A stretch of 64,000 nucleotides of DNA, from contig LYSZ01000012.1 of assembly GCA_001657385.1 (NCBI GenBank), forward strand, positions 1-64,000, given 5' to 3'. A program made the position numbers and the translations under genes. Numbering within the stretch: the stretch's first letter is position 1; the number at the start of each line of letters is the position of its first letter. The notes under the pieces are model-generated. The model had not been told where the DNA came from. It was given only the letters and a program-made list of their open reading frames with translations, and did no database searches. This DNA is from Parvularcula sp. BBD 1991-13 (lineage in GTDB: Bacteria; Pseudomonadota; Alphaproteobacteria; Caulobacterales; Parvularculaceae). Below, one piece after another: positions 1-64,000 of this stretch.

Positions 1-204
1 TCTGTGAAACGCGATTTACGCATGTCCGTCGTCTCCTTCCGGTTGACGGACTCACCTTTCAAATGAGGGACCAAACGGGGCGCACGTCACTGAAATTAGC
101 CTTTTCAGGCCCCTTGTCCTATAGCCGCGAAAACGGCTTTTTGAACACCAAAACTTCCATGCCTTTCAACATGTTAGGGTCTTTTTGCGGGTTGAAAAAT
201 GAAG

Positions 205-279
205 TGGTGCCGCAGGAGAGAATTGAACTCTCGGCCTCACCCTTACCAAGGGTGCGCTCTACCACTGAGCTACTGCGGC
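205..279 (-). tRNA. tRNA-Thr (GGT anticodon), CCA encoded
   Basis: Reverse complement GCCGCAGTAGCTCAGTGGTAGAGCGCACCCTTGGTAAGGGTGAGGCCGAGAGTTCAATTCTCTCCTGCGGCACCA folds as a cloverleaf: 7-bp acceptor, TTGGTAA anticodon loop, GTTCAATTC T-loop. Confidence 0.96.
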
Positions 280-360
280 GGGTTGCGCGAAGGCTCAGGG
301 CTTTAGCGTTCTTTCGCCGGTTTCGCAAGCATTCGCGGCGTGTTTTACGCCGGTCCCGGT

Positions 361-948
361 CTAGCGCGGGCCGGCGGCCATCAGCCTGGCCGTCTGGCGC
401 GCGGCGAGCCACCAGAGGCGATGGTCGCGCTCCGCTTTTTTCGCCCGTCCGAGCCGCACCAGCATCAGCACGAGATATTGCGCCAGGTGTTCGGTCAGGG
501 GCGTGTCGGGCGCGTCATAGCGCGCCGCCTCCAGCCATTTCAGGCAGTCGTCGGTCTCGCGCTTGAAAAAGTCGGCCCTCAGGCCTTTCGACGCGGTCTC
601 GCCCAGAAGGTCCTCGATCAGCGGGACCGCGAAGCGCTGGAACCGCTTCGGGGCGAGATCGCCCGACCAGTCCTGATAATAGACCGGTTCGACATACCGT
701 TCCGCGTCTTCCGATTCCCACTGGGCGCTGCGGTCGCTGGCGCCGGTGCGGCCGTGTTCGAGCCATTCGAGGCTGACATCAAGGGTGTCCGCGAGCGCCT
801 GCATCGTGTTGCCGCGCGGTTTTTTGACTTTTCCTTTGAGGTATTTGGTAACACTATTGTATTCGACGCCCGATTTTTCGGACAATACACGTATTGACCA
901 CCCCTTTTCGGTAAGGGCCTCTTTAAGTCTTTTTGCCCAAGGAATCAT
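361..948 (-). CDS. XRE/CI-family helix-turn-helix transcriptional regulator
   Basis: Internal Met start gives MIPWAKRLKEALTEKGWSIRVLSEKSGVEYNSVTKYLKGKVKKPRGNTMQALADTLDVSLEWLEHG, a typical HTH_3 N-terminus; the longer track ORF start at 1122 would run through the divergent promoter region. Confidence 0.8.
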   Translation of the reverse strand: MIPWAKRLKEALTEKGWSIRVLSEKSGVEYNSVTKYLKGKVKKPRGNTMQALADTLDVSLEWLEHGRTGASDRSAQWESEDAERYVEPVYYQDWSGDLAPKRFQRFAVPLIEDLLGETASKGLRADFFKRETDDCLKWLEAARYDAPDTPLTEHLAQYLVLMLVRLGRAKKAERDHRLWWLAARQTARLMAAGPR

Positions 949-973
949 GGGCTTATGCTTTACGCGAAATTTA

Positions 974-1005
974 TTCCAAATGATTGGAAATTTTTCACTT
1001 GAAAA
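974..1005. promoter_or_regulatory. Two operator-like palindromes between divergent regulators
   Basis: TTCCAA-ATGA-TTGGAA (974-989) and TTTTCA-CT-TGAAAA (992-1005), both perfect inverted repeats. Confidence 0.5.
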
Positions 1006-1033
1006 GGTCGAATAATTATTACATTTTCCGGTT

Positions 1034-1717
1034 ATGGAGATTCGATCCGTATCAGATGCAATTTCCGCAGTAGGCGGCGCATCCCGAGCCTCACAGATTT
1101 GCGGCGTTTCCCTCGACGCCATCCGGAAATGGCGTGAAAAGGGCTGTATTCCGCCGAAGAACTGGCCGAACCTGGTCCAGCACGGCGCGAATCTGGTGAC
1201 GTACGAAGTGCTTGAGGCGATCTGGCGTCAAACCCGGCCGGGGGAGGGCGGGCGGCGCGTCGGCGCGGAAACCGCCCCCGACCTTCAAGGCGGTCCCGGC
1301 TCCACCCCCGGCACCGACAGGCAACTCGATCGCGACGATCGGGGCGACGCTGACAGTCAAGTCAATCCCGGCGGCCAAGTCGATCAGGGCGGCCAAGTCA
1401 ATCAGGGCAGGCAGGTCGATCATGAGGTTGCGGCCCGGGTCGAGGCGGGGGCCGGCATGGGGGCCGGGATGAAAGCGCGTTCCGGCGGGCGAGATCTTCC
1501 CGATGCGCCGGAGCGTTCCGCCATGCGAGTCCATTCTGTTACGCAAACGCATCCTGCCGAGCCAGCCTGTTCCGACGCTCATGACGCGGCCACGGCGCAC
1601 GGCGACGGCGCCGCGGCGGCGTCTGCCGATCCGGAAGCCCGCGACGACGCGGCTGCGGACGGGCGCGACAAAACCGCGATGGGCAAGGCGACGATAGGCA
1701 AGGCGGCGACAGGCTGA
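1034..1717 (+). CDS. Cro/YdaS-like putative DNA-binding protein with repetitive low-complexity C-terminus
   Basis: N-terminus SVSDAISAVGGASRASQICGVSLDAIRKWREKGCIPPKNWPNLVQHG resembles Cro/YdaS-type HTH; divergent from the XRE gene; tail contains GGQVDQGGQVNQGRQVDH repeats. Confidence 0.55.
   Translation: MEIRSVSDAISAVGGASRASQICGVSLDAIRKWREKGCIPPKNWPNLVQHGANLVTYEVLEAIWRQTRPGEGGRRVGAETAPDLQGGPGSTPGTDRQLDRDDRGDADSQVNPGGQVDQGGQVNQGRQVDHEVAARVEAGAGMGAGMKARSGGRDLPDAPERSAMRVHSVTQTHPAEPACSDAHDAATAHGDGAAAASADPEARDDAAADGRDKTAMGKATIGKAATG
1361..1426. repeat. 18-bp tandem repeat, about 3.7 units
   Basis: GTCAATCCCGGCGGCCAA / GTCGATCAGGGCGGCCAA / GTCAATCAGGGCAGGCAG / GTCGATCATGAG. Confidence 0.8.
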
Positions 1718-1884
1718 GACCGGCGGCCGGTGGGGGGGCCGGGTGCGGCGAAGGCGCGTTGGGCAATGGGCGCGCCTTCGCCGCCGTTCCGGGCGCTTTC
1801 GCGGGCGCGGGCTCTTGCCCAGATTCGGACGCAGATTCAGGCGCAAATTCGGACACAAGTTCGGGCCGTTGGCCGCGAAACGGC

Positions 1885-2520
1885 TCAGCCGCGACCGCTT
1901 TCGCCGTTGACGACTTCTCCGTTGACGCCTTCTCCGTCGACGCCTTCTCCGTCGACGCCTTCTCCGTCGACGCCGAAAGCATCGAGGATATCGCGGCCGA
2001 CGCGGCGCGGCCGCCGGCTTTTCGCGTCGATCAGGCACCAGACGGTTTTCACTTTCGCGGAAAACCGCGATGCGGCCTGGGCGGCGCCGGCTGTGCAGGA
2101 CCCGTCCTCCGCGGGCCCGTCGCCTGCGTCTTCCGTGACCTTGCGGATATCCACGAAGCGCTCGAAACGGGGGCCGTCCGCGCGGCCGAGCCAGGTTCGG
2201 ATGTCCACCGTCTCCCCGGGCAGCACCGGATCGCGATAGTCGATTTCATGGCGCAGCGCGACCCAGACGTATTTCGTCGTCAGCGCATCTCCCGCGACCG
2301 TCGTCCAGTGGGCTGTGGCCGCGTCCTGCGCCCAGACCAGATAAACCGCGTTGTTCACATGACCCAGCGCGTCGATGTCGCCCGCGCGCGCGGTCCTGCG
2401 CATCAGCGCCGCCGTCTCGAACGACCGGGCGCCGACGAGACGGCCGGCAAGACGGCCAAAAAGACGGTCAGCGAGGCCGGCCGGCGCCGGCGCGTTTTGT
2501 TCGGGCGGGGCGTCGTTCAT
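1885..2520 (-). CDS. acyl-CoA thioesterase (4HBT hot-dog fold) with VDGEG-repeat C-terminal tail
   Basis: TARAGDIDALGHVNNAVYLVWAQDAATAHW is a 4HBT signature; ATGA overlap with the upstream LOG-family gene; tail VDGEGVDGEGVDGEGVNGE. Confidence 0.78.
   Translation of the reverse strand: MNDAPPEQNAPAPAGLADRLFGRLAGRLVGARSFETAALMRRTARAGDIDALGHVNNAVYLVWAQDAATAHWTTVAGDALTTKYVWVALRHEIDYRDPVLPGETVDIRTWLGRADGPRFERFVDIRKVTEDAGDGPAEDGSCTAGAAQAASRFSAKVKTVWCLIDAKSRRPRRVGRDILDAFGVDGEGVDGEGVDGEGVNGEVVNGESGRG
1900..1974. repeat. 15-bp tandem repeat, 5 units
   Basis: TTCTCCGTCGACGCC units (first one diverged, second with GTTGAC) inside the thioesterase C-terminal coding region. Confidence 0.88.
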
Positions 2521-3107
2521 GGTTTCAGCTCGTCGACCCATTTGCGGTCCGTGGGTATGTCGGCGGCGAGGAGCCGGTCGATCAGCGCCGCCGGGTCCGC
2601 ATCGCTCGCCATAATGGCGCGGTGGACCGGTTTGACGAAGCGCTGTTCGGCCATGTGATCGAGAAAGGCTTCGAGGCCGTCGTAAAATCCGTTGACATTG
2701 AGCAGGCCGACCGGCTTGGCGTGGATGCCGAGCTGCGACCAGGTCCAGACCTCGAACGTCTCCTCCAGCGTGCCGACGCCGCCGGGCAGGGCGACGAACC
2801 CCGCCGACAGCGCCGCCATCTGGGCCTTTCGCTCGTGCATGGAGGCGACGATGCGCAGCTCGGTGAGCCCGCCATGGGCGATTTCCAGATCGGCGAGCGC
2901 TTCGGGCAGGACGCCGACCACCTCCCCGCCGGCGCCGAGCGCCGCGTCGGCGACGGCGCCCATGAGGCCCACCGACGCGCCGCCATAGACAAGGCCAATC
3001 CCGCGCCGGGCGAGTTCTGCGCCGAGATCGGCGGCGGCCGCTGCGTAGGCCGGGTCCGCGCCGAGACTGGAGCCGCAAAAAACACACAGGTTCAAATCGG
3101 ATCTCAT
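2517..3107 (-). CDS. LOG-family / TIGR00730 Rossmann-fold protein
   Basis: VCVFCGSS (LCVFCGSSLGADPAY), GLVYGGASVGLMGAVADAAL, PGGVGTLEETFEVWTWSQLGIHAKPVGLLN. Confidence 0.93.
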   Translation of the reverse strand: MRSDLNLCVFCGSSLGADPAYAAAAADLGAELARRGIGLVYGGASVGLMGAVADAALGAGGEVVGVLPEALADLEIAHGGLTELRIVASMHERKAQMAALSAGFVALPGGVGTLEETFEVWTWSQLGIHAKPVGLLNVNGFYDGLEAFLDHMAEQRFVKPVHRAIMASDADPAALIDRLLAADIPTDRKWVDELKP

Positions 3108-3302
3108 GGGCGCTTTTGTGCCGCCTTCCGCGCCGATGCGCCAGCCTTTATCGCCGCGCCGTCGCCGGGGGCCGGCGCTTGTTCTGTCTTCGCCGTCCTC
3201 CGTCCGATTCGCCTCCCCGTCCTATCGGCCCGTGTCTGCCTTGCCGGTGCGCCTGACCGGTTGCGCTTGACCGGTGCGCGGGGGCGCGTATGGTCCGCGG
3301 CC

Positions 3303-3482
3303 ATGCCGACGGACGGACGAAAAGACGCGCCGCAAGACCGCCCCGCCGACGCCTCGAAAAAGCCGGGCGGCGCGTCCAGGGCGAAGAGCGACGAACGCCA
3401 GGTGCGACTGGCCGAAGCGCTTCGGGCCAATCTGCGGCGGCGCAAGGTCTCCGCCGGAAAAACGGACAAGAAAGACACCTGA
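3303..3482 (+). CDS. small hypothetical protein, translationally coupled to murA
   Basis: [59 protein letters not shown]; stop TGA overlaps the murA ATG (TGATG). Confidence 0.65.
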
Positions 3483-4741
3483 TGGACAAGCTGGCGATTA
3501 TCGGCGGGCGGGCGCTCTACGGCGCGATCCCGATCAGCGGGGCCAAGAACTCGGCGCTTAAGGTGATGGCGGCGTCGCTGCTCACCGACGAGCCGCTGAC
3601 GCTGACCAACGCGCCGCGCCTCGCCGATGTCGACATGCTGCTCCGGCTGCTCGCCCGGCACGGGGCGGACGCCGCCTTCGACGACGCGACCCTACGCCTG
3701 CATGCGCGCGACATCGCCTCGACGGAGGCGCCGTATGACCTGGTGCGGAAGATGCGCGCGAGCTTCAACGTGCTCGGCCCGCTCCTGGCGCGGGAGGGGC
3801 GCGCGAAAGTCTCCCTGCCGGGGGGATGCGCCATCGGCGCGCGCCCCGTGGACCTGCACCTCAAGGCGCTTACCGCCATGGGCGCGGCGATCGAACTCGA
3901 TGAAGGCTACGTCGTCGCCTCGGCGCCGCGGGGCCTGCACGGCGCCCATATCGCGTTTCCCTTCGTCTCGGTCGGGGCGACCGAACACGCCATGCTGGCG
4001 GCCACCCTCGCCAGGGGCGGGACGGTGCTTGAAAACGCCGCGCGCGAGCCGGAGATCGCCGACCTCGCCGATTGCCTCAACGCCATGGGCGCGAGGATTG
4101 CGGGCGCGGGGGGCGCGACCATCGAGATCGAGGGCGTGGAGCGCCTTCACGGAGCGACCCATCGCGTCCTGCCGGACCGGATCGAGACCGGCGCCTACGC
4201 CATGGCGGTCGGCGCGGCCGGGGGCGAGCTGACCCTTTCGGGAACCGACGCGCGCCTTCTCGGCGCGGCGCTGCCGGTCCTGGAAGAGGCGGGGCTGGAG
4301 ATCGAGCTGCTCGACGACGGCCTGCGCGTGAAGAAATCGCCCGGCCCGTGCCGCGCGCTCGACATCGTCACCCAGCCCTTTCCCGGCTTTCCCACCGACC
4401 TCCAGGCCCAGTTCATGGCCATGATGGCGACCGCCGAGGGGGTCTCCAAGATCAAGGAGACGATCTTCGAGAACCGCTTCATGCACGCGCCGGAGCTGGC
4501 GCGCATGGGCGCGAAGATTTCCGTGGACGGACAGACCGCCACGGTGCGCGGCGTTCCCCGCCTCAAGGGCGCGCCGGTGATGGCGACGGACCTGCGCGCG
4601 TCGATGTCGCTGGTCATCGCCGGGCTCGCCGCGGAAGGCCAGACCATGATCAATCGCGTTTACCATCTTGACCGCGGCTTCGAGCGTCTGGAAGAAAAGC
4701 TGACCCGGTGCGGCGCGCTGATCGAGCGCATCAAGGAATAG
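3482..4741 (+). CDS. murA: UDP-N-acetylglucosamine 1-carboxyvinyltransferase
   Basis: [45 protein letters not shown]...[13 protein letters not shown]... Confidence 0.97.
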
Positions 4742-4752
4742 GAGAGGGGCGC

Positions 4753-5202
4753 TTGGCCTCGCTGAAGGACTACAAACCGTTGCGGCTGATGGCCGGGGAC
4801 GAGGAAGACCTCGGCGTCATCTCCGCCTGTCTCCAGGACGCGGTCGCCAAGCTCGGCGATTTCGCCTTCCTGCCCGACCAGCGGCGCTTCGCCTTCGTCG
4901 CCAACCGCTTTGTCTGGGAAAGCGGGGGCATGGGCCGAGTCGGGCCGTTCGCCCGCGTCCGGGTCGGCATGCATTTCGACGACGTCAAGGCGGCCAGGTT
5001 CCAGCACCTGCGCACGGACGCCAGGGACGCGGTGGTGGAGTTGCTCGCGATCCGCTTCGAAGCGGGCGAGGACGGCGCCGGCGCGGTCATGCTCGACTTC
5101 GCCGGCGGCGGCGCGGTGCGCCTGGAGGTCGAGAGCGTCAACGCCTATATGTCAGACATCTCCGAACCCTGGCGCACCCGCGCCCGGCCGAAACACGATT
5201 AG
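4753..5202 (+). CDS. DUF2948 family protein (TTG start)
   Basis: ASLKDYKPLRLMAGDEEDLGVISACLQDAVAKLGDFAFLPDQRRFAFVANRFVWE; located between murA and hisD as in many alphaproteobacteria. Confidence 0.85.
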   Translation: MASLKDYKPLRLMAGDEEDLGVISACLQDAVAKLGDFAFLPDQRRFAFVANRFVWESGGMGRVGPFARVRVGMHFDDVKAARFQHLRTDARDAVVELLAIRFEAGEDGAGAVMLDFAGGGAVRLEVESVNAYMSDISEPWRTRARPKHD

Positions 5203-5206
5203 GGTC

Positions 5207-6508
5207 ATGGTCCACCGTCTGACAAGCGCCGATCCCGGCTTTGCGGCAGACTTCGCCGCCTTCATCGCCAAGGACCGCGACGACGGCGCCGACGTCGCCG
5301 GCGCGGTGGCGGCGATCATCGCCTCGGTCCGCGCGGACGGTTTCGCCGCGCTGCGCCGCTACACCGAAGCGTTCGACCGATTCGCGCTGACCGAGACAAG
5401 TCTTCGGGTTTCCGACGCCGAGATCGACGCGGCGGAAGCCGCCTGCGACGCGGAGGATCTCGCCGCCCTCGACTTCGCCGCGGCGCGCATCCGCGGCTAT
5501 CACGAAAAACAGACCCCGCAGGATATGCGCTATACGGACGATGCGGGCGTGACGCTGGGCTGGCGCTGGACGCCGGTCGACGCCGCCGGGCTTTACGCCC
5601 CGGGCGGGCGGGCGGCTTATCCCTCCAGCGTCCTGATGAACGCCATCCCGGCCAAGGTCGCGGGGGTCGCCCGCCTCGCCATGGTCAGCCCCGCCCCCGA
5701 CGGGGAGATGAACCCGCTCGTCCTCGCCGCCGCCCGCCGCGCCGGCGTCGACGAGATCTACCGCGTCGGCGGGGCGCAGGGCGTCGCCGCGCTGGCCTAT
5801 GGCGCGGGGCCGATCGCGCCGACCGATGTCATCGTCGGACCCGGCAACGCCTATGTGGCCGAGGCCAAGCGTCAGGTGTTCGGTCATGTCGGCATCGACA
5901 GCGTCGCCGGGCCGTCGGAAATCCTGGTCGTTGCGGACGGCGCCAACGACCCGGCGTGGATCGCGGCGGACCTGCTCAGCCAGGCCGAGCACGACCCGTC
6001 CTCGCAAAGCGTTCTGATAACGGACGATGCGGCCTTCGCGGACGCCGTCGCCGGCGCGGCCGAGACGCAGCTCGCGGCGAGCCCGCGCGGCGCGGTGGCG
6101 GGTGCGGCGTGGCGGGAAAACTCGGCGATTATTGTCGTTAGCGCGCTTGAGGAGGCCGCCGCGCTTGTCGACCGCATCGCGCCGGAACACCTCGAACTCG
6201 CCGTCGCCGACCCGGAAGCGATGCTCGCCCGTATCCGTCATGCGGGCGCGGTTTTCCTCGGGCGCCATACGCCGGAAGCGGTGGGGGACTATGTGGCGGG
6301 GCCGGACCACGTGCTGCCGACGGCGCGGGCCGCGCGGTACGCCTCCGGCCTGTCGGTGCTCGACTTCATGAAACGCACCTCCGTCATCGGCTGCGACGCC
6401 GGCGCGCTGCGGCGCATCGGCCCGCCCGCGGCCCGGCTGGCGGACGCCGAAGGCCTGCCGAGCCACGCCCACTCGATCCGTGTGCGTCTTGGCGCGCCGG
6501 AGCGCTGA
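5207..6508 (+). CDS. hisD: histidinol dehydrogenase
   Basis: APGGRAAYPSSVLMNAIPAKVAGV...VGGAQGVAALAYG...DSVAGPSEILVVAD...LSQAEHDPSSQSVLI. Confidence 0.97.
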   Translation: MVHRLTSADPGFAADFAAFIAKDRDDGADVAGAVAAIIASVRADGFAALRRYTEAFDRFALTETSLRVSDAEIDAAEAACDAEDLAALDFAAARIRGYHEKQTPQDMRYTDDAGVTLGWRWTPVDAAGLYAPGGRAAYPSSVLMNAIPAKVAGVARLAMVSPAPDGEMNPLVLAAARRAGVDEIYRVGGAQGVAALAYGAGPIAPTDVIVGPGNAYVAEAKRQVFGHVGIDSVAGPSEILVVADGANDPAWIAADLLSQAEHDPSSQSVLITDDAAFADAVAGAAETQLAASPRGAVAGAAWRENSAIIVVSALEEAAALVDRIAPEHLELAVADPEAMLARIRHAGAVFLGRHTPEAVGDYVAGPDHVLPTARAARYASGLSVLDFMKRTSVIGCDAGALRRIGPPAARLADAEGLPSHAHSIRVRLGAPER

Positions 6509-6541
6509 CGCCGGCGGCCGCGCGTTTTTCCGCGCTCGCTT

Positions 6542-7207
6542 CTATCCCTCGCCGGCGCGGTGTTCCGGAAACGGAAATTCCTCGCGCGACTGTTTCCAGG
6601 GGGGATATTTTTTCATTACCGAGACGAAGAGATCCGACGCGACGAGGGCGTCGAGCCAGCGCCGGAGCCGGGGCAGGGGCGCGGCGTCGAACCACGCTTC
6701 GTCGGCGATGCGGAACTGGCGCACGAACGGGAAAATCGCGATGTCGGCGAACCCGCGCCGCGCGCCGCCGAGAAAGCCGTCTCCGGCGAGGCGCGCTTCC
6801 AGGGCCCGCAGGAAGTCCATCCCCGCCGCGCGGTGTTCGGCCGGATCGGCGCCGTCATACCGGGCGGCGTATTTGTAGCGGTCGAGGTGATGCTTGAACG
6901 GCCCGTCATTGCCCTCGACCAGGGGACGGGCCGCGTTGGCCGCGTCGAGCCAGCCTTCCGGATCGCGCCTGTCCAGCGCCCAGCGCATCACATCCAGGCT
7001 CTCGTCCAGGACGAGACCGCCATCGATCACGACGGGCACGGTGGCCTTGGGCGACGCGGCGGTCATTTCCTCCGGCTTGTCTTTCAATACGACCTCGCGC
7101 AGGCGCACGCGAACCCCGCTGACCGCAATCGCCATGCGCGCCCGCATGGCGTAAGGGCAGCGGCGGAAGGAATAAAGAACCGGCGTTTGTGCGCGCGCGC
7201 CGCTCAT
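6542..7207 (-). CDS. glutathione S-transferase family protein
   Basis: PVLYSFRRCPYAMRARMAIAVSGVRVRLREVVLKDKPEEM; start overlaps the trhO stop. Confidence 0.9.
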   Translation of the reverse strand: MSGARAQTPVLYSFRRCPYAMRARMAIAVSGVRVRLREVVLKDKPEEMTAASPKATVPVVIDGGLVLDESLDVMRWALDRRDPEGWLDAANAARPLVEGNDGPFKHHLDRYKYAARYDGADPAEHRAAGMDFLRALEARLAGDGFLGGARRGFADIAIFPFVRQFRIADEAWFDAAPLPRLRRWLDALVASDLFVSVMKKYPPWKQSREEFPFPEHRAGEG

Positions 7208-8121
7208 GACGGCTTTGCGCCGATATGGGCGCGTCCCCGCGCGGCGGCGAGCGCCACCTGGCGCTGGCGCTCGGCAAAGGCGCGCTTCCTCTCCTCGGAA
7301 TGGACGTCGTGACAGGACGGGCAGGAGACCCCCTCGACATATTCCGGCGCCGCCTTGTCTTCGTCCGTAATCGGACGGCGGCAGGCGCGGCACATGTCGT
7401 AGGAGCCTGGCGCAAGGTCGTGCCGCACCGACACCCGCTGGTCAAACACGAAACACTCGCCGCGCCATAGGCTTTCCGTCTCCGGCACCGTTTCGAGATA
7501 ATTCAGGATGCCGCCTTTCAGGTGACAGACATCCCCGATTCCCTCGCTGCGCAGGAAAGCGACCGATTTTTCGCAGCGCACGCCGCCGGTGCAGTACATG
7601 GCGACCCGTTTGACGTCGTGGGTCTTGCGGTATTCCCGGAACCAGCCGGGAAAATCACGGAAAGAGGCGGTTTTGGGATCGACGGCGCCGTCGAACGCGC
7701 CGATCGCGACTTCATAGGCGTTGCGCGTGTCGATCACCAGCGTTTCCGGATCGGCGATGACCGCGTTCCAGTCGGCGGGGTCGACATAGCGCTCGCGGCT
7801 TTTCTCCGGCGCGAGGCCCGGCACGCCGAGCGCGACGATCTCGGCCTTGAGGCGGACCTTCATGCGGTAGAACGGATTTTCATCCGTATAGGATTCTTTC
7901 CATTCAAGATCGGCGCAGCCGGGCAGGGCCTTCACCGCGGACAGCGCCGCGTCGACGCCGGCGCGCGGCCCCGCGATCGTCCCGTTGACCCCTTCCGGGG
8001 CGAGCAGGATCGTGCCCAGCGCCCCGGCGTCCCGCGCAGCGGCGAAGAGCCCCGGCTGGCGGCGAGCGTAATCCGGGAGCGGCGTGAACTTGTAGAATGC
8101 GGCGACGACGATCTCAGGCAT
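7204..8121 (-). CDS. trhO: rhodanese-domain tRNA uridine(34) hydroxylase (TrhO/YceA)
   Basis: LLAPEGVNGTIAG, VKLRLKAEIV-like block, VIDTRNAYEVAIGAF, MYCTGGVRCEKSVAFLRSEG. Confidence 0.93.
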   Translation of the reverse strand: MPEIVVAAFYKFTPLPDYARRQPGLFAAARDAGALGTILLAPEGVNGTIAGPRAGVDAALSAVKALPGCADLEWKESYTDENPFYRMKVRLKAEIVALGVPGLAPEKSRERYVDPADWNAVIADPETLVIDTRNAYEVAIGAFDGAVDPKTASFRDFPGWFREYRKTHDVKRVAMYCTGGVRCEKSVAFLRSEGIGDVCHLKGGILNYLETVPETESLWRGECFVFDQRVSVRHDLAPGSYDMCRACRRPITDEDKAAPEYVEGVSCPSCHDVHSEERKRAFAERQRQVALAAARGRAHIGAKPS

Positions 8122-8203
8122 GGGGCCGGTTTTTACGCGAGCGGCCCGCCGCGCTCAATAGGAGGCGCGCGGCGGCGAAAGGCGGAAGCGCGAGGAGGGA
8201 TGG

Positions 8204-10516
8204 ATGCTAAAAAATGCGACTGCTTCGCATTTACATGAAATGATAACTCTGTTATTGCGAGTCAATTGCAAAAAAATGGGAGTGCGATCAGTGAGGGGAA
8301 CAAGGGGCGGCGCGGCGTGCGCGCCGATGATGGCGTCTGCGATGGCGGCGGCGCTGACGGCAGGCGCGGCGATCTCCGAAGCGGCGGCGGAAACGGACGC
8401 TGTCGAGAACGAGACGCTGGCGGGCGACGTCATCATCGTCAAAGGCCAGAAAATCTATCAGTCGATCGAGGACGTCACGTCCTCGATCGTCGTCGCCACC
8501 GGCGAGGTCATCGATCGCGAGCCGATCGTTGACCTTTACGACATTGTCGATCGTATCCCCAATGTCGCGTCGTCCTTCGGCGGCCTGGGGTTTTCCATTC
8601 GCGGCGTCGACCAGCGCGGCATCGCCGGCAACGGGCCGACGCTGACGGTTTACGTGGATGACTCGCCGCTGACGAATTTCACGACGTTTTTCGGCCCTCT
8701 CGACAGTTGGGACCTGAGCCAGGTTGAGGTCTATCGCGGGCCGCAATCGACCAATTTCGGCCGCAACGCCCTGGCCGGCGCCATCTATGTGCGCACGCAG
8801 GACCCGACCTACGACTGGGACCTGAAAGCGCGGGCTGAAGTCGGCAATAACGGCGCGCGGCAGGGCGCGGCGGCGGCGGGCGGCCCGATCGTCGATGACG
8901 TCCTCGCCTTTCGCGTCTCCGGCAGCTACCGCGAGTCCGACGGCTTCATTTTCAACGCTTTCCTGAACCAGGAGGCGGACGCCACGGAACTCTGGAACAC
9001 CCGCTTCAAGCTCCTGTTCGAGCCGACCGACCGCCTCTCGATCATTTCAACAACATCCTATACGGAGAATTTCGCCGGCGAGGACAATGTCGATCCCACC
9101 AACGGCGCGCCGGGCTTTCCCCTCGACGCCGGCGATGTGATCCGCCAGTCCGACGACGACACGGCGGGCCGCGAGGGCACCGAGACGTTCATCCAGTCGA
9201 TCAACGCAACCTGGAAGGTCTCCGACGTCTTCGAGGTCCAGTCGATCACCACCTATCAAGACACAGACTATATCCGCATCGAGGATTTCGACACGACGCC
9301 GGCGCCGATCGGCGCGCTCGACCGCAGCGGAACCGACGAGGCGTTCTCCGAAGAGCTGCGCCTGAAATATCTCGGCGAGCGGTTCACCGGCGCGCTCGGA
9401 TTCTACTTTTTCGACAATGAGGACGGGTTCAGCGACCAGTTCGTCGTGCCGGCGACGATCGTCAACCCGGGCCTGCCGGCGAGCGTCCTCATCTCCCGCG
9501 TTTCGGCCAACGCCACCGAGACGACCAACTACGCCGGGTTCTTCGACGGCGAGTATCGCCTCAACGACAGGGTCGATCTCCTGTTTGGGCTGCGATACGA
9601 CCGCGAAGAACAGGCGTCCTCTGCGCGCGCCGTGACGGCGATCGCCAACCCGCCGCTGCCGCCGGAACTGGCGTTTCTGGAGGCCCTTCTCGGCGAGGAG
9701 GCGAGCGCGGTCAGCGCTTCCTACGACGCCTGGCTGCCGAAAGCGGGCGTGCGCTGGGCGGCGAGCGACAACGCAACTCTTTCCTTCGTAGCGCAGCGCG
9801 CCTATCGCGCCGGCGGGGCGCAGATCCTGACCCTCGACGGCAGCATCAATGCGTTCGATCCGGAGTTTCTCTGGAACTACGAACTGGCGGCGCGGATGAA
9901 TTTCCTCGACGGGCGCGTGGCGTGGAACGCCAATATTTATTATTCGGACTGGAGCGACCAGCAGGTCAGCGAGCCGGTTCCGGGGTTCCCGACCTTTTTC
10001 ACCACCGTCAATGCGGGCGAATCGACGCTTTACGGCTTCGAAACCGACGCCAGTTTCCGCCTCACCGAAGGCCTGGAGCTTTACGCCGGGCTCGGCTACG
10101 CCAAGACCGAGTTCGACGATTTTCCCAACGGCAATTTCGATCCGTCCCAACCGGAGAGCGAGGCGAACCAGGCGAACTTCGCCGGCAACCGCTTCCCCTT
10201 CGCGCCGCGCTGGTCCCTGAACGGCGGCTTCGACTACAATCATCCGGGCGGCCTGTTCGGCGGCGTCGACGTGAATTATCAGTCTGCGATGTATCAGGAC
10301 AATGAAAACTTCTCGGTCAACTTTTTCGGCGAGCGCACGCTGGTCAATGCGCGGATCGGCTACGCCATCGACGCGGCGGTCCGGATCAGCGCCTATGTGC
10401 GCAACGCTCTCAACGAGCAGTATTTCACGTCGCTGAACGTCGTCGCGCCGGGGGACGAATTCTCCCGTCTCGGCGACGAGCGGACTTACGCCGTGCGCCT
10501 CGACGTTGAATTCTAG
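8204..10516 (+). CDS. TonB-dependent receptor
   Basis: Plug domain (SIEDVTSSIVVATGEVI..., YRGPQSTNFGRNALAGAIYVRTQDP) and C-terminal ERTYAVRLDVEF. Confidence 0.93.
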   Translation: MLKNATASHLHEMITLLLRVNCKKMGVRSVRGTRGGAACAPMMASAMAAALTAGAAISEAAAETDAVENETLAGDVIIVKGQKIYQSIEDVTSSIVVATGEVIDREPIVDLYDIVDRIPNVASSFGGLGFSIRGVDQRGIAGNGPTLTVYVDDSPLTNFTTFFGPLDSWDLSQVEVYRGPQSTNFGRNALAGAIYVRTQDPTYDWDLKARAEVGNNGARQGAAAAGGPIVDDVLAFRVSGSYRESDGFIFNAFLNQEADATELWNTRFKLLFEPTDRLSIISTTSYTENFAGEDNVDPTNGAPGFPLDAGDVIRQSDDDTAGREGTETFIQSINATWKVSDVFEVQSITTYQDTDYIRIEDFDTTPAPIGALDRSGTDEAFSEELRLKYLGERFTGALGFYFFDNEDGFSDQFVVPATIVNPGLPASVLISRVSANATETTNYAGFFDGEYRLNDRVDLLFGLRYDREEQASSARAVTAIANPPLPPELAFLEALLGEEASAVSASYDAWLPKAGVRWAASDNATLSFVAQRAYRAGGAQILTLDGSINAFDPEFLWNYELAARMNFLDGRVAWNANIYYSDWSDQQVSEPVPGFPTFFTTVNAGESTLYGFETDASFRLTEGLELYAGLGYAKTEFDDFPNGNFDPSQPESEANQANFAGNRFPFAPRWSLNGGFDYNHPGGLFGGVDVNYQSAMYQDNENFSVNFFGERTLVNARIGYAIDAAVRISAYVRNALNEQYFTSLNVVAPGDEFSRLGDERTYAVRLDVEF

Positions 10517-10679
10517 GGCGTCGGACGGTCGCATTGAAACACAGGGCGCGGTTGCATCCTGAAAAGCGGAGATATCTTCGTCCTCCATGACGCCGGCTTC
10601 GCCGGCCTTCAGGGTGAAGATATTTTCGCCTCCGGAAGGATGATGCGGTCCAAGGGGATTGTTTGGCGCTCTCTGGCGA

Positions 10680-11723
10680 TCAGAAACCGTAAATCAGCGA
10701 GGCGCGGGCGATGGCGTCGAAATTCTCCCGGTCCGCCGGCGGGTCCGTTTCATAGCGGTATTCGAAGGAGAGGCCGGTGGAGATCGCCTCGGTCAGCTTG
10801 GTGTCGAGCTTGGTCACCGACTGGAGCGTGGTGGTCGGTTCGGTCCATGTGGCGTTCAGATCCTGGCTGAAGGTCACCCCGTCGCGGATCACCCAGTCGA
10901 CTTCGGTGGAGGCGAAAAACGCCGCGTTCTGATCGACTTCCCGCGTCTCGTCGATCGGCGAATAGCGAAAGCCCGGGCCGCCCTCGATCTTCCATGCGAA
11001 TGTCTCGACGTCGTAGAAAAAATGACCGAGGCCGGCGCCGCTGAAAATCCGGTAATCGAAACCGGAGAACTCGTCCTCTTCGTAAAGAATCCGGGCGTAG
11101 GCGTAGGTCCGGTCGCTGAGATCGACGTTAAGCTGGTAGCTCGCCCCCCAGCGTTTCTGGTTGGTGACGCCGCCGGAGCGGCCGATGTCGACAAAGCCTT
11201 TGACGTTGTGGGTCAGGGGACCGGCCTTGCGCGCGCCCTCGACGGCGAGACCGCCGGCGATGTTTTCCGAGTTGCCGTCCGAGAGCAGGCCGGAGGCGTT
11301 GATCTTGCCTTCCCAGGGGCGCAGCGCGAAGAGACCCGAGGGTTGCGGGGATGGCGGCGGAGGCTGCGCGGCTCCATCCTCATCCTGCGGCGCCGCCGCG
11401 AGCGCCGCCAGCGCGGCCTGCGATTGCGCGTCGATGGCCTCGGCGTTGTCGGGGAACACCGCCTTCACCGCCCGCGCGACGGCGGCGATTTCGGCCGGGT
11501 CCCGCGTCTCATAAGCCGTCCGCAGCAGCGCCTGCGCGATGTCCGGGATTTCCGCCCCCGCCGCCGTCTGCGCCGGGTTTTCCTGAACCGCCGCGGTAGA
11601 GGGCGGCGCCGAAACGGCCGCAATCCCCGCCATGGCTGCGGCGGCGCCGGAAAACGCCCTATAGCGCGCACGCGTCATTATCATCCCTCCACCCACTTTT
11701 TCGCCCGTCCCGGCTTGCTGCAT
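10680..11723 (-). CDS. DUF481 (YdiY-like) outer-membrane protein
   Basis: EGKINASGLLSDGNSENIAGGLAVEGARKAGPLTHNVKG...LIYGF C-terminus. Confidence 0.88.
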   Translation of the reverse strand: MQQAGTGEKVGGGMIMTRARYRAFSGAAAAMAGIAAVSAPPSTAAVQENPAQTAAGAEIPDIAQALLRTAYETRDPAEIAAVARAVKAVFPDNAEAIDAQSQAALAALAAAPQDEDGAAQPPPPSPQPSGLFALRPWEGKINASGLLSDGNSENIAGGLAVEGARKAGPLTHNVKGFVDIGRSGGVTNQKRWGASYQLNVDLSDRTYAYARILYEEDEFSGFDYRIFSGAGLGHFFYDVETFAWKIEGGPGFRYSPIDETREVDQNAAFFASTEVDWVIRDGVTFSQDLNATWTEPTTTLQSVTKLDTKLTEAISTGLSFEYRYETDPPADRENFDAIARASLIYGF

Positions 11724-11965
11724 CCGCCGATTCGCCCCTCTTTGCGAAAATCGCCGCCGCGCTTTTGGCGCGCCCGCGCCGCCTTGCGGACGTGACGAAG
11801 CCGCGCGGCGCGGTTACAACGACAGGCTGAGGCGGCTTGCGGGACCCATCGCGACGTTTTCGATACGGGCTGCAATGCCGGATCTGAACAAGGCGCGTCA
11901 GCGAAAGGTTCGCCGTCGGCGACGCAAACGGGACGGCAACGCGAACCGCGGCAACAGGGATCGCC

Positions 11966-12454
11966 ATGGCGGCAGACGGGAACAGCGACAACGCCTACCG
12001 CATCGTCAAGATCGAGCTTGACGAGCGCTCCCTCGCGCCGGCCACCGCCGACATCGAGCACGAGCGCAAGATCGCGATCTACGATCTCCTGGAGGAGAAT
12101 CTGTTCAAGCCCAACGGCGCCGGGGAGGGGCCGTTCGAGCTTTACCTGTCGAATGTCGAGCGCCGGCTCGTGTTCGACGTGCGCCGCGAGGGCGGCGCGG
12201 CGCTGGGCCAGGTGCATCTGTCGATGACGCCGTTCCGGAAAATCATTAAAGACTATTTCATGCTGTGCGAGAGTTACTACGACGCCATCCGCAACGCCGC
12301 GCCGGCGCAGATCGAGACGATCGACATGGCGCGGCGGGCGATGCACAATGAGGGCTCGGACATTCTGCGCGAGCGGCTCAAGGACAAGATCGAACTTGAC
12401 GACAACACGGCGCGGCGCCTGTTCACGCTGATTTGCAGCTTTCACATGCGATAG
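11966..12454 (+). CDS. UPF0262 family protein
   Basis: IVKIELDERSLAPATADIEHERKIAIYDLLEENLFKP...SMTPFRKIIKDYFMLCESYYDAI. Confidence 0.93.
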   Translation: MAADGNSDNAYRIVKIELDERSLAPATADIEHERKIAIYDLLEENLFKPNGAGEGPFELYLSNVERRLVFDVRREGGAALGQVHLSMTPFRKIIKDYFMLCESYYDAIRNAAPAQIETIDMARRAMHNEGSDILRERLKDKIELDDNTARRLFTLICSFHMR

Positions 12455-12462
12455 GCGACAGC

Positions 12463-12882
12463 ATGACCGGACCCGTTCTCTTTGCCTGCAACATGAATTC
12501 GGTGCGCTCGCCCATGGCGGCGGCGCTGCTTCTCCTGGAGGGCGGCGAAGGCGTCGACTCCGCCGGGGTCTACGAAGGCGGCCTCGACCCGTTCGCCGAG
12601 ATCGTCATGCGCGAGATCGGCGCCTCCCTCGACGGCCATGAGCCGAAGACCCTCGCCGACACCGATCTTTCCCGCTTCGAGGCGATCATAGCGCTGACGC
12701 CGGAAGCCGCGGTGGAGGCGCGCCGCCTCGCTCCCGACAAGACGGTGGAGTTCTGGGACGTGGAAAATCCCTCGGACGTGCATGGCGGACGCGACGCCAT
12801 TGTCGACGCCTATCGCCGGGTGCGCGACCAGCTCAGGGGAAAATTGCGCGAGCGATTCCCCGAGATTTGCAAAAACCCTTGA
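12463..12882 (+). CDS. low-molecular-weight phosphotyrosine phosphatase family protein
   Basis: [19 protein letters not shown]; sits between UPF0262 and infA. Confidence 0.87.
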
Positions 12883-12982
12883 TTTTCCGGGCCGAGGCGA
12901 TCATGGTCCCGCTCCGACGGCCCGCCGCCCCCCAGGATTCCAACCTCCCGGACAGGGCCGACTTGTTTTCCTCGAGGAGCGA

Positions 12983-13201
12983 ATGGCGAAAGAAGAACTG
13001 CTTGAGTTTGAAGGCACGGTTGAGGAATTGCTTCCCAACGCGACGTTTCGCGTCAAGCTGGAAAACGATCACGAGATCATCGCCCACACGGCGGGCAAGA
13101 TGCGCAAGAACCGCATTCGCGTTCTGGCGGGCGACAAGGTGCTGGTCGAAATGACGCCGTACGATCTCACCAAGGGGCGCATTACCTATCGCTTTAAATA
13201 G
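12983..13201 (+). CDS. infA: translation initiation factor IF-1
   Basis: [72 protein letters not shown]. Confidence 0.99.
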
Positions 13202-13228
13202 GGCGGGGCGCGAAGGAGGGCGACGCGA

Positions 13229-13819
13229 ATGACCCATGCGCCGCTGATCCTCGCCAGCGCCAGCCCGCGGCGCAAGGCGCTGCTCGCCTCCATCGGGATC
13301 GTTCCCGACCGGATCATTCCCGCCGACATCGACGAGACCCCGCGCAAGGGCGAGCTTGCCGCCGGCTACGCCTTGCGTCTCGGCGTTGAAAAGGCGCAGG
13401 CGGTCGCCGCCGCGCATCCGGGCGCGTTCGTCCTCGGCGCCGACACCGCGGTCGCCTGCGGGCGCCGCATCCTGCCCAAGGCCGAGGACGAGGCGACGGC
13501 GCGCGCCTGCCTCGCGCTGCTGTCGGGACGCGCGCACCGGGTCTATACCGGCGTCGGCCTTGTGAAACCGGACGGGGGCGTGATCCGCCGGGCGGTGGAG
13601 ACCCGCGTCAAGACGCGCCTGCTCGACAAGGCGCATACGGAAGAATACGTCGCCAGCGGCGAATGGGACGGGAAGGCCGGCGGCTACGGCATTCAGGGCC
13701 TGTTCGCCAAGCACATCGTTTCGATCGCCGGGGACTATCCCAATGTCGTCGGCCTGCCGCTCTACGCCGTCTCCAACATGCTCGCCGGCGCCGGCTGGCG
13801 GGCCCCGGCGGCCGGGTAG
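13229..13819 (+). CDS. maf: Maf-family nucleoside triphosphate pyrophosphatase
   Basis: LILASASPRRKALLASIGI...GADTAV...SGRAHRVYTGV...WDGKAGGYGIQG. Confidence 0.96.
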   Translation: MTHAPLILASASPRRKALLASIGIVPDRIIPADIDETPRKGELAAGYALRLGVEKAQAVAAAHPGAFVLGADTAVACGRRILPKAEDEATARACLALLSGRAHRVYTGVGLVKPDGGVIRRAVETRVKTRLLDKAHTEEYVASGEWDGKAGGYGIQGLFAKHIVSIAGDYPNVVGLPLYAVSNMLAGAGWRAPAAG

Positions 13820-13825
13820 GGCCGG

Positions 13826-15052
13826 GTGCGCGGGGTTTCCGATTCCGGGCCGCTCGTGGTGATCGAATGCGGCGTCGCGGCGACCCGCGCCGCGCTGATC
13901 GAGGACGGGACGGCGCGCCGGTTCTGGTTCGGACCGGCGCGCGGCGACGAGGCGCGCGATCAGGCGCCGACAGCCGGGCGGCGCTTCGCCGCAAGGGTGA
14001 CGTCCGTGGACCGGGGGCTCGCTGCGGCGTTTCTCGACATCGGCGACGGGCTCGACGCCTATCTCTCCGTCAACGGAAAGAACAGGGCCCATCTGGTCGA
14101 GGGCGCGCTCGTCGCCACGGTCGTCAAGTCGCCGCCGCGCCAGGGCAAGGGCGCCGTCCTGAAATGGCTGGGGGCGCCGCCGCCCGATTGCGCCGGACCC
14201 GGACGGCTCGGGCCGGTCGACGACGCCGCGCTTGAGGCCTTGCGGGCGCTGGACGAAACCGGGTCTGAGGATGCGCAGGGGCGCATGGCGCGGCCGGCGC
14301 GGATCGTCATCGACGACGGCGCGGCCCGCGCTGTGCTCGCCGCCGCGGCGCCGGACCGGGCTGTTTTCCACGACGCCCTGTGCGACGCCCTGTTCGAAAC
14401 CCACGGCGCGGAGGCGGCGCTGGAAGAGGCCTTCGCCCGCGTCGTCCCTTTGCGCGGCGGCGGACGCATCACCATCGACGAGACCGAAGCCCTGACCGCG
14501 ATCGACGTGGACACCGGCGCCTTGAAGGCCGCCTCTCCTGCGCGCCTGCGGGAGAAAATCGCCCTCGCCGCCGCGGACGAGGTCATGCGCCAGGCGCGCC
14601 TGCGCGATATCGGCGGGCATGTGGTCGCGGACTTTCCCGCCATCGGCGCGCCGGCGGCGCGAGCGCGCTTCGCCGGCCACCTGAAATCCGCGCTCGCCGC
14701 CCTGCCGGGGGCGGGCGCGGCCGGTTTTTCCAAGTCGGGTCTTTATTCCTTTACGCTGCCCCATCGCGCCCAGTCCCTGATGGAGCGTTTTACCGAGCCC
14801 GCCCCCGCCGATCCGGCGCCGGGTCGGCGCTTCACCCTCGACTGGCGGGCGAAAAGCGCCATCCGCGCCCTGGAGCATCGCCTGCGCGCCGCACCCTCGG
14901 CGCGGCCCAGGCTCGCCGCGGCGGTTGATCTCGGGGCTTATCTTGATCAGAAATCCGAGTGGACGGTGCGGCTCGCCGAGCGATACGGCGCGCGCTTCGC
15001 GATCGTCGCCAGTCCCCAGCTTGAGGAGCGCGGTTTTGACCTTTCCGAGTAA
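13826..15052 (+). CDS. ribonuclease E/G family protein
   Basis: VTSVDRGLAAAFLDIGDGLDAYL...ITIDETEALTAIDVDTG...LAAADEVMRQARLRDIGG. Confidence 0.92.
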   Translation: MRGVSDSGPLVVIECGVAATRAALIEDGTARRFWFGPARGDEARDQAPTAGRRFAARVTSVDRGLAAAFLDIGDGLDAYLSVNGKNRAHLVEGALVATVVKSPPRQGKGAVLKWLGAPPPDCAGPGRLGPVDDAALEALRALDETGSEDAQGRMARPARIVIDDGAARAVLAAAAPDRAVFHDALCDALFETHGAEAALEEAFARVVPLRGGGRITIDETEALTAIDVDTGALKAASPARLREKIALAAADEVMRQARLRDIGGHVVADFPAIGAPAARARFAGHLKSALAALPGAGAAGFSKSGLYSFTLPHRAQSLMERFTEPAPADPAPGRRFTLDWRAKSAIRALEHRLRAAPSARPRLAAAVDLGAYLDQKSEWTVRLAERYGARFAIVASPQLEERGFDLSE

Positions 15053-15290
15053 CGACAACAGGAAATCCGCCAAGCCCGCCGCCGCGAAAGACGGCGGCTG
15101 CCCGGTCTGCGGCGCGCCGGCGGGGCCGCCTGCGTTGTCTTCGGCTTCCGGCGCCGACAAAAGCTACGCGCCGTTCTGTTCGAAGCGCTGCGCCGATGTG
15201 GATCTGCATCGCTGGCTCACCGGCGGCTATGCGATCCCCGCCGCCGAGGACGACAGCGAAGGCGCGGCCGCCGACGAGCGGGAAGACTGA
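15036..15290 (+). CDS. yacG: DNA gyrase inhibitor YacG (TTG start)
   Basis: CPVCGAPAG...APFCSKRCADVDLHRWLTGGYAIP; overlaps the RNase gene. Confidence 0.92.
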   Translation: MTFPSNDNRKSAKPAAAKDGGCPVCGAPAGPPALSSASGADKSYAPFCSKRCADVDLHRWLTGGYAIPAAEDDSEGAAADERED

Positions 15291-15461
15291 TTTCCGGGAC
15301 GGGCGCAGGACCGGAAACGCCGGTGACGGGCCGCTTGTCGCCGCCGGCGACCGGGCTCGGAGGGTAACCCCATGCTTGCGCAGCCGTTTTATCTGATCCG
15401 CGCAATGACCGCCTCGGAAAAATGATGGACACGATCGGATCTGCGAGACTATAACATCGCC

Positions 15462-15803
15462 ATGACGTACGGTCTGCGGAGGGGATTGCCGTTCGGCGCG
15501 GAGCGCGGCGGCCGGACAAACGTGATGCGCGCGCTCTTTGCGGCCGCGTTCGCGGCGCTCGTCTTTGCGCAAGCCTTCACCCTCGCGCACGCCCTTTCCC
15601 ACGACGCCGACGACGAAGCCCACCAGAAATCCTGCGTCGTCTGCGTCGTCAAGGCGCTCGGCGATGACGCTGCGCCGACCGCCGCGTCGTTCGTCATTGC
15701 GCCGACGGTCCTGCTCGGCCTTGCAATGGTCCTGCGCGCGCTGGTCGCGGACGACCGCGCCCGCCCGCTCGCGGTGCGCTCGCGCGGGCCGCCGGCTCGA
15801 TAA
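15462..15803 (+). CDS. DUF2946-like small membrane protein upstream of the metal-linked TBDR
   Basis: FAQAFTLAHALSHDADDEAHQKSCVVCVVKALGDD; His/Cys-bearing motif, same strand as the downstream receptor. Confidence 0.6.
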   Translation: MTYGLRRGLPFGAERGGRTNVMRALFAAAFAALVFAQAFTLAHALSHDADDEAHQKSCVVCVVKALGDDAAPTAASFVIAPTVLLGLAMVLRALVADDRARPLAVRSRGPPAR

Positions 15804-15903
15804 CGCGTCCGGACACAGAACGTCCCATCATCGTCAGTCCATTGTTACCGCGCTCCCGCAGACGGAGCCGTTTCGCGTGTCATCGAGCTAGGAATTTGCC
15901 GTC

Positions 15904-18060
15904 ATGTTTAAAAACATCCCGTACAGAACTTCTTTGTTAGCAAGCGCCGCCGCGCTCGCGCCGCTGGCCGTCGCCGCCCAGACGCCGCAGGGCGAAGAGG
16001 CGCACGATCACAACTTCCCCCATCGCGCCGAGCAGATCATCGTCACCGCCTCGCCCATCGAGCGCACGGTCGGCGAGACGATCCTCAATACGTCCGTCAT
16101 CGACGGGGAGGAGTTGCAGCGCCGTCTTGAAAACTCGATCGGGGAGACCCTGCGCCGGGAACCCGGCGTCTCCTCCACCTTCTTCGGCCCCGGCGCCGGC
16201 CGGCCCATCATCCGCGGCCTCGGCGGCGACCGCATCCGCGTTCTCGACAATGGCATCGGCGCGATCGACGCTTCGCCCACCAGCCCCGATCACGCGGTTG
16301 CGGTGGAGCCGGTGACCGCCGAGCGCATCGAGATCGTGCGCGGCTCGGGCATGCTGCTCTACGGTTCCTCCGCGGCCGGGGGCGTCGTCAACGTCCTCAG
16401 CGGGCGCATCCCGAGCGCCGTGCCGGAAGGCGGCGTCGACGGCGGTCTGCGTCTCAGCGGCGCGACCGTGGACGACAGCTATGAGGCCGCCGGCGGTTTC
16501 GATCTCAGCCTTGGCGAGTTCGGCGGCGGAACCCTTGTTTTCCACGGCGACGGCTTTTTCCGCGAAGGCGAGGATTACGACATTCCGGGTTTTGCGGAAT
16601 CGGCCCGCCTGCGCGCCCTGGAGGAAGCCGAGCACGAGGAGGAAGAAGGTCCCGACCACGAGCATGAGGAAGAAGGGGAGGCGTTCGGCGTCGCGGAGAA
16701 CTCCGCCTTTGAAACCTACGGCGGATCGGCCGGGCTGTCCTGGGTGTTCGACAACGGCTTTGTCGGCGTTTCCGGCACGGCGTTCGAAACCGAATACGGC
16801 GTGCCCGGCGGCCATGAGCACGCCCATGAGGAAGGCGAGGAAGAAGAAGAGGGCGAAGAGGAGGAAGAAGGCGGCGTCACCATCGACTTGCGCCAGCGCC
16901 GGCTCGATTTCAACGGCGAGATCGAGGGCGATTTCGGCTTCTTCAGCAAGGCCAAGTTCCGCCTCGGCTACGCCGATTACGAACATGCCGAAGTCGAGCC
17001 GAACGGCGAGGTCGGCACGCTCTTCACCAACGAAGGCTGGGAGGGCCGGCTTGAACTGGTCGACAAGACGCGCGCCTTTCTCGGCGGCGAGCTGACCGGC
17101 GCGGTCGGCGGTCAGTTCCGGCTGCGCGATTTCTCCGCTGTCGGCGAGGAAGCCTTCGTGCCGCCGACCGATACGGAGCAATTCGGCGTCTTCGCATTGC
17201 AGGAACTCGCGATCGGCAAGTGGCGCTTCGATCTCGGCGGACGCTATGAAAACACCTCTCACGAGGTGCAGGAAACCGGGTTCGGCCGCGACTTCGACGG
17301 GTTCTCGGTCTCCGGCGGCGTTGGTTATCAGCCCCAGGAAGAACTGTTCTTCGGCGTCACCGCCTATCGCACCGAGCGGGCGCCGTCCACGGAGGAACTG
17401 TTCTCCAACGGTCCGCACCTCGCCACCAATGCGTTCGAAATCGGCGATCCGACCCTCGACGAGGAAATCGCCGTCGGCGTCGAGGCGACGGCCCGCTTCG
17501 TTACCGAGCGGTTCCGCGCGTCGGTCAACGGTTTCTACACGACCTACGAGGATTTTATCTTCGAGCGGCCCAATGGCGAGATCGAAGACGGCCTTCCGGT
17601 CTTCGAGTTTGTCTCCCAGGACGCGACCTTCACCGGTTTCGAGGCGATGATGGAGAGTGAGATCGCCCGTCTCGGCGCGGTCGACATTCACGGCGATGCA
17701 TCGGTCGATTACGTGCGCGCGACGACGGATGCGGCCGAGGACAGCAACCTGCCGCGCATTCCGCCGCTGTCGGGCATTGTCGGCCTTGAAGCCCGCTCGA
17801 CCTACGCGGATCTGCGCGCGGAGTTCGAGTACGCCATCGAGCAGGACGACACGGCCGCCTTCGAGTTGCCCACGGACGGCTATCAGCTCCTCAACGCCTA
17901 TCTGACCTTGCGGCCGCTGCCGGAAAACACCGGTCTGTCGGTCCGGATCTCTGGCACGAACCTCACCGACGAGGAAGTTCGTCTGCACACGTCGTTCCTC
18001 AAGGACCTCGTCCCGCTGCCGGGACGCAACATCAGGATTTCGCTGCAGGGATCTTTCTGA
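15904..18060 (+). CDS. TonB-dependent receptor with His/Glu-rich extracellular loops, ZnuD-like
   Basis: Plug ETLRREPGVSSTFFGPGAGRPIIRGLGGDRIRVLDNGIGAIDAS; loops EEAEHEEEEGPDHEHEEEGEA and GGHEHAHEEGEEEEEGEEEEEGG. Confidence 0.9.
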   Translation: MFKNIPYRTSLLASAAALAPLAVAAQTPQGEEAHDHNFPHRAEQIIVTASPIERTVGETILNTSVIDGEELQRRLENSIGETLRREPGVSSTFFGPGAGRPIIRGLGGDRIRVLDNGIGAIDASPTSPDHAVAVEPVTAERIEIVRGSGMLLYGSSAAGGVVNVLSGRIPSAVPEGGVDGGLRLSGATVDDSYEAAGGFDLSLGEFGGGTLVFHGDGFFREGEDYDIPGFAESARLRALEEAEHEEEEGPDHEHEEEGEAFGVAENSAFETYGGSAGLSWVFDNGFVGVSGTAFETEYGVPGGHEHAHEEGEEEEEGEEEEEGGVTIDLRQRRLDFNGEIEGDFGFFSKAKFRLGYADYEHAEVEPNGEVGTLFTNEGWEGRLELVDKTRAFLGGELTGAVGGQFRLRDFSAVGEEAFVPPTDTEQFGVFALQELAIGKWRFDLGGRYENTSHEVQETGFGRDFDGFSVSGGVGYQPQEELFFGVTAYRTERAPSTEELFSNGPHLATNAFEIGDPTLDEEIAVGVEATARFVTERFRASVNGFYTTYEDFIFERPNGEIEDGLPVFEFVSQDATFTGFEAMMESEIARLGAVDIHGDASVDYVRATTDAAEDSNLPRIPPLSGIVGLEARSTYADLRAEFEYAIEQDDTAAFELPTDGYQLLNAYLTLRPLPENTGLSVRISGTNLTDEEVRLHTSFLKDLVPLPGRNIRISLQGSF

Positions 18061-18091
18061 TCCTTCAGCGAAAGCCCGCGAAGCGCCGGGG

Positions 18092-19177
18092 TCACGCGGC
18101 CGGCGCTTCGCTTTCGGTGAGGGCGGCTTCGTCGCTGGCGTCGCCGTCGAACATGGCGCGCAGGTCGACCGACGAGCGCTCCCCGATCGCGTCGAACTTT
18201 TCCTCCAGCCACTGCTCGGCGATCGCCCGTCCGCGGGTTTTCAGATCCATGAAAAACGTCCAGTCCGTCCGGAACTTGGTCGAGATGTCGTAATCGGCCA
18301 TCGCCACGTCGGAGCGGATGGAGTGGACGCGGATGTTGCGCAGGCGGTCGCGGTATTCGTCCTTGATCCAGCCGTCGTCGAGCAGTTTGTGCACGAAGCT
18401 CACCGCCCGCAATTCGCGCAGGAGCGATGAGTTGAACGTGATCTCGTTGACGCGGTTCATGATGTCCGGGGCGGTCCTGGGCAACTCGTCGCGCTCGATC
18501 GGGTTCACATGGACGATGACCACGTCCGAGGAGGCCGCTTCGTAAAAGAACGGGAACAGGACGGGATTGCCCATATAGCCGCCGTCCCAGTAATGCTCGC
18601 CGTCGATCTCGACCGCCTTGAACAGGAAAGGCAGGCATGTGGACGCGCAGACGACGTCGGTTGAAACTTCTCCGGTCTCGAACACCTGCACCTTGCCGGT
18701 GCGCACGTTCGTGGCGGCGACGAACAGTTTGGTGACGTCGCAGCGCCGGAGGCTGTCGAAGTCGATACAGGCCTCAAGAATATCCCGCAGCGGATTAATG
18801 TCGAAGGGGTTGAACTGGTAGGGCGAGACGGTGCGCGTCATGGCGTCGAACGCCTGATAGGTCCAGGCGTTGACGAGGTCCGCTCCGCCAAGCGCCATCG
18901 GGAAGGGATTGGCGCGCACGGGGCTGTAATAGCGTCCGGCCTCGCTGATCTTTTTCCAGAGCCCGTCCAGCGCCTCGCGCGCGCCCGCGGCGCCGCCCTT
19001 GTGCAGGCCGTAGGCGACGGCCGCCGCGTTGACCGCGCCGGCGCTGCATCCGGAGATCGCCTCGATGTCGACGCGGTCGTCCTCCAGGAGGCGGTCGGCG
19101 ACGCCCCAGGTGATCGCCCCGTGGGCGCCGCCGCCCTGAAAGGCGAGATTGATTTTCTTCCGGTTCGTCTGCGCCAT
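18092..19177 (-). CDS. patatin-like phospholipase family protein
   Basis: NLAFQGGGAHGAITWGVADRLL...ISGCSAGAVNAAA; YWDGGYMGNP. Confidence 0.94.
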   Translation of the reverse strand: MAQTNRKKINLAFQGGGAHGAITWGVADRLLEDDRVDIEAISGCSAGAVNAAAVAYGLHKGGAAGAREALDGLWKKISEAGRYYSPVRANPFPMALGGADLVNAWTYQAFDAMTRTVSPYQFNPFDINPLRDILEACIDFDSLRRCDVTKLFVAATNVRTGKVQVFETGEVSTDVVCASTCLPFLFKAVEIDGEHYWDGGYMGNPVLFPFFYEAASSDVVIVHVNPIERDELPRTAPDIMNRVNEITFNSSLLRELRAVSFVHKLLDDGWIKDEYRDRLRNIRVHSIRSDVAMADYDISTKFRTDWTFFMDLKTRGRAIAEQWLEEKFDAIGERSSVDLRAMFDGDASDEAALTESEAPAA

Positions 19178-19240
19178 GGTCGGGCCTCGCGTGCGGTTGC
19201 GTTTCGGGGGCGGGGGAGAGGCGGGGGAGCGATGGGGACG

Positions 19241-20059
19241 TCAGTGGGCCACCCAGCCGCCGTCGATCTGATGCGCCGCGCCGGTGATCTGCGCCGCCGC
19301 GTCGGCGCACAGGAAGACCGCCATGGCGCCGATCTGCTCCACGGTCACGAACTGCTTCGTCGGTTGCGCGTCCAGGATGACGGTCTTGACGACTTCGTCC
19401 TCGGTCATGCCCCGGGCCTTGGCGGTGTCCGGGATCTGCTTTTCGACCAGCGGCGTTTTCACGTATCCGGGGCAGATGGCGTTGCAGGTCACGCCGTGTT
19501 CAGCGCCCTCCAGGGCGACGGTCTTGGTGAGGCCGAGAATGCCGTGCTTGGCGGCCACATAGGCCGCCTTGTATGGCGAGGCGACGAGGCCGTGCGCCGA
19601 GGCGATGTTGATGATCCGCCCGTAGCCGCGCTTTTTCATGCCGGCGAAGGCCGCCTTGGTGGTGTGAAAAGCCGAGGAAAGGTTGATCGCCATGATCGCG
19701 TCCCATTTGTCTTCCGGGAATTCCTCAATCGGCGAGACATGCTGGATGCCGGCGTTGTTGACCAGAACGTCCACCTGCCCGAACGCGGCCTCGGTTTCGT
19801 TAATCAGATTGCGGATCTCTTCCGGTCTGGTCATGTCCGCGCCGTGATAGCGGACTTTCACCCCATGCTCGGCTTCAAGGCCGGCGCGGGTTTTCTCGAT
19901 CTCGTCCGCATCCCCGAAGCCGTTCAGCATCACGTTCCAGCCCTCGGCGGCGAAGGCGGTCGCCACGCCGAGGCCGATGCCGGAGGTGGAGCCGGTGATG
20001 ACGGTGTTCAACGGAGCGGTCGAAACGGCTTTTGTCGGGGCGCTGGCGGACTGGCTCAT
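19241..20059 (-). CDS. 3-hydroxybutyrate dehydrogenase (SDR family)
   Basis: TGSTSGIGLGVATAFAAEG; VNNAGIQHVSPIEEFPEDKWDAIMAINLSSAFHTTKAA; ASAHGLVASPYKAAYVAAKHG. Confidence 0.93.
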   Translation of the reverse strand: MSQSASAPTKAVSTAPLNTVITGSTSGIGLGVATAFAAEGWNVMLNGFGDADEIEKTRAGLEAEHGVKVRYHGADMTRPEEIRNLINETEAAFGQVDVLVNNAGIQHVSPIEEFPEDKWDAIMAINLSSAFHTTKAAFAGMKKRGYGRIINIASAHGLVASPYKAAYVAAKHGILGLTKTVALEGAEHGVTCNAICPGYVKTPLVEKQIPDTAKARGMTEDEVVKTVILDAQPTKQFVTVEQIGAMAVFLCADAAAQITGAAHQIDGGWVAH

Positions 20060-20525
20060 GGGCGGCGTTCCTTATCTTGTGAACAATTCGTGCGGGCGGT
20101 CTTGCGGGGTGGCCTGTCGGGACGGCCTGTCGGAGCGGTCCGTCAGATCGACGGATCGTCGCACGTCCGGCCAGGCGAGCGCGGACCGAGCTTATGTGTT
20201 GCGTCGCACAAGAGCAACCGCGCCGCCGCCGCGCCCGGCCCGAGAACCGGCGCTCTGTACATTGAGCAATACGTTTGCGTCTGCCGGCCGCGCCGCGAGG
20301 TTGAGACGGCGCCTCGTTTCGTCTAAGACATGCGCCCGTCGGCAGAGGAGCGCCCTGCGCGTGAACAGCTAAGTCATTTCTTCCGAAGCGTTAATGCGCC
20401 CGCCCGAGCGCGGGGCGCGTCGTGTCCATCGCGCATCTCAGTCCATCGCGCATCGCAAAAGGACGCGCGGACCAACACGACGCGCGCAACCTTCTCGAAA
20501 AGAAACTGACGACGGAGACTGACTG

Positions 20526-21200
20526 ATGCCGGCTCGCCCGACCCCGACCCCCCTGACCTCGTCCCGATGCGGCCCCGACCCTGGCAGCGCCTATCCCCTC
20601 GCCGCGACCAGGCAGGTCGCTTTTCTGAACAATGTCGTCGATCACCCGATGATCAAAATCGGCGATTACACCTACTATGACGACCCTGACGGCCCGGAGC
20701 GCTTTGTCGAGACCTGTGTGCGCTATCATTACGACCATATGGGCGACCGGTTGATCATCGGCCGCTTCTGCGCGCTCGCCGCCAAGGTCCAGTTCATCAT
20801 GAACGGCGCCAATCACGCCCTGAACGGGCTGTCGACCTATCCGTTCTCTATATTCGGCGAAGGGTGGGAGGATCCCGGCGCCGACTGGTCGCGCGGCTCG
20901 CGCGGCGACACGCTCGTCGGCAACGACGTCTGGATCGGACGCGGCGCGACCGTGATGCCCGGCGTGCGCGTCGGCGACGGCGCGGTGATCGGCGCGGGCG
21001 CGGTGGTGGCGCGGGACGTCCCGGACTACGCCGTCATGGTGGGCAATCCGGCCCGCGTTGTAAAAATGCGGTTCCCGCCGGACGATGTTGCGCGGTTGTT
21101 GAAGATTGCCTGGTGGCGCTGGCCGGCCGAGAGGATCACCGCGAACCTCGCCGCGATCCGCGGCGGCGACGTGGGGGCGCTGGCGCGCGACGCGCCGTGA
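20526..21200 (+). CDS. CatB/Vat-family O-acetyltransferase (left-handed beta-helix)
   Basis: [17 protein letters not shown]...[34 protein letters not shown]...[31 protein letters not shown]. Confidence 0.92.
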
Positions 21201-21361
21201 CGAGACCGAAAGGCGGTTTGCGCCGCCATGCGTCCCGGTAGTCTATGCGGTTCGTAAAAAAATTCGTGACAATTATCAATATTTATTAACCTATCCTATT
21301 AATTGGCGATTAAGCGACGGCTGATAATTCTTCCTGTGTGCAAGACGAATGGAGGTATCAC

Positions 21362-21520
21362 ATGTTGCGTAAATTCTTGCAGGACGAAGACGGCGCGACC
21401 GCGATCGAATATGGCCTGATTGCCGCTCTCATCGCCGTTGCGGTTATCGCGGCGATCCAGGCGGTCGGCACCGAGCTGTCTACGACGTTCAGCGAAATCG
21501 AGTCCGGTCTTCAAAACTAA
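21362..21520 (+). CDS. Flp family type IVb pilin
   Basis: MLRKFLQDEDGATAIEYGLIAALIAVAVIAAIQAVGTELSTTFSEIESGLQN. Confidence 0.95.
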   Translation: MLRKFLQDEDGATAIEYGLIAALIAVAVIAAIQAVGTELSTTFSEIESGLQN

Positions 21521-21572
21521 CGAGCGCCGGTTATCGAGCTGACCTTATCTTCCAAGGTCAACGCTAGATCCC

Positions 21573-21621
21573 AAACCATCCCTGGTCTTTCATGTGATGA
21601 AAGTCCGGGGATGGTTTTTTT
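21573..21621 (+). terminator. Rho-independent terminator after the pilin gene
   Basis: AAACCATCCCTGG...CTTTCA tgt GATGAAAG...CCGGGGATGGTTTTTTT long stem followed by a T-run. Confidence 0.88.
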
Positions 21622-21712
21622 GTAAGCGACATCCTCTGGTCGAAAAAAATTCCTTGATGAAAGAACAAAAAGAGAATATAGAACAAAAAAGGAACTTTTC
21701 AGGGGTTAAGCA

Positions 21713-21808
21713 ATGGAAAACGAACGCTTGCAGGATGTGGTCGGCCTCGGAGTGCTGTTGATGGTGATCGGCGCGGCGCAGCTATGGGGCGCTCTGCTCG
21801 CGGTGTGA
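21713..21808 (+). CDS. putative 31-aa single-pass membrane protein
   Basis: MENERLQDVVGLGVLLMVIGAAQLWGALLAV; preceded by an AT-rich region; not in the supplied ORF track. Confidence 0.35.
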   Translation: MENERLQDVVGLGVLLMVIGAAQLWGALLAV

Positions 21809-21828
21809 GGCGCGCTGTTGCGCGCCCG

Positions 21829-22815
21829 TCAGATGACGCCGATGGACAGGCAGTCATGCACGTGAAGCAGGCCCAGCGGCCTGTTGTCTTCGTCGACGAT
21901 AAAGACGGCGGTGATTTTTCGCTCGCTGAAAAGCGCGAGCGCTTCGGCGGCGAGGCTGTCGGGCGTCACCACCTGCGGCCCTGGCGTCATGATGTCTGCC
22001 ACCCGGGCATCGACGACATGACGATCGTAATGGCGACGCAAATCGCCGTCGGTGACGATGCCCACAAGCCTGCCGTCTTCGTCCACCGCGCCGACGCAGC
22101 CGAAGCCGCCGGCGTTGATCGCCTTCACAGCGCGCTCGACCGTGTCCTGCGGCCCGCACAAAGGCATTTCCTTGTGATGCATCAGGTCGCTGACCCGTTT
22201 CAGGGCGGCGCCCAGCCTGCCGCCCGGATGAAAGGTGTGGAAGTCGGTCGCGGTGAAACCCTTGCGCTGCAGGATCGTCACCGCCAGGGCGTCGCCGAGC
22301 GCCATCATCATCGCGGTTGAAGTGGTCGGCGCGCCCGTCACGGCGCAGGCTTCCTTCGCTGGCGGCAGGATCAGGCGCATCGCCGCGGCCTGCGCCAGGG
22401 CTGAATCCGCGCCGGAGGTCATGGCGATCAGAGGAATGTCAAAACGCCCCGCATAAGCGATCACGTCGCCCAGTTCGGGCGTTTCCCCGGAATTGGAAAG
22501 CGCGATCACGATATCGTCCCGGCTGATCATGCCGAGGTCGCCATGGCTGGCTTCCGCCGGGTGGACAAAGCTCGCCGGCGCGCCGGTGGAGGCGAAGGTG
22601 GCGGCGATCTTGCGCGCGACATGGCCGGATTTTCCCATGCCCGTCACGATCAGCCGCCCTTTGACGTCGGCGCAGGCGGCGGCCGCCGCGTCGAAGGCGC
22701 GCGCCAGAGCGCTGTCGCCGTCAGTCATGGCGTCGGCGAGGGCGGCGAGGCCGTCGATCTCCGTCCTGATCGCGGCGGCGGCGATGAGGTGCGCGCGGGT
22801 CATGGGAGTTTGCAA
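21829..22815 (-). CDS. kdsD: arabinose-5-phosphate isomerase (KpsF/GutQ family, SIS + CBS domains)
   Basis: VTGMGKSGHVARKIAATFASTGAPASFVHPAEASHGDLGMI; paired CBS domains; divergent from kdsA. Confidence 0.95.
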   Translation of the reverse strand: MQTPMTRAHLIAAAAIRTEIDGLAALADAMTDGDSALARAFDAAAAACADVKGRLIVTGMGKSGHVARKIAATFASTGAPASFVHPAEASHGDLGMISRDDIVIALSNSGETPELGDVIAYAGRFDIPLIAMTSGADSALAQAAAMRLILPPAKEACAVTGAPTTSTAMMMALGDALAVTILQRKGFTATDFHTFHPGGRLGAALKRVSDLMHHKEMPLCGPQDTVERAVKAINAGGFGCVGAVDEDGRLVGIVTDGDLRRHYDRHVVDARVADIMTPGPQVVTPDSLAAEALALFSERKITAVFIVDEDNRPLGLLHVHDCLSIGVI

Positions 22816-22934
22816 GCGCCTCCTAACGGATTGAAACTGTGCCGCGATGTGGTTAGTGCAATCCGCAAGAGGAGTCTAATCGCGGACCGCGTCCGCTCCC
22901 GGCCGCAGGACCACGGATTGAAGAGGCGCAGCCA

Positions 22935-23846
22935 GTGAACGCCACGACGCAGCAGGACCCCCCGCCGCCGGGCCGTCCGGACCGGGCCAATCCCGTCGTC
23001 GACATCACGGTCGGCGCGCGCACCATCAGCATCGGCAACACGCTTGCGTTGACCCTGCTCGCCGGGCCCTGCGCGATGGAAAGCCGCGACCATGCGCTCG
23101 AGGTCGCCGCCGCCCTGAAGGAGATCACCGACGCCCTGGGAATCGGTTTCGTTTACAAGACGTCTTTCGACAAGGCGAACCGCACCAGCCTGGGCAGCGC
23201 GCGCGGCGTCGGTCTCGACGAGGCGCTCGGCGTCTTCGCCGACATTCGCGAACGTCTTGGCGTGCCGGTGCTGACCGACGTGCACGAGCGCGGGCAATGC
23301 GCACCGGTCGCCGAGGTTGTCGACATTCTTCAGATCCCGGCCTTTCTGTGCCGTCAGACCGACCTTCTCGTCGCCGCAGCCCAAACCGGCCGCGTCGTCA
23401 AGATCAAGAAGGGCCAGTTTCTTGCGCCCTGGGACATGAAAAACGTCGTCGCCAAGGTGACGCAGGCGGGCAACCCCAATGTCCTCGTCACCGAGCGCGG
23501 CGCGAGTTTCGGATACAACACGCTAGTGTCCGATTTCCGCAGCCTGCCGGTCATGGCCGCCGAAACAGGCGCGCCAGTGATTTTCGACGCCACCCACTCG
23601 GTGCAGCAGCCCGGCGGGCAGGGCGCGACCTCCGGCGGCCAACGCGAGATGGTTCCGACGCTGGCCCGCGCCGCCGTCGCCGTCGGCGTCGCCGGCGTCT
23701 TCGCGGAAACCCATCCCGACCCGGACAAAGCGCCTTCGGACGGACCGAACATGATCCCGCTGCGCCGGATGAAGGCCTTCCTTGAGGATCTCGCGGCGCT
23801 CGACCGCATCGCCAAGGCAAGGCCCTCCCTGCACGGATTTTCCTGA
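22935..23846 (+). CDS. kdsA: 3-deoxy-8-phosphooctulonate synthase
   Basis: [22 protein letters not shown]...[13 protein letters not shown]...[31 protein letters not shown]. Confidence 0.97.
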
Positions 23847-23864
23847 CGCTCCGCGGCTTGCGCG

Positions 23865-24686
23865 TCAGAAGCCCAGCGCCAGTTGCGCCCAGCGCCACAA
23901 CAGCCTGACGGCGACATAAATCATCAGCGTGGCGGTAAGACGCCTGATCGCGGTTTCCGGCAGCTTCAGCGCGCCGAGGCGCGAGCCGACCTGACCGCCG
24001 ATGAGCACCGCGGGAAACAACGGCCAGTATGCGGCGAGGGCGGGCAGGAGACGCGCCTCGCCCAGCTGGGTCAACTGGCCCGCCAGTCCGCTGATCGAAT
24101 TGACGAAGATGAAAAAGCAGGCGGCGGCGGCGATCTCCCGCGCTGGACCCCAGCGCATGAAGTAAAGCAGCGGCGCGAGGAAGACGCCGCCGCCAATGCC
24201 GACGACGCCGGCGAGAAACCCCAGCGCGCCGCCGGCGCCGAGCGCCAGCGCCAGCGGCAGGGACAGGGGCAGGGGCAGGGGCAGGGATAGGAATAGGGGC
24301 GCGGATAGCGCGCTCGCCGCCGGCGCGGCGCTTTGCGTTTCGCCGCGCGGCCCGAAAAACAGGTGCACGCCGGCGAGCAAAAGCGAGCCGCCCAGAAGAC
24401 CGACGAACAGGGTTTCCGAAACCGGCATGCGCCCGCCGAGCCAGGCGAGCGGGATCGAACTGACGATGAACGGCGCGATGCGGCCGAGGCGCAGCAGCCC
24501 CGCGGCGCCGAAGCGCCACACTCCGCCGGTGACGACGATCAGGTTACAGACGAGTGCGATCGCCGGCAGGACGCGGTAATCGGCGTCATGAAGAACAAGC
24601 AGCGCGTTGTAGGTCGACCCGCCGCCGAAGCCGACCGACGCATAGAGAAGGGCCGTGCCCGCGAACATCAGGGCGAGAAGGATCAT
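23865..24686 (-). CDS. sulfite exporter TauE/SafE family protein
   Basis: Polytopic protein; GGALGFLAGVVGIGGGVFLAPLLYFMRWG motif. Confidence 0.9.
   Translation of the reverse strand: MILLALMFAGTALLYASVGFGGGSTYNALLVLHDADYRVLPAIALVCNLIVVTGGVWRFGAAGLLRLGRIAPFIVSSIPLAWLGGRMPVSETLFVGLLGGSLLLAGVHLFFGPRGETQSAAPAASALSAPLFLSLPLPLPLSLPLALALGAGGALGFLAGVVGIGGGVFLAPLLYFMRWGPAREIAAAACFFIFVNSISGLAGQLTQLGEARLLPALAAYWPLFPAVLIGGQVGSRLGALKLPETAIRRLTATLMIYVAVRLLWRWAQLALGF
24258..24297. repeat. 6-bp (CAGGGG) microsatellite inside the TauE-family gene
   Basis: GGGACAGGGGCAGGGGCAGGGGCAGGGATAGG, encoding LPLPLPLSLP. Confidence 0.8.
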
Positions 24687-24695
24687 GACGCGCCG

Positions 24696-25328
24696 TCACC
24701 CCAGCCGCGCCAGCGCGTCAAGGTCGCCGGGCGCGTCGATATCCTGAACGACGCCCGGATCGTCGACGGGAATTTGCGCGATGGCCGCGGCGTCGCCGGA
24801 CAGGAGCCCGCGCGCGCCGGCGTCTCCGTCCAGCGCCAGCAGGGCCGGCGTGAAACGGCTCGGGAAAATGACCGGATGCCCGCGCCGTCCGTCATGAACC
24901 GGCGCGACGATCGCCCCGTCCGCGCGATGCGCGAAGGCGTGGGCGAGGGCGGCGACGGTCGTCCGTGCGATGCGCGGCATGTCGCCGAGGGCGATCATGA
25001 CGCCGTCGGCGTCGCCCGGCGCGGCCGCGCCCACGCCGATGGCGATGGACCGGCCCAGCCCCGCGTCCGGCGCAGGGTTAACCGCGATGTCGAAGCCGAA
25101 CCGCCGGCCGATGACCGCCGCGGCGTCGGCTCGGGGGCCGACGACAAGGACGCGGCGCTGGAACGCAAAGCCGGCGAACCGTCGAAGGCTCGCCGCCAGC
25201 ACCGGCCGGCCGCCGTAATCGGCGAGGAGCTTGTCGGCCTTGCCGAAACGACGCGAGCGGCCCGCCGCCAGGACGACGAGGCGCAATGATTTCGCGTCAG
25301 TTTTCAAGAGGCTCGAGTCCGGCGTCAT
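24696..25328 (-). CDS. MocA-like nucleotidyltransferase (molybdenum cofactor cytidylyltransferase family)
   Basis: LRLVVLAAGRSRRFGKADKLLADYGGRPVLAASL; adjacent to molybdenum hydroxylase genes. Confidence 0.88.
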   Translation of the reverse strand: MTPDSSLLKTDAKSLRLVVLAAGRSRRFGKADKLLADYGGRPVLAASLRRFAGFAFQRRVLVVGPRADAAAVIGRRFGFDIAVNPAPDAGLGRSIAIGVGAAAPGDADGVMIALGDMPRIARTTVAALAHAFAHRADGAIVAPVHDGRRGHPVIFPSRFTPALLALDGDAGARGLLSGDAAAIAQIPVDDPGVVQDIDAPGDLDALARLG

Positions 25329-25700
25329 AAAAATAATGTTATTAGCAGGAACAGGGAAGTTACGCTATTGTGATGCATGTCAAATGCGCGGCGTTCGCAA
25401 GTGCGCGAAGGCCGATGGGATAAAAGGGAGTTGAGGGCGCACCAAGCCGCAACGCACCGCGCGTTTACGCGATTTGCTTTAGGGCGCATTCTGGGCGCGA
25501 CTGTCGGACCGCTTTATATCGCTCGCTTGGTAATATTCGCCTGTCGGCCTCCCGCGAGTATCCAGTTCCGCGTCTCGGTTCTCAGGTTCTCAGTATAGAG
25601 ACGTATCCGGCGTTCCAGTTTCGCTCTTCAAGCGCGCCGGTAAAGCCAGGTCGATGATCCGGCCGATAATCCGACGGATGGTCCGCAAGGGAGACTGCCG

Positions 25701-28121
25701 ATGTTCATGAACGATCTGATCGCCGCCGGGATGGGGGAGACGCCCGCTACGGCGAAGAATGGTGCGGCGAAGGACGCTGCGGGGGGGAACCGGGCGGAAG
25801 GGCCGCTCGCGACGCCGCCGCTTTCCACCTTCCTGACCGTCGGCCGCCGCGGCTTCGTCGTCGGCGCCGGCGCGTTCGCGGTCGGGATCGCCCTTGCTGG
25901 CGGGCCGGCGCGGGCCGATTCCACCGCCGGCGGTCTTGAAACCGTGAAAGGCGGCGACGCCACGCCGAGCCTGTTTATCGATATCGCCGAAAGCGGAGAA
26001 ATCCGGATCACCTGTCACCGCTCCGAGATGGGCCAACAGACCTGGACCGCCATGGCCCAGATCATCGCCGACGAACTGGAGGCGCCATGGGAAGACGTGA
26101 AGATCGTGCAGGCGATCGGCCATCCCAGATATGGCGACCAGAACACGGACGGGTCGCGCTCGGTGCGCTGGAACTTCTACCGTCTGCGCGTCGCCGGCGC
26201 GGCCATGCGGTCGATGCTGGAACAGGCCGCCGCAAACCAATGGGGCGTCGCGCGCGAGGAGGTGCGGGCCCGCGACGGCGTCGTGCAGGGGCCCGGCATG
26301 GTCCCGTTCCTGAACCGCAAGGCGCGTTACGGCGAGCTGGCCGCGGCGGCCGCGGCGCTGCCGCCGCCCGCGGAAGATGAAATCACGCTCAAGGACCCTT
26401 CGGCCTGGCGCTATATCGGCACGGCGCAGTCGTCGCTGACCATCCCCTCCATCGCCCGCGGCGAGGGAACCTTCGGCATGGACGTGCGCCTGCCGGACAT
26501 GGTTTACGCGGTCGTCGCCCGGCCGCCGCAGGTGCTGGGCAAGGTGGTTTCCTATGACGACGCCGCCGCGCTGGAAACGCCGGGCGTCATCCGCACCGCG
26601 CGTCTGCCCGACGCGACGGACCCGGTGGGCTTCAATCCTCTCGGCGGCGTCGCCGTCATCGCCAGCGATACATGGTCGGCGATCCAGGGGCGGTATGCGT
26701 TGCAGGTCGAGTGGGACAAGGGCCCGAACGCCGATTACGATTCGGCCGCGTTTGAAAGCGCCCTGATGGAAACCGCGCGCCAGCCGGGCGAGACGCGCCG
26801 CGCCCGCGGCGACGTCGACGCGGCGCTCGCCGCCGCCGAGACCCGCGTCGCGGCGGATTACTACGCGCCCCACCTGTCGCAGTCGCCGATGGAGCCGCCG
26901 GCGGCGACGGCCCGCTGGACCGATGACGGAAAGGTCGAATGCTGGGCCTGCGTGCAGGCGCCGCAAGCCGCGCGCAGCACCGTTGCAGCCGTGTGCGGCG
27001 TCCCCGAAGACGACGTCACCATCAATGTGACGTGGCTCGGCGGCGGGTTCGGCCGCAAGTCGAAGCCGGATTTCGTCGCGGAAGCGGCTCTCATCGCGCG
27101 TGAGGTCGGGCGTCCGGTCAAGGTCGTGTGGACCCGCGAGGACGATCTTCAGCACGGATACAATCACACGGTCAGCGCCCAGCATCTCGAAGGCGGTCTT
27201 GACGCCGACGGCGCCTGCACCGCGTTCCTGCACCGCACGGTGTTTCCGCCGATCGTGTCGACCTTTCAGTCGGGCGCGGACAATCCGTCCTGGATGGAGT
27301 TGCAGCTCGGCGCCAGCGACACCCCGTTCGACACGCCCAATCTGCGCTTGGAAACCGGCCGCGCGCCGGCCCATCTGCGCATCGGTTGGCTGCGGTCCGT
27401 CGCGAACGTCTATCACGCCTTCGCGGTGCAAAGCTTCGTGCACGAACTGGCTGCGGCTGCCGGGCGCGATCCGAAGGATTTCCTGCTCGAGATGATCGGC
27501 GCGCCGCGCCGCATAGACCCTAATGAGGAAGGCGCCGAATACGCCAATTACGGCGATCCGCTGGACGACTATCCCGTCGATACGGGCCGGCTCGCCCATG
27601 TTGTGCGCAAGGCGGCGGAAATGGCCGAATGGGGCCGCAAGACGCCAACGGGACGCGGTCTCGGCGTTGCCGCCCACCGGTCGTTTCTGAGCTACGTGGC
27701 GACGGTGATCGAGGTCGACGTCGCCGATGACGGCCGGCTCTCCATCGAGGGCGTGTGGTCGGCCATGGACGCCGGCACGGTCGTCAACACCGGTCATGCG
27801 AGGTCGCAGATGGAGGGCGGCGCCCTCTACGGCATTTCCAACGCTCTTTACGGCGAGATCAGCGCGAAAAACGGCGTCGTCGACCAGGACAATTTTCCGA
27901 GCTGGCGCGTCATGCGCATGGCCGAGGCGCCGCGGCGGTTCGAAACTCACATCGTTCCGTCGGACGCGCCGCCGGGCGGGGTGGGCGAGCCGCCGACGCC
28001 GCCAGCCGCGCCGGCGCTGGCCAATGCAATTTATGCGGCGACGGGCGTGCGGTTCCGCCGCCTGCCGATGATCGGCGCGAACCGCGATACGCTGCCCCTC
28101 GGGCAGGTGGGCGACGCGTAA
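25701..28121 (+). CDS. xanthine dehydrogenase family molybdopterin-binding subunit (isoquinoline 1-oxidoreductase beta-like)
   Basis: CHRSEMGQQTWTAMAQIIADELEAPWEDVKIVQA...WLGGGFGRKSKPDFVAEAALIARE...GGVGEPPTPPAAPALANAIYAATG. Confidence 0.93.
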   Translation: MFMNDLIAAGMGETPATAKNGAAKDAAGGNRAEGPLATPPLSTFLTVGRRGFVVGAGAFAVGIALAGGPARADSTAGGLETVKGGDATPSLFIDIAESGEIRITCHRSEMGQQTWTAMAQIIADELEAPWEDVKIVQAIGHPRYGDQNTDGSRSVRWNFYRLRVAGAAMRSMLEQAAANQWGVAREEVRARDGVVQGPGMVPFLNRKARYGELAAAAAALPPPAEDEITLKDPSAWRYIGTAQSSLTIPSIARGEGTFGMDVRLPDMVYAVVARPPQVLGKVVSYDDAAALETPGVIRTARLPDATDPVGFNPLGGVAVIASDTWSAIQGRYALQVEWDKGPNADYDSAAFESALMETARQPGETRRARGDVDAALAAAETRVAADYYAPHLSQSPMEPPAATARWTDDGKVECWACVQAPQAARSTVAAVCGVPEDDVTINVTWLGGGFGRKSKPDFVAEAALIAREVGRPVKVVWTREDDLQHGYNHTVSAQHLEGGLDADGACTAFLHRTVFPPIVSTFQSGADNPSWMELQLGASDTPFDTPNLRLETGRAPAHLRIGWLRSVANVYHAFAVQSFVHELAAAAGRDPKDFLLEMIGAPRRIDPNEEGAEYANYGDPLDDYPVDTGRLAHVVRKAAEMAEWGRKTPTGRGLGVAAHRSFLSYVATVIEVDVADDGRLSIEGVWSAMDAGTVVNTGHARSQMEGGALYGISNALYGEISAKNGVVDQDNFPSWRVMRMAEAPRRFETHIVPSDAPPGGVGEPPTPPAAPALANAIYAATGVRFRRLPMIGANRDTLPLGQVGDA

Positions 28122-28131
28122 GGAGGAAACG

Positions 28132-28587
28132 ATGGCGGTGACACTGAACATCAACGGCGAAAACAGGGAAGTGGACGCGGCGCCGGGCACGCCGCTTCTG
28201 TGGGTGCTGCGCGATCATCTCGGCATGACGGGAACGAAATTCGGCTGCGGCGTCGCCCAGTGCGGCGCCTGCACGGTGCATGTGGACGGCGCGCCCACGC
28301 GTGCCTGCGTGACGCCTCATGACGGTCTCGACGGCGCGGTGATCTCAACCATCGAGGGCAAGGACGGCCGCGTGGCCGACGCGGTGCGCGCCGCTTGGGT
28401 GGATGTGCAGGTCCCGCAATGCGGCTATTGCCAGTCCGGTCAGATCATGGCCGCGATCGCCCTGCTCGAAGGCAATCCGAACCCGACCGATGACGACATC
28501 GATGCGGCGATGACCGGCAATATCTGCCGCTGCGCCACTTATGTGCGCATTCGCGCCGCCATCAAGGACGCCGCGCGGAGCCTCTAG
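28132..28587 (+). CDS. (2Fe-2S)-binding protein (isoquinoline 1-oxidoreductase alpha-like)
   Basis: GTKFGCGVAQCGACTVHVDG; CGYCQSGQIMAAIALL; ICRCATYVRIRAAI. Confidence 0.96.
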   Translation: MAVTLNINGENREVDAAPGTPLLWVLRDHLGMTGTKFGCGVAQCGACTVHVDGAPTRACVTPHDGLDGAVISTIEGKDGRVADAVRAAWVDVQVPQCGYCQSGQIMAAIALLEGNPNPTDDDIDAAMTGNICRCATYVRIRAAIKDAARSL

Positions 28588-28638
28588 GCGGCCGGCGGAG
28601 CAACGCGGCGTCGCGCCGCCGCCTTCGGGTTTTCAAGG

Positions 28639-29610
28639 ATGACGAGGCAGGTTTCCTTCACGCCGCCGGCCGATCACCCGGCGGACGTCCTGCGCTTTAC
28701 TGCCGAGCGGCTGGCGGCGGGGGAGCGCTGCGCGCTCGCCGTCGTAACCGGAACGGAAGGCGGCGCGGTGCGCGCGGTCGGCGCGCTGATGGCGGTTCCT
28801 GAAACGACGCCGCAGGCGGGCTATGTTTCCAATGGCTGCGTCGACGCGGACATCGTCGCCCATGCCCGGCTGGCGCTCGCGCGCCGTGCGCCGGCGAGGT
28901 TGCGATATGGAACGGGCTCTCCCTTCATCGATATCCGCCTGCCATGCGGCGGGGCCATCGATCTCGCCGTGCTTCCCGACCCCGACCCGGCAATCGTCGC
29001 CGAGGCCGCCGGGTTGCTGGACGCGCGGCGCGAGACGGCGCTCGCCTTTGACTGCGCCCGCGGCGCGCTGACGCCCGCATCGGCAGACCGCGACGCGGCC
29101 GCGTGGTCGGGCGATGTCTTCACCGCCCGCTATCGCCCGCGCCTGCGGCTTCGCATCGCCGGGCGCGGGCCGGAAACGCTGGCGCTCGCCCGGCTCGCCG
29201 CCATGTCCGGCATGGCGGTGATCGTTCAGTCGCCGGACGACGACCTCCTGGGCGAGGCTGCGGCCTTGGGCGACGTCACGGTCATGGCGCTGACGACCCC
29301 CTCGGCGCCGCCGCCGTCCCGCGACGATCCGTGGACGGCGTTTGTCATGATGTTCCATGACCGCGACTGGGAGGAGGGGCTGTTGCGGCAGGCGCTTCAG
29401 GGCGCGGCGTTTTACGTCGGCGCCCTGGGCAGCCGCCGCACCCAGGCCGCGCGCCTTGAAGCGCTGCGCGCGGCGGGGGTGGCGGAGGCGGCGCTGAGAC
29501 GGGTGCGCGGCCCGATCGGTCTGGTCCCGTCCCAGCGCGACGCGGCGACGCTGGCCGTCTCGACCCTCGCTGAAATCATCGCCGTCAGCCAGCAGGCGGG
29601 AGAGGACTAG
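28639..29610 (+). CDS. XdhC family protein
   Basis: ALAVVTGTEGGAVRAVGALM...YVSNGCVDADI...AFYVGALGSRRTQAARLEAL. Confidence 0.92.
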   Translation: MTRQVSFTPPADHPADVLRFTAERLAAGERCALAVVTGTEGGAVRAVGALMAVPETTPQAGYVSNGCVDADIVAHARLALARRAPARLRYGTGSPFIDIRLPCGGAIDLAVLPDPDPAIVAEAAGLLDARRETALAFDCARGALTPASADRDAAAWSGDVFTARYRPRLRLRIAGRGPETLALARLAAMSGMAVIVQSPDDDLLGEAAALGDVTVMALTTPSAPPPSRDDPWTAFVMMFHDRDWEEGLLRQALQGAAFYVGALGSRRTQAARLEALRAAGVAEAALRRVRGPIGLVPSQRDAATLAVSTLAEIIAVSQQAGED

Positions 29611-31028
29611 CGTCCCGCCGGCGCTTGCGGCGCGGCGGGGGCGAAGTCGGCCGCGACGGTCAGCCGCGCGGCGCCGCTGTCGAAGGGAACGGTGCCGTGC
29701 CAGAGATAGGACGGGAAAAACACCGCAACGCCGGGTTCCGGTTTTACGAAATGCTCCGGTTCAAGGGGAACCGGCGTTTTTATGCCCGGCTCGCCGAATT
29801 TCAGCCAGCCCGCATGATCCCTCGCGTCGGCCTCGCCGTCATGGCGCAGGTGACACGCCGACGAGATCCATCCCTCCGGATGGACATGGTTCACATGAAA
29901 CCCGCGCGGCGGGAGAAGGATCGACCACGCGCCGGCCATCGCCGCGGCGCCCGTATTGCGACAGCGCAAGGGATCGTCCCCGGCGCCGAGATGCGCCGCG
30001 AACGCCTGAACCGCGGGCGAGACCGCTTGAGGGTAGGCGCGCATGGCGGGGCTGTCGGCCTGGGTCAGCAGGGCCACCTGACTGCCGCCGCGTACGGACA
30101 GAAAGAACGGGTGTTGCCTGAACCCGTGGCGCGCATCGAGCGACGCTGACAGATCGTCCAGATAAGCGTCGGTCGAGCGCCACCCCTCCGGCGCTTCCAG
30201 GGGCGCGCGAAACACGAAAGCGTCGTAGTCAAACAGCGTGCGATGGCGCGCGTCGTCCTTCAGCCGCCAGAGGGTTCCCTGAAGCGCGATGTAATACTGG
30301 TTCTGCGGCGCCGCCGCCCGCAGCGCGTCGAGGCGCGCCTGCGCGCGGTCGAGATCGCCATTGGCGATGAGCGCGGTGCAGTGGGCCGAGCGGCCTTTCT
30401 CGAAATCCGGCGCGGTTTTTTCAAGCGTTTCGCCGTGCCGCACCGCCCGGCCGGGCTCGTCGCATTCAAGCGCCGCCTTGCACGCCGCATGCTCCAGCAG
30501 CGGGTGTGCGCCGAACCGCGCCAGCGCATCGCACAGCATTTGATACTCAGCCTGCGGATACCCGGTCTGCCCGACGATCTGCGCGCGCAGGGCGTGGAGC
30601 GCCGGCGCGTCGGGAACCTTGCCGATGGCCGCCTCCACCGGTTGCAGCGCGGCCTTCCGGTCCCCGGAGCGCATCCATATCATTTGCGCATATTCCCGCA
30701 GCGCGTCGATGTCGGCGGGGCGCTCGCGCAGATACCGCCGATAGGCGCTCGCGGCCTCGTCGGTCTGCAAGAGGCCGAGCAGGGCCCGGCCCTCGACCAG
30801 GAACGCCTCCGGCGCTTTCAGACCTTTCCCCCGCGCCTGCCGCAGGGCCGCGATCGCCTGTTCATAGGCGCCGAGATCGCCCAGAAGCGCCGCGACGTTG
30901 TAGTCGAGAACGGGGTCCGACGGCGATAACGCGATCGCGGACCGCCAGGCGTGAAGAGCGTCCTGAAGGCGGCCGGCGCGATGATGCGCACGCGCGCGGT
31001 CCACCATTTGCCGCAATGGTGACGACAC
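29607..31028 (-). CDS. TPR-containing putative 2OG-Fe(II) oxygenase (2OG-FeII_Oxy_5-like)
   Basis: N-terminal TPRs; C-terminal GFHVNHVHPEGWISSACHL ... GVAVFFPSYLWHGTVPFDSGAARLTVAADF. Confidence 0.82.
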   Translation of the reverse strand: MSSPLRQMVDRARAHHRAGRLQDALHAWRSAIALSPSDPVLDYNVAALLGDLGAYEQAIAALRQARGKGLKAPEAFLVEGRALLGLLQTDEAASAYRRYLRERPADIDALREYAQMIWMRSGDRKAALQPVEAAIGKVPDAPALHALRAQIVGQTGYPQAEYQMLCDALARFGAHPLLEHAACKAALECDEPGRAVRHGETLEKTAPDFEKGRSAHCTALIANGDLDRAQARLDALRAAAPQNQYYIALQGTLWRLKDDARHRTLFDYDAFVFRAPLEAPEGWRSTDAYLDDLSASLDARHGFRQHPFFLSVRGGSQVALLTQADSPAMRAYPQAVSPAVQAFAAHLGAGDDPLRCRNTGAAAMAGAWSILLPPRGFHVNHVHPEGWISSACHLRHDGEADARDHAGWLKFGEPGIKTPVPLEPEHFVKPEPGVAVFFPSYLWHGTVPFDSGAARLTVAADFAPAAPQAPAGR

Positions 31029-31230
31029 GAATGAGTCCCCTGTCTGTGCCGCTCGTTTGTCGCGTCCGGTAAAGTGCGCCTCGCGAGCAAGGGGACATTG
31101 TAGACTCTATTCACGCCGTTTCGAAACAGCGCGCGCATGCGTCGGCTGCATTGCCGCCTGGACTGTCTCAAGGCTCTGAATTTATTGGAAAATAAAGACC
31201 GCTTCAGGGACCGCGAAAGCCAGGGCGCGG

Positions 31231-32409
31231 TTACGGGGCCGCCGCCGGCTCGATGCGGATCCGGGTTCCGGCTCGAACCACGGAGAGGTTATTCGTCAGT
31301 TTCAGGAACGCAACGAGCGAGTCCGGGTCGTCGGAGGAAAACACGCCCGATACGCGCATGGCGGCCAGCGCGTCATCGCCGATGACAAGCTTGTCCCTGT
31401 TGTAACGATTGAACTCCTGCGCCACGCGGTCGAGGCGGTCCCCGTCGAAAATCAGCTTGCGGCTGGTCCAGGCGAGCACGCTCGCCGCGTCGGCGTCGGT
31501 GACGGCCGGCGCGGCGGCGGGGGAGAAATCCGCCTGTTGCCCGGCGACGAGAATGAACCGGTCGCCTTCTCCCCGGCGGCCGCGCCCGCGCGCGTCGGCA
31601 GGGCGGTCGGTTTCGGCGCGCCGGCCATTGAAAAGGCGCGGCGGCGTCGCCCTTGCCCCGGCCCGCCGCTCGAACGCAACCGCACCCTCGATGACCGAGA
31701 TCTCCGCCGTTTCGTTGAGATAGCGGACGTTGAACCGTGTACCGACCGCTTCGGCGACGGCGTCGCCGGCGACGACCCGAAAGGGACGGGCCGCGTCTTT
31801 TTCGACGTCGAACAGGGCTTCGCCGCGTTCGACGTCGACCGTGCGATACCGATCCGTATACCGCACCGCCACCCGGGATTGAGTATTGACATAAACGATC
31901 GACCCATCGTCGAGGGTCACGCTGCGCTGTTCGCCGAGCGCGGTCGCGACGATCATTGCTTCGCCGCCGTTCTTGCGCATTCCCGCCGGTCCGAAAAGAA
32001 AAATGCCGGCCGCGACCGCCAGGGCGAGGCTCGCCGCCGCAACGGCCGCCGCGGTCTTCGTCACGGGCGCCCGGGCGCGCCGCCCGCGACCGGTCGGCGC
32101 CGTTTGCGCCCTACAGAGGGGCTCCACGAGGCCGCCGATGCCGGCGTCCGACGCGGCGATGGGCACCACGTCCGCGGAGGCCGCGCGCAACAGCGCGTCG
32201 ATATCCGTGCGCTTTTCGGGATCGGCCACGCCGACTCCCTGCAACAGCGACAGGGCCATCAGGAATTCGTCGAGGTGAACGGGGGAGGTTTTCAGCCACG
32301 CCAGCAACGCCGCCTTCTGTTCCCGGCGCAGCGGCGCCTCGTCGAGCGCGACGGCCCATCCAGCGGCTTCCTCGGCGATTTGTTTGTTCAAAGAGGATGT
32401 GTTCGTCAT
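31231..32409 (-). CDS. FecR domain anti-sigma/sensor protein
   Basis: VALDEAPLRREQKAALLAWLKTSPVHLDEFLMA; TALGEQRSVTLDDGSIVYVNTQSRVAVRYTDRYRTVDVERGEALFDVEKDAARPF. Confidence 0.92.
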   Translation of the reverse strand: MTNTSSLNKQIAEEAAGWAVALDEAPLRREQKAALLAWLKTSPVHLDEFLMALSLLQGVGVADPEKRTDIDALLRAASADVVPIAASDAGIGGLVEPLCRAQTAPTGRGRRARAPVTKTAAAVAAASLALAVAAGIFLFGPAGMRKNGGEAMIVATALGEQRSVTLDDGSIVYVNTQSRVAVRYTDRYRTVDVERGEALFDVEKDAARPFRVVAGDAVAEAVGTRFNVRYLNETAEISVIEGAVAFERRAGARATPPRLFNGRRAETDRPADARGRGRRGEGDRFILVAGQQADFSPAAAPAVTDADAASVLAWTSRKLIFDGDRLDRVAQEFNRYNRDKLVIGDDALAAMRVSGVFSSDDPDSLVAFLKLTNNLSVVRAGTRIRIEPAAAP

Positions 32410-32411
32410 CT

Positions 32412-32942
32412 TTATTCCTCCCACAGTTCACGGCAGCGGGCGAGCGCGCGCGTCAGATAGATGTGAACGGTGGCCTTGGAGCGTCCGACGCGGTCGGCGA
32501 TTTCCGCATGGGAGTAACCGTCGCGTTTGCGAAGCAACAGGATGGTCCGGTACAGCGGCGGCAGTTGCTCCAGAATGCGGTTCAGCTTCTGCACGGCCAC
32601 GCGGGCCTCGATCTGTACTTCGCCGACATAGGCGTCGCCGTCGCGGCCGCGTTCGATCAGCGTATCGAGGTCTAGCGTTTCGATGGTGCGGCCCTGTTTG
32701 TAAAGATGCTCGTTCGCCAGATTGGTGACGATACGGAACAGATACCCTTCCAATTTTTCGATCACATCGGCGTCCTTGACGCGGAGCAGCCGCAGATAGC
32801 CTTCCTGCGCTATATCCTGGGCGTCGTGGGGGTTGCCCACCCGCGCCGTGAGATATCGGAGCAGGGTTGGGAGAAAGGCTTTGTAAGCCTGTTCCAGATC
32901 GTGCGCCTGCCGCCGCTCGCGTTCGCTGTTTCGCCAGTTCAT
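32412..32942 (-). CDS. ECF RNA polymerase sigma factor (FecI-like)
   Basis: LLRYLTARVGNPHDAQDIAQEGYLRLLRV...LPPLYRTILLLRKRDGYSHAEIADRVGRSKATVHIYLTRAL; internal MNWRNS start preferred over the track start at 33068. Confidence 0.9.
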   Translation of the reverse strand: MNWRNSERERRQAHDLEQAYKAFLPTLLRYLTARVGNPHDAQDIAQEGYLRLLRVKDADVIEKLEGYLFRIVTNLANEHLYKQGRTIETLDLDTLIERGRDGDAYVGEVQIEARVAVQKLNRILEQLPPLYRTILLLRKRDGYSHAEIADRVGRSKATVHIYLTRALARCRELWEE

Positions 32943-33063
32943 CAATTCATCCGCCTGAAGCGCGTCGCTCCGTATCCCGGTTCGAAGCGCGCCCTCGCGG
33001 CGCGCCGTTACAGGAAGCCTCATGATGAAGACTGCCTGAGCGCGCCAGTTTGGATACCCGATT

Positions 33064-33077
33064 TTCATAAAAAATTC
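33064..33077 (-). promoter_or_regulatory. Candidate ECF promoter element for the sigma/FecR operon
   Basis: GAATTTTTTATGAA on the minus strand, followed by AATCGGGTATCC. Confidence 0.5.
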
Positions 33078-33129
33078 TCAAGCCGCGGATTTCGGCCGTC
33101 GCACGCATACACGGGACCTCGGGCTTCGT

Positions 33130-33143
33130 GAATTTTTTATGAA
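33130..33143 (+). promoter_or_regulatory. Candidate ECF promoter element for the TBDR
   Basis: GAATTTTTTATGAA followed by TCGGTATCC; exact inverted copy of 33064-33077. Confidence 0.5.
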
Positions 33144-33265
33144 TCGGTATCCAACCGTCCCGTCGCCTCGGGTCTTTATTTACGAAGGGTTCAGCGCCCG
33201 TCGAGTTTATCGAAAGGCGGTCCATTGGGGCATCGCCGCCAACAGCGGTCCGGAGGGGCAAGAGG

Positions 33266-35929
33266 ATGAACGACAGGTTCAAACGGTCACGAGCAGGAGT
33301 AAAACAGGCGGTGCTGGGCGTTGCGAGCGCGCTGGCGATGGCGGCGCCCGCATTGGCGCAGGCGCAACCGGGGCCGGCGACGGCGATGAAGCTGCCCGCG
33401 CAGGCGCTGGACGACGCCATCAACGATATCGCCAGTCAGTCCGGCGTTCAGATCGTTCTTTACAGCGAGGACGCCCGGGGCATGTCTGCGCCAGCGGTTA
33501 ATGGTCTGTATACAGTTGAACAGGCGCTTGACGCCGTGCTGGCCGACACCGGGCTGGACCACTATCGCGTGAACGAGCGCACCATCGCCGTGGCGCCGCC
33601 GGGCCGGCTGGCCCAGAACGCGCCTGCGCGCGGCGACGCCGTTTCCGTCGCGCCGGGGCCGGCGCGCCGTGAAGACCGCCGCAGTCAGGCCGTGAGTCCG
33701 GATCGCGGGCTGGGTACGGATCTGATTCTGGTGACTGCGCGTAAACGTGAAGAAAGCATCCAGGATGTGCCGGGCGTCGTCACCGTTTACAATACCGATG
33801 CGCTGCGCGCTGTCGGGATCACTGATGCGCGCTCGCTTTCCCTTAATACGCTCGGCATCGTCTACAGCGAGACCTTCGCTGGCGCGGCCGCGCCGCGCAT
33901 CACCATTCGCGGCGTTGGCGACGACGACTTCAACCCCAACGGGTCGTCCTCCGCGGCCGTTCACGTGAACGGCATTTTTCAGGGTACGAATGGCCTCTTG
34001 AACAGCCAGTATTTCGATGTCGAGCGGGCCGAAGTCCTGAAAGGTCCGCAGGGAACGCTTTACGGCCGTAACGCCACGGCGGGGACCATCAACATCATTA
34101 CGACGCGGCCGGGGGAAGAATTCGGCGGCTATCTCGACGTTGAGTTCGGTAATTTCGGCGTTTTCCGGGGCGAGGGCGCCGTCGACCTTCCGATATCGGA
34201 GAGATTTCGCACGCGGGTCGCCGCGCTGTTCGAGGAGTCCGACGGCTTTTTCGAGCATCTCGGCACGGGGCCGGCGACCGGGTTTTCCTACCGGCCCGGG
34301 GTGATCCCGCCGCAGCCGGCGGTCGAGTCCCAGGGCGATTTCGGCGGGGCGGACCGGTTTTCCGCCCGCTTCACCGCCGAGCTTGACCTGACGGCGTCGA
34401 CGCTTGTCACCGCGACCGTCACCTATGGCGAGGATGAGAGCGAGTTGCCGATCCCCGACGTGACGGCGAATATCTGGGCCGATTACGAGGCCGGTCAGGC
34501 GTTTTTCCTGAATCCGGCTGACCCGATTCTCGACGCCTATGGTGATGCGCTGGACAACGATCCGTTTACGGTTTTCTCCAACGTCATCCCCCGGATGGAC
34601 GGCGAACAGCTTGGCGCCAACCTTCAGATCGACCAGCAGTTTTCCGACAGCCTTTCGGGCGTCCTGCTGGTCGGATATGAATCCCTCGACCGGGATTTCG
34701 CCACATCCGACAATCTGCCGTTTTCAGTGGCCGATTACCTGTTTCAGAACCAGTTTTCGCAGTTTACCGTCGAGGCGCGGCTCTCCGACGACAACTCGGA
34801 CGGATTCGGATGGCTGCTCGGCGCCTTTTTCCTCGACGACGAGGTCGAGTTCGGCACCAATCTCCTGTTCCTGAATTCCGGCCTGTGGCAGACCGACATA
34901 CGCACGGACGCCGTGCAGGAACGCAGCTCTTTTGGCGTATTCGCCTCGACCGACTGGATGCCCGTGGAGTGGTTCACATTCGAGGCTGGTGTGCGATATT
35001 CGTCCGATGACGTCACGTTCGACGGAGCGACGCGTAATCTCGACCCGTTCGGCGTCTTCGGCGAACCGTCGAGCTTTTTTCCGTTGGGCTCGGTTTTTAT
35101 CGGCAATCCGATCGATCCTGAAAATCCGCTTTTCTTCAGTGAGGAATTCGATGATGACGAGTTTACCTGGAATGTCGGCGGCGTTTTCCGGCCCGCTGAC
35201 GGGTTGAATCTCTATGCAAAGGTCAGCACCGGCTACAAGGCCGGCGGTTTTGACGGATCGACCATCCTGAGCCCGCGGGAAGCCCTGCCGATCAACTCCG
35301 AGACCGTTATCGCTTATGAAACGGGCGCCAAATACCAGTCGCCGAACGGCGTCTTCAGCGCCGAGGCCAATCTTTTCCATTACGACTTCGAGGACTATCA
35401 GTCTACGGCCCTTCTTGACGTGGCGGGCGCCGTTACCAATGTCCGCGCCAATGTATCGGACGCCAGAATCCGGGGCGCAGAATTTTCCGCCAACGTCTCG
35501 CCGCTCGACGGCCTGGTGTTCAGCGGCGGCGTCGCGCTTCTCGATACGGAGATCCAGAACTTTCAGGGAACTGCGGCCGGCGTCGAGGGCAACGAACTGC
35601 CGTTCTCGCCGACCGTGTCGTGGAACGCGTCTGTAGTCTATCTCGCGCCTCTTTCGGAGCGCTTCACCCTGAATGCGCAGGCCGACATCAGCGGCACCGG
35701 CGCGCATTTTCAGACAATCAACAACAACGATGAAGTGGATTCCTTCGCCGTACCCAATGCGCGGCTTGGCGTCCAAGCGGCGGAGGGTTGGGAAGTGGCG
35801 CTCTGGGTGCGCAACTTCACGGATGAACGATATGATGTCGGCTTTTTCCCCTCGACGGGGCTGACGCCGGACACCTTTTTCAAGGGGCCGCCGCGCACCT
35901 ATGGCGTCAATCTGAAAGCGACGTTCTAG
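33266..35929 (+). CDS. TonB-dependent receptor with N-terminal STN (signalling) domain
   Basis: STN: MKLPAQALDDAINDIASQSGVQIVLYSEDARGMSAPAVNGLYTVEQALDAVLADTGLDH; plug VERAEVLKGPQGTLYGRNATAGTINIITTRP. Confidence 0.95.
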   Translation: MNDRFKRSRAGVKQAVLGVASALAMAAPALAQAQPGPATAMKLPAQALDDAINDIASQSGVQIVLYSEDARGMSAPAVNGLYTVEQALDAVLADTGLDHYRVNERTIAVAPPGRLAQNAPARGDAVSVAPGPARREDRRSQAVSPDRGLGTDLILVTARKREESIQDVPGVVTVYNTDALRAVGITDARSLSLNTLGIVYSETFAGAAAPRITIRGVGDDDFNPNGSSSAAVHVNGIFQGTNGLLNSQYFDVERAEVLKGPQGTLYGRNATAGTINIITTRPGEEFGGYLDVEFGNFGVFRGEGAVDLPISERFRTRVAALFEESDGFFEHLGTGPATGFSYRPGVIPPQPAVESQGDFGGADRFSARFTAELDLTASTLVTATVTYGEDESELPIPDVTANIWADYEAGQAFFLNPADPILDAYGDALDNDPFTVFSNVIPRMDGEQLGANLQIDQQFSDSLSGVLLVGYESLDRDFATSDNLPFSVADYLFQNQFSQFTVEARLSDDNSDGFGWLLGAFFLDDEVEFGTNLLFLNSGLWQTDIRTDAVQERSSFGVFASTDWMPVEWFTFEAGVRYSSDDVTFDGATRNLDPFGVFGEPSSFFPLGSVFIGNPIDPENPLFFSEEFDDDEFTWNVGGVFRPADGLNLYAKVSTGYKAGGFDGSTILSPREALPINSETVIAYETGAKYQSPNGVFSAEANLFHYDFEDYQSTALLDVAGAVTNVRANVSDARIRGAEFSANVSPLDGLVFSGGVALLDTEIQNFQGTAAGVEGNELPFSPTVSWNASVVYLAPLSERFTLNAQADISGTGAHFQTINNNDEVDSFAVPNARLGVQAAEGWEVALWVRNFTDERYDVGFFPSTGLTPDTFFKGPPRTYGVNLKATF

Positions 35930-36127
35930 CCGGCCTTATCCCAGCGGTCTTTCGCCGGGCCCCGCCCGGCGGAGCCGTCCGGCTGAAGGCCGTCAAACAT
36001 TCAATGGATACGGATGACGGCGTCACGAGGGCCGGTGGCGGTTGAAAAGGGCCAAATCCCGAGCGCTTGCGTCGACGTCAGTATGTGGAATGTTTCCTTA
36101 CGCCCATTGCCGGGCTTTTCTCCGGCT

Positions 36128-37249
36128 TCAAAACATGCCGATCAGCGTATCGCGGAGCTCCTTGCCGGTTTCGGTCAGGGCATGGGTCGTATTGAGGGCC
36201 TTTTCAAGATCGAGCACCGCCTGCCGTTTTTCGTTGTAGACCTCCATACAGTCAGCATATCGATCGTTTTCCGCAAGGCGCTTGTGAAAGAACGCCATAT
36301 GTGATGATGCGTGGAAAGCCAGGAGAATCATTTCCAACGGGCGCTTGTTCTTTTTCAAAGGAGAAACATAAAGCGTATCGTCTGTCCCGTCGTGAAAGGG
36401 ATAACAGTATTTGAGCAGGTGATAGTACTGGTGCGCGCATTCGTGGACCAGCGTTTCCGCAAGGGCGACATGGCGGATGGGCATTGTAACGGTAATGACG
36501 CCCGGCTGTATGGTCGACGATCCCGATACATGCTTGCCCGTGCCGTCGTCCTTGACGAAAACGGCGAGCCCTTTCAGCGCCCTTCCCACCCAGTCCGAAT
36601 ATTCAGGCGTGTACGTATCGATTAATCGAAATGCGTCCGCAAGCGCACTGGCGAAATCTTCATAATCCAGTCGTTTGCCGGTAATATTCGACAGCGGCCA
36701 GATGGTTTCCTCCCATTCGCCGCGTTCACCTGAAACCGACAATACGTACACTTCTTTCGAGTTATTTCCGCTAACGGTCGTGTCCAGACCATGTCCGAGA
36801 CGAAACAGGCTCCGCGTCACGCCTCCGTCGCAGACGATCGCCGCCCCGCCGCCGGCGCCGCTCCGAATGTTCGTGCAACCGCGATAGACATCGCCGTTCG
36901 AAAGAATGTCCGGGCGCGCCCCATCGAAACTCAGCGCCCAGTCGATCGGGCGAAGGACTTGCTCCAACGCCGTCAGCATCTGTCCCAGGGCCGCCCGCGG
37001 CTCGCCGTTCCTGAGATAGGCGAGGGCGACGCCAAGTTCCGGCCGCCATAACGCCATGCCCGATCCCGGAAGATCGTCGTCGTAGCTTGCCAGCAATCTG
37101 TCAACATCCGCACAGCCCTCAAACGCTTCGCCGGTTCTCCGGATGTTGCGGTAAACCGCTTTGACGTAGGAATTCGCGACAAGGTTTGTGACCTTTCTGT
37201 CGTCGGCGCCGTTTTCTGTCGGGGCGATGAACGGCCTTGCGATTTCCAT
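36128..37249 (-). CDS. HExxH-motif putative peptide-modifying protein (RiPP locus, paralogue 1)
   Basis: LAETLVHECAHQYYHLLKYCYPFHDGTDDTLYVSPLKKNKRPLEMILLAFHASSHMAFF; resembles the TIGR04267-type HEXXH domain; last gene of the RiPP operon. Confidence 0.75.
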   Translation of the reverse strand: MEIARPFIAPTENGADDRKVTNLVANSYVKAVYRNIRRTGEAFEGCADVDRLLASYDDDLPGSGMALWRPELGVALAYLRNGEPRAALGQMLTALEQVLRPIDWALSFDGARPDILSNGDVYRGCTNIRSGAGGGAAIVCDGGVTRSLFRLGHGLDTTVSGNNSKEVYVLSVSGERGEWEETIWPLSNITGKRLDYEDFASALADAFRLIDTYTPEYSDWVGRALKGLAVFVKDDGTGKHVSGSSTIQPGVITVTMPIRHVALAETLVHECAHQYYHLLKYCYPFHDGTDDTLYVSPLKKNKRPLEMILLAFHASSHMAFFHKRLAENDRYADCMEVYNEKRQAVLDLEKALNTTHALTETGKELRDTLIGMF

Positions 37250-37317
37250 GATCCTGTTTTCCCATGTAATCCGTTAACAGAGCGGTGTGCTTTCAGGGTG
37301 CGCATGCGTGTTTTTGG

Positions 37318-38538
37318 TCAGGCGCGCTCCCGCAGGCGCCGCCATAGCGATCTCTTGTCGTGTACGATCATGGCTGAAACCGTCATTCCCGGCTGGAGCG
37401 GAATCATGCGCTCGCCAACTTCAAGGGCTTCGCTTGTCAGGCTGGTTTTGATACGATAGGCCGGACCTGATATTCCAATACTTTCCGAGAGATCTTCCGG
37501 ATAAAGAATTGTTTTCGAAACCGAGAGAACTTCCCCCTGGACCGCGCCGTATCGCCTGAAAGGGAAAGCGTCGAGAAAAATCCGAACCTGTTGCCGCTCT
37601 GCGATATGACCAATCGATTTCGCCGACACGAACAGTTCAGCTTCAAGAATCCCGCCTTCGGGGATCAGGGCCAGAAGCAACTGGGCGCCGTTGATGCTTT
37701 GCCCCACATCGACGGGCAGCGCCGCCACGCGTCCGTCCACCGGCGACAGAACGGCCGCGCCTTTCCTGATTTCCAACTCCGTTTCACGGCTTGTCGTGTT
37801 CTGAAGCTCCTTGCGGTACGATGCCAGCGTGGACTGTTTTACCAGCGGCAACTGGTCGAGTTCAACCGACGCTTCGCCCAACTGAGCCTTGAGTTTTTCT
37901 CGCCGCTGCAACAACTCCAGTTTGTTCTGCTCCAGTTCGAGCACTTGCGACTGGTATGCGGCGACCTCGACATGAGAAGTGGCGTCCTCCTGCAACAGTT
38001 CGCGAAACCGCGCCAGCGTCGCTTCGGCGATGGTTGCGCTTTCCTCCAGGACAGCAATTTGCAGGTTCAACTGCGAGAGTTCAAAAGTCAGGTGATCGAT
38101 CTTGTCGTGCAACGACTGCTCCTTGATCGCCATTTCCGAAACAAAGGAGTCTATCTGGATCTGAATTTCTCGCCGTTCATTTTCCAGCGACGTTTTCAGG
38201 GCGTCAATGGCGTTCGTGCCGGCGCTGAGGCCCTGCTGGTGGACGATGTCGATGAGCGTCTGTCCCTTCTGCACATATTCGTTATGCCCCACATGAAGAT
38301 TTTCGACATGACCGTCCACGGGCGACAACACCCGGACGAGCCCCTTGCTCGGTGAAATGCGTCCCGTGGCGCGTTCCGATTCCGAATACGGAAAGAAAAG
38401 GACGATAAGAGCGATGGCGATCGAGAAAATGAAAAGGACGGCGGAAAACAATTTCGTTGAAAGATGAGTCCTCAATATTACATCGCCATAAAGGCGCCGC
38501 GACTGGTGCTCCACTGCTTCCTGTCGAAATATCGCCAT
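37318..38538 (-). CDS. HlyD-family periplasmic adaptor (membrane fusion protein)
   Basis: N-terminal TM; SPVDGHVENLHVGHNEYVQKGQTLIDI; long coiled coil; VLSPVDGRVAALPVDVGQSINGAQLLLALIPEGG. Confidence 0.93.
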   Translation of the reverse strand: MAIFRQEAVEHQSRRLYGDVILRTHLSTKLFSAVLFIFSIAIALIVLFFPYSESERATGRISPSKGLVRVLSPVDGHVENLHVGHNEYVQKGQTLIDIVHQQGLSAGTNAIDALKTSLENERREIQIQIDSFVSEMAIKEQSLHDKIDHLTFELSQLNLQIAVLEESATIAEATLARFRELLQEDATSHVEVAAYQSQVLELEQNKLELLQRREKLKAQLGEASVELDQLPLVKQSTLASYRKELQNTTSRETELEIRKGAAVLSPVDGRVAALPVDVGQSINGAQLLLALIPEGGILEAELFVSAKSIGHIAERQQVRIFLDAFPFRRYGAVQGEVLSVSKTILYPEDLSESIGISGPAYRIKTSLTSEALEVGERMIPLQPGMTVSAMIVHDKRSLWRRLRERA

Positions 38539-38576
38539 TCTTCAGCCTCTCAACATAACTTGGCGCGCGATCACGC

Positions 38577-40697
38577 TCACGCAACGTTGCCTTTTTCCTG
38601 CGTCAGCACCGGTTTGATGTCGGGCGTGACGCGGCTGATGTGGCCGTTCTCCACCCTGTAAACGACATCGGCGCGCCGAATTAATTCCGGTCGGTGCGCA
38701 ATGATCACGCGTGTGATCGGCATGGCGGAGATCGTCTCCCCGATCGCGCGCTCTGATTCCTCGTCGAGATTCGCCGTGCCTTCATCGAGGAACAGAACCC
38801 TGGGTCGGTTGTACAGGGCTCTGGCCAGTAGAATTCGTTGCCGCTGCCCGCCCGACAGGGCGGCGCCCATGTCGCCGACCAGGCTCAGATACGTCATCGG
38901 CATCGCCATGATGTCGTTGTGGATCTGCGCCACCCTGGCGCATTCATAGGCCCAATCTTTATCCGGCGTCGGATCGAAAAAGGTTATGTTGTCGAGAAGG
39001 GTTCCCGACAGGAGCGTGTCGTCCTGCATCACGACGCCGATCTGCGAGCGCCAGGCGCGCAGGCCGAGGCGCGACAGGGGCGCGCCGTCGATCGCGATCG
39101 CACCTTCCTCCGGTTTCAGGAATCCCAGCATAACTTTTAGCAGCGTGCTTTTTCCGCTGCCGGAGGACCCGGCGATCGCGGCGTACTGGCCGGCGGGAAT
39201 CTCTAGGGAGAGGTCTTCGAATATGTAGGGGTCCTGCTTCGAGTATCGAAACGAAACCCGGTCAAGGTAAATGCCGCCCTCAATGGCGCGGTAGGCTTCC
39301 CGGGACGCCATGGCGTCGCTTTCCCTCTCCGCCAGGGCGATGTCCGACAGGCGTTCCAGATGCAACCCGACAAGCTTGAAAGAAATGACTTTCTGAATGA
39401 GTTCGCCGATGCGTTGCGCAAAGGTCTGGCGGTAGGCGAGAAAAGCGAACAGCATCCCTACCGTCATCTGGTCCTGCATCACCAGTACGGCCCCGAAATA
39501 AACGATGGCGCTTAACTGAATGCCGAACAGAAGCGTGTTGAACGCTTCCTGCATGAAAATGGTGCGTTGCAGGTGGATGGAGTCGTTGATGACGTCTGTA
39601 TAAAGATTGCGCCATCCGGCTTCGCGGTCGCTCTCCCGTCCAAACATCTTGATCGCCCGGAAGGCGCGGATGGTCTCGATCTTGTAAGACGACTCCGTGC
39701 CTTCCGTGTAAAGCAGCTTTTCCTGGTAAGAACGAATTTTCGGAATGAGCCATATGCTCGATACAGCGAATATGGTTGTAAATAGCAGTACGAGCAGGGT
39801 CAGTTTCACGCTGTAGAACAGCATGAAGCAAAGCATGATAATGGTCATGACGCCGTCGATAAGGCCGGCCACTGAATCCTGCGTGATGGCCCGCTGGATC
39901 GGCTCGGTCGAATTGATGCGCGTTATGATGTCGCCAATATTTCGTTTTTCAAAATAGACCGACGGCAGACTGAGCAAATGCCGAATCAGGTTGCCGATGA
40001 TCTGAAATGTGAAGTTATGACCGATGGTCATGATCACGTATTTTCGCAGGAATTCCGTCGTCGTGTTGATGAAAACGAGGAGAACGAAGGCGATGCATAA
40101 CGCCAGGGCCATCTGTTGGTCGAATCGCGTGATGGCGTCGTCGATGACCACTTGCATGTAAAACGGCGTAGCGACGGCGAACAACTGCAATATGATGGAC
40201 AGAGCGAGGATTTGCGTCAGCGCCGCCCTGATGCCGGAAATCGACGACCAGAGATGCGATATCCTCAGTCTCGGGATCTTTTCCGGCGGCGACAGGTTGT
40301 TCGTGCGCTCAAAATCGACCGCGACGCCCGTATAGTGCTTCGACGCCTCGGACAGCGACATCTTGACGGCGCCCCTGCCCGGGTCGTGGATCTCGAGCTT
40401 TGTATCCGATGCAGCGGTGAGTACGACGAAATGATTAAGGTTCCAGTGCAGGATCGCCGGCGTCTTGACGTCCTTCAGCCGCGACAAGTCGGCTTTCAGG
40501 GGGCGCGCGGAGAGGCCCACTTCCGCGGCCATCTCCATGAGGTGCCTGAGCGTCAGTCCTTTCAGCGAGGCTGAAAACTTCTGACGCAGCGTCAGGATGT
40601 CGGTCGTCAACCCGTGCGCATTCATGACCATCGCCATGCATGCGATGCCGCATTCCGCCGCCTCGCTTTGGAAAATAACGGGAACCTTATGCTTCAT
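38577..40697 (-). CDS. peptidase-domain (C39) ABC exporter
   Basis: C39: VIFQSEAAECGIACMAMVMNAHG ... PAILHWNLNHFVVLTAA; ABC: IAGSSGSGKSTLLKVMLGF, LSGGQRQRILLARALYNRPRVLFLDEGTANLD. Confidence 0.97.
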   Translation of the reverse strand: MKHKVPVIFQSEAAECGIACMAMVMNAHGLTTDILTLRQKFSASLKGLTLRHLMEMAAEVGLSARPLKADLSRLKDVKTPAILHWNLNHFVVLTAASDTKLEIHDPGRGAVKMSLSEASKHYTGVAVDFERTNNLSPPEKIPRLRISHLWSSISGIRAALTQILALSIILQLFAVATPFYMQVVIDDAITRFDQQMALALCIAFVLLVFINTTTEFLRKYVIMTIGHNFTFQIIGNLIRHLLSLPSVYFEKRNIGDIITRINSTEPIQRAITQDSVAGLIDGVMTIIMLCFMLFYSVKLTLLVLLFTTIFAVSSIWLIPKIRSYQEKLLYTEGTESSYKIETIRAFRAIKMFGRESDREAGWRNLYTDVINDSIHLQRTIFMQEAFNTLLFGIQLSAIVYFGAVLVMQDQMTVGMLFAFLAYRQTFAQRIGELIQKVISFKLVGLHLERLSDIALAERESDAMASREAYRAIEGGIYLDRVSFRYSKQDPYIFEDLSLEIPAGQYAAIAGSSGSGKSTLLKVMLGFLKPEEGAIAIDGAPLSRLGLRAWRSQIGVVMQDDTLLSGTLLDNITFFDPTPDKDWAYECARVAQIHNDIMAMPMTYLSLVGDMGAALSGGQRQRILLARALYNRPRVLFLDEGTANLDEESERAIGETISAMPITRVIIAHRPELIRRADVVYRVENGHISRVTPDIKPVLTQEKGNVA

Positions 40698-40736
40698 TTC
40701 TTTTCGGTCTCGCTTACCATCGGACGCGCTGGATCA

Positions 40737-41834
40737 TCAGGATGCGAAAGCGGCTTCGCTCGGCGCTGTCGCCCCGCCGCGCCAGGACTGGCCTGCGGTC
40801 ACCGTGGCGGCCAGGCGCGAAAGCAGGCGGCATACCTCGTCGCGGTCGTACAAACCTTCGCGCGTCAGAAAGCCGTCCAGCTTCTCAAAGCCGGCATAGG
40901 CGCGGGTTTTGTATTTCCGGACGACGGACGCCTCCGCCGCGTTCCGCTGTTCGATCTTTTTCCACAGGTGGTATAGTCCGTACCAGACGAATACGGCTTG
41001 AATGAGATTATCGACGCTGATGTCGGCGCCGCTCCAGGGGGACTGTATAATTCGCGAGGCGTCGTCTTTCGTGGCGATGTTGCAACCGACCAGATACTCC
41101 AGCATGTACATTGCCGTGTGAATGGATTCGTGAACCAGCGCGTCTGCCAGGTAATGCCTGTCGATCCTGTCCAGATGCGGGTTGGTGAGGGCGGTCAGGC
41201 CGATCATGCCGCGAAACGTTCCCGAGCTGACGACGTTGGGGCGTTCTCTGCATTCGCGAATCCCGAGAATGGCCGTGAAGCTCGAGACGAACCCGGCTAT
41301 CGTCTCTTCTTCATGGATCAGCGCCAGCGCGTTCTCGACTTTGTCGAATACCCGATCCGCGGCGTCAGGCGCATACTCCACCGGCGGCTCCGACCACCGA
41401 ACGATGCCGGAAATGTTGAGTGGGAACGCGATGGTTGAGCGTCTGACCGAGACCGGCACGCCCCTGAGCGCGGACGGGGCGTAGTCGTCGCAGTCACGGT
41501 CCCCGTCCAGCGTCATCCCGAGCGCGAGGAGTGTCAGGTAAGCGACGGTGGAGGGCAGCGCCTCTTCCTCGCTGTAACGAACGGCCTCCACCACGTAGGG
41601 AAGGCGGCAATACGCCGCCAATTGAGCGTCGGACATGGTGTCCACGATGTCCGCCAGCTCCTGGTGTCCCGGGACGTCAGTAGATGCGACATGAGCCGCG
41701 AATACGGCGAAATTGTCCGAACACGCTTTTTCATAGGGGATGATGGCGTTGTTCTGAAAATCGACTGAGCTTTCGTCCCATTCGATAATGGTTGCAAATT
41801 CGCTTAATCGATCAGCCAGCTGATGCAATGTCAT
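40737..41834 (-). CDS. HExxH-motif putative peptide-modifying protein (paralogue 2)
   Basis: YLADALVHESIHTAMYMLEYLVGCN ... IIQSPWSGADISVDNLIQAVFVWYGLYHLW; overlaps paralogue 3 by 23 nt. Confidence 0.72.
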   Translation of the reverse strand: MTLHQLADRLSEFATIIEWDESSVDFQNNAIIPYEKACSDNFAVFAAHVASTDVPGHQELADIVDTMSDAQLAAYCRLPYVVEAVRYSEEEALPSTVAYLTLLALGMTLDGDRDCDDYAPSALRGVPVSVRRSTIAFPLNISGIVRWSEPPVEYAPDAADRVFDKVENALALIHEEETIAGFVSSFTAILGIRECRERPNVVSSGTFRGMIGLTALTNPHLDRIDRHYLADALVHESIHTAMYMLEYLVGCNIATKDDASRIIQSPWSGADISVDNLIQAVFVWYGLYHLWKKIEQRNAAEASVVRKYKTRAYAGFEKLDGFLTREGLYDRDEVCRLLSRLAATVTAGQSWRGGATAPSEAAFAS

Positions 41835-43026
41835 GGCGTTCTCCAGACAGGTTCATGCGATGCGTGCTCAGTTCTTCGAAAACCAGCCGCCCGTTTTCCG
41901 ACAGCCCATCGGCGTTTCGGAAAGTCTCCTCGTAAGCGGCGGCCATTCCTTCGAACCTGCGGACTTCTTTCAGGTCGGCCCTTTTCTCGTCGAGCGCAGC
42001 GAGTCGCAGGTAATAGGAAAGGATATTGATCACGGCGTGATAGGCGATCATATTCTGGTTGAGCGTTCTGTACGCCCGTTTTATCGGCGAATAGAAGAGC
42101 GCCTCGCCCTCGGCGACGGGATATAGCATGGCGAGAAATTCATAGTACTGATGGGAGGCTTCGTGGACCAGTTGTTCCGCTATTAGACTGGCCCGCGCCG
42201 AGGACTGCATGTAAATAAACCCCGGACGCGATCCGCCGCTTCCGCTGAGGCATCGTTCGTCGGTATTCTCGCAGATAAGGGCGATGTACCGCGAGGCGTT
42301 CAGAACCCACAGCAACAGGTCGACGCCGATTTCGCCGAGCAGAGACAGGCCCGCATCCACAGCGAGCACCGTCTCTTTTTCCTCGGCTGCGTATGGTCCG
42401 TCGTAATGGCCTTCTATAGACCAGGAGAGCCTGTCGCGCGCCAGGGCCCCGAAGATGACGTTCGTGTCCAGCGGTTTTCCGTCAATGACGACCGGCCGCA
42501 CATTGTCCGCCAGCGCGCAGACAGACCGGTCTTCGGTCAAGATCCAGAGGCTGTTGCCTTCCTCCTGGGGCGCGCCTTTGTGGGTGACGACGGAGCATTT
42601 GCCGCGCGCCGTTCGGATGCGCATTGCGTCGCCGAGAATATCGATATGGAGAATATCGCCACACGGAGCGCCATTCCAGAAAAGGGTACATGGCCGTTTC
42701 AGGTCAAGTGAAAACCGCCGGCCCATCGCGTCGCCAAGCCGCCAGGCCAGCAACAAATATTGTGCGGCGAATTTCAGCGTATCGAATTCACAGGCGCCGG
42801 TGAGCCGCTCGTTAATGACGCCGATTTCCGGCGACCAGTATTCGGACTTCGCCGAGACGGGCAGCGCAGATAAGAAATCGGCTGCGTCAGTCTCTTCCAT
42901 CTCGCGCAGCCTGTTCGAAAGGCGGTTTCTCGTCGCCTGCGCGTATGAGGCCGCCAGCCCGGGAAAGCTGTCGTAATCATATGCATTCACGGGCAGGCAC
43001 AGGGATCGAATAATTTTCTCTCTCAT
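41812..43026 (-). CDS. HExxH-motif putative peptide-modifying protein (paralogue 3)
   Basis: LIAEQLVHEASHQYYEFLAMLYPVAEGEALFYSPIKRAYRTLNQNMIAYHAVINILSYYLRLAAL. Confidence 0.75.
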   Translation of the reverse strand: MREKIIRSLCLPVNAYDYDSFPGLAASYAQATRNRLSNRLREMEETDAADFLSALPVSAKSEYWSPEIGVINERLTGACEFDTLKFAAQYLLLAWRLGDAMGRRFSLDLKRPCTLFWNGAPCGDILHIDILGDAMRIRTARGKCSVVTHKGAPQEEGNSLWILTEDRSVCALADNVRPVVIDGKPLDTNVIFGALARDRLSWSIEGHYDGPYAAEEKETVLAVDAGLSLLGEIGVDLLLWVLNASRYIALICENTDERCLSGSGGSRPGFIYMQSSARASLIAEQLVHEASHQYYEFLAMLYPVAEGEALFYSPIKRAYRTLNQNMIAYHAVINILSYYLRLAALDEKRADLKEVRRFEGMAAAYEETFRNADGLSENGRLVFEELSTHRMNLSGERHDIASAG

Positions 43027-43241
43027 CGAAGCCTCTGGCTGGCGATGGCGGTTTGCGTTCCGTCAAGGGAAGAACCGGAACTATTCAGGCTGAAGACATG
43101 CGCCGCTGAGATGATTGCCGGATCCGGAACCGAAGGGCCTCGTTTGTCCGGGAGCGGAATGCAGGTGCGCCCATGCGAGGTTGCCCCGATCCACGCACCT
43201 GACTGGCCAGCCGGAGGCGGACTGTCGTTTCGCGGGCTCAC
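43023..43241 (-). CDS. 72-aa orphan ORF translationally coupled between the radical SAM and HExxH genes (GTG start)
   Basis: GTGA overlap with the rSAM stop and ATGA overlap with the HExxH-3 start; (M)SPRNDSPPPAGQSGAWIGATSHGRTCIPLPDKRGPSVPDPAIISAAHVFSLNSSGSSLDGTQTAIASQRLR. Confidence 0.55.
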   Translation of the reverse strand: MSPRNDSPPPAGQSGAWIGATSHGRTCIPLPDKRGPSVPDPAIISAAHVFSLNSSGSSLDGTQTAIASQRLR

Positions 43242-44521
43242 GACAGGCGCCGTAAGATATCGTCGCCGTCGATGCCGTTGTCCAAAAGATAGGACACAAC
43301 GCGGCTATAGATATTTTTCAGTGCCGAACAGTATACCGTCTCCCTTTCGAAACCCGACGCTTCATCAAAACGCGTATTGACCCTTCCGCCGCGGCACAGT
43401 TTCCACCAGTCGCACGCCGCGCATGCGGCCGGGCGGTGTGCGTGAATCGCGGTTCTGATTTCCCTGTACAAATCCGACTGGACGACCGTCTCAAGCCGGT
43501 GATCGAACAGATTGAAGCGGTGTTCGGCGAAACGCCCGCCCAGCGACCTGATCACGTCGTCCATGCCCACGTCGCCCGCGCTTGACACGGTGAAGACGTT
43601 CGACATGTCCTCCCTGTAGGGAGCGAAATGCTTCATCTCTTCATCCGAGCAAAAGCATGCGATCAACTCGGAAAAAAACCGGACCGTGATGTCTTTCCGG
43701 TCATCCCGGGTCCATTCCTGAAAAACGCCCAGCATGAAGTCTTCAGTGCCTTTGACGATTTTCGGCGTTATCGTGTCGTGGGTTTCGTCAAGCAGCAGGA
43801 AACTGAGCCGGCGGAAGCCCAGTTCATCGACAAAGTGCCTGTAAGCGGCGGCGCCGGACCCTTCCGGGTCGACTACGCTCAGCAATCCGGGATTGCCCAT
43901 TCGACCTTCGGCGGCGGCCCCCTGAAGGAGCCGCAACCCTTTCAGCGCGTTCTGGTAGGAGCCGCGCCCCTGGTGGTCAATTCTGTAGGCGTCGTTCCGC
44001 GCCTCGTCGCCGTCCAGACTGACGCCGACGGACATGCGCCATTTCGCGAAAAGGTCGACCCAGGTTTCATCGATCAAGGTGGCGTTGGTCTGTACGGAAA
44101 ACGAATAGTTGCACAAACCTTCCAGGGCGGCTGACAATGCCTCGCATAATGCGTCAAAGCGCTGCGGCTTGAGCAGCAGGGGCTCGCCGCCGTGGAAGAC
44201 GATGGCGATGGTCTTGACGCCGGAGAGCGCCGCCGAACTAGCGAAATCGCATAATCCGTTTACAGAATCTTCAGTAATGAGGGCGGGGTGAGACTCGTAA
44301 CTACGGTCCTTGTGAAAAAAGAAATAGCAATAGGTGCAGGCAAGATTGCAGCGTTCGGCAACCTTTACGATCAGCTCCATTCTTTCCGGAATCGCAAAAG
44401 GCGCCGGCGCGTTCGCCGGGCGCTCGCCAGCGCCGGCGGTCAACGCATCTCCCGCCATCAATGTATCTGGCAATGTATCTGATGTCATATCGCAACCTTG
44501 GGGCGCATAAACGGTCATCAT
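43238..44521 (-). CDS. radical SAM/SPASM peptide maturase (cyclophane-forming-like)
   Basis: ERCNLACTYCYFFFHKDRSYESHP (CxxxCxxC), VFHGGEPLL, VQTNATLIDETWVDLF, VGVSLDGDEARND, SPASM Cys set CAACDWWKLCRGGRVNTRF...CSAL. Confidence 0.92.
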   Translation of the reverse strand: MMTVYAPQGCDMTSDTLPDTLMAGDALTAGAGERPANAPAPFAIPERMELIVKVAERCNLACTYCYFFFHKDRSYESHPALITEDSVNGLCDFASSAALSGVKTIAIVFHGGEPLLLKPQRFDALCEALSAALEGLCNYSFSVQTNATLIDETWVDLFAKWRMSVGVSLDGDEARNDAYRIDHQGRGSYQNALKGLRLLQGAAAEGRMGNPGLLSVVDPEGSGAAAYRHFVDELGFRRLSFLLLDETHDTITPKIVKGTEDFMLGVFQEWTRDDRKDITVRFFSELIACFCSDEEMKHFAPYREDMSNVFTVSSAGDVGMDDVIRSLGGRFAEHRFNLFDHRLETVVQSDLYREIRTAIHAHRPAACAACDWWKLCRGGRVNTRFDEASGFERETVYCSALKNIYSRVVSYLLDNGIDGDDILRRLS

Positions 44522-44621
44522 GGCGCCGTCGAAGTTCGTCGCCCCCCATGTTTCACGCTCCGGTGGCGGTCCGGAAACGGATGCGGGTCGGCAAGGGGGA
44601 ATGAGGATCTGTTCGAGCGTC

Positions 44622-44643
44622 GGCGCCGCCCGAAGGCGGCGCC
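44622..44643 (-). promoter_or_regulatory. RNA hairpin with UUCG tetraloop between precursor 1 and the maturase
   Basis: Minus-strand RNA GGCGCCGCC-UUCG-GGCGGCGCC, perfect 9-bp stem. Confidence 0.75.
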
Positions 44644-44662
44644 TAGGCGATGGTTTTCGATT

Positions 44663-44833
44663 CTAAAGAGAATCGGCGAACTGATCGGATTTGCTGTGGC
44701 CGGTGGTCGTCCTGCTGTAGCCGCCGCCGCTGACGATATCGAGATGCGCTTCGATCAGGGTGCTCAGTTCCCCGGCATCCACGATGGCGTCTTTGTTCTG
44801 CCTCTTGGCTTCGATAATACTGCGTATGCTCAT
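44663..44833 (-). CDS. RiPP precursor peptide 1 (56 aa, double-Gly leader)
   Basis: MSIRSIIEAKRQNKDAIVDAGELSTLIEAHLDIVSGGG|YSRTTTGHSKSDQFADSL; next to rSAM and C39 exporter; tandem paralogue at 45191-45361. Confidence 0.92.
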   Translation of the reverse strand: MSIRSIIEAKRQNKDAIVDAGELSTLIEAHLDIVSGGGYSRTTTGHSKSDQFADSL

Positions 44834-44969
44834 GAAATAGCTCCTGTTGGGGATAGTTTCAAAAATGAAATACACAAACATGAAATGTTAAAAAAACAAT
44901 CCATAACATTCAGAAAGCTAATTTAACATTATTACATTGGCACAATAAAATAACCCGTCTAATCAATAG

Positions 44970-44992
44970 GGATTACTGTTTTGTAAGAATTC
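44970..44992 (-). promoter_or_regulatory. Candidate promoter box upstream of precursor 1
   Basis: Minus-strand GAATTCTTACAAAACAGTAATCC, near-identical to the box at 45498-45520. Confidence 0.45.
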
Positions 44993-45053
44993 AAAATCCT
45001 TGTGCGGATGTTCAGTTTTCGTCAAGCGCTTCGCCGCTTTCGTTGCGGGTTTT

Positions 45054-45073
45054 CTGTATAGACTTCTATACAG
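45054..45073. promoter_or_regulatory. 20-bp near-perfect palindrome (operator or processing site candidate)
   Basis: CTGTATAGA-CT-TCTATACAG, 9-bp arms with 2-bp centre. Confidence 0.5.
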
Positions 45074-45149
45074 GCGTCGCAGCCGCTGGTTCCGACTCTA
45101 CAGATACTATGGGGCGTCTCAGTTCATCTCTCCGGCATGGCCGCGCGTC

Positions 45150-45171
45150 GGCGCCGCCTGAAGGCGGCGCC
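45150..45171 (-). promoter_or_regulatory. RNA hairpin after precursor 2 (UUCA tetraloop)
   Basis: Minus-strand RNA GGCGCCGCC-UUCA-GGCGGCGCC, same 9-bp stem as 44622-44643. Confidence 0.75.
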
Positions 45172-45190
45172 TGAGCGATTGCTTTCGATT

Positions 45191-45361
45191 CTAAAGAGAA
45201 TCGACAAACTGATCGGATTTGCTGTGGCCGGTGACGCGCCGGCTGTAACCGCCGCCGCTGACGATATCGAGATGCGCTTCGATCAGTGTGCTGAGTTCGC
45301 CGGCGTCGACAATGGCGTTCTTGTCCTGCCTCTTGGCTTCGATAATGTTGCGTAAGCTCAT
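45191..45361 (-). CDS. RiPP precursor peptide 2 (56 aa, double-Gly leader)
   Basis: MSLRNIIEAKRQDKNAIVDAGELSTLIEAHLDIVSGGG|YSRRVTGHSKSDQFVDSL, read from the reverse complement; only the antisense ORF appears in the track. Confidence 0.92.
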   Translation of the reverse strand: MSLRNIIEAKRQDKNAIVDAGELSTLIEAHLDIVSGGGYSRRVTGHSKSDQFVDSL

Positions 45362-45497
45362 GAAATAGCTCCTTTGTTATAATGAACTCATCAATAAAAT
45401 ATTCAAAAATTCAGTGTCAAAAAGTGCTCTTCAAGTAATGGAGCACAAGTTTAACGGTTTTATATTGTCACAATAAGATGCGCCGTCTAATCAATAA

Positions 45498-45520
45498 GGA
45501 TTACCGTTTTGTAAGAATTC
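45498..45520 (-). promoter_or_regulatory. Candidate promoter box upstream of precursor 2
   Basis: Minus-strand GAATTCTTACAAAACGGTAATCC, part of a conserved block (45469-45524 vs 44941-44996). Confidence 0.45.
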
Positions 45521-45665
45521 TAAATCGCCCCAGCAATATTGCGGCAGCGCCCGCCCTCTCGGGTCTTACGGAGGGATGTCGGCGGCGCCACAGGGCCGCC
45601 CCGCCCGGTACCTTCAGTGTGCTTCACGGCATCCCGTGGGCGCCCCAGGTTTATGGGAAATGATT

Positions 45666-45685
45666 GACTGCGCCGATGCGCAGTC
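45666..45685. terminator. Hairpin, possible terminator
   Basis: GACTGCGC-CGAT-GCGCAGTC followed by TTGTTT. Confidence 0.5.
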
Positions 45686-45885
45686 TTGTTTGGCGAGATT
45701 ATTCTGTAGTACTATAATCGTATTCAGTAAATTGAACTGTGCTTCCCGCTTTTTCACGTCGCCTGTTGGCAAGGCGGTTGATTGCCGTTTTTCTGACCAA
45801 TGAATCCGCCGGCCTTTGACGCGATGGGCGGCGGATTCCGTCGAACCGGCCCGGTCATAAAGAAACCCTTGATGCGAAGGCGGAT

Positions 45886-46971
45886 ATGAAAAATATAAAA
45901 AGATACCTGTCGATGCTGCTTCTCGCCATGGTCATTCCGGCGAATGCGGGCGCCGCCATTCGTATCCAGGCCGAGTACCACCCGCCGACGAATCTCTTTG
46001 CCCTGATGGATGGCGTTTCCGGCTGGGCGTTCAACGATCCCGCCTACCAAGAGGCATGGCGCCGGCGCTTCGGGTGGTCTGAAAGGGACCGGCATGTCGC
46101 TTCCGGTTACAAGCGCTATCGCGATCGCACATTTCACGACCCCGTACAAAAGGATAGGCGATACGGGGCGCGTAATGACGGCATGTTCGCGGCGCGCTCA
46201 TCCTATTCGGCCGACGCCGATCCTCTTGCCCGAAATTTCATCGGGGCGAAAACCATCGAAGACGCTCTTGCATCGCTTGAAGACGTCGCATCGGCTGAAG
46301 ACGCCGAGTTGCTGCGGGAATTTTACGAACATTTTCGGGCGCGCTGGTCGGCCATTCTCGATGAAAGCAGGGCGTTCGCCGTTCAGGCAGAGGCGTTGAA
46401 CGGTGAATTGCAGGACGAGCGCGTCGCCGCCTATCTCGCCCGGACCAGCGATTTCTACCAGGTCGAGGCCCAGTACGAATTCAACGTACGTTTTGTCTGG
46501 TGGCCGCCGATCGGGCGAACCTTCGCAGATATATCCGGACAAACGTTTCTTATACGGTCGCATCCGCAACGTCATGCGCGGCGGGACGACGTGATCGAAA
46601 TCGTCATGCACGAAGCTGCGCACTACATCAGCGCCAGCCAGCCGGCGGAACAAAAGCGTAAGCTTACGGACGAATTTCTCGGGACCTGCTCCGCCAGTGC
46701 CGATAACGACTTCTACCTGTTGGAGGAGCCCCTCGCCGTGGCGTGGGGGCAGGCCGCATTTGCGAAGTACGGCCGCGGAAAACCGCTCGATCCGGGTGAA
46801 AACTGGTATCGTCCCCCCATACCGGACATTATGGGGCGGCTGCTCTGGCTGCATATCGACGGACTCTACGAAACCGATGCGACCATCACCGACGGGATCA
46901 TTGCAACGGCCGCCGGGTACTGCGCGCGTCTTCTGGATATCGGCGCGGAGCTGGAGCGAGGAAGGCCTTAG
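45886..46971 (+). CDS. secreted protein with HExxH metallopeptidase-like motif
   Basis: Signal peptide MKNIKRYLSMLLLAMVIPANAGAA; DVIEIVMHEAAHYISASQP; acidic residues in LLEEPLAVAWGQA. Confidence 0.7.
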   Translation: MKNIKRYLSMLLLAMVIPANAGAAIRIQAEYHPPTNLFALMDGVSGWAFNDPAYQEAWRRRFGWSERDRHVASGYKRYRDRTFHDPVQKDRRYGARNDGMFAARSSYSADADPLARNFIGAKTIEDALASLEDVASAEDAELLREFYEHFRARWSAILDESRAFAVQAEALNGELQDERVAAYLARTSDFYQVEAQYEFNVRFVWWPPIGRTFADISGQTFLIRSHPQRHARRDDVIEIVMHEAAHYISASQPAEQKRKLTDEFLGTCSASADNDFYLLEEPLAVAWGQAAFAKYGRGKPLDPGENWYRPPIPDIMGRLLWLHIDGLYETDATITDGIIATAAGYCARLLDIGAELERGRP

Positions 46972-47228
46972 CGCATCCCGTTACGATTGCTGTCTGGGTG
47001 CGCGCTGGCGTCTGGCCCTGAGGCAGTCGCTCTTTTTCGGTGCTTTACGGACGCGCCCTGGACGGCTGGGCGCTGGCGCCGCATGCGGATCGCAACGTAT
47101 GCTTACGCCTTTGCGGTACGAACCTCCTCTGATCAATGTTCCCAATGATTTAGGGCGAATTCCACGATGACGCTCGTAAGTAAGACGATTGAATTGCCGT
47201 TGCGTTCCAGATATTGATGCGAAGAATT

Positions 47229-47254
47229 GAACTTTTTACGGGGCGTCCCGTAAA
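47229..47254 (+). promoter_or_regulatory. Candidate ECF promoter/palindrome upstream of sigma factor 2
   Basis: GAACTTTTTACGGG...; TTTACGGG-GCGT-CCCGTAAA perfect palindrome at 47235-47254. Confidence 0.45.
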
Positions 47255-47272
47255 CGACAAGGCCCGTGGCGT

Positions 47273-47857
47273 GTGAACAAGAAGCTGCATGAACAGAATA
47301 TCGTTCACTTCCCGCATAATAAAAATGCGACAGCTGAACGTTCACGGCATATAGAGGCGCTGTATAAGAGCCACTGGCGCGAGATTTGCGCCAGATTACG
47401 CAAAGTATTCGGGGCAGGCCCTCCAGAGCCGGAGGATCTCGCCCAGGAGGCCTTCGCCAAGTTCACGGCGTTGCCGGGCCATTCCCGAGTAAAACATCCG
47501 CAGGCCTTTCTTTTCAAGACAGCGCTTAATCTGGGTTACGATTCCATCAAGAGGGTTGCGGTTGCCCGCCGGCATATTGAAATGGCTTTGCAGGAGGCGG
47601 ATCTTGCCTTGATGGAACAAAATTCGCCTGAAGACGTCTATTCTTTGCAAGAGCGTTTGACAGTCACCACAAGAGCGTTCAACGGGCTCTCAGAAAAACA
47701 ACGCGAGATCGTGATCCGGAGCCGGATTTACGGCGAATCATTTGCGCAGATCCGCGCTGCTACAGGATGGAGTAACGGCGACATCCACCGGCAACTCAAA
47801 GCGGCCCATAAGATTCTCAGAGCCCGGGTGCAAGAGGCTGAGGGAACGGACGAGTAA
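47273..47857 (+). CDS. ECF RNA polymerase sigma factor (FecI-like)
   Basis: LYKSHWREICARLRKVFGAGPPEPEDLAQEAFAKF...LSEKQREIVIRSRIYGESFAQIRAATGWSNGDIHRQLKAAHKIL. Confidence 0.9.
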   Translation: MNKKLHEQNIVHFPHNKNATAERSRHIEALYKSHWREICARLRKVFGAGPPEPEDLAQEAFAKFTALPGHSRVKHPQAFLFKTALNLGYDSIKRVAVARRHIEMALQEADLALMEQNSPEDVYSLQERLTVTTRAFNGLSEKQREIVIRSRIYGESFAQIRAATGWSNGDIHRQLKAAHKILRARVQEAEGTDE

Positions 47858-47863
47858 AAGAGT

Positions 47864-48871
47864 ATGATAAGCAAGCTGAATAATATCCCGGACATCTCTC
47901 ATTCCTCGGATCCGGAAGACGCCGCGATCGAGTGGCATATTTATCTGTATTCTGAGAACGCCTCGGATGACGGGCGGGCGAAATTTGAGGCATGGCTAAA
48001 GCAGTCCCCCGACCATGGGCGCTTGTTCAAGGAAATCGAGACGAACTGGCGTGATCTTTCGCTGGTTGAGAATATCGAGGATGAGCTTGTAAGCGGTTCC
48101 CAGAATACAGAACGCGAACGGGGCGACAGGGTCTCCCGCCGCACCATGGTTGCAGGAGGCGCAATTGCCGCTGCATTGGCGGGCGTTGTGTTGTTGGGTG
48201 TTTCCGAGCTTTCGTCGCCAAAAACCCAGGCGCGGCATGCGTCGTCAATTGGCGAAATCAAGAGCGTCGGCCTGCCGGACGGCAGTATCGTCACGCTCGA
48301 CAGCAATTCAACCATTGAGATTACCTTCTCAAAAAAGACACGGTCGGTGACGTTGGTCAGGGGGCGGGCCCATTTTGACGTTGAGCCGGAAACGAGGCGC
48401 GCGTTCACGGTGGATGCAGGCCTGGGTCGCGTTACCGTGGTCGGGACCGCTTTTGATTTGTGGCGCAAGGATGACGCGCTCGATGTTTCCGTCGTGGAAG
48501 GCGTAGTGGAATTTGCGCCAACGGAAAAAGACCGCGCCGTATCGTCAACATCATTGGCTGTGGGGGAACGTATTATTGTTTACGGAAACGGCGTTATGTC
48601 CCAAAAGCGGGACTTCGATCCGTTCCAAAGCGAAGAGTGGCGCGCCGGCCGCATCGACTATGAGGATGCTCCGCTCGGCAATGTGATTGAGGACATCAAC
48701 CGATATCGCAGAAAACCAATCAGAATTATCGATAGCGAGTTGAACGCCATCCGCCTGACGGTAGGGGTTCGTGTGGATCAATCAGATATTTTCCTGGCTG
48801 GTCTTGAAGCGACGCAACCCATATCCGTCCGTGAAACCCAATATGCCGTGAACCTATACAAAAAACGTTGA
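47864..48871 (+). CDS. FecR family protein
   Basis: DPEDAAIEWHIYLYSENASDDGRAKFEAWLKQSPDHGRLF; SIGEIKSVGLPDGSIVTLDSNSTIEITFSKKTRSVTLVRGRAHFDVEPETRRAFTV. Confidence 0.93.
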   Translation: MISKLNNIPDISHSSDPEDAAIEWHIYLYSENASDDGRAKFEAWLKQSPDHGRLFKEIETNWRDLSLVENIEDELVSGSQNTERERGDRVSRRTMVAGGAIAAALAGVVLLGVSELSSPKTQARHASSIGEIKSVGLPDGSIVTLDSNSTIEITFSKKTRSVTLVRGRAHFDVEPETRRAFTVDAGLGRVTVVGTAFDLWRKDDALDVSVVEGVVEFAPTEKDRAVSSTSLAVGERIIVYGNGVMSQKRDFDPFQSEEWRAGRIDYEDAPLGNVIEDINRYRRKPIRIIDSELNAIRLTVGVRVDQSDIFLAGLEATQPISVRETQYAVNLYKKR

Positions 48872-48889
48872 TCCGCAACATTCCAGATT

Positions 48890-48903
48890 GAATTTTTTAT
48901 GAA
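48890..48903 (+). promoter_or_regulatory. Candidate ECF promoter element upstream of TBDR
   Basis: GAATTTTTTATGAA, identical to both copies at about 33.1 kb. Confidence 0.5.
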
Positions 48904-49017
48904 GATCAACGCTGGTCTGGGATAGCTCAATCTCGTTGTCGTCTTTCTACTGTAAATTTCTTCACGTCGTTCTTTCGGGGAGAGCGGCGATAAAATTTCG
49001 GATGCTTCGCGAAAGAC

Positions 49018-51870
49018 ATGATGCGGGGATTGGGGATAAAGGCGTTGGCGTTTGCGAGCGTAGTTGGGTTCGCGCCATCGCAATCTTTCGCTCAGCTTAC
49101 AACCTATACGCTGGATATTCCGGCGCAATCCCTGAATGGCGCTCTTGTGGAGCTTTCGCGGCAAACCGGCCTGCCGATCATAGCTGCGCATAATGCGTTG
49201 GCCGGTCTCGATGCGCAGTTATTGCACGGCGATTACGCCATTGACGATGCGCTGGATATTCTACTCGGAGAAACCGGTCTTACGGTTCAGCGAGGCGGCG
49301 GCGGTTCTATCTACATTGCGAATCGACCCAATGAACAGGTCTTGAATGCCGCGCCCCCGGCGCCCGTAAAGCCGCTTGACGGCGCAACCGTCCTTGACAG
49401 GATTATTGTGACTGGCGCCCGGTTGCAAAACCAGCGTGCGATTGAGGTAAAGCGTTCGAGCCGTCTTATTACAGATCATATTGCATCAGATGAAATTGGT
49501 CAGTCACCGGATTTCAACGTCGCTGACGCCTTCCGCCGGGCCCCGGGGGTCAATACAATTGCAGATGAAGATGAAGGACGATACATTGCCCTCAGAGGCC
49601 TCAACGCCGACTTTACCTTTGTGACTTTGGATGGCGGCAGCCTTGCGTCCTTGGACCTGGGCGGGGACTTTGGAGGAGGCCGCCGCGTTCTTCTGGAGAC
49701 GATTCCTTCGTCCGCCGTGACCCGTCTTGAAATCATAAAATCCGTCGACGCATCGAAAGACGGTCAGGGTATTGGCGGCCAGATTAACTTAGTGACAAGA
49801 AGCGCGTTCGACGTCGACGACAGCTTCTTCGTGGGAACGGTCTTGGGGGGGTATTTCGACAAACAGGATGTGCCGACAAGCGCACGCAAGCCGTCATTGC
49901 GTTCTGACATCGTCTATTCGAAAGTGTTTGGCGCAGAAAGGAATTTAGGCATAGTCCTTGCGGCGTCGTACAATATCAAGAACCGTGACCAGGAGAGGGT
50001 CGCGTCGCGCGCACAGCAATATGTCGATCGCGACCTGAGTATCGTGCCGCCTCAGAACGGAACTGACCTTCTTCCATTTGGCACCTATCTTCCGTTAAGT
50101 TACCGAAATAAGGTTCATCGCCGCGGCGGCCTGGCGAAGTTGGAAATTGCACCCGATCCGTCAGTGTCTTCAGATTTTCTTTTTAGCTATTATGAGCAAA
50201 TTGACGACGAACGCCGTAACGATACTCTTATTGCAGGGGGCGCCCCGGTCGGTCGGACTGATTCTTCTCTTTTCATTCAAGATGCTAGATACTTGGTTCG
50301 TTTGCAGGAATGGGACATTAAAAAATCAGTGCTAAACAGTCAGTATTCGATACAAGCTGACGTTTCATCTCTCGATCGCATATCGGCGAAGGTTAATTAC
50401 TCAACCTCCACATGGCGTGAGGACGCGCCGCGCTTGTCTTTCGAAAGCGATATCGCGTTGCGTTATCAGATCACCCATCGCAATGAGCCGCTGCCGCCTG
50501 TAGTCCGCACTGAAATTGAGACAGACTCTGAAGGTTTCATTAATAGCTTCAATGATTTCAGTTTTGCGCAGCGTGATGATATCGAAGAATCCAAACTATT
50601 CGAGGCGAAGCTGGATTGGTCGCATAATGACGACATAAATCTGGGCGGCGTCGGCTTCGCTGCCGGAGGTTTGTTTCGAACTCAAGAAACTATATTCGAT
50701 AGGGATATCATTTTTTTTGAAGACGGTCCCAATCCCGGGCGTGTGACGCTGGAAGCGGTGTTGCAACCGTCGTTGCAAGGATCTCGATTTTCCCTCGAAG
50801 GACAGGGCTTTCCGCAAACCTTCATCGATATCGACAGGTTCATTCAGCTGGTTGAAGAGTCGGATGACGGCGATTTTGCAATCCGCCTTGATGAAACGCG
50901 CCGCGCCAGCCAAGCGCAAGACTTTCATTTCAGCGAAATCGTCAAGGCGGGGTTTGTGCAAGCGCGGTATCGCACGCCGGCATTTCTTGTGACGGGCGGC
51001 GTACGTATTGAACACACGACTTTTGATAGCGGCGATAACAATTCGTATACTAATGTCCTGCCGTCGCTTTCAGCAACCTACAGCCTTACCCGCGACTTTC
51101 TTATTCGAGCGGGCTATTCGAAAACGCTTGGCCGGCCCGACATCCGCAGTCTCGCGGCCGCGAGCAGCACTGATATCGATTCCAATGCGGGTGTGACAAT
51201 TATCAATGAGCCGAATATAGAATTGCAGCCTCGTATCTCCGATAATGTTGATGTCTCATTTGAACGCTATTTTAAAGGGAATGAAGGGATAGTATCGCTT
51301 GCGTTATTTCATAAGCGCATAAGGAATAATATTTTTATCCGGTCAACCCTTCTGGATAACGGTCAAACAATTTTGAGCCAACCCAAAAATGATTCCGAGG
51401 CGGAGATTTCCGGCCTTGAGTTTGGGGTTGCCGTCAACAACCTCCATGTCTTGCCGGCGCCTCTGGATAACATTGGGGTTTCCGCAAATCTCACCCTGAT
51501 CAGGGCGCGTCAGGATATTGACAGCGAGGACAGCCTGAATTTTTTGCGCGAGCAACCCGAGGTAATTTTCAACTCGGCATTATTTTACGAGTCGGACCGT
51601 TTCGACGCTCGTCTTTCTTATAATTATGTCGGCGATTACGCGACGCTGATTGTATCGGACGAACCTGAGAGAAGCCGGTTTGAGCGCGCCCGGGGACAGC
51701 TTGACGTCGCGATGCAGTACAAACTTACCGGGAACGCCCGCCTTATTGCCGATGCACGGAATGTCCTTGGCGCCGATCGAACCACCCTTACGGGACCAAA
51801 CAGAGAGTTCGTTTCGGAATCAAATATGTTCGGGCGATCCTTTTTTATCGGTGCAACGATCAATTACTAA
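49018..51870 (+). CDS. TonB-dependent receptor with STN domain
   Basis: STN: LDIPAQSLNGALVELSRQTGLPIIAAHNALAGLDAQLLHGDYAIDDALDILLGETGLTVQ; plug ADAFRRAPGVNTIADEDEGRYIALRGLNADFTFVTLDG. Confidence 0.95.
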   Translation: MMRGLGIKALAFASVVGFAPSQSFAQLTTYTLDIPAQSLNGALVELSRQTGLPIIAAHNALAGLDAQLLHGDYAIDDALDILLGETGLTVQRGGGGSIYIANRPNEQVLNAAPPAPVKPLDGATVLDRIIVTGARLQNQRAIEVKRSSRLITDHIASDEIGQSPDFNVADAFRRAPGVNTIADEDEGRYIALRGLNADFTFVTLDGGSLASLDLGGDFGGGRRVLLETIPSSAVTRLEIIKSVDASKDGQGIGGQINLVTRSAFDVDDSFFVGTVLGGYFDKQDVPTSARKPSLRSDIVYSKVFGAERNLGIVLAASYNIKNRDQERVASRAQQYVDRDLSIVPPQNGTDLLPFGTYLPLSYRNKVHRRGGLAKLEIAPDPSVSSDFLFSYYEQIDDERRNDTLIAGGAPVGRTDSSLFIQDARYLVRLQEWDIKKSVLNSQYSIQADVSSLDRISAKVNYSTSTWREDAPRLSFESDIALRYQITHRNEPLPPVVRTEIETDSEGFINSFNDFSFAQRDDIEESKLFEAKLDWSHNDDINLGGVGFAAGGLFRTQETIFDRDIIFFEDGPNPGRVTLEAVLQPSLQGSRFSLEGQGFPQTFIDIDRFIQLVEESDDGDFAIRLDETRRASQAQDFHFSEIVKAGFVQARYRTPAFLVTGGVRIEHTTFDSGDNNSYTNVLPSLSATYSLTRDFLIRAGYSKTLGRPDIRSLAAASSTDIDSNAGVTIINEPNIELQPRISDNVDVSFERYFKGNEGIVSLALFHKRIRNNIFIRSTLLDNGQTILSQPKNDSEAEISGLEFGVAVNNLHVLPAPLDNIGVSANLTLIRARQDIDSEDSLNFLREQPEVIFNSALFYESDRFDARLSYNYVGDYATLIVSDEPERSRFERARGQLDVAMQYKLTGNARLIADARNVLGADRTTLTGPNREFVSESNMFGRSFFIGATINY

Positions 51871-51891
51871 TTCGGTCGACGATACCCGTGT

Positions 51892-51905
51892 GAATAATTT
51901 ATGAA
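51892..51905 (+). promoter_or_regulatory. Diverged copy of the ECF promoter-like element
   Basis: GAATAATTTATGAA, 12/14 match to GAATTTTTTATGAA. Confidence 0.35.
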
Positions 51906-52016
51906 GAAGCTGAATTCGTTGGGATAAACAAAAGGCCCAATCGTCTCCCCTCAGTGCAATGTCGTGAAGGCAAGCCATACGGTGTGGCGCTGTCGATTAG
52001 TGGAGGGGCATATCAA

Positions 52017-54635
52017 ATGAAATCGGTTGTTTTCAAATCTACGCTTATGGCGGCGGCGGCTGTGCTGCCGCTTATGGGGCATGTCGCGGCGCAGGACGCC
52101 GAGGCTTCTGTTTCCGCCGACGAAATTATCGTGACCGGCTTTCGCCTGGAAAACCGGTTAGCAATTGCAGCCAAGCGCGAAAACAGGCTCATCGCCGACT
52201 TTCTCGCTGCTGATGAAATAAACCGGAGCCCGGATTTCAACATCGCCGACGCTTTCCGGCGGATTTCCGGCGTGAACACAATTGCCGACGAGGATGAGGG
52301 GCGATATGTGGCTTTGCGCGGGCTCAATCCCGACTTTACATTCGTTACAATCGACGATGGCGGCGTGGCGGCGCTCGATCTCGGGGGCGACTTTGGCGGC
52401 GGGCGTAGGGTGCTGCTCGAGGTCATCCCGTCGTCGGCCGTTTCGCGGATCGACGTCCTGAAATCGTCCGATGCGACGCTCGACGGCCAAGGCATTGGCG
52501 GTCACATCAATCTCGTCACCCGCAGCGCATTTGACGTCGACGATACGTTTTTCGTCGTCAACGGTTTTGTCGGTTACTTCGATAGCCAGGATGTTCCCAT
52601 CAGCGAGGGCAATCCTATTTCGTTTAGAACCGACGCCACATTTACAAAGCGCTTCGGGGCGAATGGCGAGTTTGGCGTTGTCGCGTCAGGGTCTTACCAA
52701 TTGAAAAGGCGCGATCAGGAACGGGTGTTCTTCAACGACGCCACTTACCTTGACGAAGACCTTAATTCGGTGACGCCGACCGAAGGCGATTCCTCGCTTG
52801 TCGCGTTTGGCACGATCGTGCCGCTCAGCTATCGCAACAACGTCACTCGTCGAGGCGGCTTGATCAAGCTCGAGCATTCGCCCGTCGATGCGTTTTATCA
52901 GAAGCTGCAACTCAACTATTTCGAACAAATTGACGATGAGCGGCGCAACGACACCATCATCGGCGGCGGCACGGCGGTTTCCAGAACCGCCGACTCCGTC
53001 AATGTCGAAGGGGCGACACGGCAGGCGCGGTTGCAGGACTGGCAGATCGAAAAGCATGTCCTGCATGCTCAGTATGCAGCGGACTGGGCTTTTTCCGAGA
53101 ATGACGATTTATCCATTAAGGCCACTTATTCAAACTCCCGTTGGTATGAAGACGCGCCGCGCGTCGGATTCCGCAGCTCAGTGCCGCTTGACTACAATGT
53201 TCGCCTCGGCGTTGGCGACGGGCCGGTTATTACAACCGTCAATAATCCGGATTCCGGCGTTCTGGATCCATCAACTTACGGAACGGTGGACTTTCCTCAC
53301 CGGTTCGACGATGAGACGGAAGATCTCTTTGAGGCCAAGGTCGACTATGCGCACAATCTCGGCGCGGGTGATCTTGGCTTCGGCGTGCGCGCCGGCCTTA
53401 AATTCCGTCGCACGGAGCGCGAGTTTGATCGTGACGTGTTTATCTACGGCGATGGGCCGAACCCCGGCGAAGTAAGGTTGGTCGACGTTCAGCAAGAAAA
53501 CCTGATCGGCAATTCATATAGCGCGCCAGGCACCGGTTTGCCGCAACTCTTTATCGACATTGATGAGTTTCTGGAGATATTCAACAACGCCGCGCCCGGC
53601 GACTTCGCCCTCAACGAAGCGGCGACCGCGTCATCAAACACGCAGCAGGACTTTCTCGTTGAGGAAGAAGTGGCGAGCGCATACGCTCAAGCCGCTTATC
53701 GCACGGACCGTCTGGCTCTGGCGGCCGGTTTGCGCATCGAAGAAACCTCGACGGACACGGTCTCGCCCGTTGGCGACGCGTCCGGCGACACCGTCGCGGG
53801 CTCATCGTCTTATGTAACGCTCTTGCCGTCTGCTTCGGCGACATACGACTTGGCCGACGACATGATCGTCAGGTTGTCTTACTCACGCAATGTCGGGCGA
53901 CCCGACTTCCGCAGCCTCGCAGGCGTTCTGCAAATCGACGTAGAACAGCAGGGTGTAACGCGGATCAATCAGGGAAATCCGGATTTGCGGCCGCGCATCT
54001 CGGACAATATTGATTTCTCGCTTGAAAAATACTTTGACGACGGCGACGGTCTCGTTGCGTTCGGTATTTTCCATAAGGAAATTTCAGATAACATCTTTAC
54101 ACGCACGACGGTTTCCGACGACGGTCTCACGATCATCAATCAGCCGGAAAACGTCCTTGATGCGTCGGTCAGCGGGATTGAATTTACGATTATCAAGAAC
54201 TCGCTTGATTTCCTGCCGCGGTTTCTTCACGACTTCGGTTTTTCAGGAAACGTTACCCTCATCTCCGCGGAGCAAACGATCGACGATGACGGCACGACGA
54301 TCAACTTCCTGAACGAACAGCCGGAGCGCCTCGCGAATGCGCAATTGTTCTACGACAATGGGGCGTTTGACGTGCGGCTCACCTATAACCACACGGGTCA
54401 ATATGCGACAACAGTGAACATCAATACGCCGGCGCGCTCGCGTTACGAAAGTGATCAGCACTGGGTAAATCTGTTTGCGTCATATGAAATAAACGATAAT
54501 TTCCGTCTGGTCGGCGATATTCGAAACTTGTTCAATGCTGATCGTCGTACAGTGCTGGGGCCGAACCTCGACTGGACACGCGACTTCAACAGCTTTGGCC
54601 GGGCTTTCCATGTGGGCTTTACCTATAACTACTAA
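52017..54635 (+). CDS. TonB-dependent receptor lacking STN, paralogue of the preceding receptor
   Basis: ADAFRRISGVNTIADEDEGRYVALRGLNPDFTFVTIDDGGVAALDLGGDFGGGRRVLLEVIPSSAVSRIDVLKS; signal peptide from internal Met. Confidence 0.94.
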   Translation: MKSVVFKSTLMAAAAVLPLMGHVAAQDAEASVSADEIIVTGFRLENRLAIAAKRENRLIADFLAADEINRSPDFNIADAFRRISGVNTIADEDEGRYVALRGLNPDFTFVTIDDGGVAALDLGGDFGGGRRVLLEVIPSSAVSRIDVLKSSDATLDGQGIGGHINLVTRSAFDVDDTFFVVNGFVGYFDSQDVPISEGNPISFRTDATFTKRFGANGEFGVVASGSYQLKRRDQERVFFNDATYLDEDLNSVTPTEGDSSLVAFGTIVPLSYRNNVTRRGGLIKLEHSPVDAFYQKLQLNYFEQIDDERRNDTIIGGGTAVSRTADSVNVEGATRQARLQDWQIEKHVLHAQYAADWAFSENDDLSIKATYSNSRWYEDAPRVGFRSSVPLDYNVRLGVGDGPVITTVNNPDSGVLDPSTYGTVDFPHRFDDETEDLFEAKVDYAHNLGAGDLGFGVRAGLKFRRTEREFDRDVFIYGDGPNPGEVRLVDVQQENLIGNSYSAPGTGLPQLFIDIDEFLEIFNNAAPGDFALNEAATASSNTQQDFLVEEEVASAYAQAAYRTDRLALAAGLRIEETSTDTVSPVGDASGDTVAGSSSYVTLLPSASATYDLADDMIVRLSYSRNVGRPDFRSLAGVLQIDVEQQGVTRINQGNPDLRPRISDNIDFSLEKYFDDGDGLVAFGIFHKEISDNIFTRTTVSDDGLTIINQPENVLDASVSGIEFTIIKNSLDFLPRFLHDFGFSGNVTLISAEQTIDDDGTTINFLNEQPERLANAQLFYDNGAFDVRLTYNHTGQYATTVNINTPARSRYESDQHWVNLFASYEINDNFRLVGDIRNLFNADRRTVLGPNLDWTRDFNSFGRAFHVGFTYNY

Positions 54636-54699
54636 GGTCTGCACAGCGAAAGAATGCGGGGCGGCGAATCCCAAGCGCCGCCCCGCAGATTGACCCAAT

Positions 54700-56016
54700 A
54701 TGCCACTCACAAAGAAACCTATATTGTATTTTAACACCATAATTCAGGCGTTGCCGGCATTGCTGCTTTCGGCATGCGCCCTGTCGGCAAGGGGCGACGG
54801 CTCAGGTGGATCACGCACCCTGCCGCCCTGGGAGGAAGGTTATCTCGATATCCATCACATCAGCGTCGCTGGCGACGCTGCATATTTCGTTTTTCCCGAC
54901 GGCACGACCATGCTTTTCGATGCCGGGGGATCTGACAAGGAGCGTTTCGACAAGGCCGTCGCGCCGCTCGTTGCCGCTCCCATTCGTCCTGATACCAGCA
55001 AACGCGAAGGCGAGTGGCTTGTCGACTATATCCAAAACGTGGCGCCGGCGCGTGGCCGCAACATGCTTGATTACGCGGTTATCTCTCATTTTCATGGGGA
55101 TCATTTCGGCGTGTGGCGCGACAACGCGCCGGTGTCGCAAAACGGAACGCATCGACTTAGCGGCATTACCGATGTCGCTGAAATGCTGACGATATCGACG
55201 CTTATCGACCGGGGTTTTCCGTCCTATGATTATCCTGTCGATCTGCGCGCCACGGCAACGGACCGCAAACGCAATCTTGGCAATTATCTCGATTTTATCG
55301 AAAGCCGCGCGGCCAGGGGGTTGAATACAGAATCGCTAAGAGCCGGGGTCAGTGACCAGATAAGATTGCGCAACAGGCCTGAACGATATCCAGGGTTCGA
55401 GGTCAGAAACATAAAAACGAATGGAACCGCCTGGCGCGGCGTTGGCGATGAAACGGAAGAACTGTTCACGTCGGCGGAAATTTTAACCGCAGACGGATCG
55501 TTCAATGAGAACCCGCTCTCCTTGGCGTTGCGCATTTCATACGGCCCTTTCGACTATTTCACCGGGGGCGACATGACCGGCGTCAGCGGTGGTGATTTTC
55601 CGGATTGGTTTGATGTCGAGACGCCAATTGCGCCGGTGATCGGCGAGGTGGACGTTTTCTCCCTGAACCACCATGGCGTGCGGGACGCCAACAACGACGT
55701 TTTCATCTCTACGCTGAAGCCGCAGATTTTTATCTTGCAGGGCCGTACAACCGATCATCCGGGCCAGGAAGTCGCCCACCGCATGATATCCGAAAATCTG
55801 TATGAAGGCGAGCGCAGCATATTCGCCACTTATCTCCACGATCAGACAAAAGCGGTATACGGACCATGGTTTTTGGATAAGCTTGTGTCCGACAGAGGTC
55901 ATGTCGTTATACGTGTATTTGACAGGGGGAGGTCGTTCTTTGTTTACGTTCTGGATGATTTGGAGCCTGGAGCAAACGTTATCGCGGAATTTGGTCCTTA
56001 TACGTCTCGAAATTGA
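54700..56016 (+). CDS. MBL-fold metallo-hydrolase, putative lipoprotein
   Basis: Lipobox LLSAC; VISHFHGDHFGVW; SLNHHGVRDANNDVFI. Confidence 0.82.
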   Translation: MPLTKKPILYFNTIIQALPALLLSACALSARGDGSGGSRTLPPWEEGYLDIHHISVAGDAAYFVFPDGTTMLFDAGGSDKERFDKAVAPLVAAPIRPDTSKREGEWLVDYIQNVAPARGRNMLDYAVISHFHGDHFGVWRDNAPVSQNGTHRLSGITDVAEMLTISTLIDRGFPSYDYPVDLRATATDRKRNLGNYLDFIESRAARGLNTESLRAGVSDQIRLRNRPERYPGFEVRNIKTNGTAWRGVGDETEELFTSAEILTADGSFNENPLSLALRISYGPFDYFTGGDMTGVSGGDFPDWFDVETPIAPVIGEVDVFSLNHHGVRDANNDVFISTLKPQIFILQGRTTDHPGQEVAHRMISENLYEGERSIFATYLHDQTKAVYGPWFLDKLVSDRGHVVIRVFDRGRSFFVYVLDDLEPGANVIAEFGPYTSRN

Positions 56017-56196
56017 TATCTAGACTGAGGCGTCGTACCTTAATTCAATTCGCGAAAGTATTATGACAATTGAATGCCTCGCCAAAACAGCAATTGAAAG
56101 AGTCATGGTGGTGTGATAAAGATTCGTACAGAGAATGAAAAAATCCAATTTGCGTAGATAATCACAGAATTGGCGCGCTGCGCGGCAATGTCGACA

Positions 56197-56218
56197 GCGC
56201 CTCGCAGGGGCGAGGCGC
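56197..56218. terminator. Strong GC hairpin in the 3' intergenic region
   Basis: GCGCCTCGC-AGGG-GCGAGGCGC, 9-bp perfect stem, no obvious T-run. Confidence 0.35.
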
Positions 56219-56358
56219 GAGCCTATCGACTATTGCATCAGCCAATGCGCTCTGTTGCGTTTTTCGCGTGTAACGATTTCGCGTTCAGTAATCATGTTTA
56301 GTAGGGCCGGCGCTTCTTCAATTGTGATGAGCGACCGGATTAGATTCAACGTAGGCGA

Positions 56359-58056
56359 ATGGAGCCGCTATCAATGATATCAAACCAGTCTGCTTTATCA
56401 GCAAAGTCGCGTCAGGCCATGGACGCCGCCCGGCGGCGTTCTTCGGGTGTTTCGCGCCCGTTTCTAAAGGGAGCGTCAGCTATTGCTCTCGCGACTGCGC
56501 CGATGTTCGGAGCGGCGCAAGCCGCATGCACCGTTACTTATGAGGATGGAACAACGTATACGGACACGAGCGTTGCCTCGTGCGGGAATTATTATTCATC
56601 CGCCCACCCATGCTCGGCAAGTAGCGGCCGGCCGGCCGCTTGTGCAACGCAGGACATGTTCAAGGCCGTGAACTGGTCGGCGTCGCAAAACTTAATCAAC
56701 AACGTCAAGAAAGGCCTCTGGCACGTCGATATCTTCGACGACGCCGGCAACAAGAACGGCGTTGTTCAAAACACAAGCATTTGCGCTTTTAAAGTCGAGG
56801 AATCGGACAGGGCGCCGAACACCGTGCGGTCCTATATCGCCTCTTACACAGCGGGATGGAAATCGGCGGAAGTTGACACATCGCTCATGTTCGACGCCGC
56901 AAACTATAACAGTTCAAACCCCGGGGCGATTTACGATACGACAAGCGGGTCGGCGAATGCGCAAACCTATATCGGACACTACAAGGATTATTGGGCGTCC
57001 ACGACATGGGGCGACAATCAGAAGATCGTGACGCCGAACGCCAATTCGCCTGCAAATTTAGGTTTCACCTGGAATACCTCGAGACAGGAAGCGAATACGC
57101 AGCTTCTGTACCAGAAGCATATGTTTAACCATCAGTTCCAACTGCCCGCCGGAACGGACCGGACAAAGGATCTGTATCTCCGCGCGATCGACCTCATAAA
57201 AGACCTGGCCGGCACGCGAGGCTACACGGATATGGTTATGTTGTTCGACCCTAAAGCGGGGCCGCCGCCGCGGGTCAATGTCAATTGGGGGCAGACAAAT
57301 CAATCTGGCGGCAATGTCGCCAAGGCGACGCCGACAGGCGGAGATATCCAAGGATTGAACGGCACTTGCGGCGCCATGAAGTGCGCCGACCGGGTCATAT
57401 TGGCGCAATCGCAGGAGTTGGTGCACGTTTATTCCACCAACTCGACCTACACCCCGTATAAAGCGAACATTGTTCTCAAAACGACGTTGGACGCGAACAC
57501 AATCATCAACAATATCCCGAATTGGGAACAGTTCAGCTGGGTGCCGCTTACAAACAATTTTGAAACGGACGGAAAGAAGTATCTTGAATTCGTTCAGGAT
57601 TGGATCGATTTGGCGGGAAAGAGCGTTCTGTACATAGATAATAACAATAACGGCGCCGACTGGTGGTATTCGCAATCATTTCGGTGGAACGATTCGACAA
57701 AGACATTCGGCTCCGGCACGCTATATGACGACAGTCACGATTTTATTCGAAAGTATTCACAAACGAAACTCGGATACGGACTGCGTCCGCAGTTCTGGCC
57801 GGTGACGCCCGTTCGGCCAACGGGTAATGTCGGGGACTATATCGCGGAAACCACTGTTAAACCCAGCAAATGGAACGAGTATTCCACCGGTCCCGGCACG
57901 GCCGCGAACGAATCTGATCTCTGGACCGATCCATCGGGTCACTACACCGAAAAATACGCTGCGTGGGCTGTCGTGACGCACGACCGACCGGACATTTATC
58001 TTCAGCATCGCAATCAAGCTGGCGGCGTTGACTGCCAGGCGAGAGGAGATGGGTGA
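56359..58056 (+). CDS. secreted protein of unknown function
   Basis: N-terminal signal FLKGASAIALATAPMFGAAQA|ACTV; Cys-containing mature region; no family recognised. Confidence 0.65.
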   Translation: MEPLSMISNQSALSAKSRQAMDAARRRSSGVSRPFLKGASAIALATAPMFGAAQAACTVTYEDGTTYTDTSVASCGNYYSSAHPCSASSGRPAACATQDMFKAVNWSASQNLINNVKKGLWHVDIFDDAGNKNGVVQNTSICAFKVEESDRAPNTVRSYIASYTAGWKSAEVDTSLMFDAANYNSSNPGAIYDTTSGSANAQTYIGHYKDYWASTTWGDNQKIVTPNANSPANLGFTWNTSRQEANTQLLYQKHMFNHQFQLPAGTDRTKDLYLRAIDLIKDLAGTRGYTDMVMLFDPKAGPPPRVNVNWGQTNQSGGNVAKATPTGGDIQGLNGTCGAMKCADRVILAQSQELVHVYSTNSTYTPYKANIVLKTTLDANTIINNIPNWEQFSWVPLTNNFETDGKKYLEFVQDWIDLAGKSVLYIDNNNNGADWWYSQSFRWNDSTKTFGSGTLYDDSHDFIRKYSQTKLGYGLRPQFWPVTPVRPTGNVGDYIAETTVKPSKWNEYSTGPGTAANESDLWTDPSGHYTEKYAAWAVVTHDRPDIYLQHRNQAGGVDCQARGDG

Positions 58057-58114
58057 GATGTCGGCGGAAGAAAACAACGGAAAGACGACACAATTTATTG
58101 ATGAGGACACGCAT

Positions 58115-59119
58115 ATGAAATCCGGAACTCGGCAACGCCATGGACGATACAGAACGCTCCGACATGGACGTTTGGGCCCCGCGGCGTTCATCTCGGCGGT
58201 TATGGCGTCGACTATGCTTTGTGCGCCAACGCCGCTGAGCGCGCTTGAGCCAGGGCCCAGGCTGACGCAAACGCAAAAAGTCGCAGACACGAGCTTCTGC
58301 ACAAAAATTTCAGGTAATTACGAATGCCCTTTCGACGCCGTCGACCCTGTGATGAGTACGTTTTCTAATACGCCGTATGCGCGAGCTGTCGATGGCGTGC
58401 TCGTAGACGTGCATGTCAAAATCCCGTCCAGCTGTTCGGATACTGTGACATTGATCAGTTTTTTCAACGGCGGCACGACGGCTCACCATGCTCATAACAA
58501 CCCGTTGGGCCGCGAATACTGGGGGTTGGCCTGGAATTGCCGCTTGCAAAAGATCGTGATCCTGACGGTCGATAATTTTGCTTCCGGCGGCTGGACAAAA
58601 GCGGCCTCCAACAGCGGGTTCAGGCAAGATCAGTGGATTACGGCCTGGCCGATATTTTCCTCGGAAAACCTCAAAGGACAAACGGTAGGCATCAAGGCCT
58701 ACGTGTCACGCGCCAATTCGTACATAGAAGTGGCGTCCAAGCATCGTTTTCATCACACCCATAAGCGCGTCCAAAAGGTCAACTGGATCGGTTACGGCAA
58801 TACGATCGGATACATGATTGAAAGAAGCATCGCTACGAATGGGAACGATCGGATCTATATCCGCGGGGACGGACATAAAAAGTCCGACAGCGTCTCTCTG
58901 TTTGGCTTCAGAACATCGCCGGTCGACACGTTCGCCGACGGCAAAGGGTATTTCACCAATGCGCCGCTTGCGGACCAATTGATGGAGTACGGCGCGCCGT
59001 CAAGAGGCAAGCCCGAAAATGGCGATCCTTACACGCTAATCGAAAAGTCGAACGCCGCGCCGCTCAAGGGCTTCCCCCAAAGAGCGAAAGGCGTTTTGTC
59101 GACAACACGACCTGAGTGA
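58115..59119 (+). CDS. secreted protein of unknown function (start could be 58058)
   Basis: Signal-like GPAAFISAVMASTMLCAPTPLSA|LEPG; directly follows the preceding orphan gene. Confidence 0.62.
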   Translation: MKSGTRQRHGRYRTLRHGRLGPAAFISAVMASTMLCAPTPLSALEPGPRLTQTQKVADTSFCTKISGNYECPFDAVDPVMSTFSNTPYARAVDGVLVDVHVKIPSSCSDTVTLISFFNGGTTAHHAHNNPLGREYWGLAWNCRLQKIVILTVDNFASGGWTKAASNSGFRQDQWITAWPIFSSENLKGQTVGIKAYVSRANSYIEVASKHRFHHTHKRVQKVNWIGYGNTIGYMIERSIATNGNDRIYIRGDGHKKSDSVSLFGFRTSPVDTFADGKGYFTNAPLADQLMEYGAPSRGKPENGDPYTLIEKSNAAPLKGFPQRAKGVLSTTRPE

Positions 59120-59474
59120 TGCTGCGTGTATGAAAAAGGATGGCGCAATCGGCAGAGACGGCTTTCATGCTGAGTCAGGCGCGGACTGAATACGCTCTAC
59201 CGGCGTTCATCAACGTTCGAATGATTTCTTGACGGTATCCGGCGGCCTTGTCGCGACGATCCCGTCAACTCGCGTCGCGCTCACAAAATCGATGAGCGCG
59301 ACGCCATGCCCCGCAAGGCGTTACTACAGCGTATTCATAGGAATTTGAATGCGCAGGTACGGAGTAATCTAGTCAGTTCATCCTTGTAAAACAGGGAAAA
59401 GCGTTCGGGTTAATGGCGCAGCCCGACAAAGTCGTAGGCGCCAGTAATTTCTTTTACTTAAGGAGAGAGTCAAA

Positions 59475-59882
59475 ATGACTTTGAACAAAAACCGCACAAG
59501 AGCATTGTTGATCACGGCAGCCGCCTTCGCGGCTTCCAGCTTCCAAATCGCCAACGCGGCCAATTGCGGCGCTGGCTACGTCAAATATGTGGAGATGCGC
59601 GATCATCCGTCACTCGCTCAGCCGCAGCTTTATGTGGTGCACGATGAATCTCTTGACGGGACTGGCAATGGCACTGTGACAATTGAGGGGCCTGCCGAAA
59701 CCGCGACCGCGACGTTCCGGGAGCGCGCGCTTGCACAGATGAATCTGCATCTGTCTCAGTATCAAGCCGCGCTCTTGTCAGGCATCCCCGTAAAAATTAC
59801 CTCCGACAGCGGTTCGTGCAGTTCGCTGGGGGTCACATTCCTTCGCACGCGCATGTGTACGGAAGAATCCGATTGCAGCTAG
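59475..59882 (+). CDS. small secreted Cys-containing protein of unknown function
   Basis: MTLNKNRTRALLITAAAFAASSFQIANA|ANCGAGYVKYVEM...CSSLGVTFLRTRMCTEESDCS; AAGGAG-like RBS (aaggagaga) upstream. Confidence 0.7.
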   Translation: MTLNKNRTRALLITAAAFAASSFQIANAANCGAGYVKYVEMRDHPSLAQPQLYVVHDESLDGTGNGTVTIEGPAETATATFRERALAQMNLHLSQYQAALLSGIPVKITSDSGSCSSLGVTFLRTRMCTEESDCS

Positions 59883-59944
59883 AGCGTGTCGCCGCAGAAG
59901 CGGATCACCATTTTTGCGGTTCGCCACGCTGCACGTAAGGCCCC

Positions 59945-59982
59945 AGAGCCAATTGTAAAACGCGTTAAACGCAATTGGCTCT
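59945..59982. repeat. Inverted repeat, intergenic palindromic element or terminator
   Basis: AGAGCCAATTG ... CAATTGGCTCT, 11-bp perfect arms, next to an AAGCGG...TTTTTGCGG palindrome-like stretch. Confidence 0.6.
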
Positions 59983-60400
59983 AAACTGCAAGCTTTTCAA
60001 CTGCCGCCAGCTTCACATGCCCGTCATCGATATTTTCGTCAGTCTACGCTGCACCACGATTTCTCGGCTAGGGCTCCGGGGTGAAGGGGACTGTTACGCC
60101 TTCTTCAACATGGGCGAGGGCGCGCGCCGGCGGCAGTTGGAATTCGTTCGTCATCATTCTGTCTGACAGATTATGAGGCGCCCCATGTCGCACGTCTTTT
60201 GAGCCGCAGGCCGATGGTTTGCGGAGGCTTTAGGGTTTGGTTTGGCGATATCCTGCGACGCTGACGCAAGATGCGCGGCGCTGGCCGACTTTTATTGTGG
60301 CGTATTTTGGGGGCGAGAACAGTACGGTTTTGGAAGCGATAAGCGCGGTCCATATATATCCACACGGCGCATTTGAGGCTTTTGTTCATCGCCTCTGGTG

Positions 60401-60835
60401 TCAGCTCTGATCATCCATCACCCCGTCCAGGCAGTCGTCGCCCTCGGTTGCGGTGTTGCAGATCTCCATGATGCGATAGGAGCCATCGCGGCCTTGCTTG
60501 ATCATGAACGCGACTTCGTCGCCCTCGGTGAACCCTGAAAGGTCGGTGTCGCCCATGATGTCGAAGCCCATCGTCATGGCGCCCATGTCGATGCCCTTAA
60601 GGGGGCCATGACTAATCACTATATGTTCGCTCTTGGCGCCGATGGATCGGACCGCGCCCGCGCCGTGACCGATCGTTTCGCCTAGGGCGCCCATGTCATG
60701 ACCGCTCTGATCGACGGTCTCGTTGCTAGACGTTTCTTCCTGCATCGTTTCATCTGGAGTGCGGTCTTCTGCGCCGCCGCAAGCGACAAGATCAAGCGCC
60801 AGTGTGCCGGCGATCGCGCTGTTTAGAGGTTTCAT
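60401..60835 (-). CDS. CusF-like copper-binding protein
   Basis: Lipoprotein-like N-terminus; HIVISHGPLKGIDMGAMTMGFDI ... LSGFTEGDEVAFMIKQGRDGSYRIMEI. Confidence 0.82.
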   Translation of the reverse strand: MKPLNSAIAGTLALDLVACGGAEDRTPDETMQEETSSNETVDQSGHDMGALGETIGHGAGAVRSIGAKSEHIVISHGPLKGIDMGAMTMGFDIMGDTDLSGFTEGDEVAFMIKQGRDGSYRIMEICNTATEGDDCLDGVMDDQS

Positions 60836-63800
60836 ATGGGTTTTCCGTCAATGTTTTTCATAAGAGATTTTGACGTTTGCGTCTGTGTTTCGGCGTGCGC
60901 CGAAAGCTGGAAACCGGCGCGAATGTAATAGACCGCCGGAATGACGATCAGGGTCAGGAGCAGCGTCGAAATCATACCGCCTAGCATGGGCAGGGCGATG
61001 CGGCGCATAACGTCGGAACCGAGGCCGTCTGTAAGAAAGATCGGGGCGAGCCCCGCGAAGATCGTCATCACGGTCATGAGTTTCGGGCGCAGCCGCAGGG
61101 CCGCGCCTTTCGTGACGACGGCGAACAGGTCTTCACGAGTTTGCGGCGCGGTTCTTCGCACTTCGGCGTCGATATAGAGCAGCATGATGACGGCGGTTTC
61201 GACCGCAATGCCGCCAAGGGCGATAAAGCCCACGGCGACGGCGACGGAAAAGTTATAGCCCGCAAGCCAGACCGCCCAGAGCCCGCCGATGAGACCGAAA
61301 GGCAGGCTCGCCATGATGATGAGCGTGCGGTCGAGGCGCCCGAAATGCAGCATCAGCAAGAGGAAGATCAGCGCGCCGGCGGCCGGAATGGCGACTTGTA
61401 ACCGGGCGTTCGCTTCTTCGAGTTGTTCATACTGCCCCGCAAAGGCGACAGCGTAACCGGGCGGTAAATCTACTGCGGCTGCGACGGCGGCGCGAGCTTC
61501 GGCGACATAACTTCCCATATCGCGGCCTGCGATATCGACAAACACCCAGCCGGTGAGCCGCGCGTTTTTCGACCGGATCATGGGCGGGCCTTCCGCATAA
61601 GCGATTGTCGCCAGTTCGGCGAGTGGGATATGTGCGCCCGCCGGCGTCGGCACGAGAATATTGTTAAGATCATCCGGATTTTCTCGAAACGGACGATCAT
61701 AGCGCAGGGTGATGTTATAGCGTTCGCGGCCTTCGACGGCCTGGGACAACTCCATACCGCCCAGCGCGGTTTGCACGACAGCCTGAAAGACGCCCATAGC
61801 GATATTGCGCCGGGCAAGTTCCGCGCGGTCCGGCGTAATTTCGAGATATTTCCCGCCCAGGACCCGGTCGGCGAATGCCGATCGGGCGCCGGGAATATCG
61901 GCGACCACGGTTTCAATGTCCCGTGCGATCCGTTCGATCTCGGCGAGGCTGTCTCCGGTGACCTTGATCCCGACCGGCGTGCGCACGCCGCTTGAAACCA
62001 TGTCCATACGGATCTTGATGGGATAGCCCCAGGAATTGACAAGGCCGGGCATCCGCAAGCGTGCGTCAAGCTTGGCAATGATGTCATCTATGTCAATGCC
62101 CCGCCGCCATTCGGTCTTCGGTTTTAAACGAATCCAGGTCTCGATCATGGTCAGCGGCGCCGGGTCGGTGGCGGTGTCGGCGCGGCCGGCCTTGCCGAAC
62201 ACGCTTTCCACCTCCGGCGTGGCGGCGATGAGGCGATTGGTTTGTCCAAGGATTTCCCGCATCTTTGCGGACGACGCCCCCGGCAGCGTCGTCGGCATGT
62301 AGAGTAATTCGCCTTCGTAGAGCGCCGGCATGAATTCCGATCCGACCCGCAATGCTGGTATGATGGCGCTCGTCGTCAGCAGGAGGGCGGCGGCGACGGT
62401 GAGCCATTTGAACTTGAGCGCCAGGTTGAGGATCGGTTTGTAGGCCCGGATGAAAAACGCGTTGAGGGGGTTTTCTTCTTCGGGGCGGAATTTCCCGCGC
62501 ATGAGATAGAGCATCAACACCGGCACAAGCGTTACCGATAGAATGGCCGCGAACGCCATGGCGTAGGTTTTGGTGAAGGCGAGCGGCGAGAACAGGCGGT
62601 AGCTTTCTCCCGTCAGCGCAAAGACCGGAAGAAACGATACGGTGATAATCAGCAAGGAGACGAAAATGCCCGGTCCGACTTCCTGCGCCGCTTCAACAAG
62701 CGCCGCGCGGCGGGTTTTCGGGTCCGGCTTGTCGCCCAGCGCCGACAGCCGCCGGCTTGCATTTTCCACGAGCACAATGGAAGCATCGACCATGGCGCCG
62801 ATGGCGATGGCGATACCGCCGAGCGACATAATGTTTGCTGTCACGCCCTGCCAGGACATGATGACGAAAGCGCCGAGGACGCCCAACGGCAGCGCAATGA
62901 CCGCCACCAGCGAAGAACGCACATGTAAGAGGAAAATCAGAATGACGAGGGCGACCGCAATGCCTTCCTCGAACAGTTTGCGCTTGAGATAGTTGACGGA
63001 GCCCTCAATCAGCGGCGCCCGGTCATAGACCGTGACGATCTCGACCCCTTCGGGGAGACCGCGCTGAAGTTCCGTGAGTTTGGTTTTTACGCGGTCGATG
63101 ACCTGGAGCGCGTTTTCGCCGTCGCGCATGATCACGACGCCGGCGACGGTTTCGCCTTCGCCGTTCAACTCGACAATGCCGCGCCGTAGCGCCGGGCCTT
63201 CGACAATGCGGGCGACGTCACGCAAGAGGACCGGCGTTCCATCCGCTGCGTAAACGACGACTTCCTCAAGGTCCGCGCTGTCGTCCACATAGCCCGACGA
63301 GCGAATGACGAACTCTGTTTCGGCCTGTTCCAGGACGCGTCCGCCGACTTCGCTTGAGGCCGCCCGAACCGCGTCGCGGATGCGCGCGATGGAAACATCG
63401 AAGCTGCGCAAACGGTTTGGATCGATCAGCACCTGATATTCCCGCGCGAACCCGCCCACGGAGGCGATTTCCGCAACCCCGTCAACGCCTGAGAGTTCGA
63501 GGGACAGGAACCAGTCCTGTAAGGAACGCAGTTCGGCAAGATCCGTGTTTCCGGTGCGGTCGACAAGGGCGTATTGATAGACCCAGCCGACTCCGGTGGC
63601 GTCCGGTCCGATTTGCGGAACCGCGCCGTCGGGGAGTTCTGCGCCAAGCCGTGACAGCGCTTCCACAACGCGCGAGCGCGCCCAGTAAAGATCAACGTCG
63701 TCCTCAAAGATCACATAGACGAAGCTCGTTCCGAACATGGAGCTTCCGCGAACGTCCTTGATGCGCGGCAGGCCGAGGAGGTTTGTGGACAGGGGATACG

Positions 63801-64000
63801 TAACGAGGTCTTCGACGATTTGCGGGCTCTGGCCCGGAAAGTCCGTACGGATAATGATCTGCGTGTCGGAGAGATCGGGTACAGCGTCGAGGGGCGTGCG
63901 GTCAACGGCAAACCATCCGGCGACGCCAAGCGCGGCGGCAAGGAAAAGAACGATCAGCTGGTTTTTAACCGACCAGCCGATAAGGCCGGCGACCCAGGAC
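60832..64000 (-). CDS. CusA/CzcA-family heavy-metal efflux RND permease (5' end beyond window)
   Basis: RND motifs; the frame continues past the track start (63738) to the window edge as WVAGLIGWSVKNQLIVLFLAAALGVAGWFAVDRTPLDAVPDLSDTQIIIRTDFPGQSPQIVEDLVTYPL. Confidence 0.95.
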   Translation of the reverse strand, partial: SWVAGLIGWSVKNQLIVLFLAAALGVAGWFAVDRTPLDAVPDLSDTQIIIRTDFPGQSPQIVEDLVTYPLSTNLLGLPRIKDVRGSSMFGTSFVYVIFEDDVDLYWARSRVVEALSRLGAELPDGAVPQIGPDATGVGWVYQYALVDRTGNTDLAELRSLQDWFLSLELSGVDGVAEIASVGGFAREYQVLIDPNRLRSFDVSIARIRDAVRAASSEVGGRVLEQAETEFVIRSSGYVDDSADLEEVVVYAADGTPVLLRDVARIVEGPALRRGIVELNGEGETVAGVVIMRDGENALQVIDRVKTKLTELQRGLPEGVEIVTVYDRAPLIEGSVNYLKRKLFEEGIAVALVILIFLLHVRSSLVAVIALPLGVLGAFVIMSWQGVTANIMSLGGIAIAIGAMVDASIVLVENASRRLSALGDKPDPKTRRAALVEAAQEVGPGIFVSLLIITVSFLPVFALTGESYRLFSPLAFTKTYAMAFAAILSVTLVPVLMLYLMRGKFRPEEENPLNAFFIRAYKPILNLALKFKWLTVAAALLLTTSAIIPALRVGSEFMPALYEGELLYMPTTLPGASSAKMREILGQTNRLIAATPEVESVFGKAGRADTATDPAPLTMIETWIRLKPKTEWRRGIDIDDIIAKLDARLRMPGLVNSWGYPIKIRMDMVSSGVRTPVGIKVTGDSLAEIERIARDIETVVADIPGARSAFADRVLGGKYLEITPDRAELARRNIAMGVFQAVVQTALGGMELSQAVEGRERYNITLRYDRPFRENPDDLNNILVPTPAGAHIPLAELATIAYAEGPPMIRSKNARLTGWVFVDIAGRDMGSYVAEARAAVAAAVDLPPGYAVAFAGQYEQLEEANARLQVAIPAAGALIFLLLMLHFGRLDRTLIIMASLPFGLIGGLWAVWLAGYNFSVAVAVGFIALGGIAVETAVIMLLYIDAEVRRTAPQTREDLFAVVTKGAALRLRPKLMTVMTIFAGLAPIFLTDGLGSDVMRRIALPMLGGMISTLLLTLIVIPAVYYIRAGFQLSAHAETQTQTSKSLMKNIDGKPI

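Follow-up and report, generated by a model that had tools for sequence, protein, structure and literature searches.

A probable triceptide-type RiPP cluster with paired precursor peptides and three aKG-HExxH oxygenase homologues in Parvularcula sp. BBD 1991-13

We found that a 64,000-nucleotide stretch of contig LYSZ01000012.1 from Parvularcula sp. BBD 1991-13 (hereafter, the window) probably encodes a triceptide-type RiPP pathway, in which a radical-SAM enzyme would form rings in two similar precursor peptides, aKG-HExxH enzymes would add beta-hydroxyl groups, and a C39/HlyD system would cut after Gly37 and export the core. The genes, their homologies, selection on the precursors, leader grammar, and co-occurrence with related genes elsewhere were observed, and from these we infer the chemistry at each step and the function of the product. 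The cluster would belong to a known family, the triceptides, as a branch that has no name, and it is exceptional in how many oxygenase homologues it contains. An initial annotation of this DNA had read the cluster correctly but said nothing of its three aKG-HExxH genes, of the duplication of the regulatory unit, or of the low-GC island.

Results

The two precursor genes lie on the minus strand at 44663-44833 (gene 1; product MSIRSIIEAKRQNKDAIVDAGELSTLIEAHLDIVSGGGYSRTTTGHSKSDQFADSL) and 45191-45361 (gene 2; product MSLRNIIEAKRQDKNAIVDAGELSTLIEAHLDIVSGGGYSRRVTGHSKSDQFVDSL), each encoding 56 aa behind the ribosome site AGGAGC. The initial annotation had described two near-identical 56-residue frames here; both are present and are identical at 49/56 positions, and the hyphen in its "SGGG-YSR" marks no alignment gap. 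Lack of purifying selection, which it had named as part of what would count against its reading, is not what the copies show: 17 codons differ, with 12 synonymous vs. 9 nonsynonymous changes (pS 0.32, pN 0.069; dS 0.42, dN 0.072; dN/dS ~0.17; Fisher p = 1.9e-4). Both genes are thus under purifying selection and are not chance frames. No further copies were found in a search of the genome itself and 58 relatives. The radical-SAM enzyme has no close homologue in the genus members searched, so there are no close orthologues and the selection test concerns the two copies alone.

The predicted cut after Gly37 leaves a core of 19 residues (GYSRTTTGHSKSDQFADSL for gene 1 and GYSRRVTGHSKSDQFVDSL for gene 2). 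Three triplets in it begin with an aromatic residue (Y-S-R, H-S-K, and F-[AV]-D). The first two had been recognized as conserved before, but the third, which is the least conserved of them, had been overlooked. Within the core, nonsynonymous differences affect residues 42 and 43, in the linker that follows Y-S-R, and residue 53, the central position of F-x-D. The leader carries L(-15), L(-12), L(-7), V(-4), and GG at -2/-1. This agrees with the published C39 rule of a GG/GA end plus hydrophobic residues at -4, -7, and -12 (PMC10885120), and the earlier assignment of a C39-type double-glycine leader is therefore upheld. The predicted downstream C39 exporter was also located: a 706-aa C39 peptidase-ABC protein (38577-40697, minus; Peptidase_C39, ABC_membrane, and ABC_tran; TIGR03796, 470 bits), accompanied by an HlyD-type periplasmic adaptor (37318-38538, minus).

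The duplication covers the whole unit: two stretches, one of 232 nt including the gene (88% identity) and one of 77 nt upstream of it (84%), recur at a spacing of 528, and the sequence between these conserved stretches has drifted apart in the two units. Alignment of the units revealed a conserved 38-base upstream block (44955-44992 in unit 1 and 45483-45520 in unit 2, both minus), a putative promoter or operator. It occurs nowhere else in the genome and is confined to the two precursor genes; a role as a genome-wide regulon site was rejected because there are only these two genomic occurrences. Each gene is also followed by an identical 9-bp G+C hairpin (44622-44643 after gene 1 and 45150-45171 after gene 2, both minus; GGCGCCGCC-TTCG-GGCGGCGCC on the minus strand) without a T-run. 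The z value is -4.4 after gene 2, and likewise -4.4 for the 78-nt stretch of the gene 1 hairpin region. The hairpins may represent an attenuator or an mRNA 3' end. Scans for sigma-70 promoters and terminators at the precursors gave nothing beyond chance.

The adjacent gene (43238-44521, minus) encodes a 427-aa XyeB-like radical-SAM/SPASM peptide maturase with a CNLACTYC motif. Its scores are below the curated cut-offs of all three models compared (XyeB, 291 vs. 450 bits; YhhB, 230 vs. 445; FxsB, 216 vs. 370), and its best solved relative is the radical-SAM domain of ChlB (9gm3, E 1e-36). In a tree of 23 sequences, it forms a clade (support 98/96) with seven other enzymes (from Polyangium fumosum, G709, G626, G820, Pseudoalteromonas, and two Paracoccus). 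True XyeB lies outside this clade, and YhhB falls in another part of the tree. The clade members tested scored 253-327 bits with the XyeB model, and the enzymes of Xenorhabdus (559) and G037 (450.3) pass the cut-off of 450. No NCBIfam match was obtained for the clade precursors tested. Since the clade enzymes tested are below the XyeB cut-off and the tested precursors have no NCBIfam match, they constitute an unnamed subfamily. Judged by its sequence, the window enzyme groups with XyeB-like cyclophane enzymes, in a supported sister clade that carries no curated model name. Such enzymes are rare, occurring in 4/387 genomes of the class (E 1e-50) and 5/399 of the phylum (E 1e-55), this genome included. 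PADLOC returned only generic radical-SAM (viperin) matches.

The combination of radical-SAM, HExxH, and C39 genes also occurs in Polyangium (L007), G709 (L126), G626 (L123), and G820 (L139). Homologues near radical-SAM/C39 genes elsewhere, whose absence the initial annotation had likewise taken to count against it, are therefore present. In all precursors of the set, the leader ends in GG or GA, with Leu at -12 and a hydrophobic residue at both -7 and -4; the Polyangium cut site was read by eye as ...LIEAHIDEVTGG|GFSLHVQFKQQQK, the script having chosen an earlier GA. Analogous aromatic-x-x triplets appear in every clade precursor: GYSR..GHSK..F[AV]D in the window, FSL-HVQ-FKQ in Polyangium, FGR-FLR-H[SN]K in Paracoccus, HSS-WNR in G709, HGS-HGS-HAS-HLS in G626 and G820, and five Y-x-Q in Pseudoalteromonas. 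The order Tyr/Phe, His, Phe is common to the Polyangium and window cores. The earlier suggestion of three-residue cyclophane motifs is consistent with these results, in that the adjacent radical-SAM enzyme groups with XyeB/YhhB-type enzymes and independent clusters share the aromatic-x-x grammar, and we infer cross-links at the core triplets from such sequence patterns.

Several loci in this set deserve mention in their own right. The five-Y-x-Q precursor of Pseudoalteromonas (L090:6677-6913) adjoins an unannotated radical-SAM gene of the same clade, with no aKG-HExxH gene. The four-H-x-S precursors (L123:6814-6990 and L139:10366-10545) lie beside radical-SAM, HExxH, and C39 genes and are candidate all-His cyclophane peptides. 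Precursor-like frames with NFVSA repeats (L009:9617-9862, L010:9591-9749, and L006:3163-3468) precede XyeB-like radical-SAM genes and represent a different substrate type. A gene for a secreted protease-like protein is also present in several related clusters; this protein is of the aspartyl type in Xenorhabdus, M61-like in G037, and an HExxH protein in Pseudoalteromonas.

Three aKG-HExxH homologues are encoded on the minus strand, all above the TIGR04267 cut-off of 40 bits. HX1 (41812-43026; HEASH; 45.9 bits) and HX3 (36128-37249; HECAH; 90 bits) are peptide beta-hydroxylase homologues, and HX2 (40737-41834; HESIH; 45.4 bits), whose first 23 bases lie within the 3' end of HX1, is a divergent homologue of an SPWSG subfamily. 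All three frames are intact and keep HExxH. Any TIGR04267 match was found in 19/399 genomes of the phylum, with three in this genome and two, on separate contigs, in one other; this genome alone among the 399 has more than one aKG-HExxH gene at one locus. HX1 and HX3 resemble HExxH proteins adjoining radical-SAM genes in L007, L123, and L126, and HX3 matches ChlH and a second radical-SAM/HExxH chain in the PDB. Of the S-P-x-[KR] and R-P residues that follow HExxH in most of the other enzymes, HX3 has the full set, HX1 has the K and R but not the P, and HX2, with SPWSG in their place, has neither the K/R nor the R-P; HX2 may therefore perform other chemistry or none. It nevertheless matches ChlH by sequence, and the first fold match of its model is ChlH (8s5f, E 2.6e-5), followed by SjiH; the model (mean pLDDT 50) is confident only in its C-terminal half and usable from about residue 154 on. 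SPWSG recurs in proteins of L129 and L131, and as PWSG in L116; no radical-SAM gene of this kind lies near the HX2-like proteins of these three loci. At L129:3960-9431 and L131:6354-9718, the HX2-like proteins stand beside a conserved protein of about 280 aa and FtsX-like membrane proteins, possibly another RiPP system that uses the SPWSG subfamily.

A His triplet was found in 4/4 independent lineages with stand-alone HExxH vs. 1/8 without it, the exception being Paracoccus (one-sided 5/495, ~0.01, from a small hand count that ignores phylogeny). As Paracoccus has a His triplet with no nearby HExxH gene, the link between hydroxylase and His is not strict. On the radical-SAM tree, HExxH requires six changes, and 151/500 shuffles are as low; a single gain is thus not indicated, and the association appears recurrent or patchy, without demonstrated ancestry.

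The cluster lies in a stretch of lower GC content (0.50-0.60 across ~35-60 kb vs. 0.64-0.70 to the left). On the plus strand, this stretch also carries an ECF sigma gene (47273-47857) and FecR (47864-48871), followed by tandem TonB-dependent receptors (49018-51870 and 51954-54635), the first of which has an STN signalling domain. The two receptors share 49% identity, and their identity to receptors of 58 relatives does not exceed 36%. The RiPP cluster and the sigma/FecR/receptor set were probably acquired as one island, and the set may be the uptake and signalling arm of the cluster. A putatively secreted HExxH protein of 361 aa (45886-46971, plus; MHEAAH), encoded divergently from the precursors and of uncertain cluster membership, has no NCBIfam match, no Pfam match above cut-off, and no homologue in 290 genomes of the class; its single-sequence AlphaFold model has a mean pLDDT of 36. 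A second sigma/FecR/TonB-receptor set flanks the cluster on its other side (33068-31231, minus; 33266-35929, plus), and its receptor scores 173 bits for the siderophore-receptor model, under the cut-off of that model. A metallo-beta-lactamase-fold protein (54700-56016, plus) is encoded near the end of the low-GC stretch, which ends with two proteins without a family match (56359-58056 and 58028-59119).

Discussion

In the pathway we propose, the radical-SAM/SPASM enzyme would recognize the leader up to Gly37 and link each aromatic residue, through its ring, to the C-beta atom two residues further on in Y39-S-R41 and H46-S-K48, with F52-[AV]-D54 as a probable third ring. For Y-S-R and H-S-K, the nearest published precedent is YhhA/YhhB, where YhhB links C3 of Tyr and C2 of His to the C-beta of Arg (PMC11002830). 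Because the window enzyme is under every curated family cut-off, the ring chemistry is extrapolated. Next, at least one of the three aKG-HExxH enzymes would add beta-hydroxyl groups, most likely at His46 and Asp54/Asp50. By analogy, this would resemble ChlH, which hydroxylates His and Asp of a peptide with preinstalled cyclophanes (PMC12636437). The C39 exporter and HlyD adaptor would then cut after Gly36-Gly37 and export the 19-residue product. Calculated monoisotopic masses of the cores without modification are 2056.945 (gene 1) and 2138.051 (gene 2); with three rings they would be 2050.898 and 2132.004, and each hydroxyl would contribute a further 15.995. The duplication would supply two product variants, distinguished by the linker that follows Y-S-R and by the central residue of F-x-D.

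The number of HExxH genes invites other readings of their function. At least one of the enzymes might act like PflC or PosC, breaking the peptide backbone close to the C-terminus by oxidation or hydrolysis so that the core is trimmed and left with an amide end. These two members of the superfamily provide precedent, as they carry out oxidative backbone cleavage in which alpha-hydroxylation is favoured at small residues (PMC12636437). Three HExxH genes for a 19-residue core also leave room for a second reaction, and HX2 belongs to a distinct subfamily. However, the core has no ARMD motif, and the kinship of HX1 and HX3 is with the enzymes beside radical-SAM genes in L007, L123, and L126, which makes backbone cutting unlikely in our assessment. 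The cluster might instead be partly decayed, with HX2 or another paralogue persisting as an inactive relic or a pseudo-enzyme scaffold. The missing K/R and R-P residues of HX2 would fit this, but HExxH is preserved in three intact frames, and SPWSG or PWSG is common to HX2-like proteins in L116, L129, and L131; since it recurs in other genomes, the motif is a subfamily feature and not a sign of decay, and we do not expect decay to be the explanation.

Alternative readings of the product itself must also be weighed. An exported peptide that binds metal or other cargo, or that acts as a self-imported signal, might re-enter through the TonB receptors under ECF sigma/FecR control; this seems distinctly unlikely to us. 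It is suggested by the position of the sigma and FecR genes (47273-48871) and tandem receptors (49018-54635) next to the cluster on the same low-GC stretch (~35-60 kb), and by the greater similarity of the receptors to each other (49%) than to any in 58 relatives (at most 36%). Beta-hydroxy-Asp and beta-hydroxy-His are known siderophore ligands, which adds to the appeal of this reading; a detailed version, for which our expectation is just as low, has the cyclophanes fixing the backbone, beta-hydroxy-His/-Asp serving as metal ligands, and the paired receptors importing both variants. Conversely, sigma/FecR/TonB-receptor sets are common in genomes of this kind, no such set was noted (although not in a systematic search) at L007, L012, L088, L123, or L126, and the precursor upstream block is confined to the two precursor genes. 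Isopeptidase-type lasso peptide clusters, which pair with TonB receptors and sigma/anti-sigma genes and for which re-uptake has been proposed, offer a parallel (PMC9266682). Given this parallel and the adjacent receptor set on the same low-GC stretch, re-uptake is a reasonable hypothesis but not a finding. Two small GG-leader peptides with a C39 exporter could also suggest an unmodified bacteriocin pair (class IIb style) next to an unrelated radical-SAM gene. We give this very little credence: the peptides are near-copies rather than complementary, the core is short and hydrophilic, and clade radical-SAM enzymes elsewhere accompany GG/GA-leader precursors with aromatic-x-x triplets.

As a triceptide-type cluster, the window system can be compared with several known ones. 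Like XyeA/XyeB of Xenorhabdus (TIGR04495 and TIGR04496; XncA/XncB), it has a short GG-leader precursor before radical-SAM/SPASM, HlyD, and C39 genes, and three aromatic-x-x triplets, often aromatic-x-basic (WVN, FAR, and WDK in XyeA). Unlike that system, its precursors match no XyeA model, its maturase scores 291 bits vs. 450, its core has Tyr and His in place of Trp, and it has three aKG-HExxH enzymes in addition. The YhhA/YhhB system differs in its maturase (230 bits vs. 445 for the window enzyme) and in its partner YhhC, annotated as a 2OG-Fe(II) oxygenase. ChlB/ChlH of Chlorogloeopsis, a fused radical-SAM-aKG-HExxH system, is matched by the radical-SAM enzyme (9gm3) and the HExxH proteins (8s5f), and the order proposed here, cyclophane first and then His/Asp hydroxylation, would be shared; unlike the fused protein, the window has the activities on separate proteins, with three hydroxylase homologues from two subfamilies. 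PflC/PosC and BpmH are likewise stand-alone aKG-HExxH enzymes in RiPP clusters, but those clusters use MNIO or B12-rSAM rather than a XyeB-like cyclophane enzyme.

The results delineate an unnamed sister clade of XyeB with recurrent stand-alone aKG-HExxH enzymes and with precursors in which Tyr, Phe, and His are preferred to Trp. With three oxygenases from two subfamilies and two natural substrate variants, the Parvularcula cluster offers a system for questions of residue choice, of whether each enzyme is devoted to a single ring, and of what the SPWSG subfamily does. According to a 2025 paper, triceptide bioactivities had not yet been elucidated (PMC12257519), and the receptor set, if it belongs to the cluster, would provide a handle on what triceptides are for.
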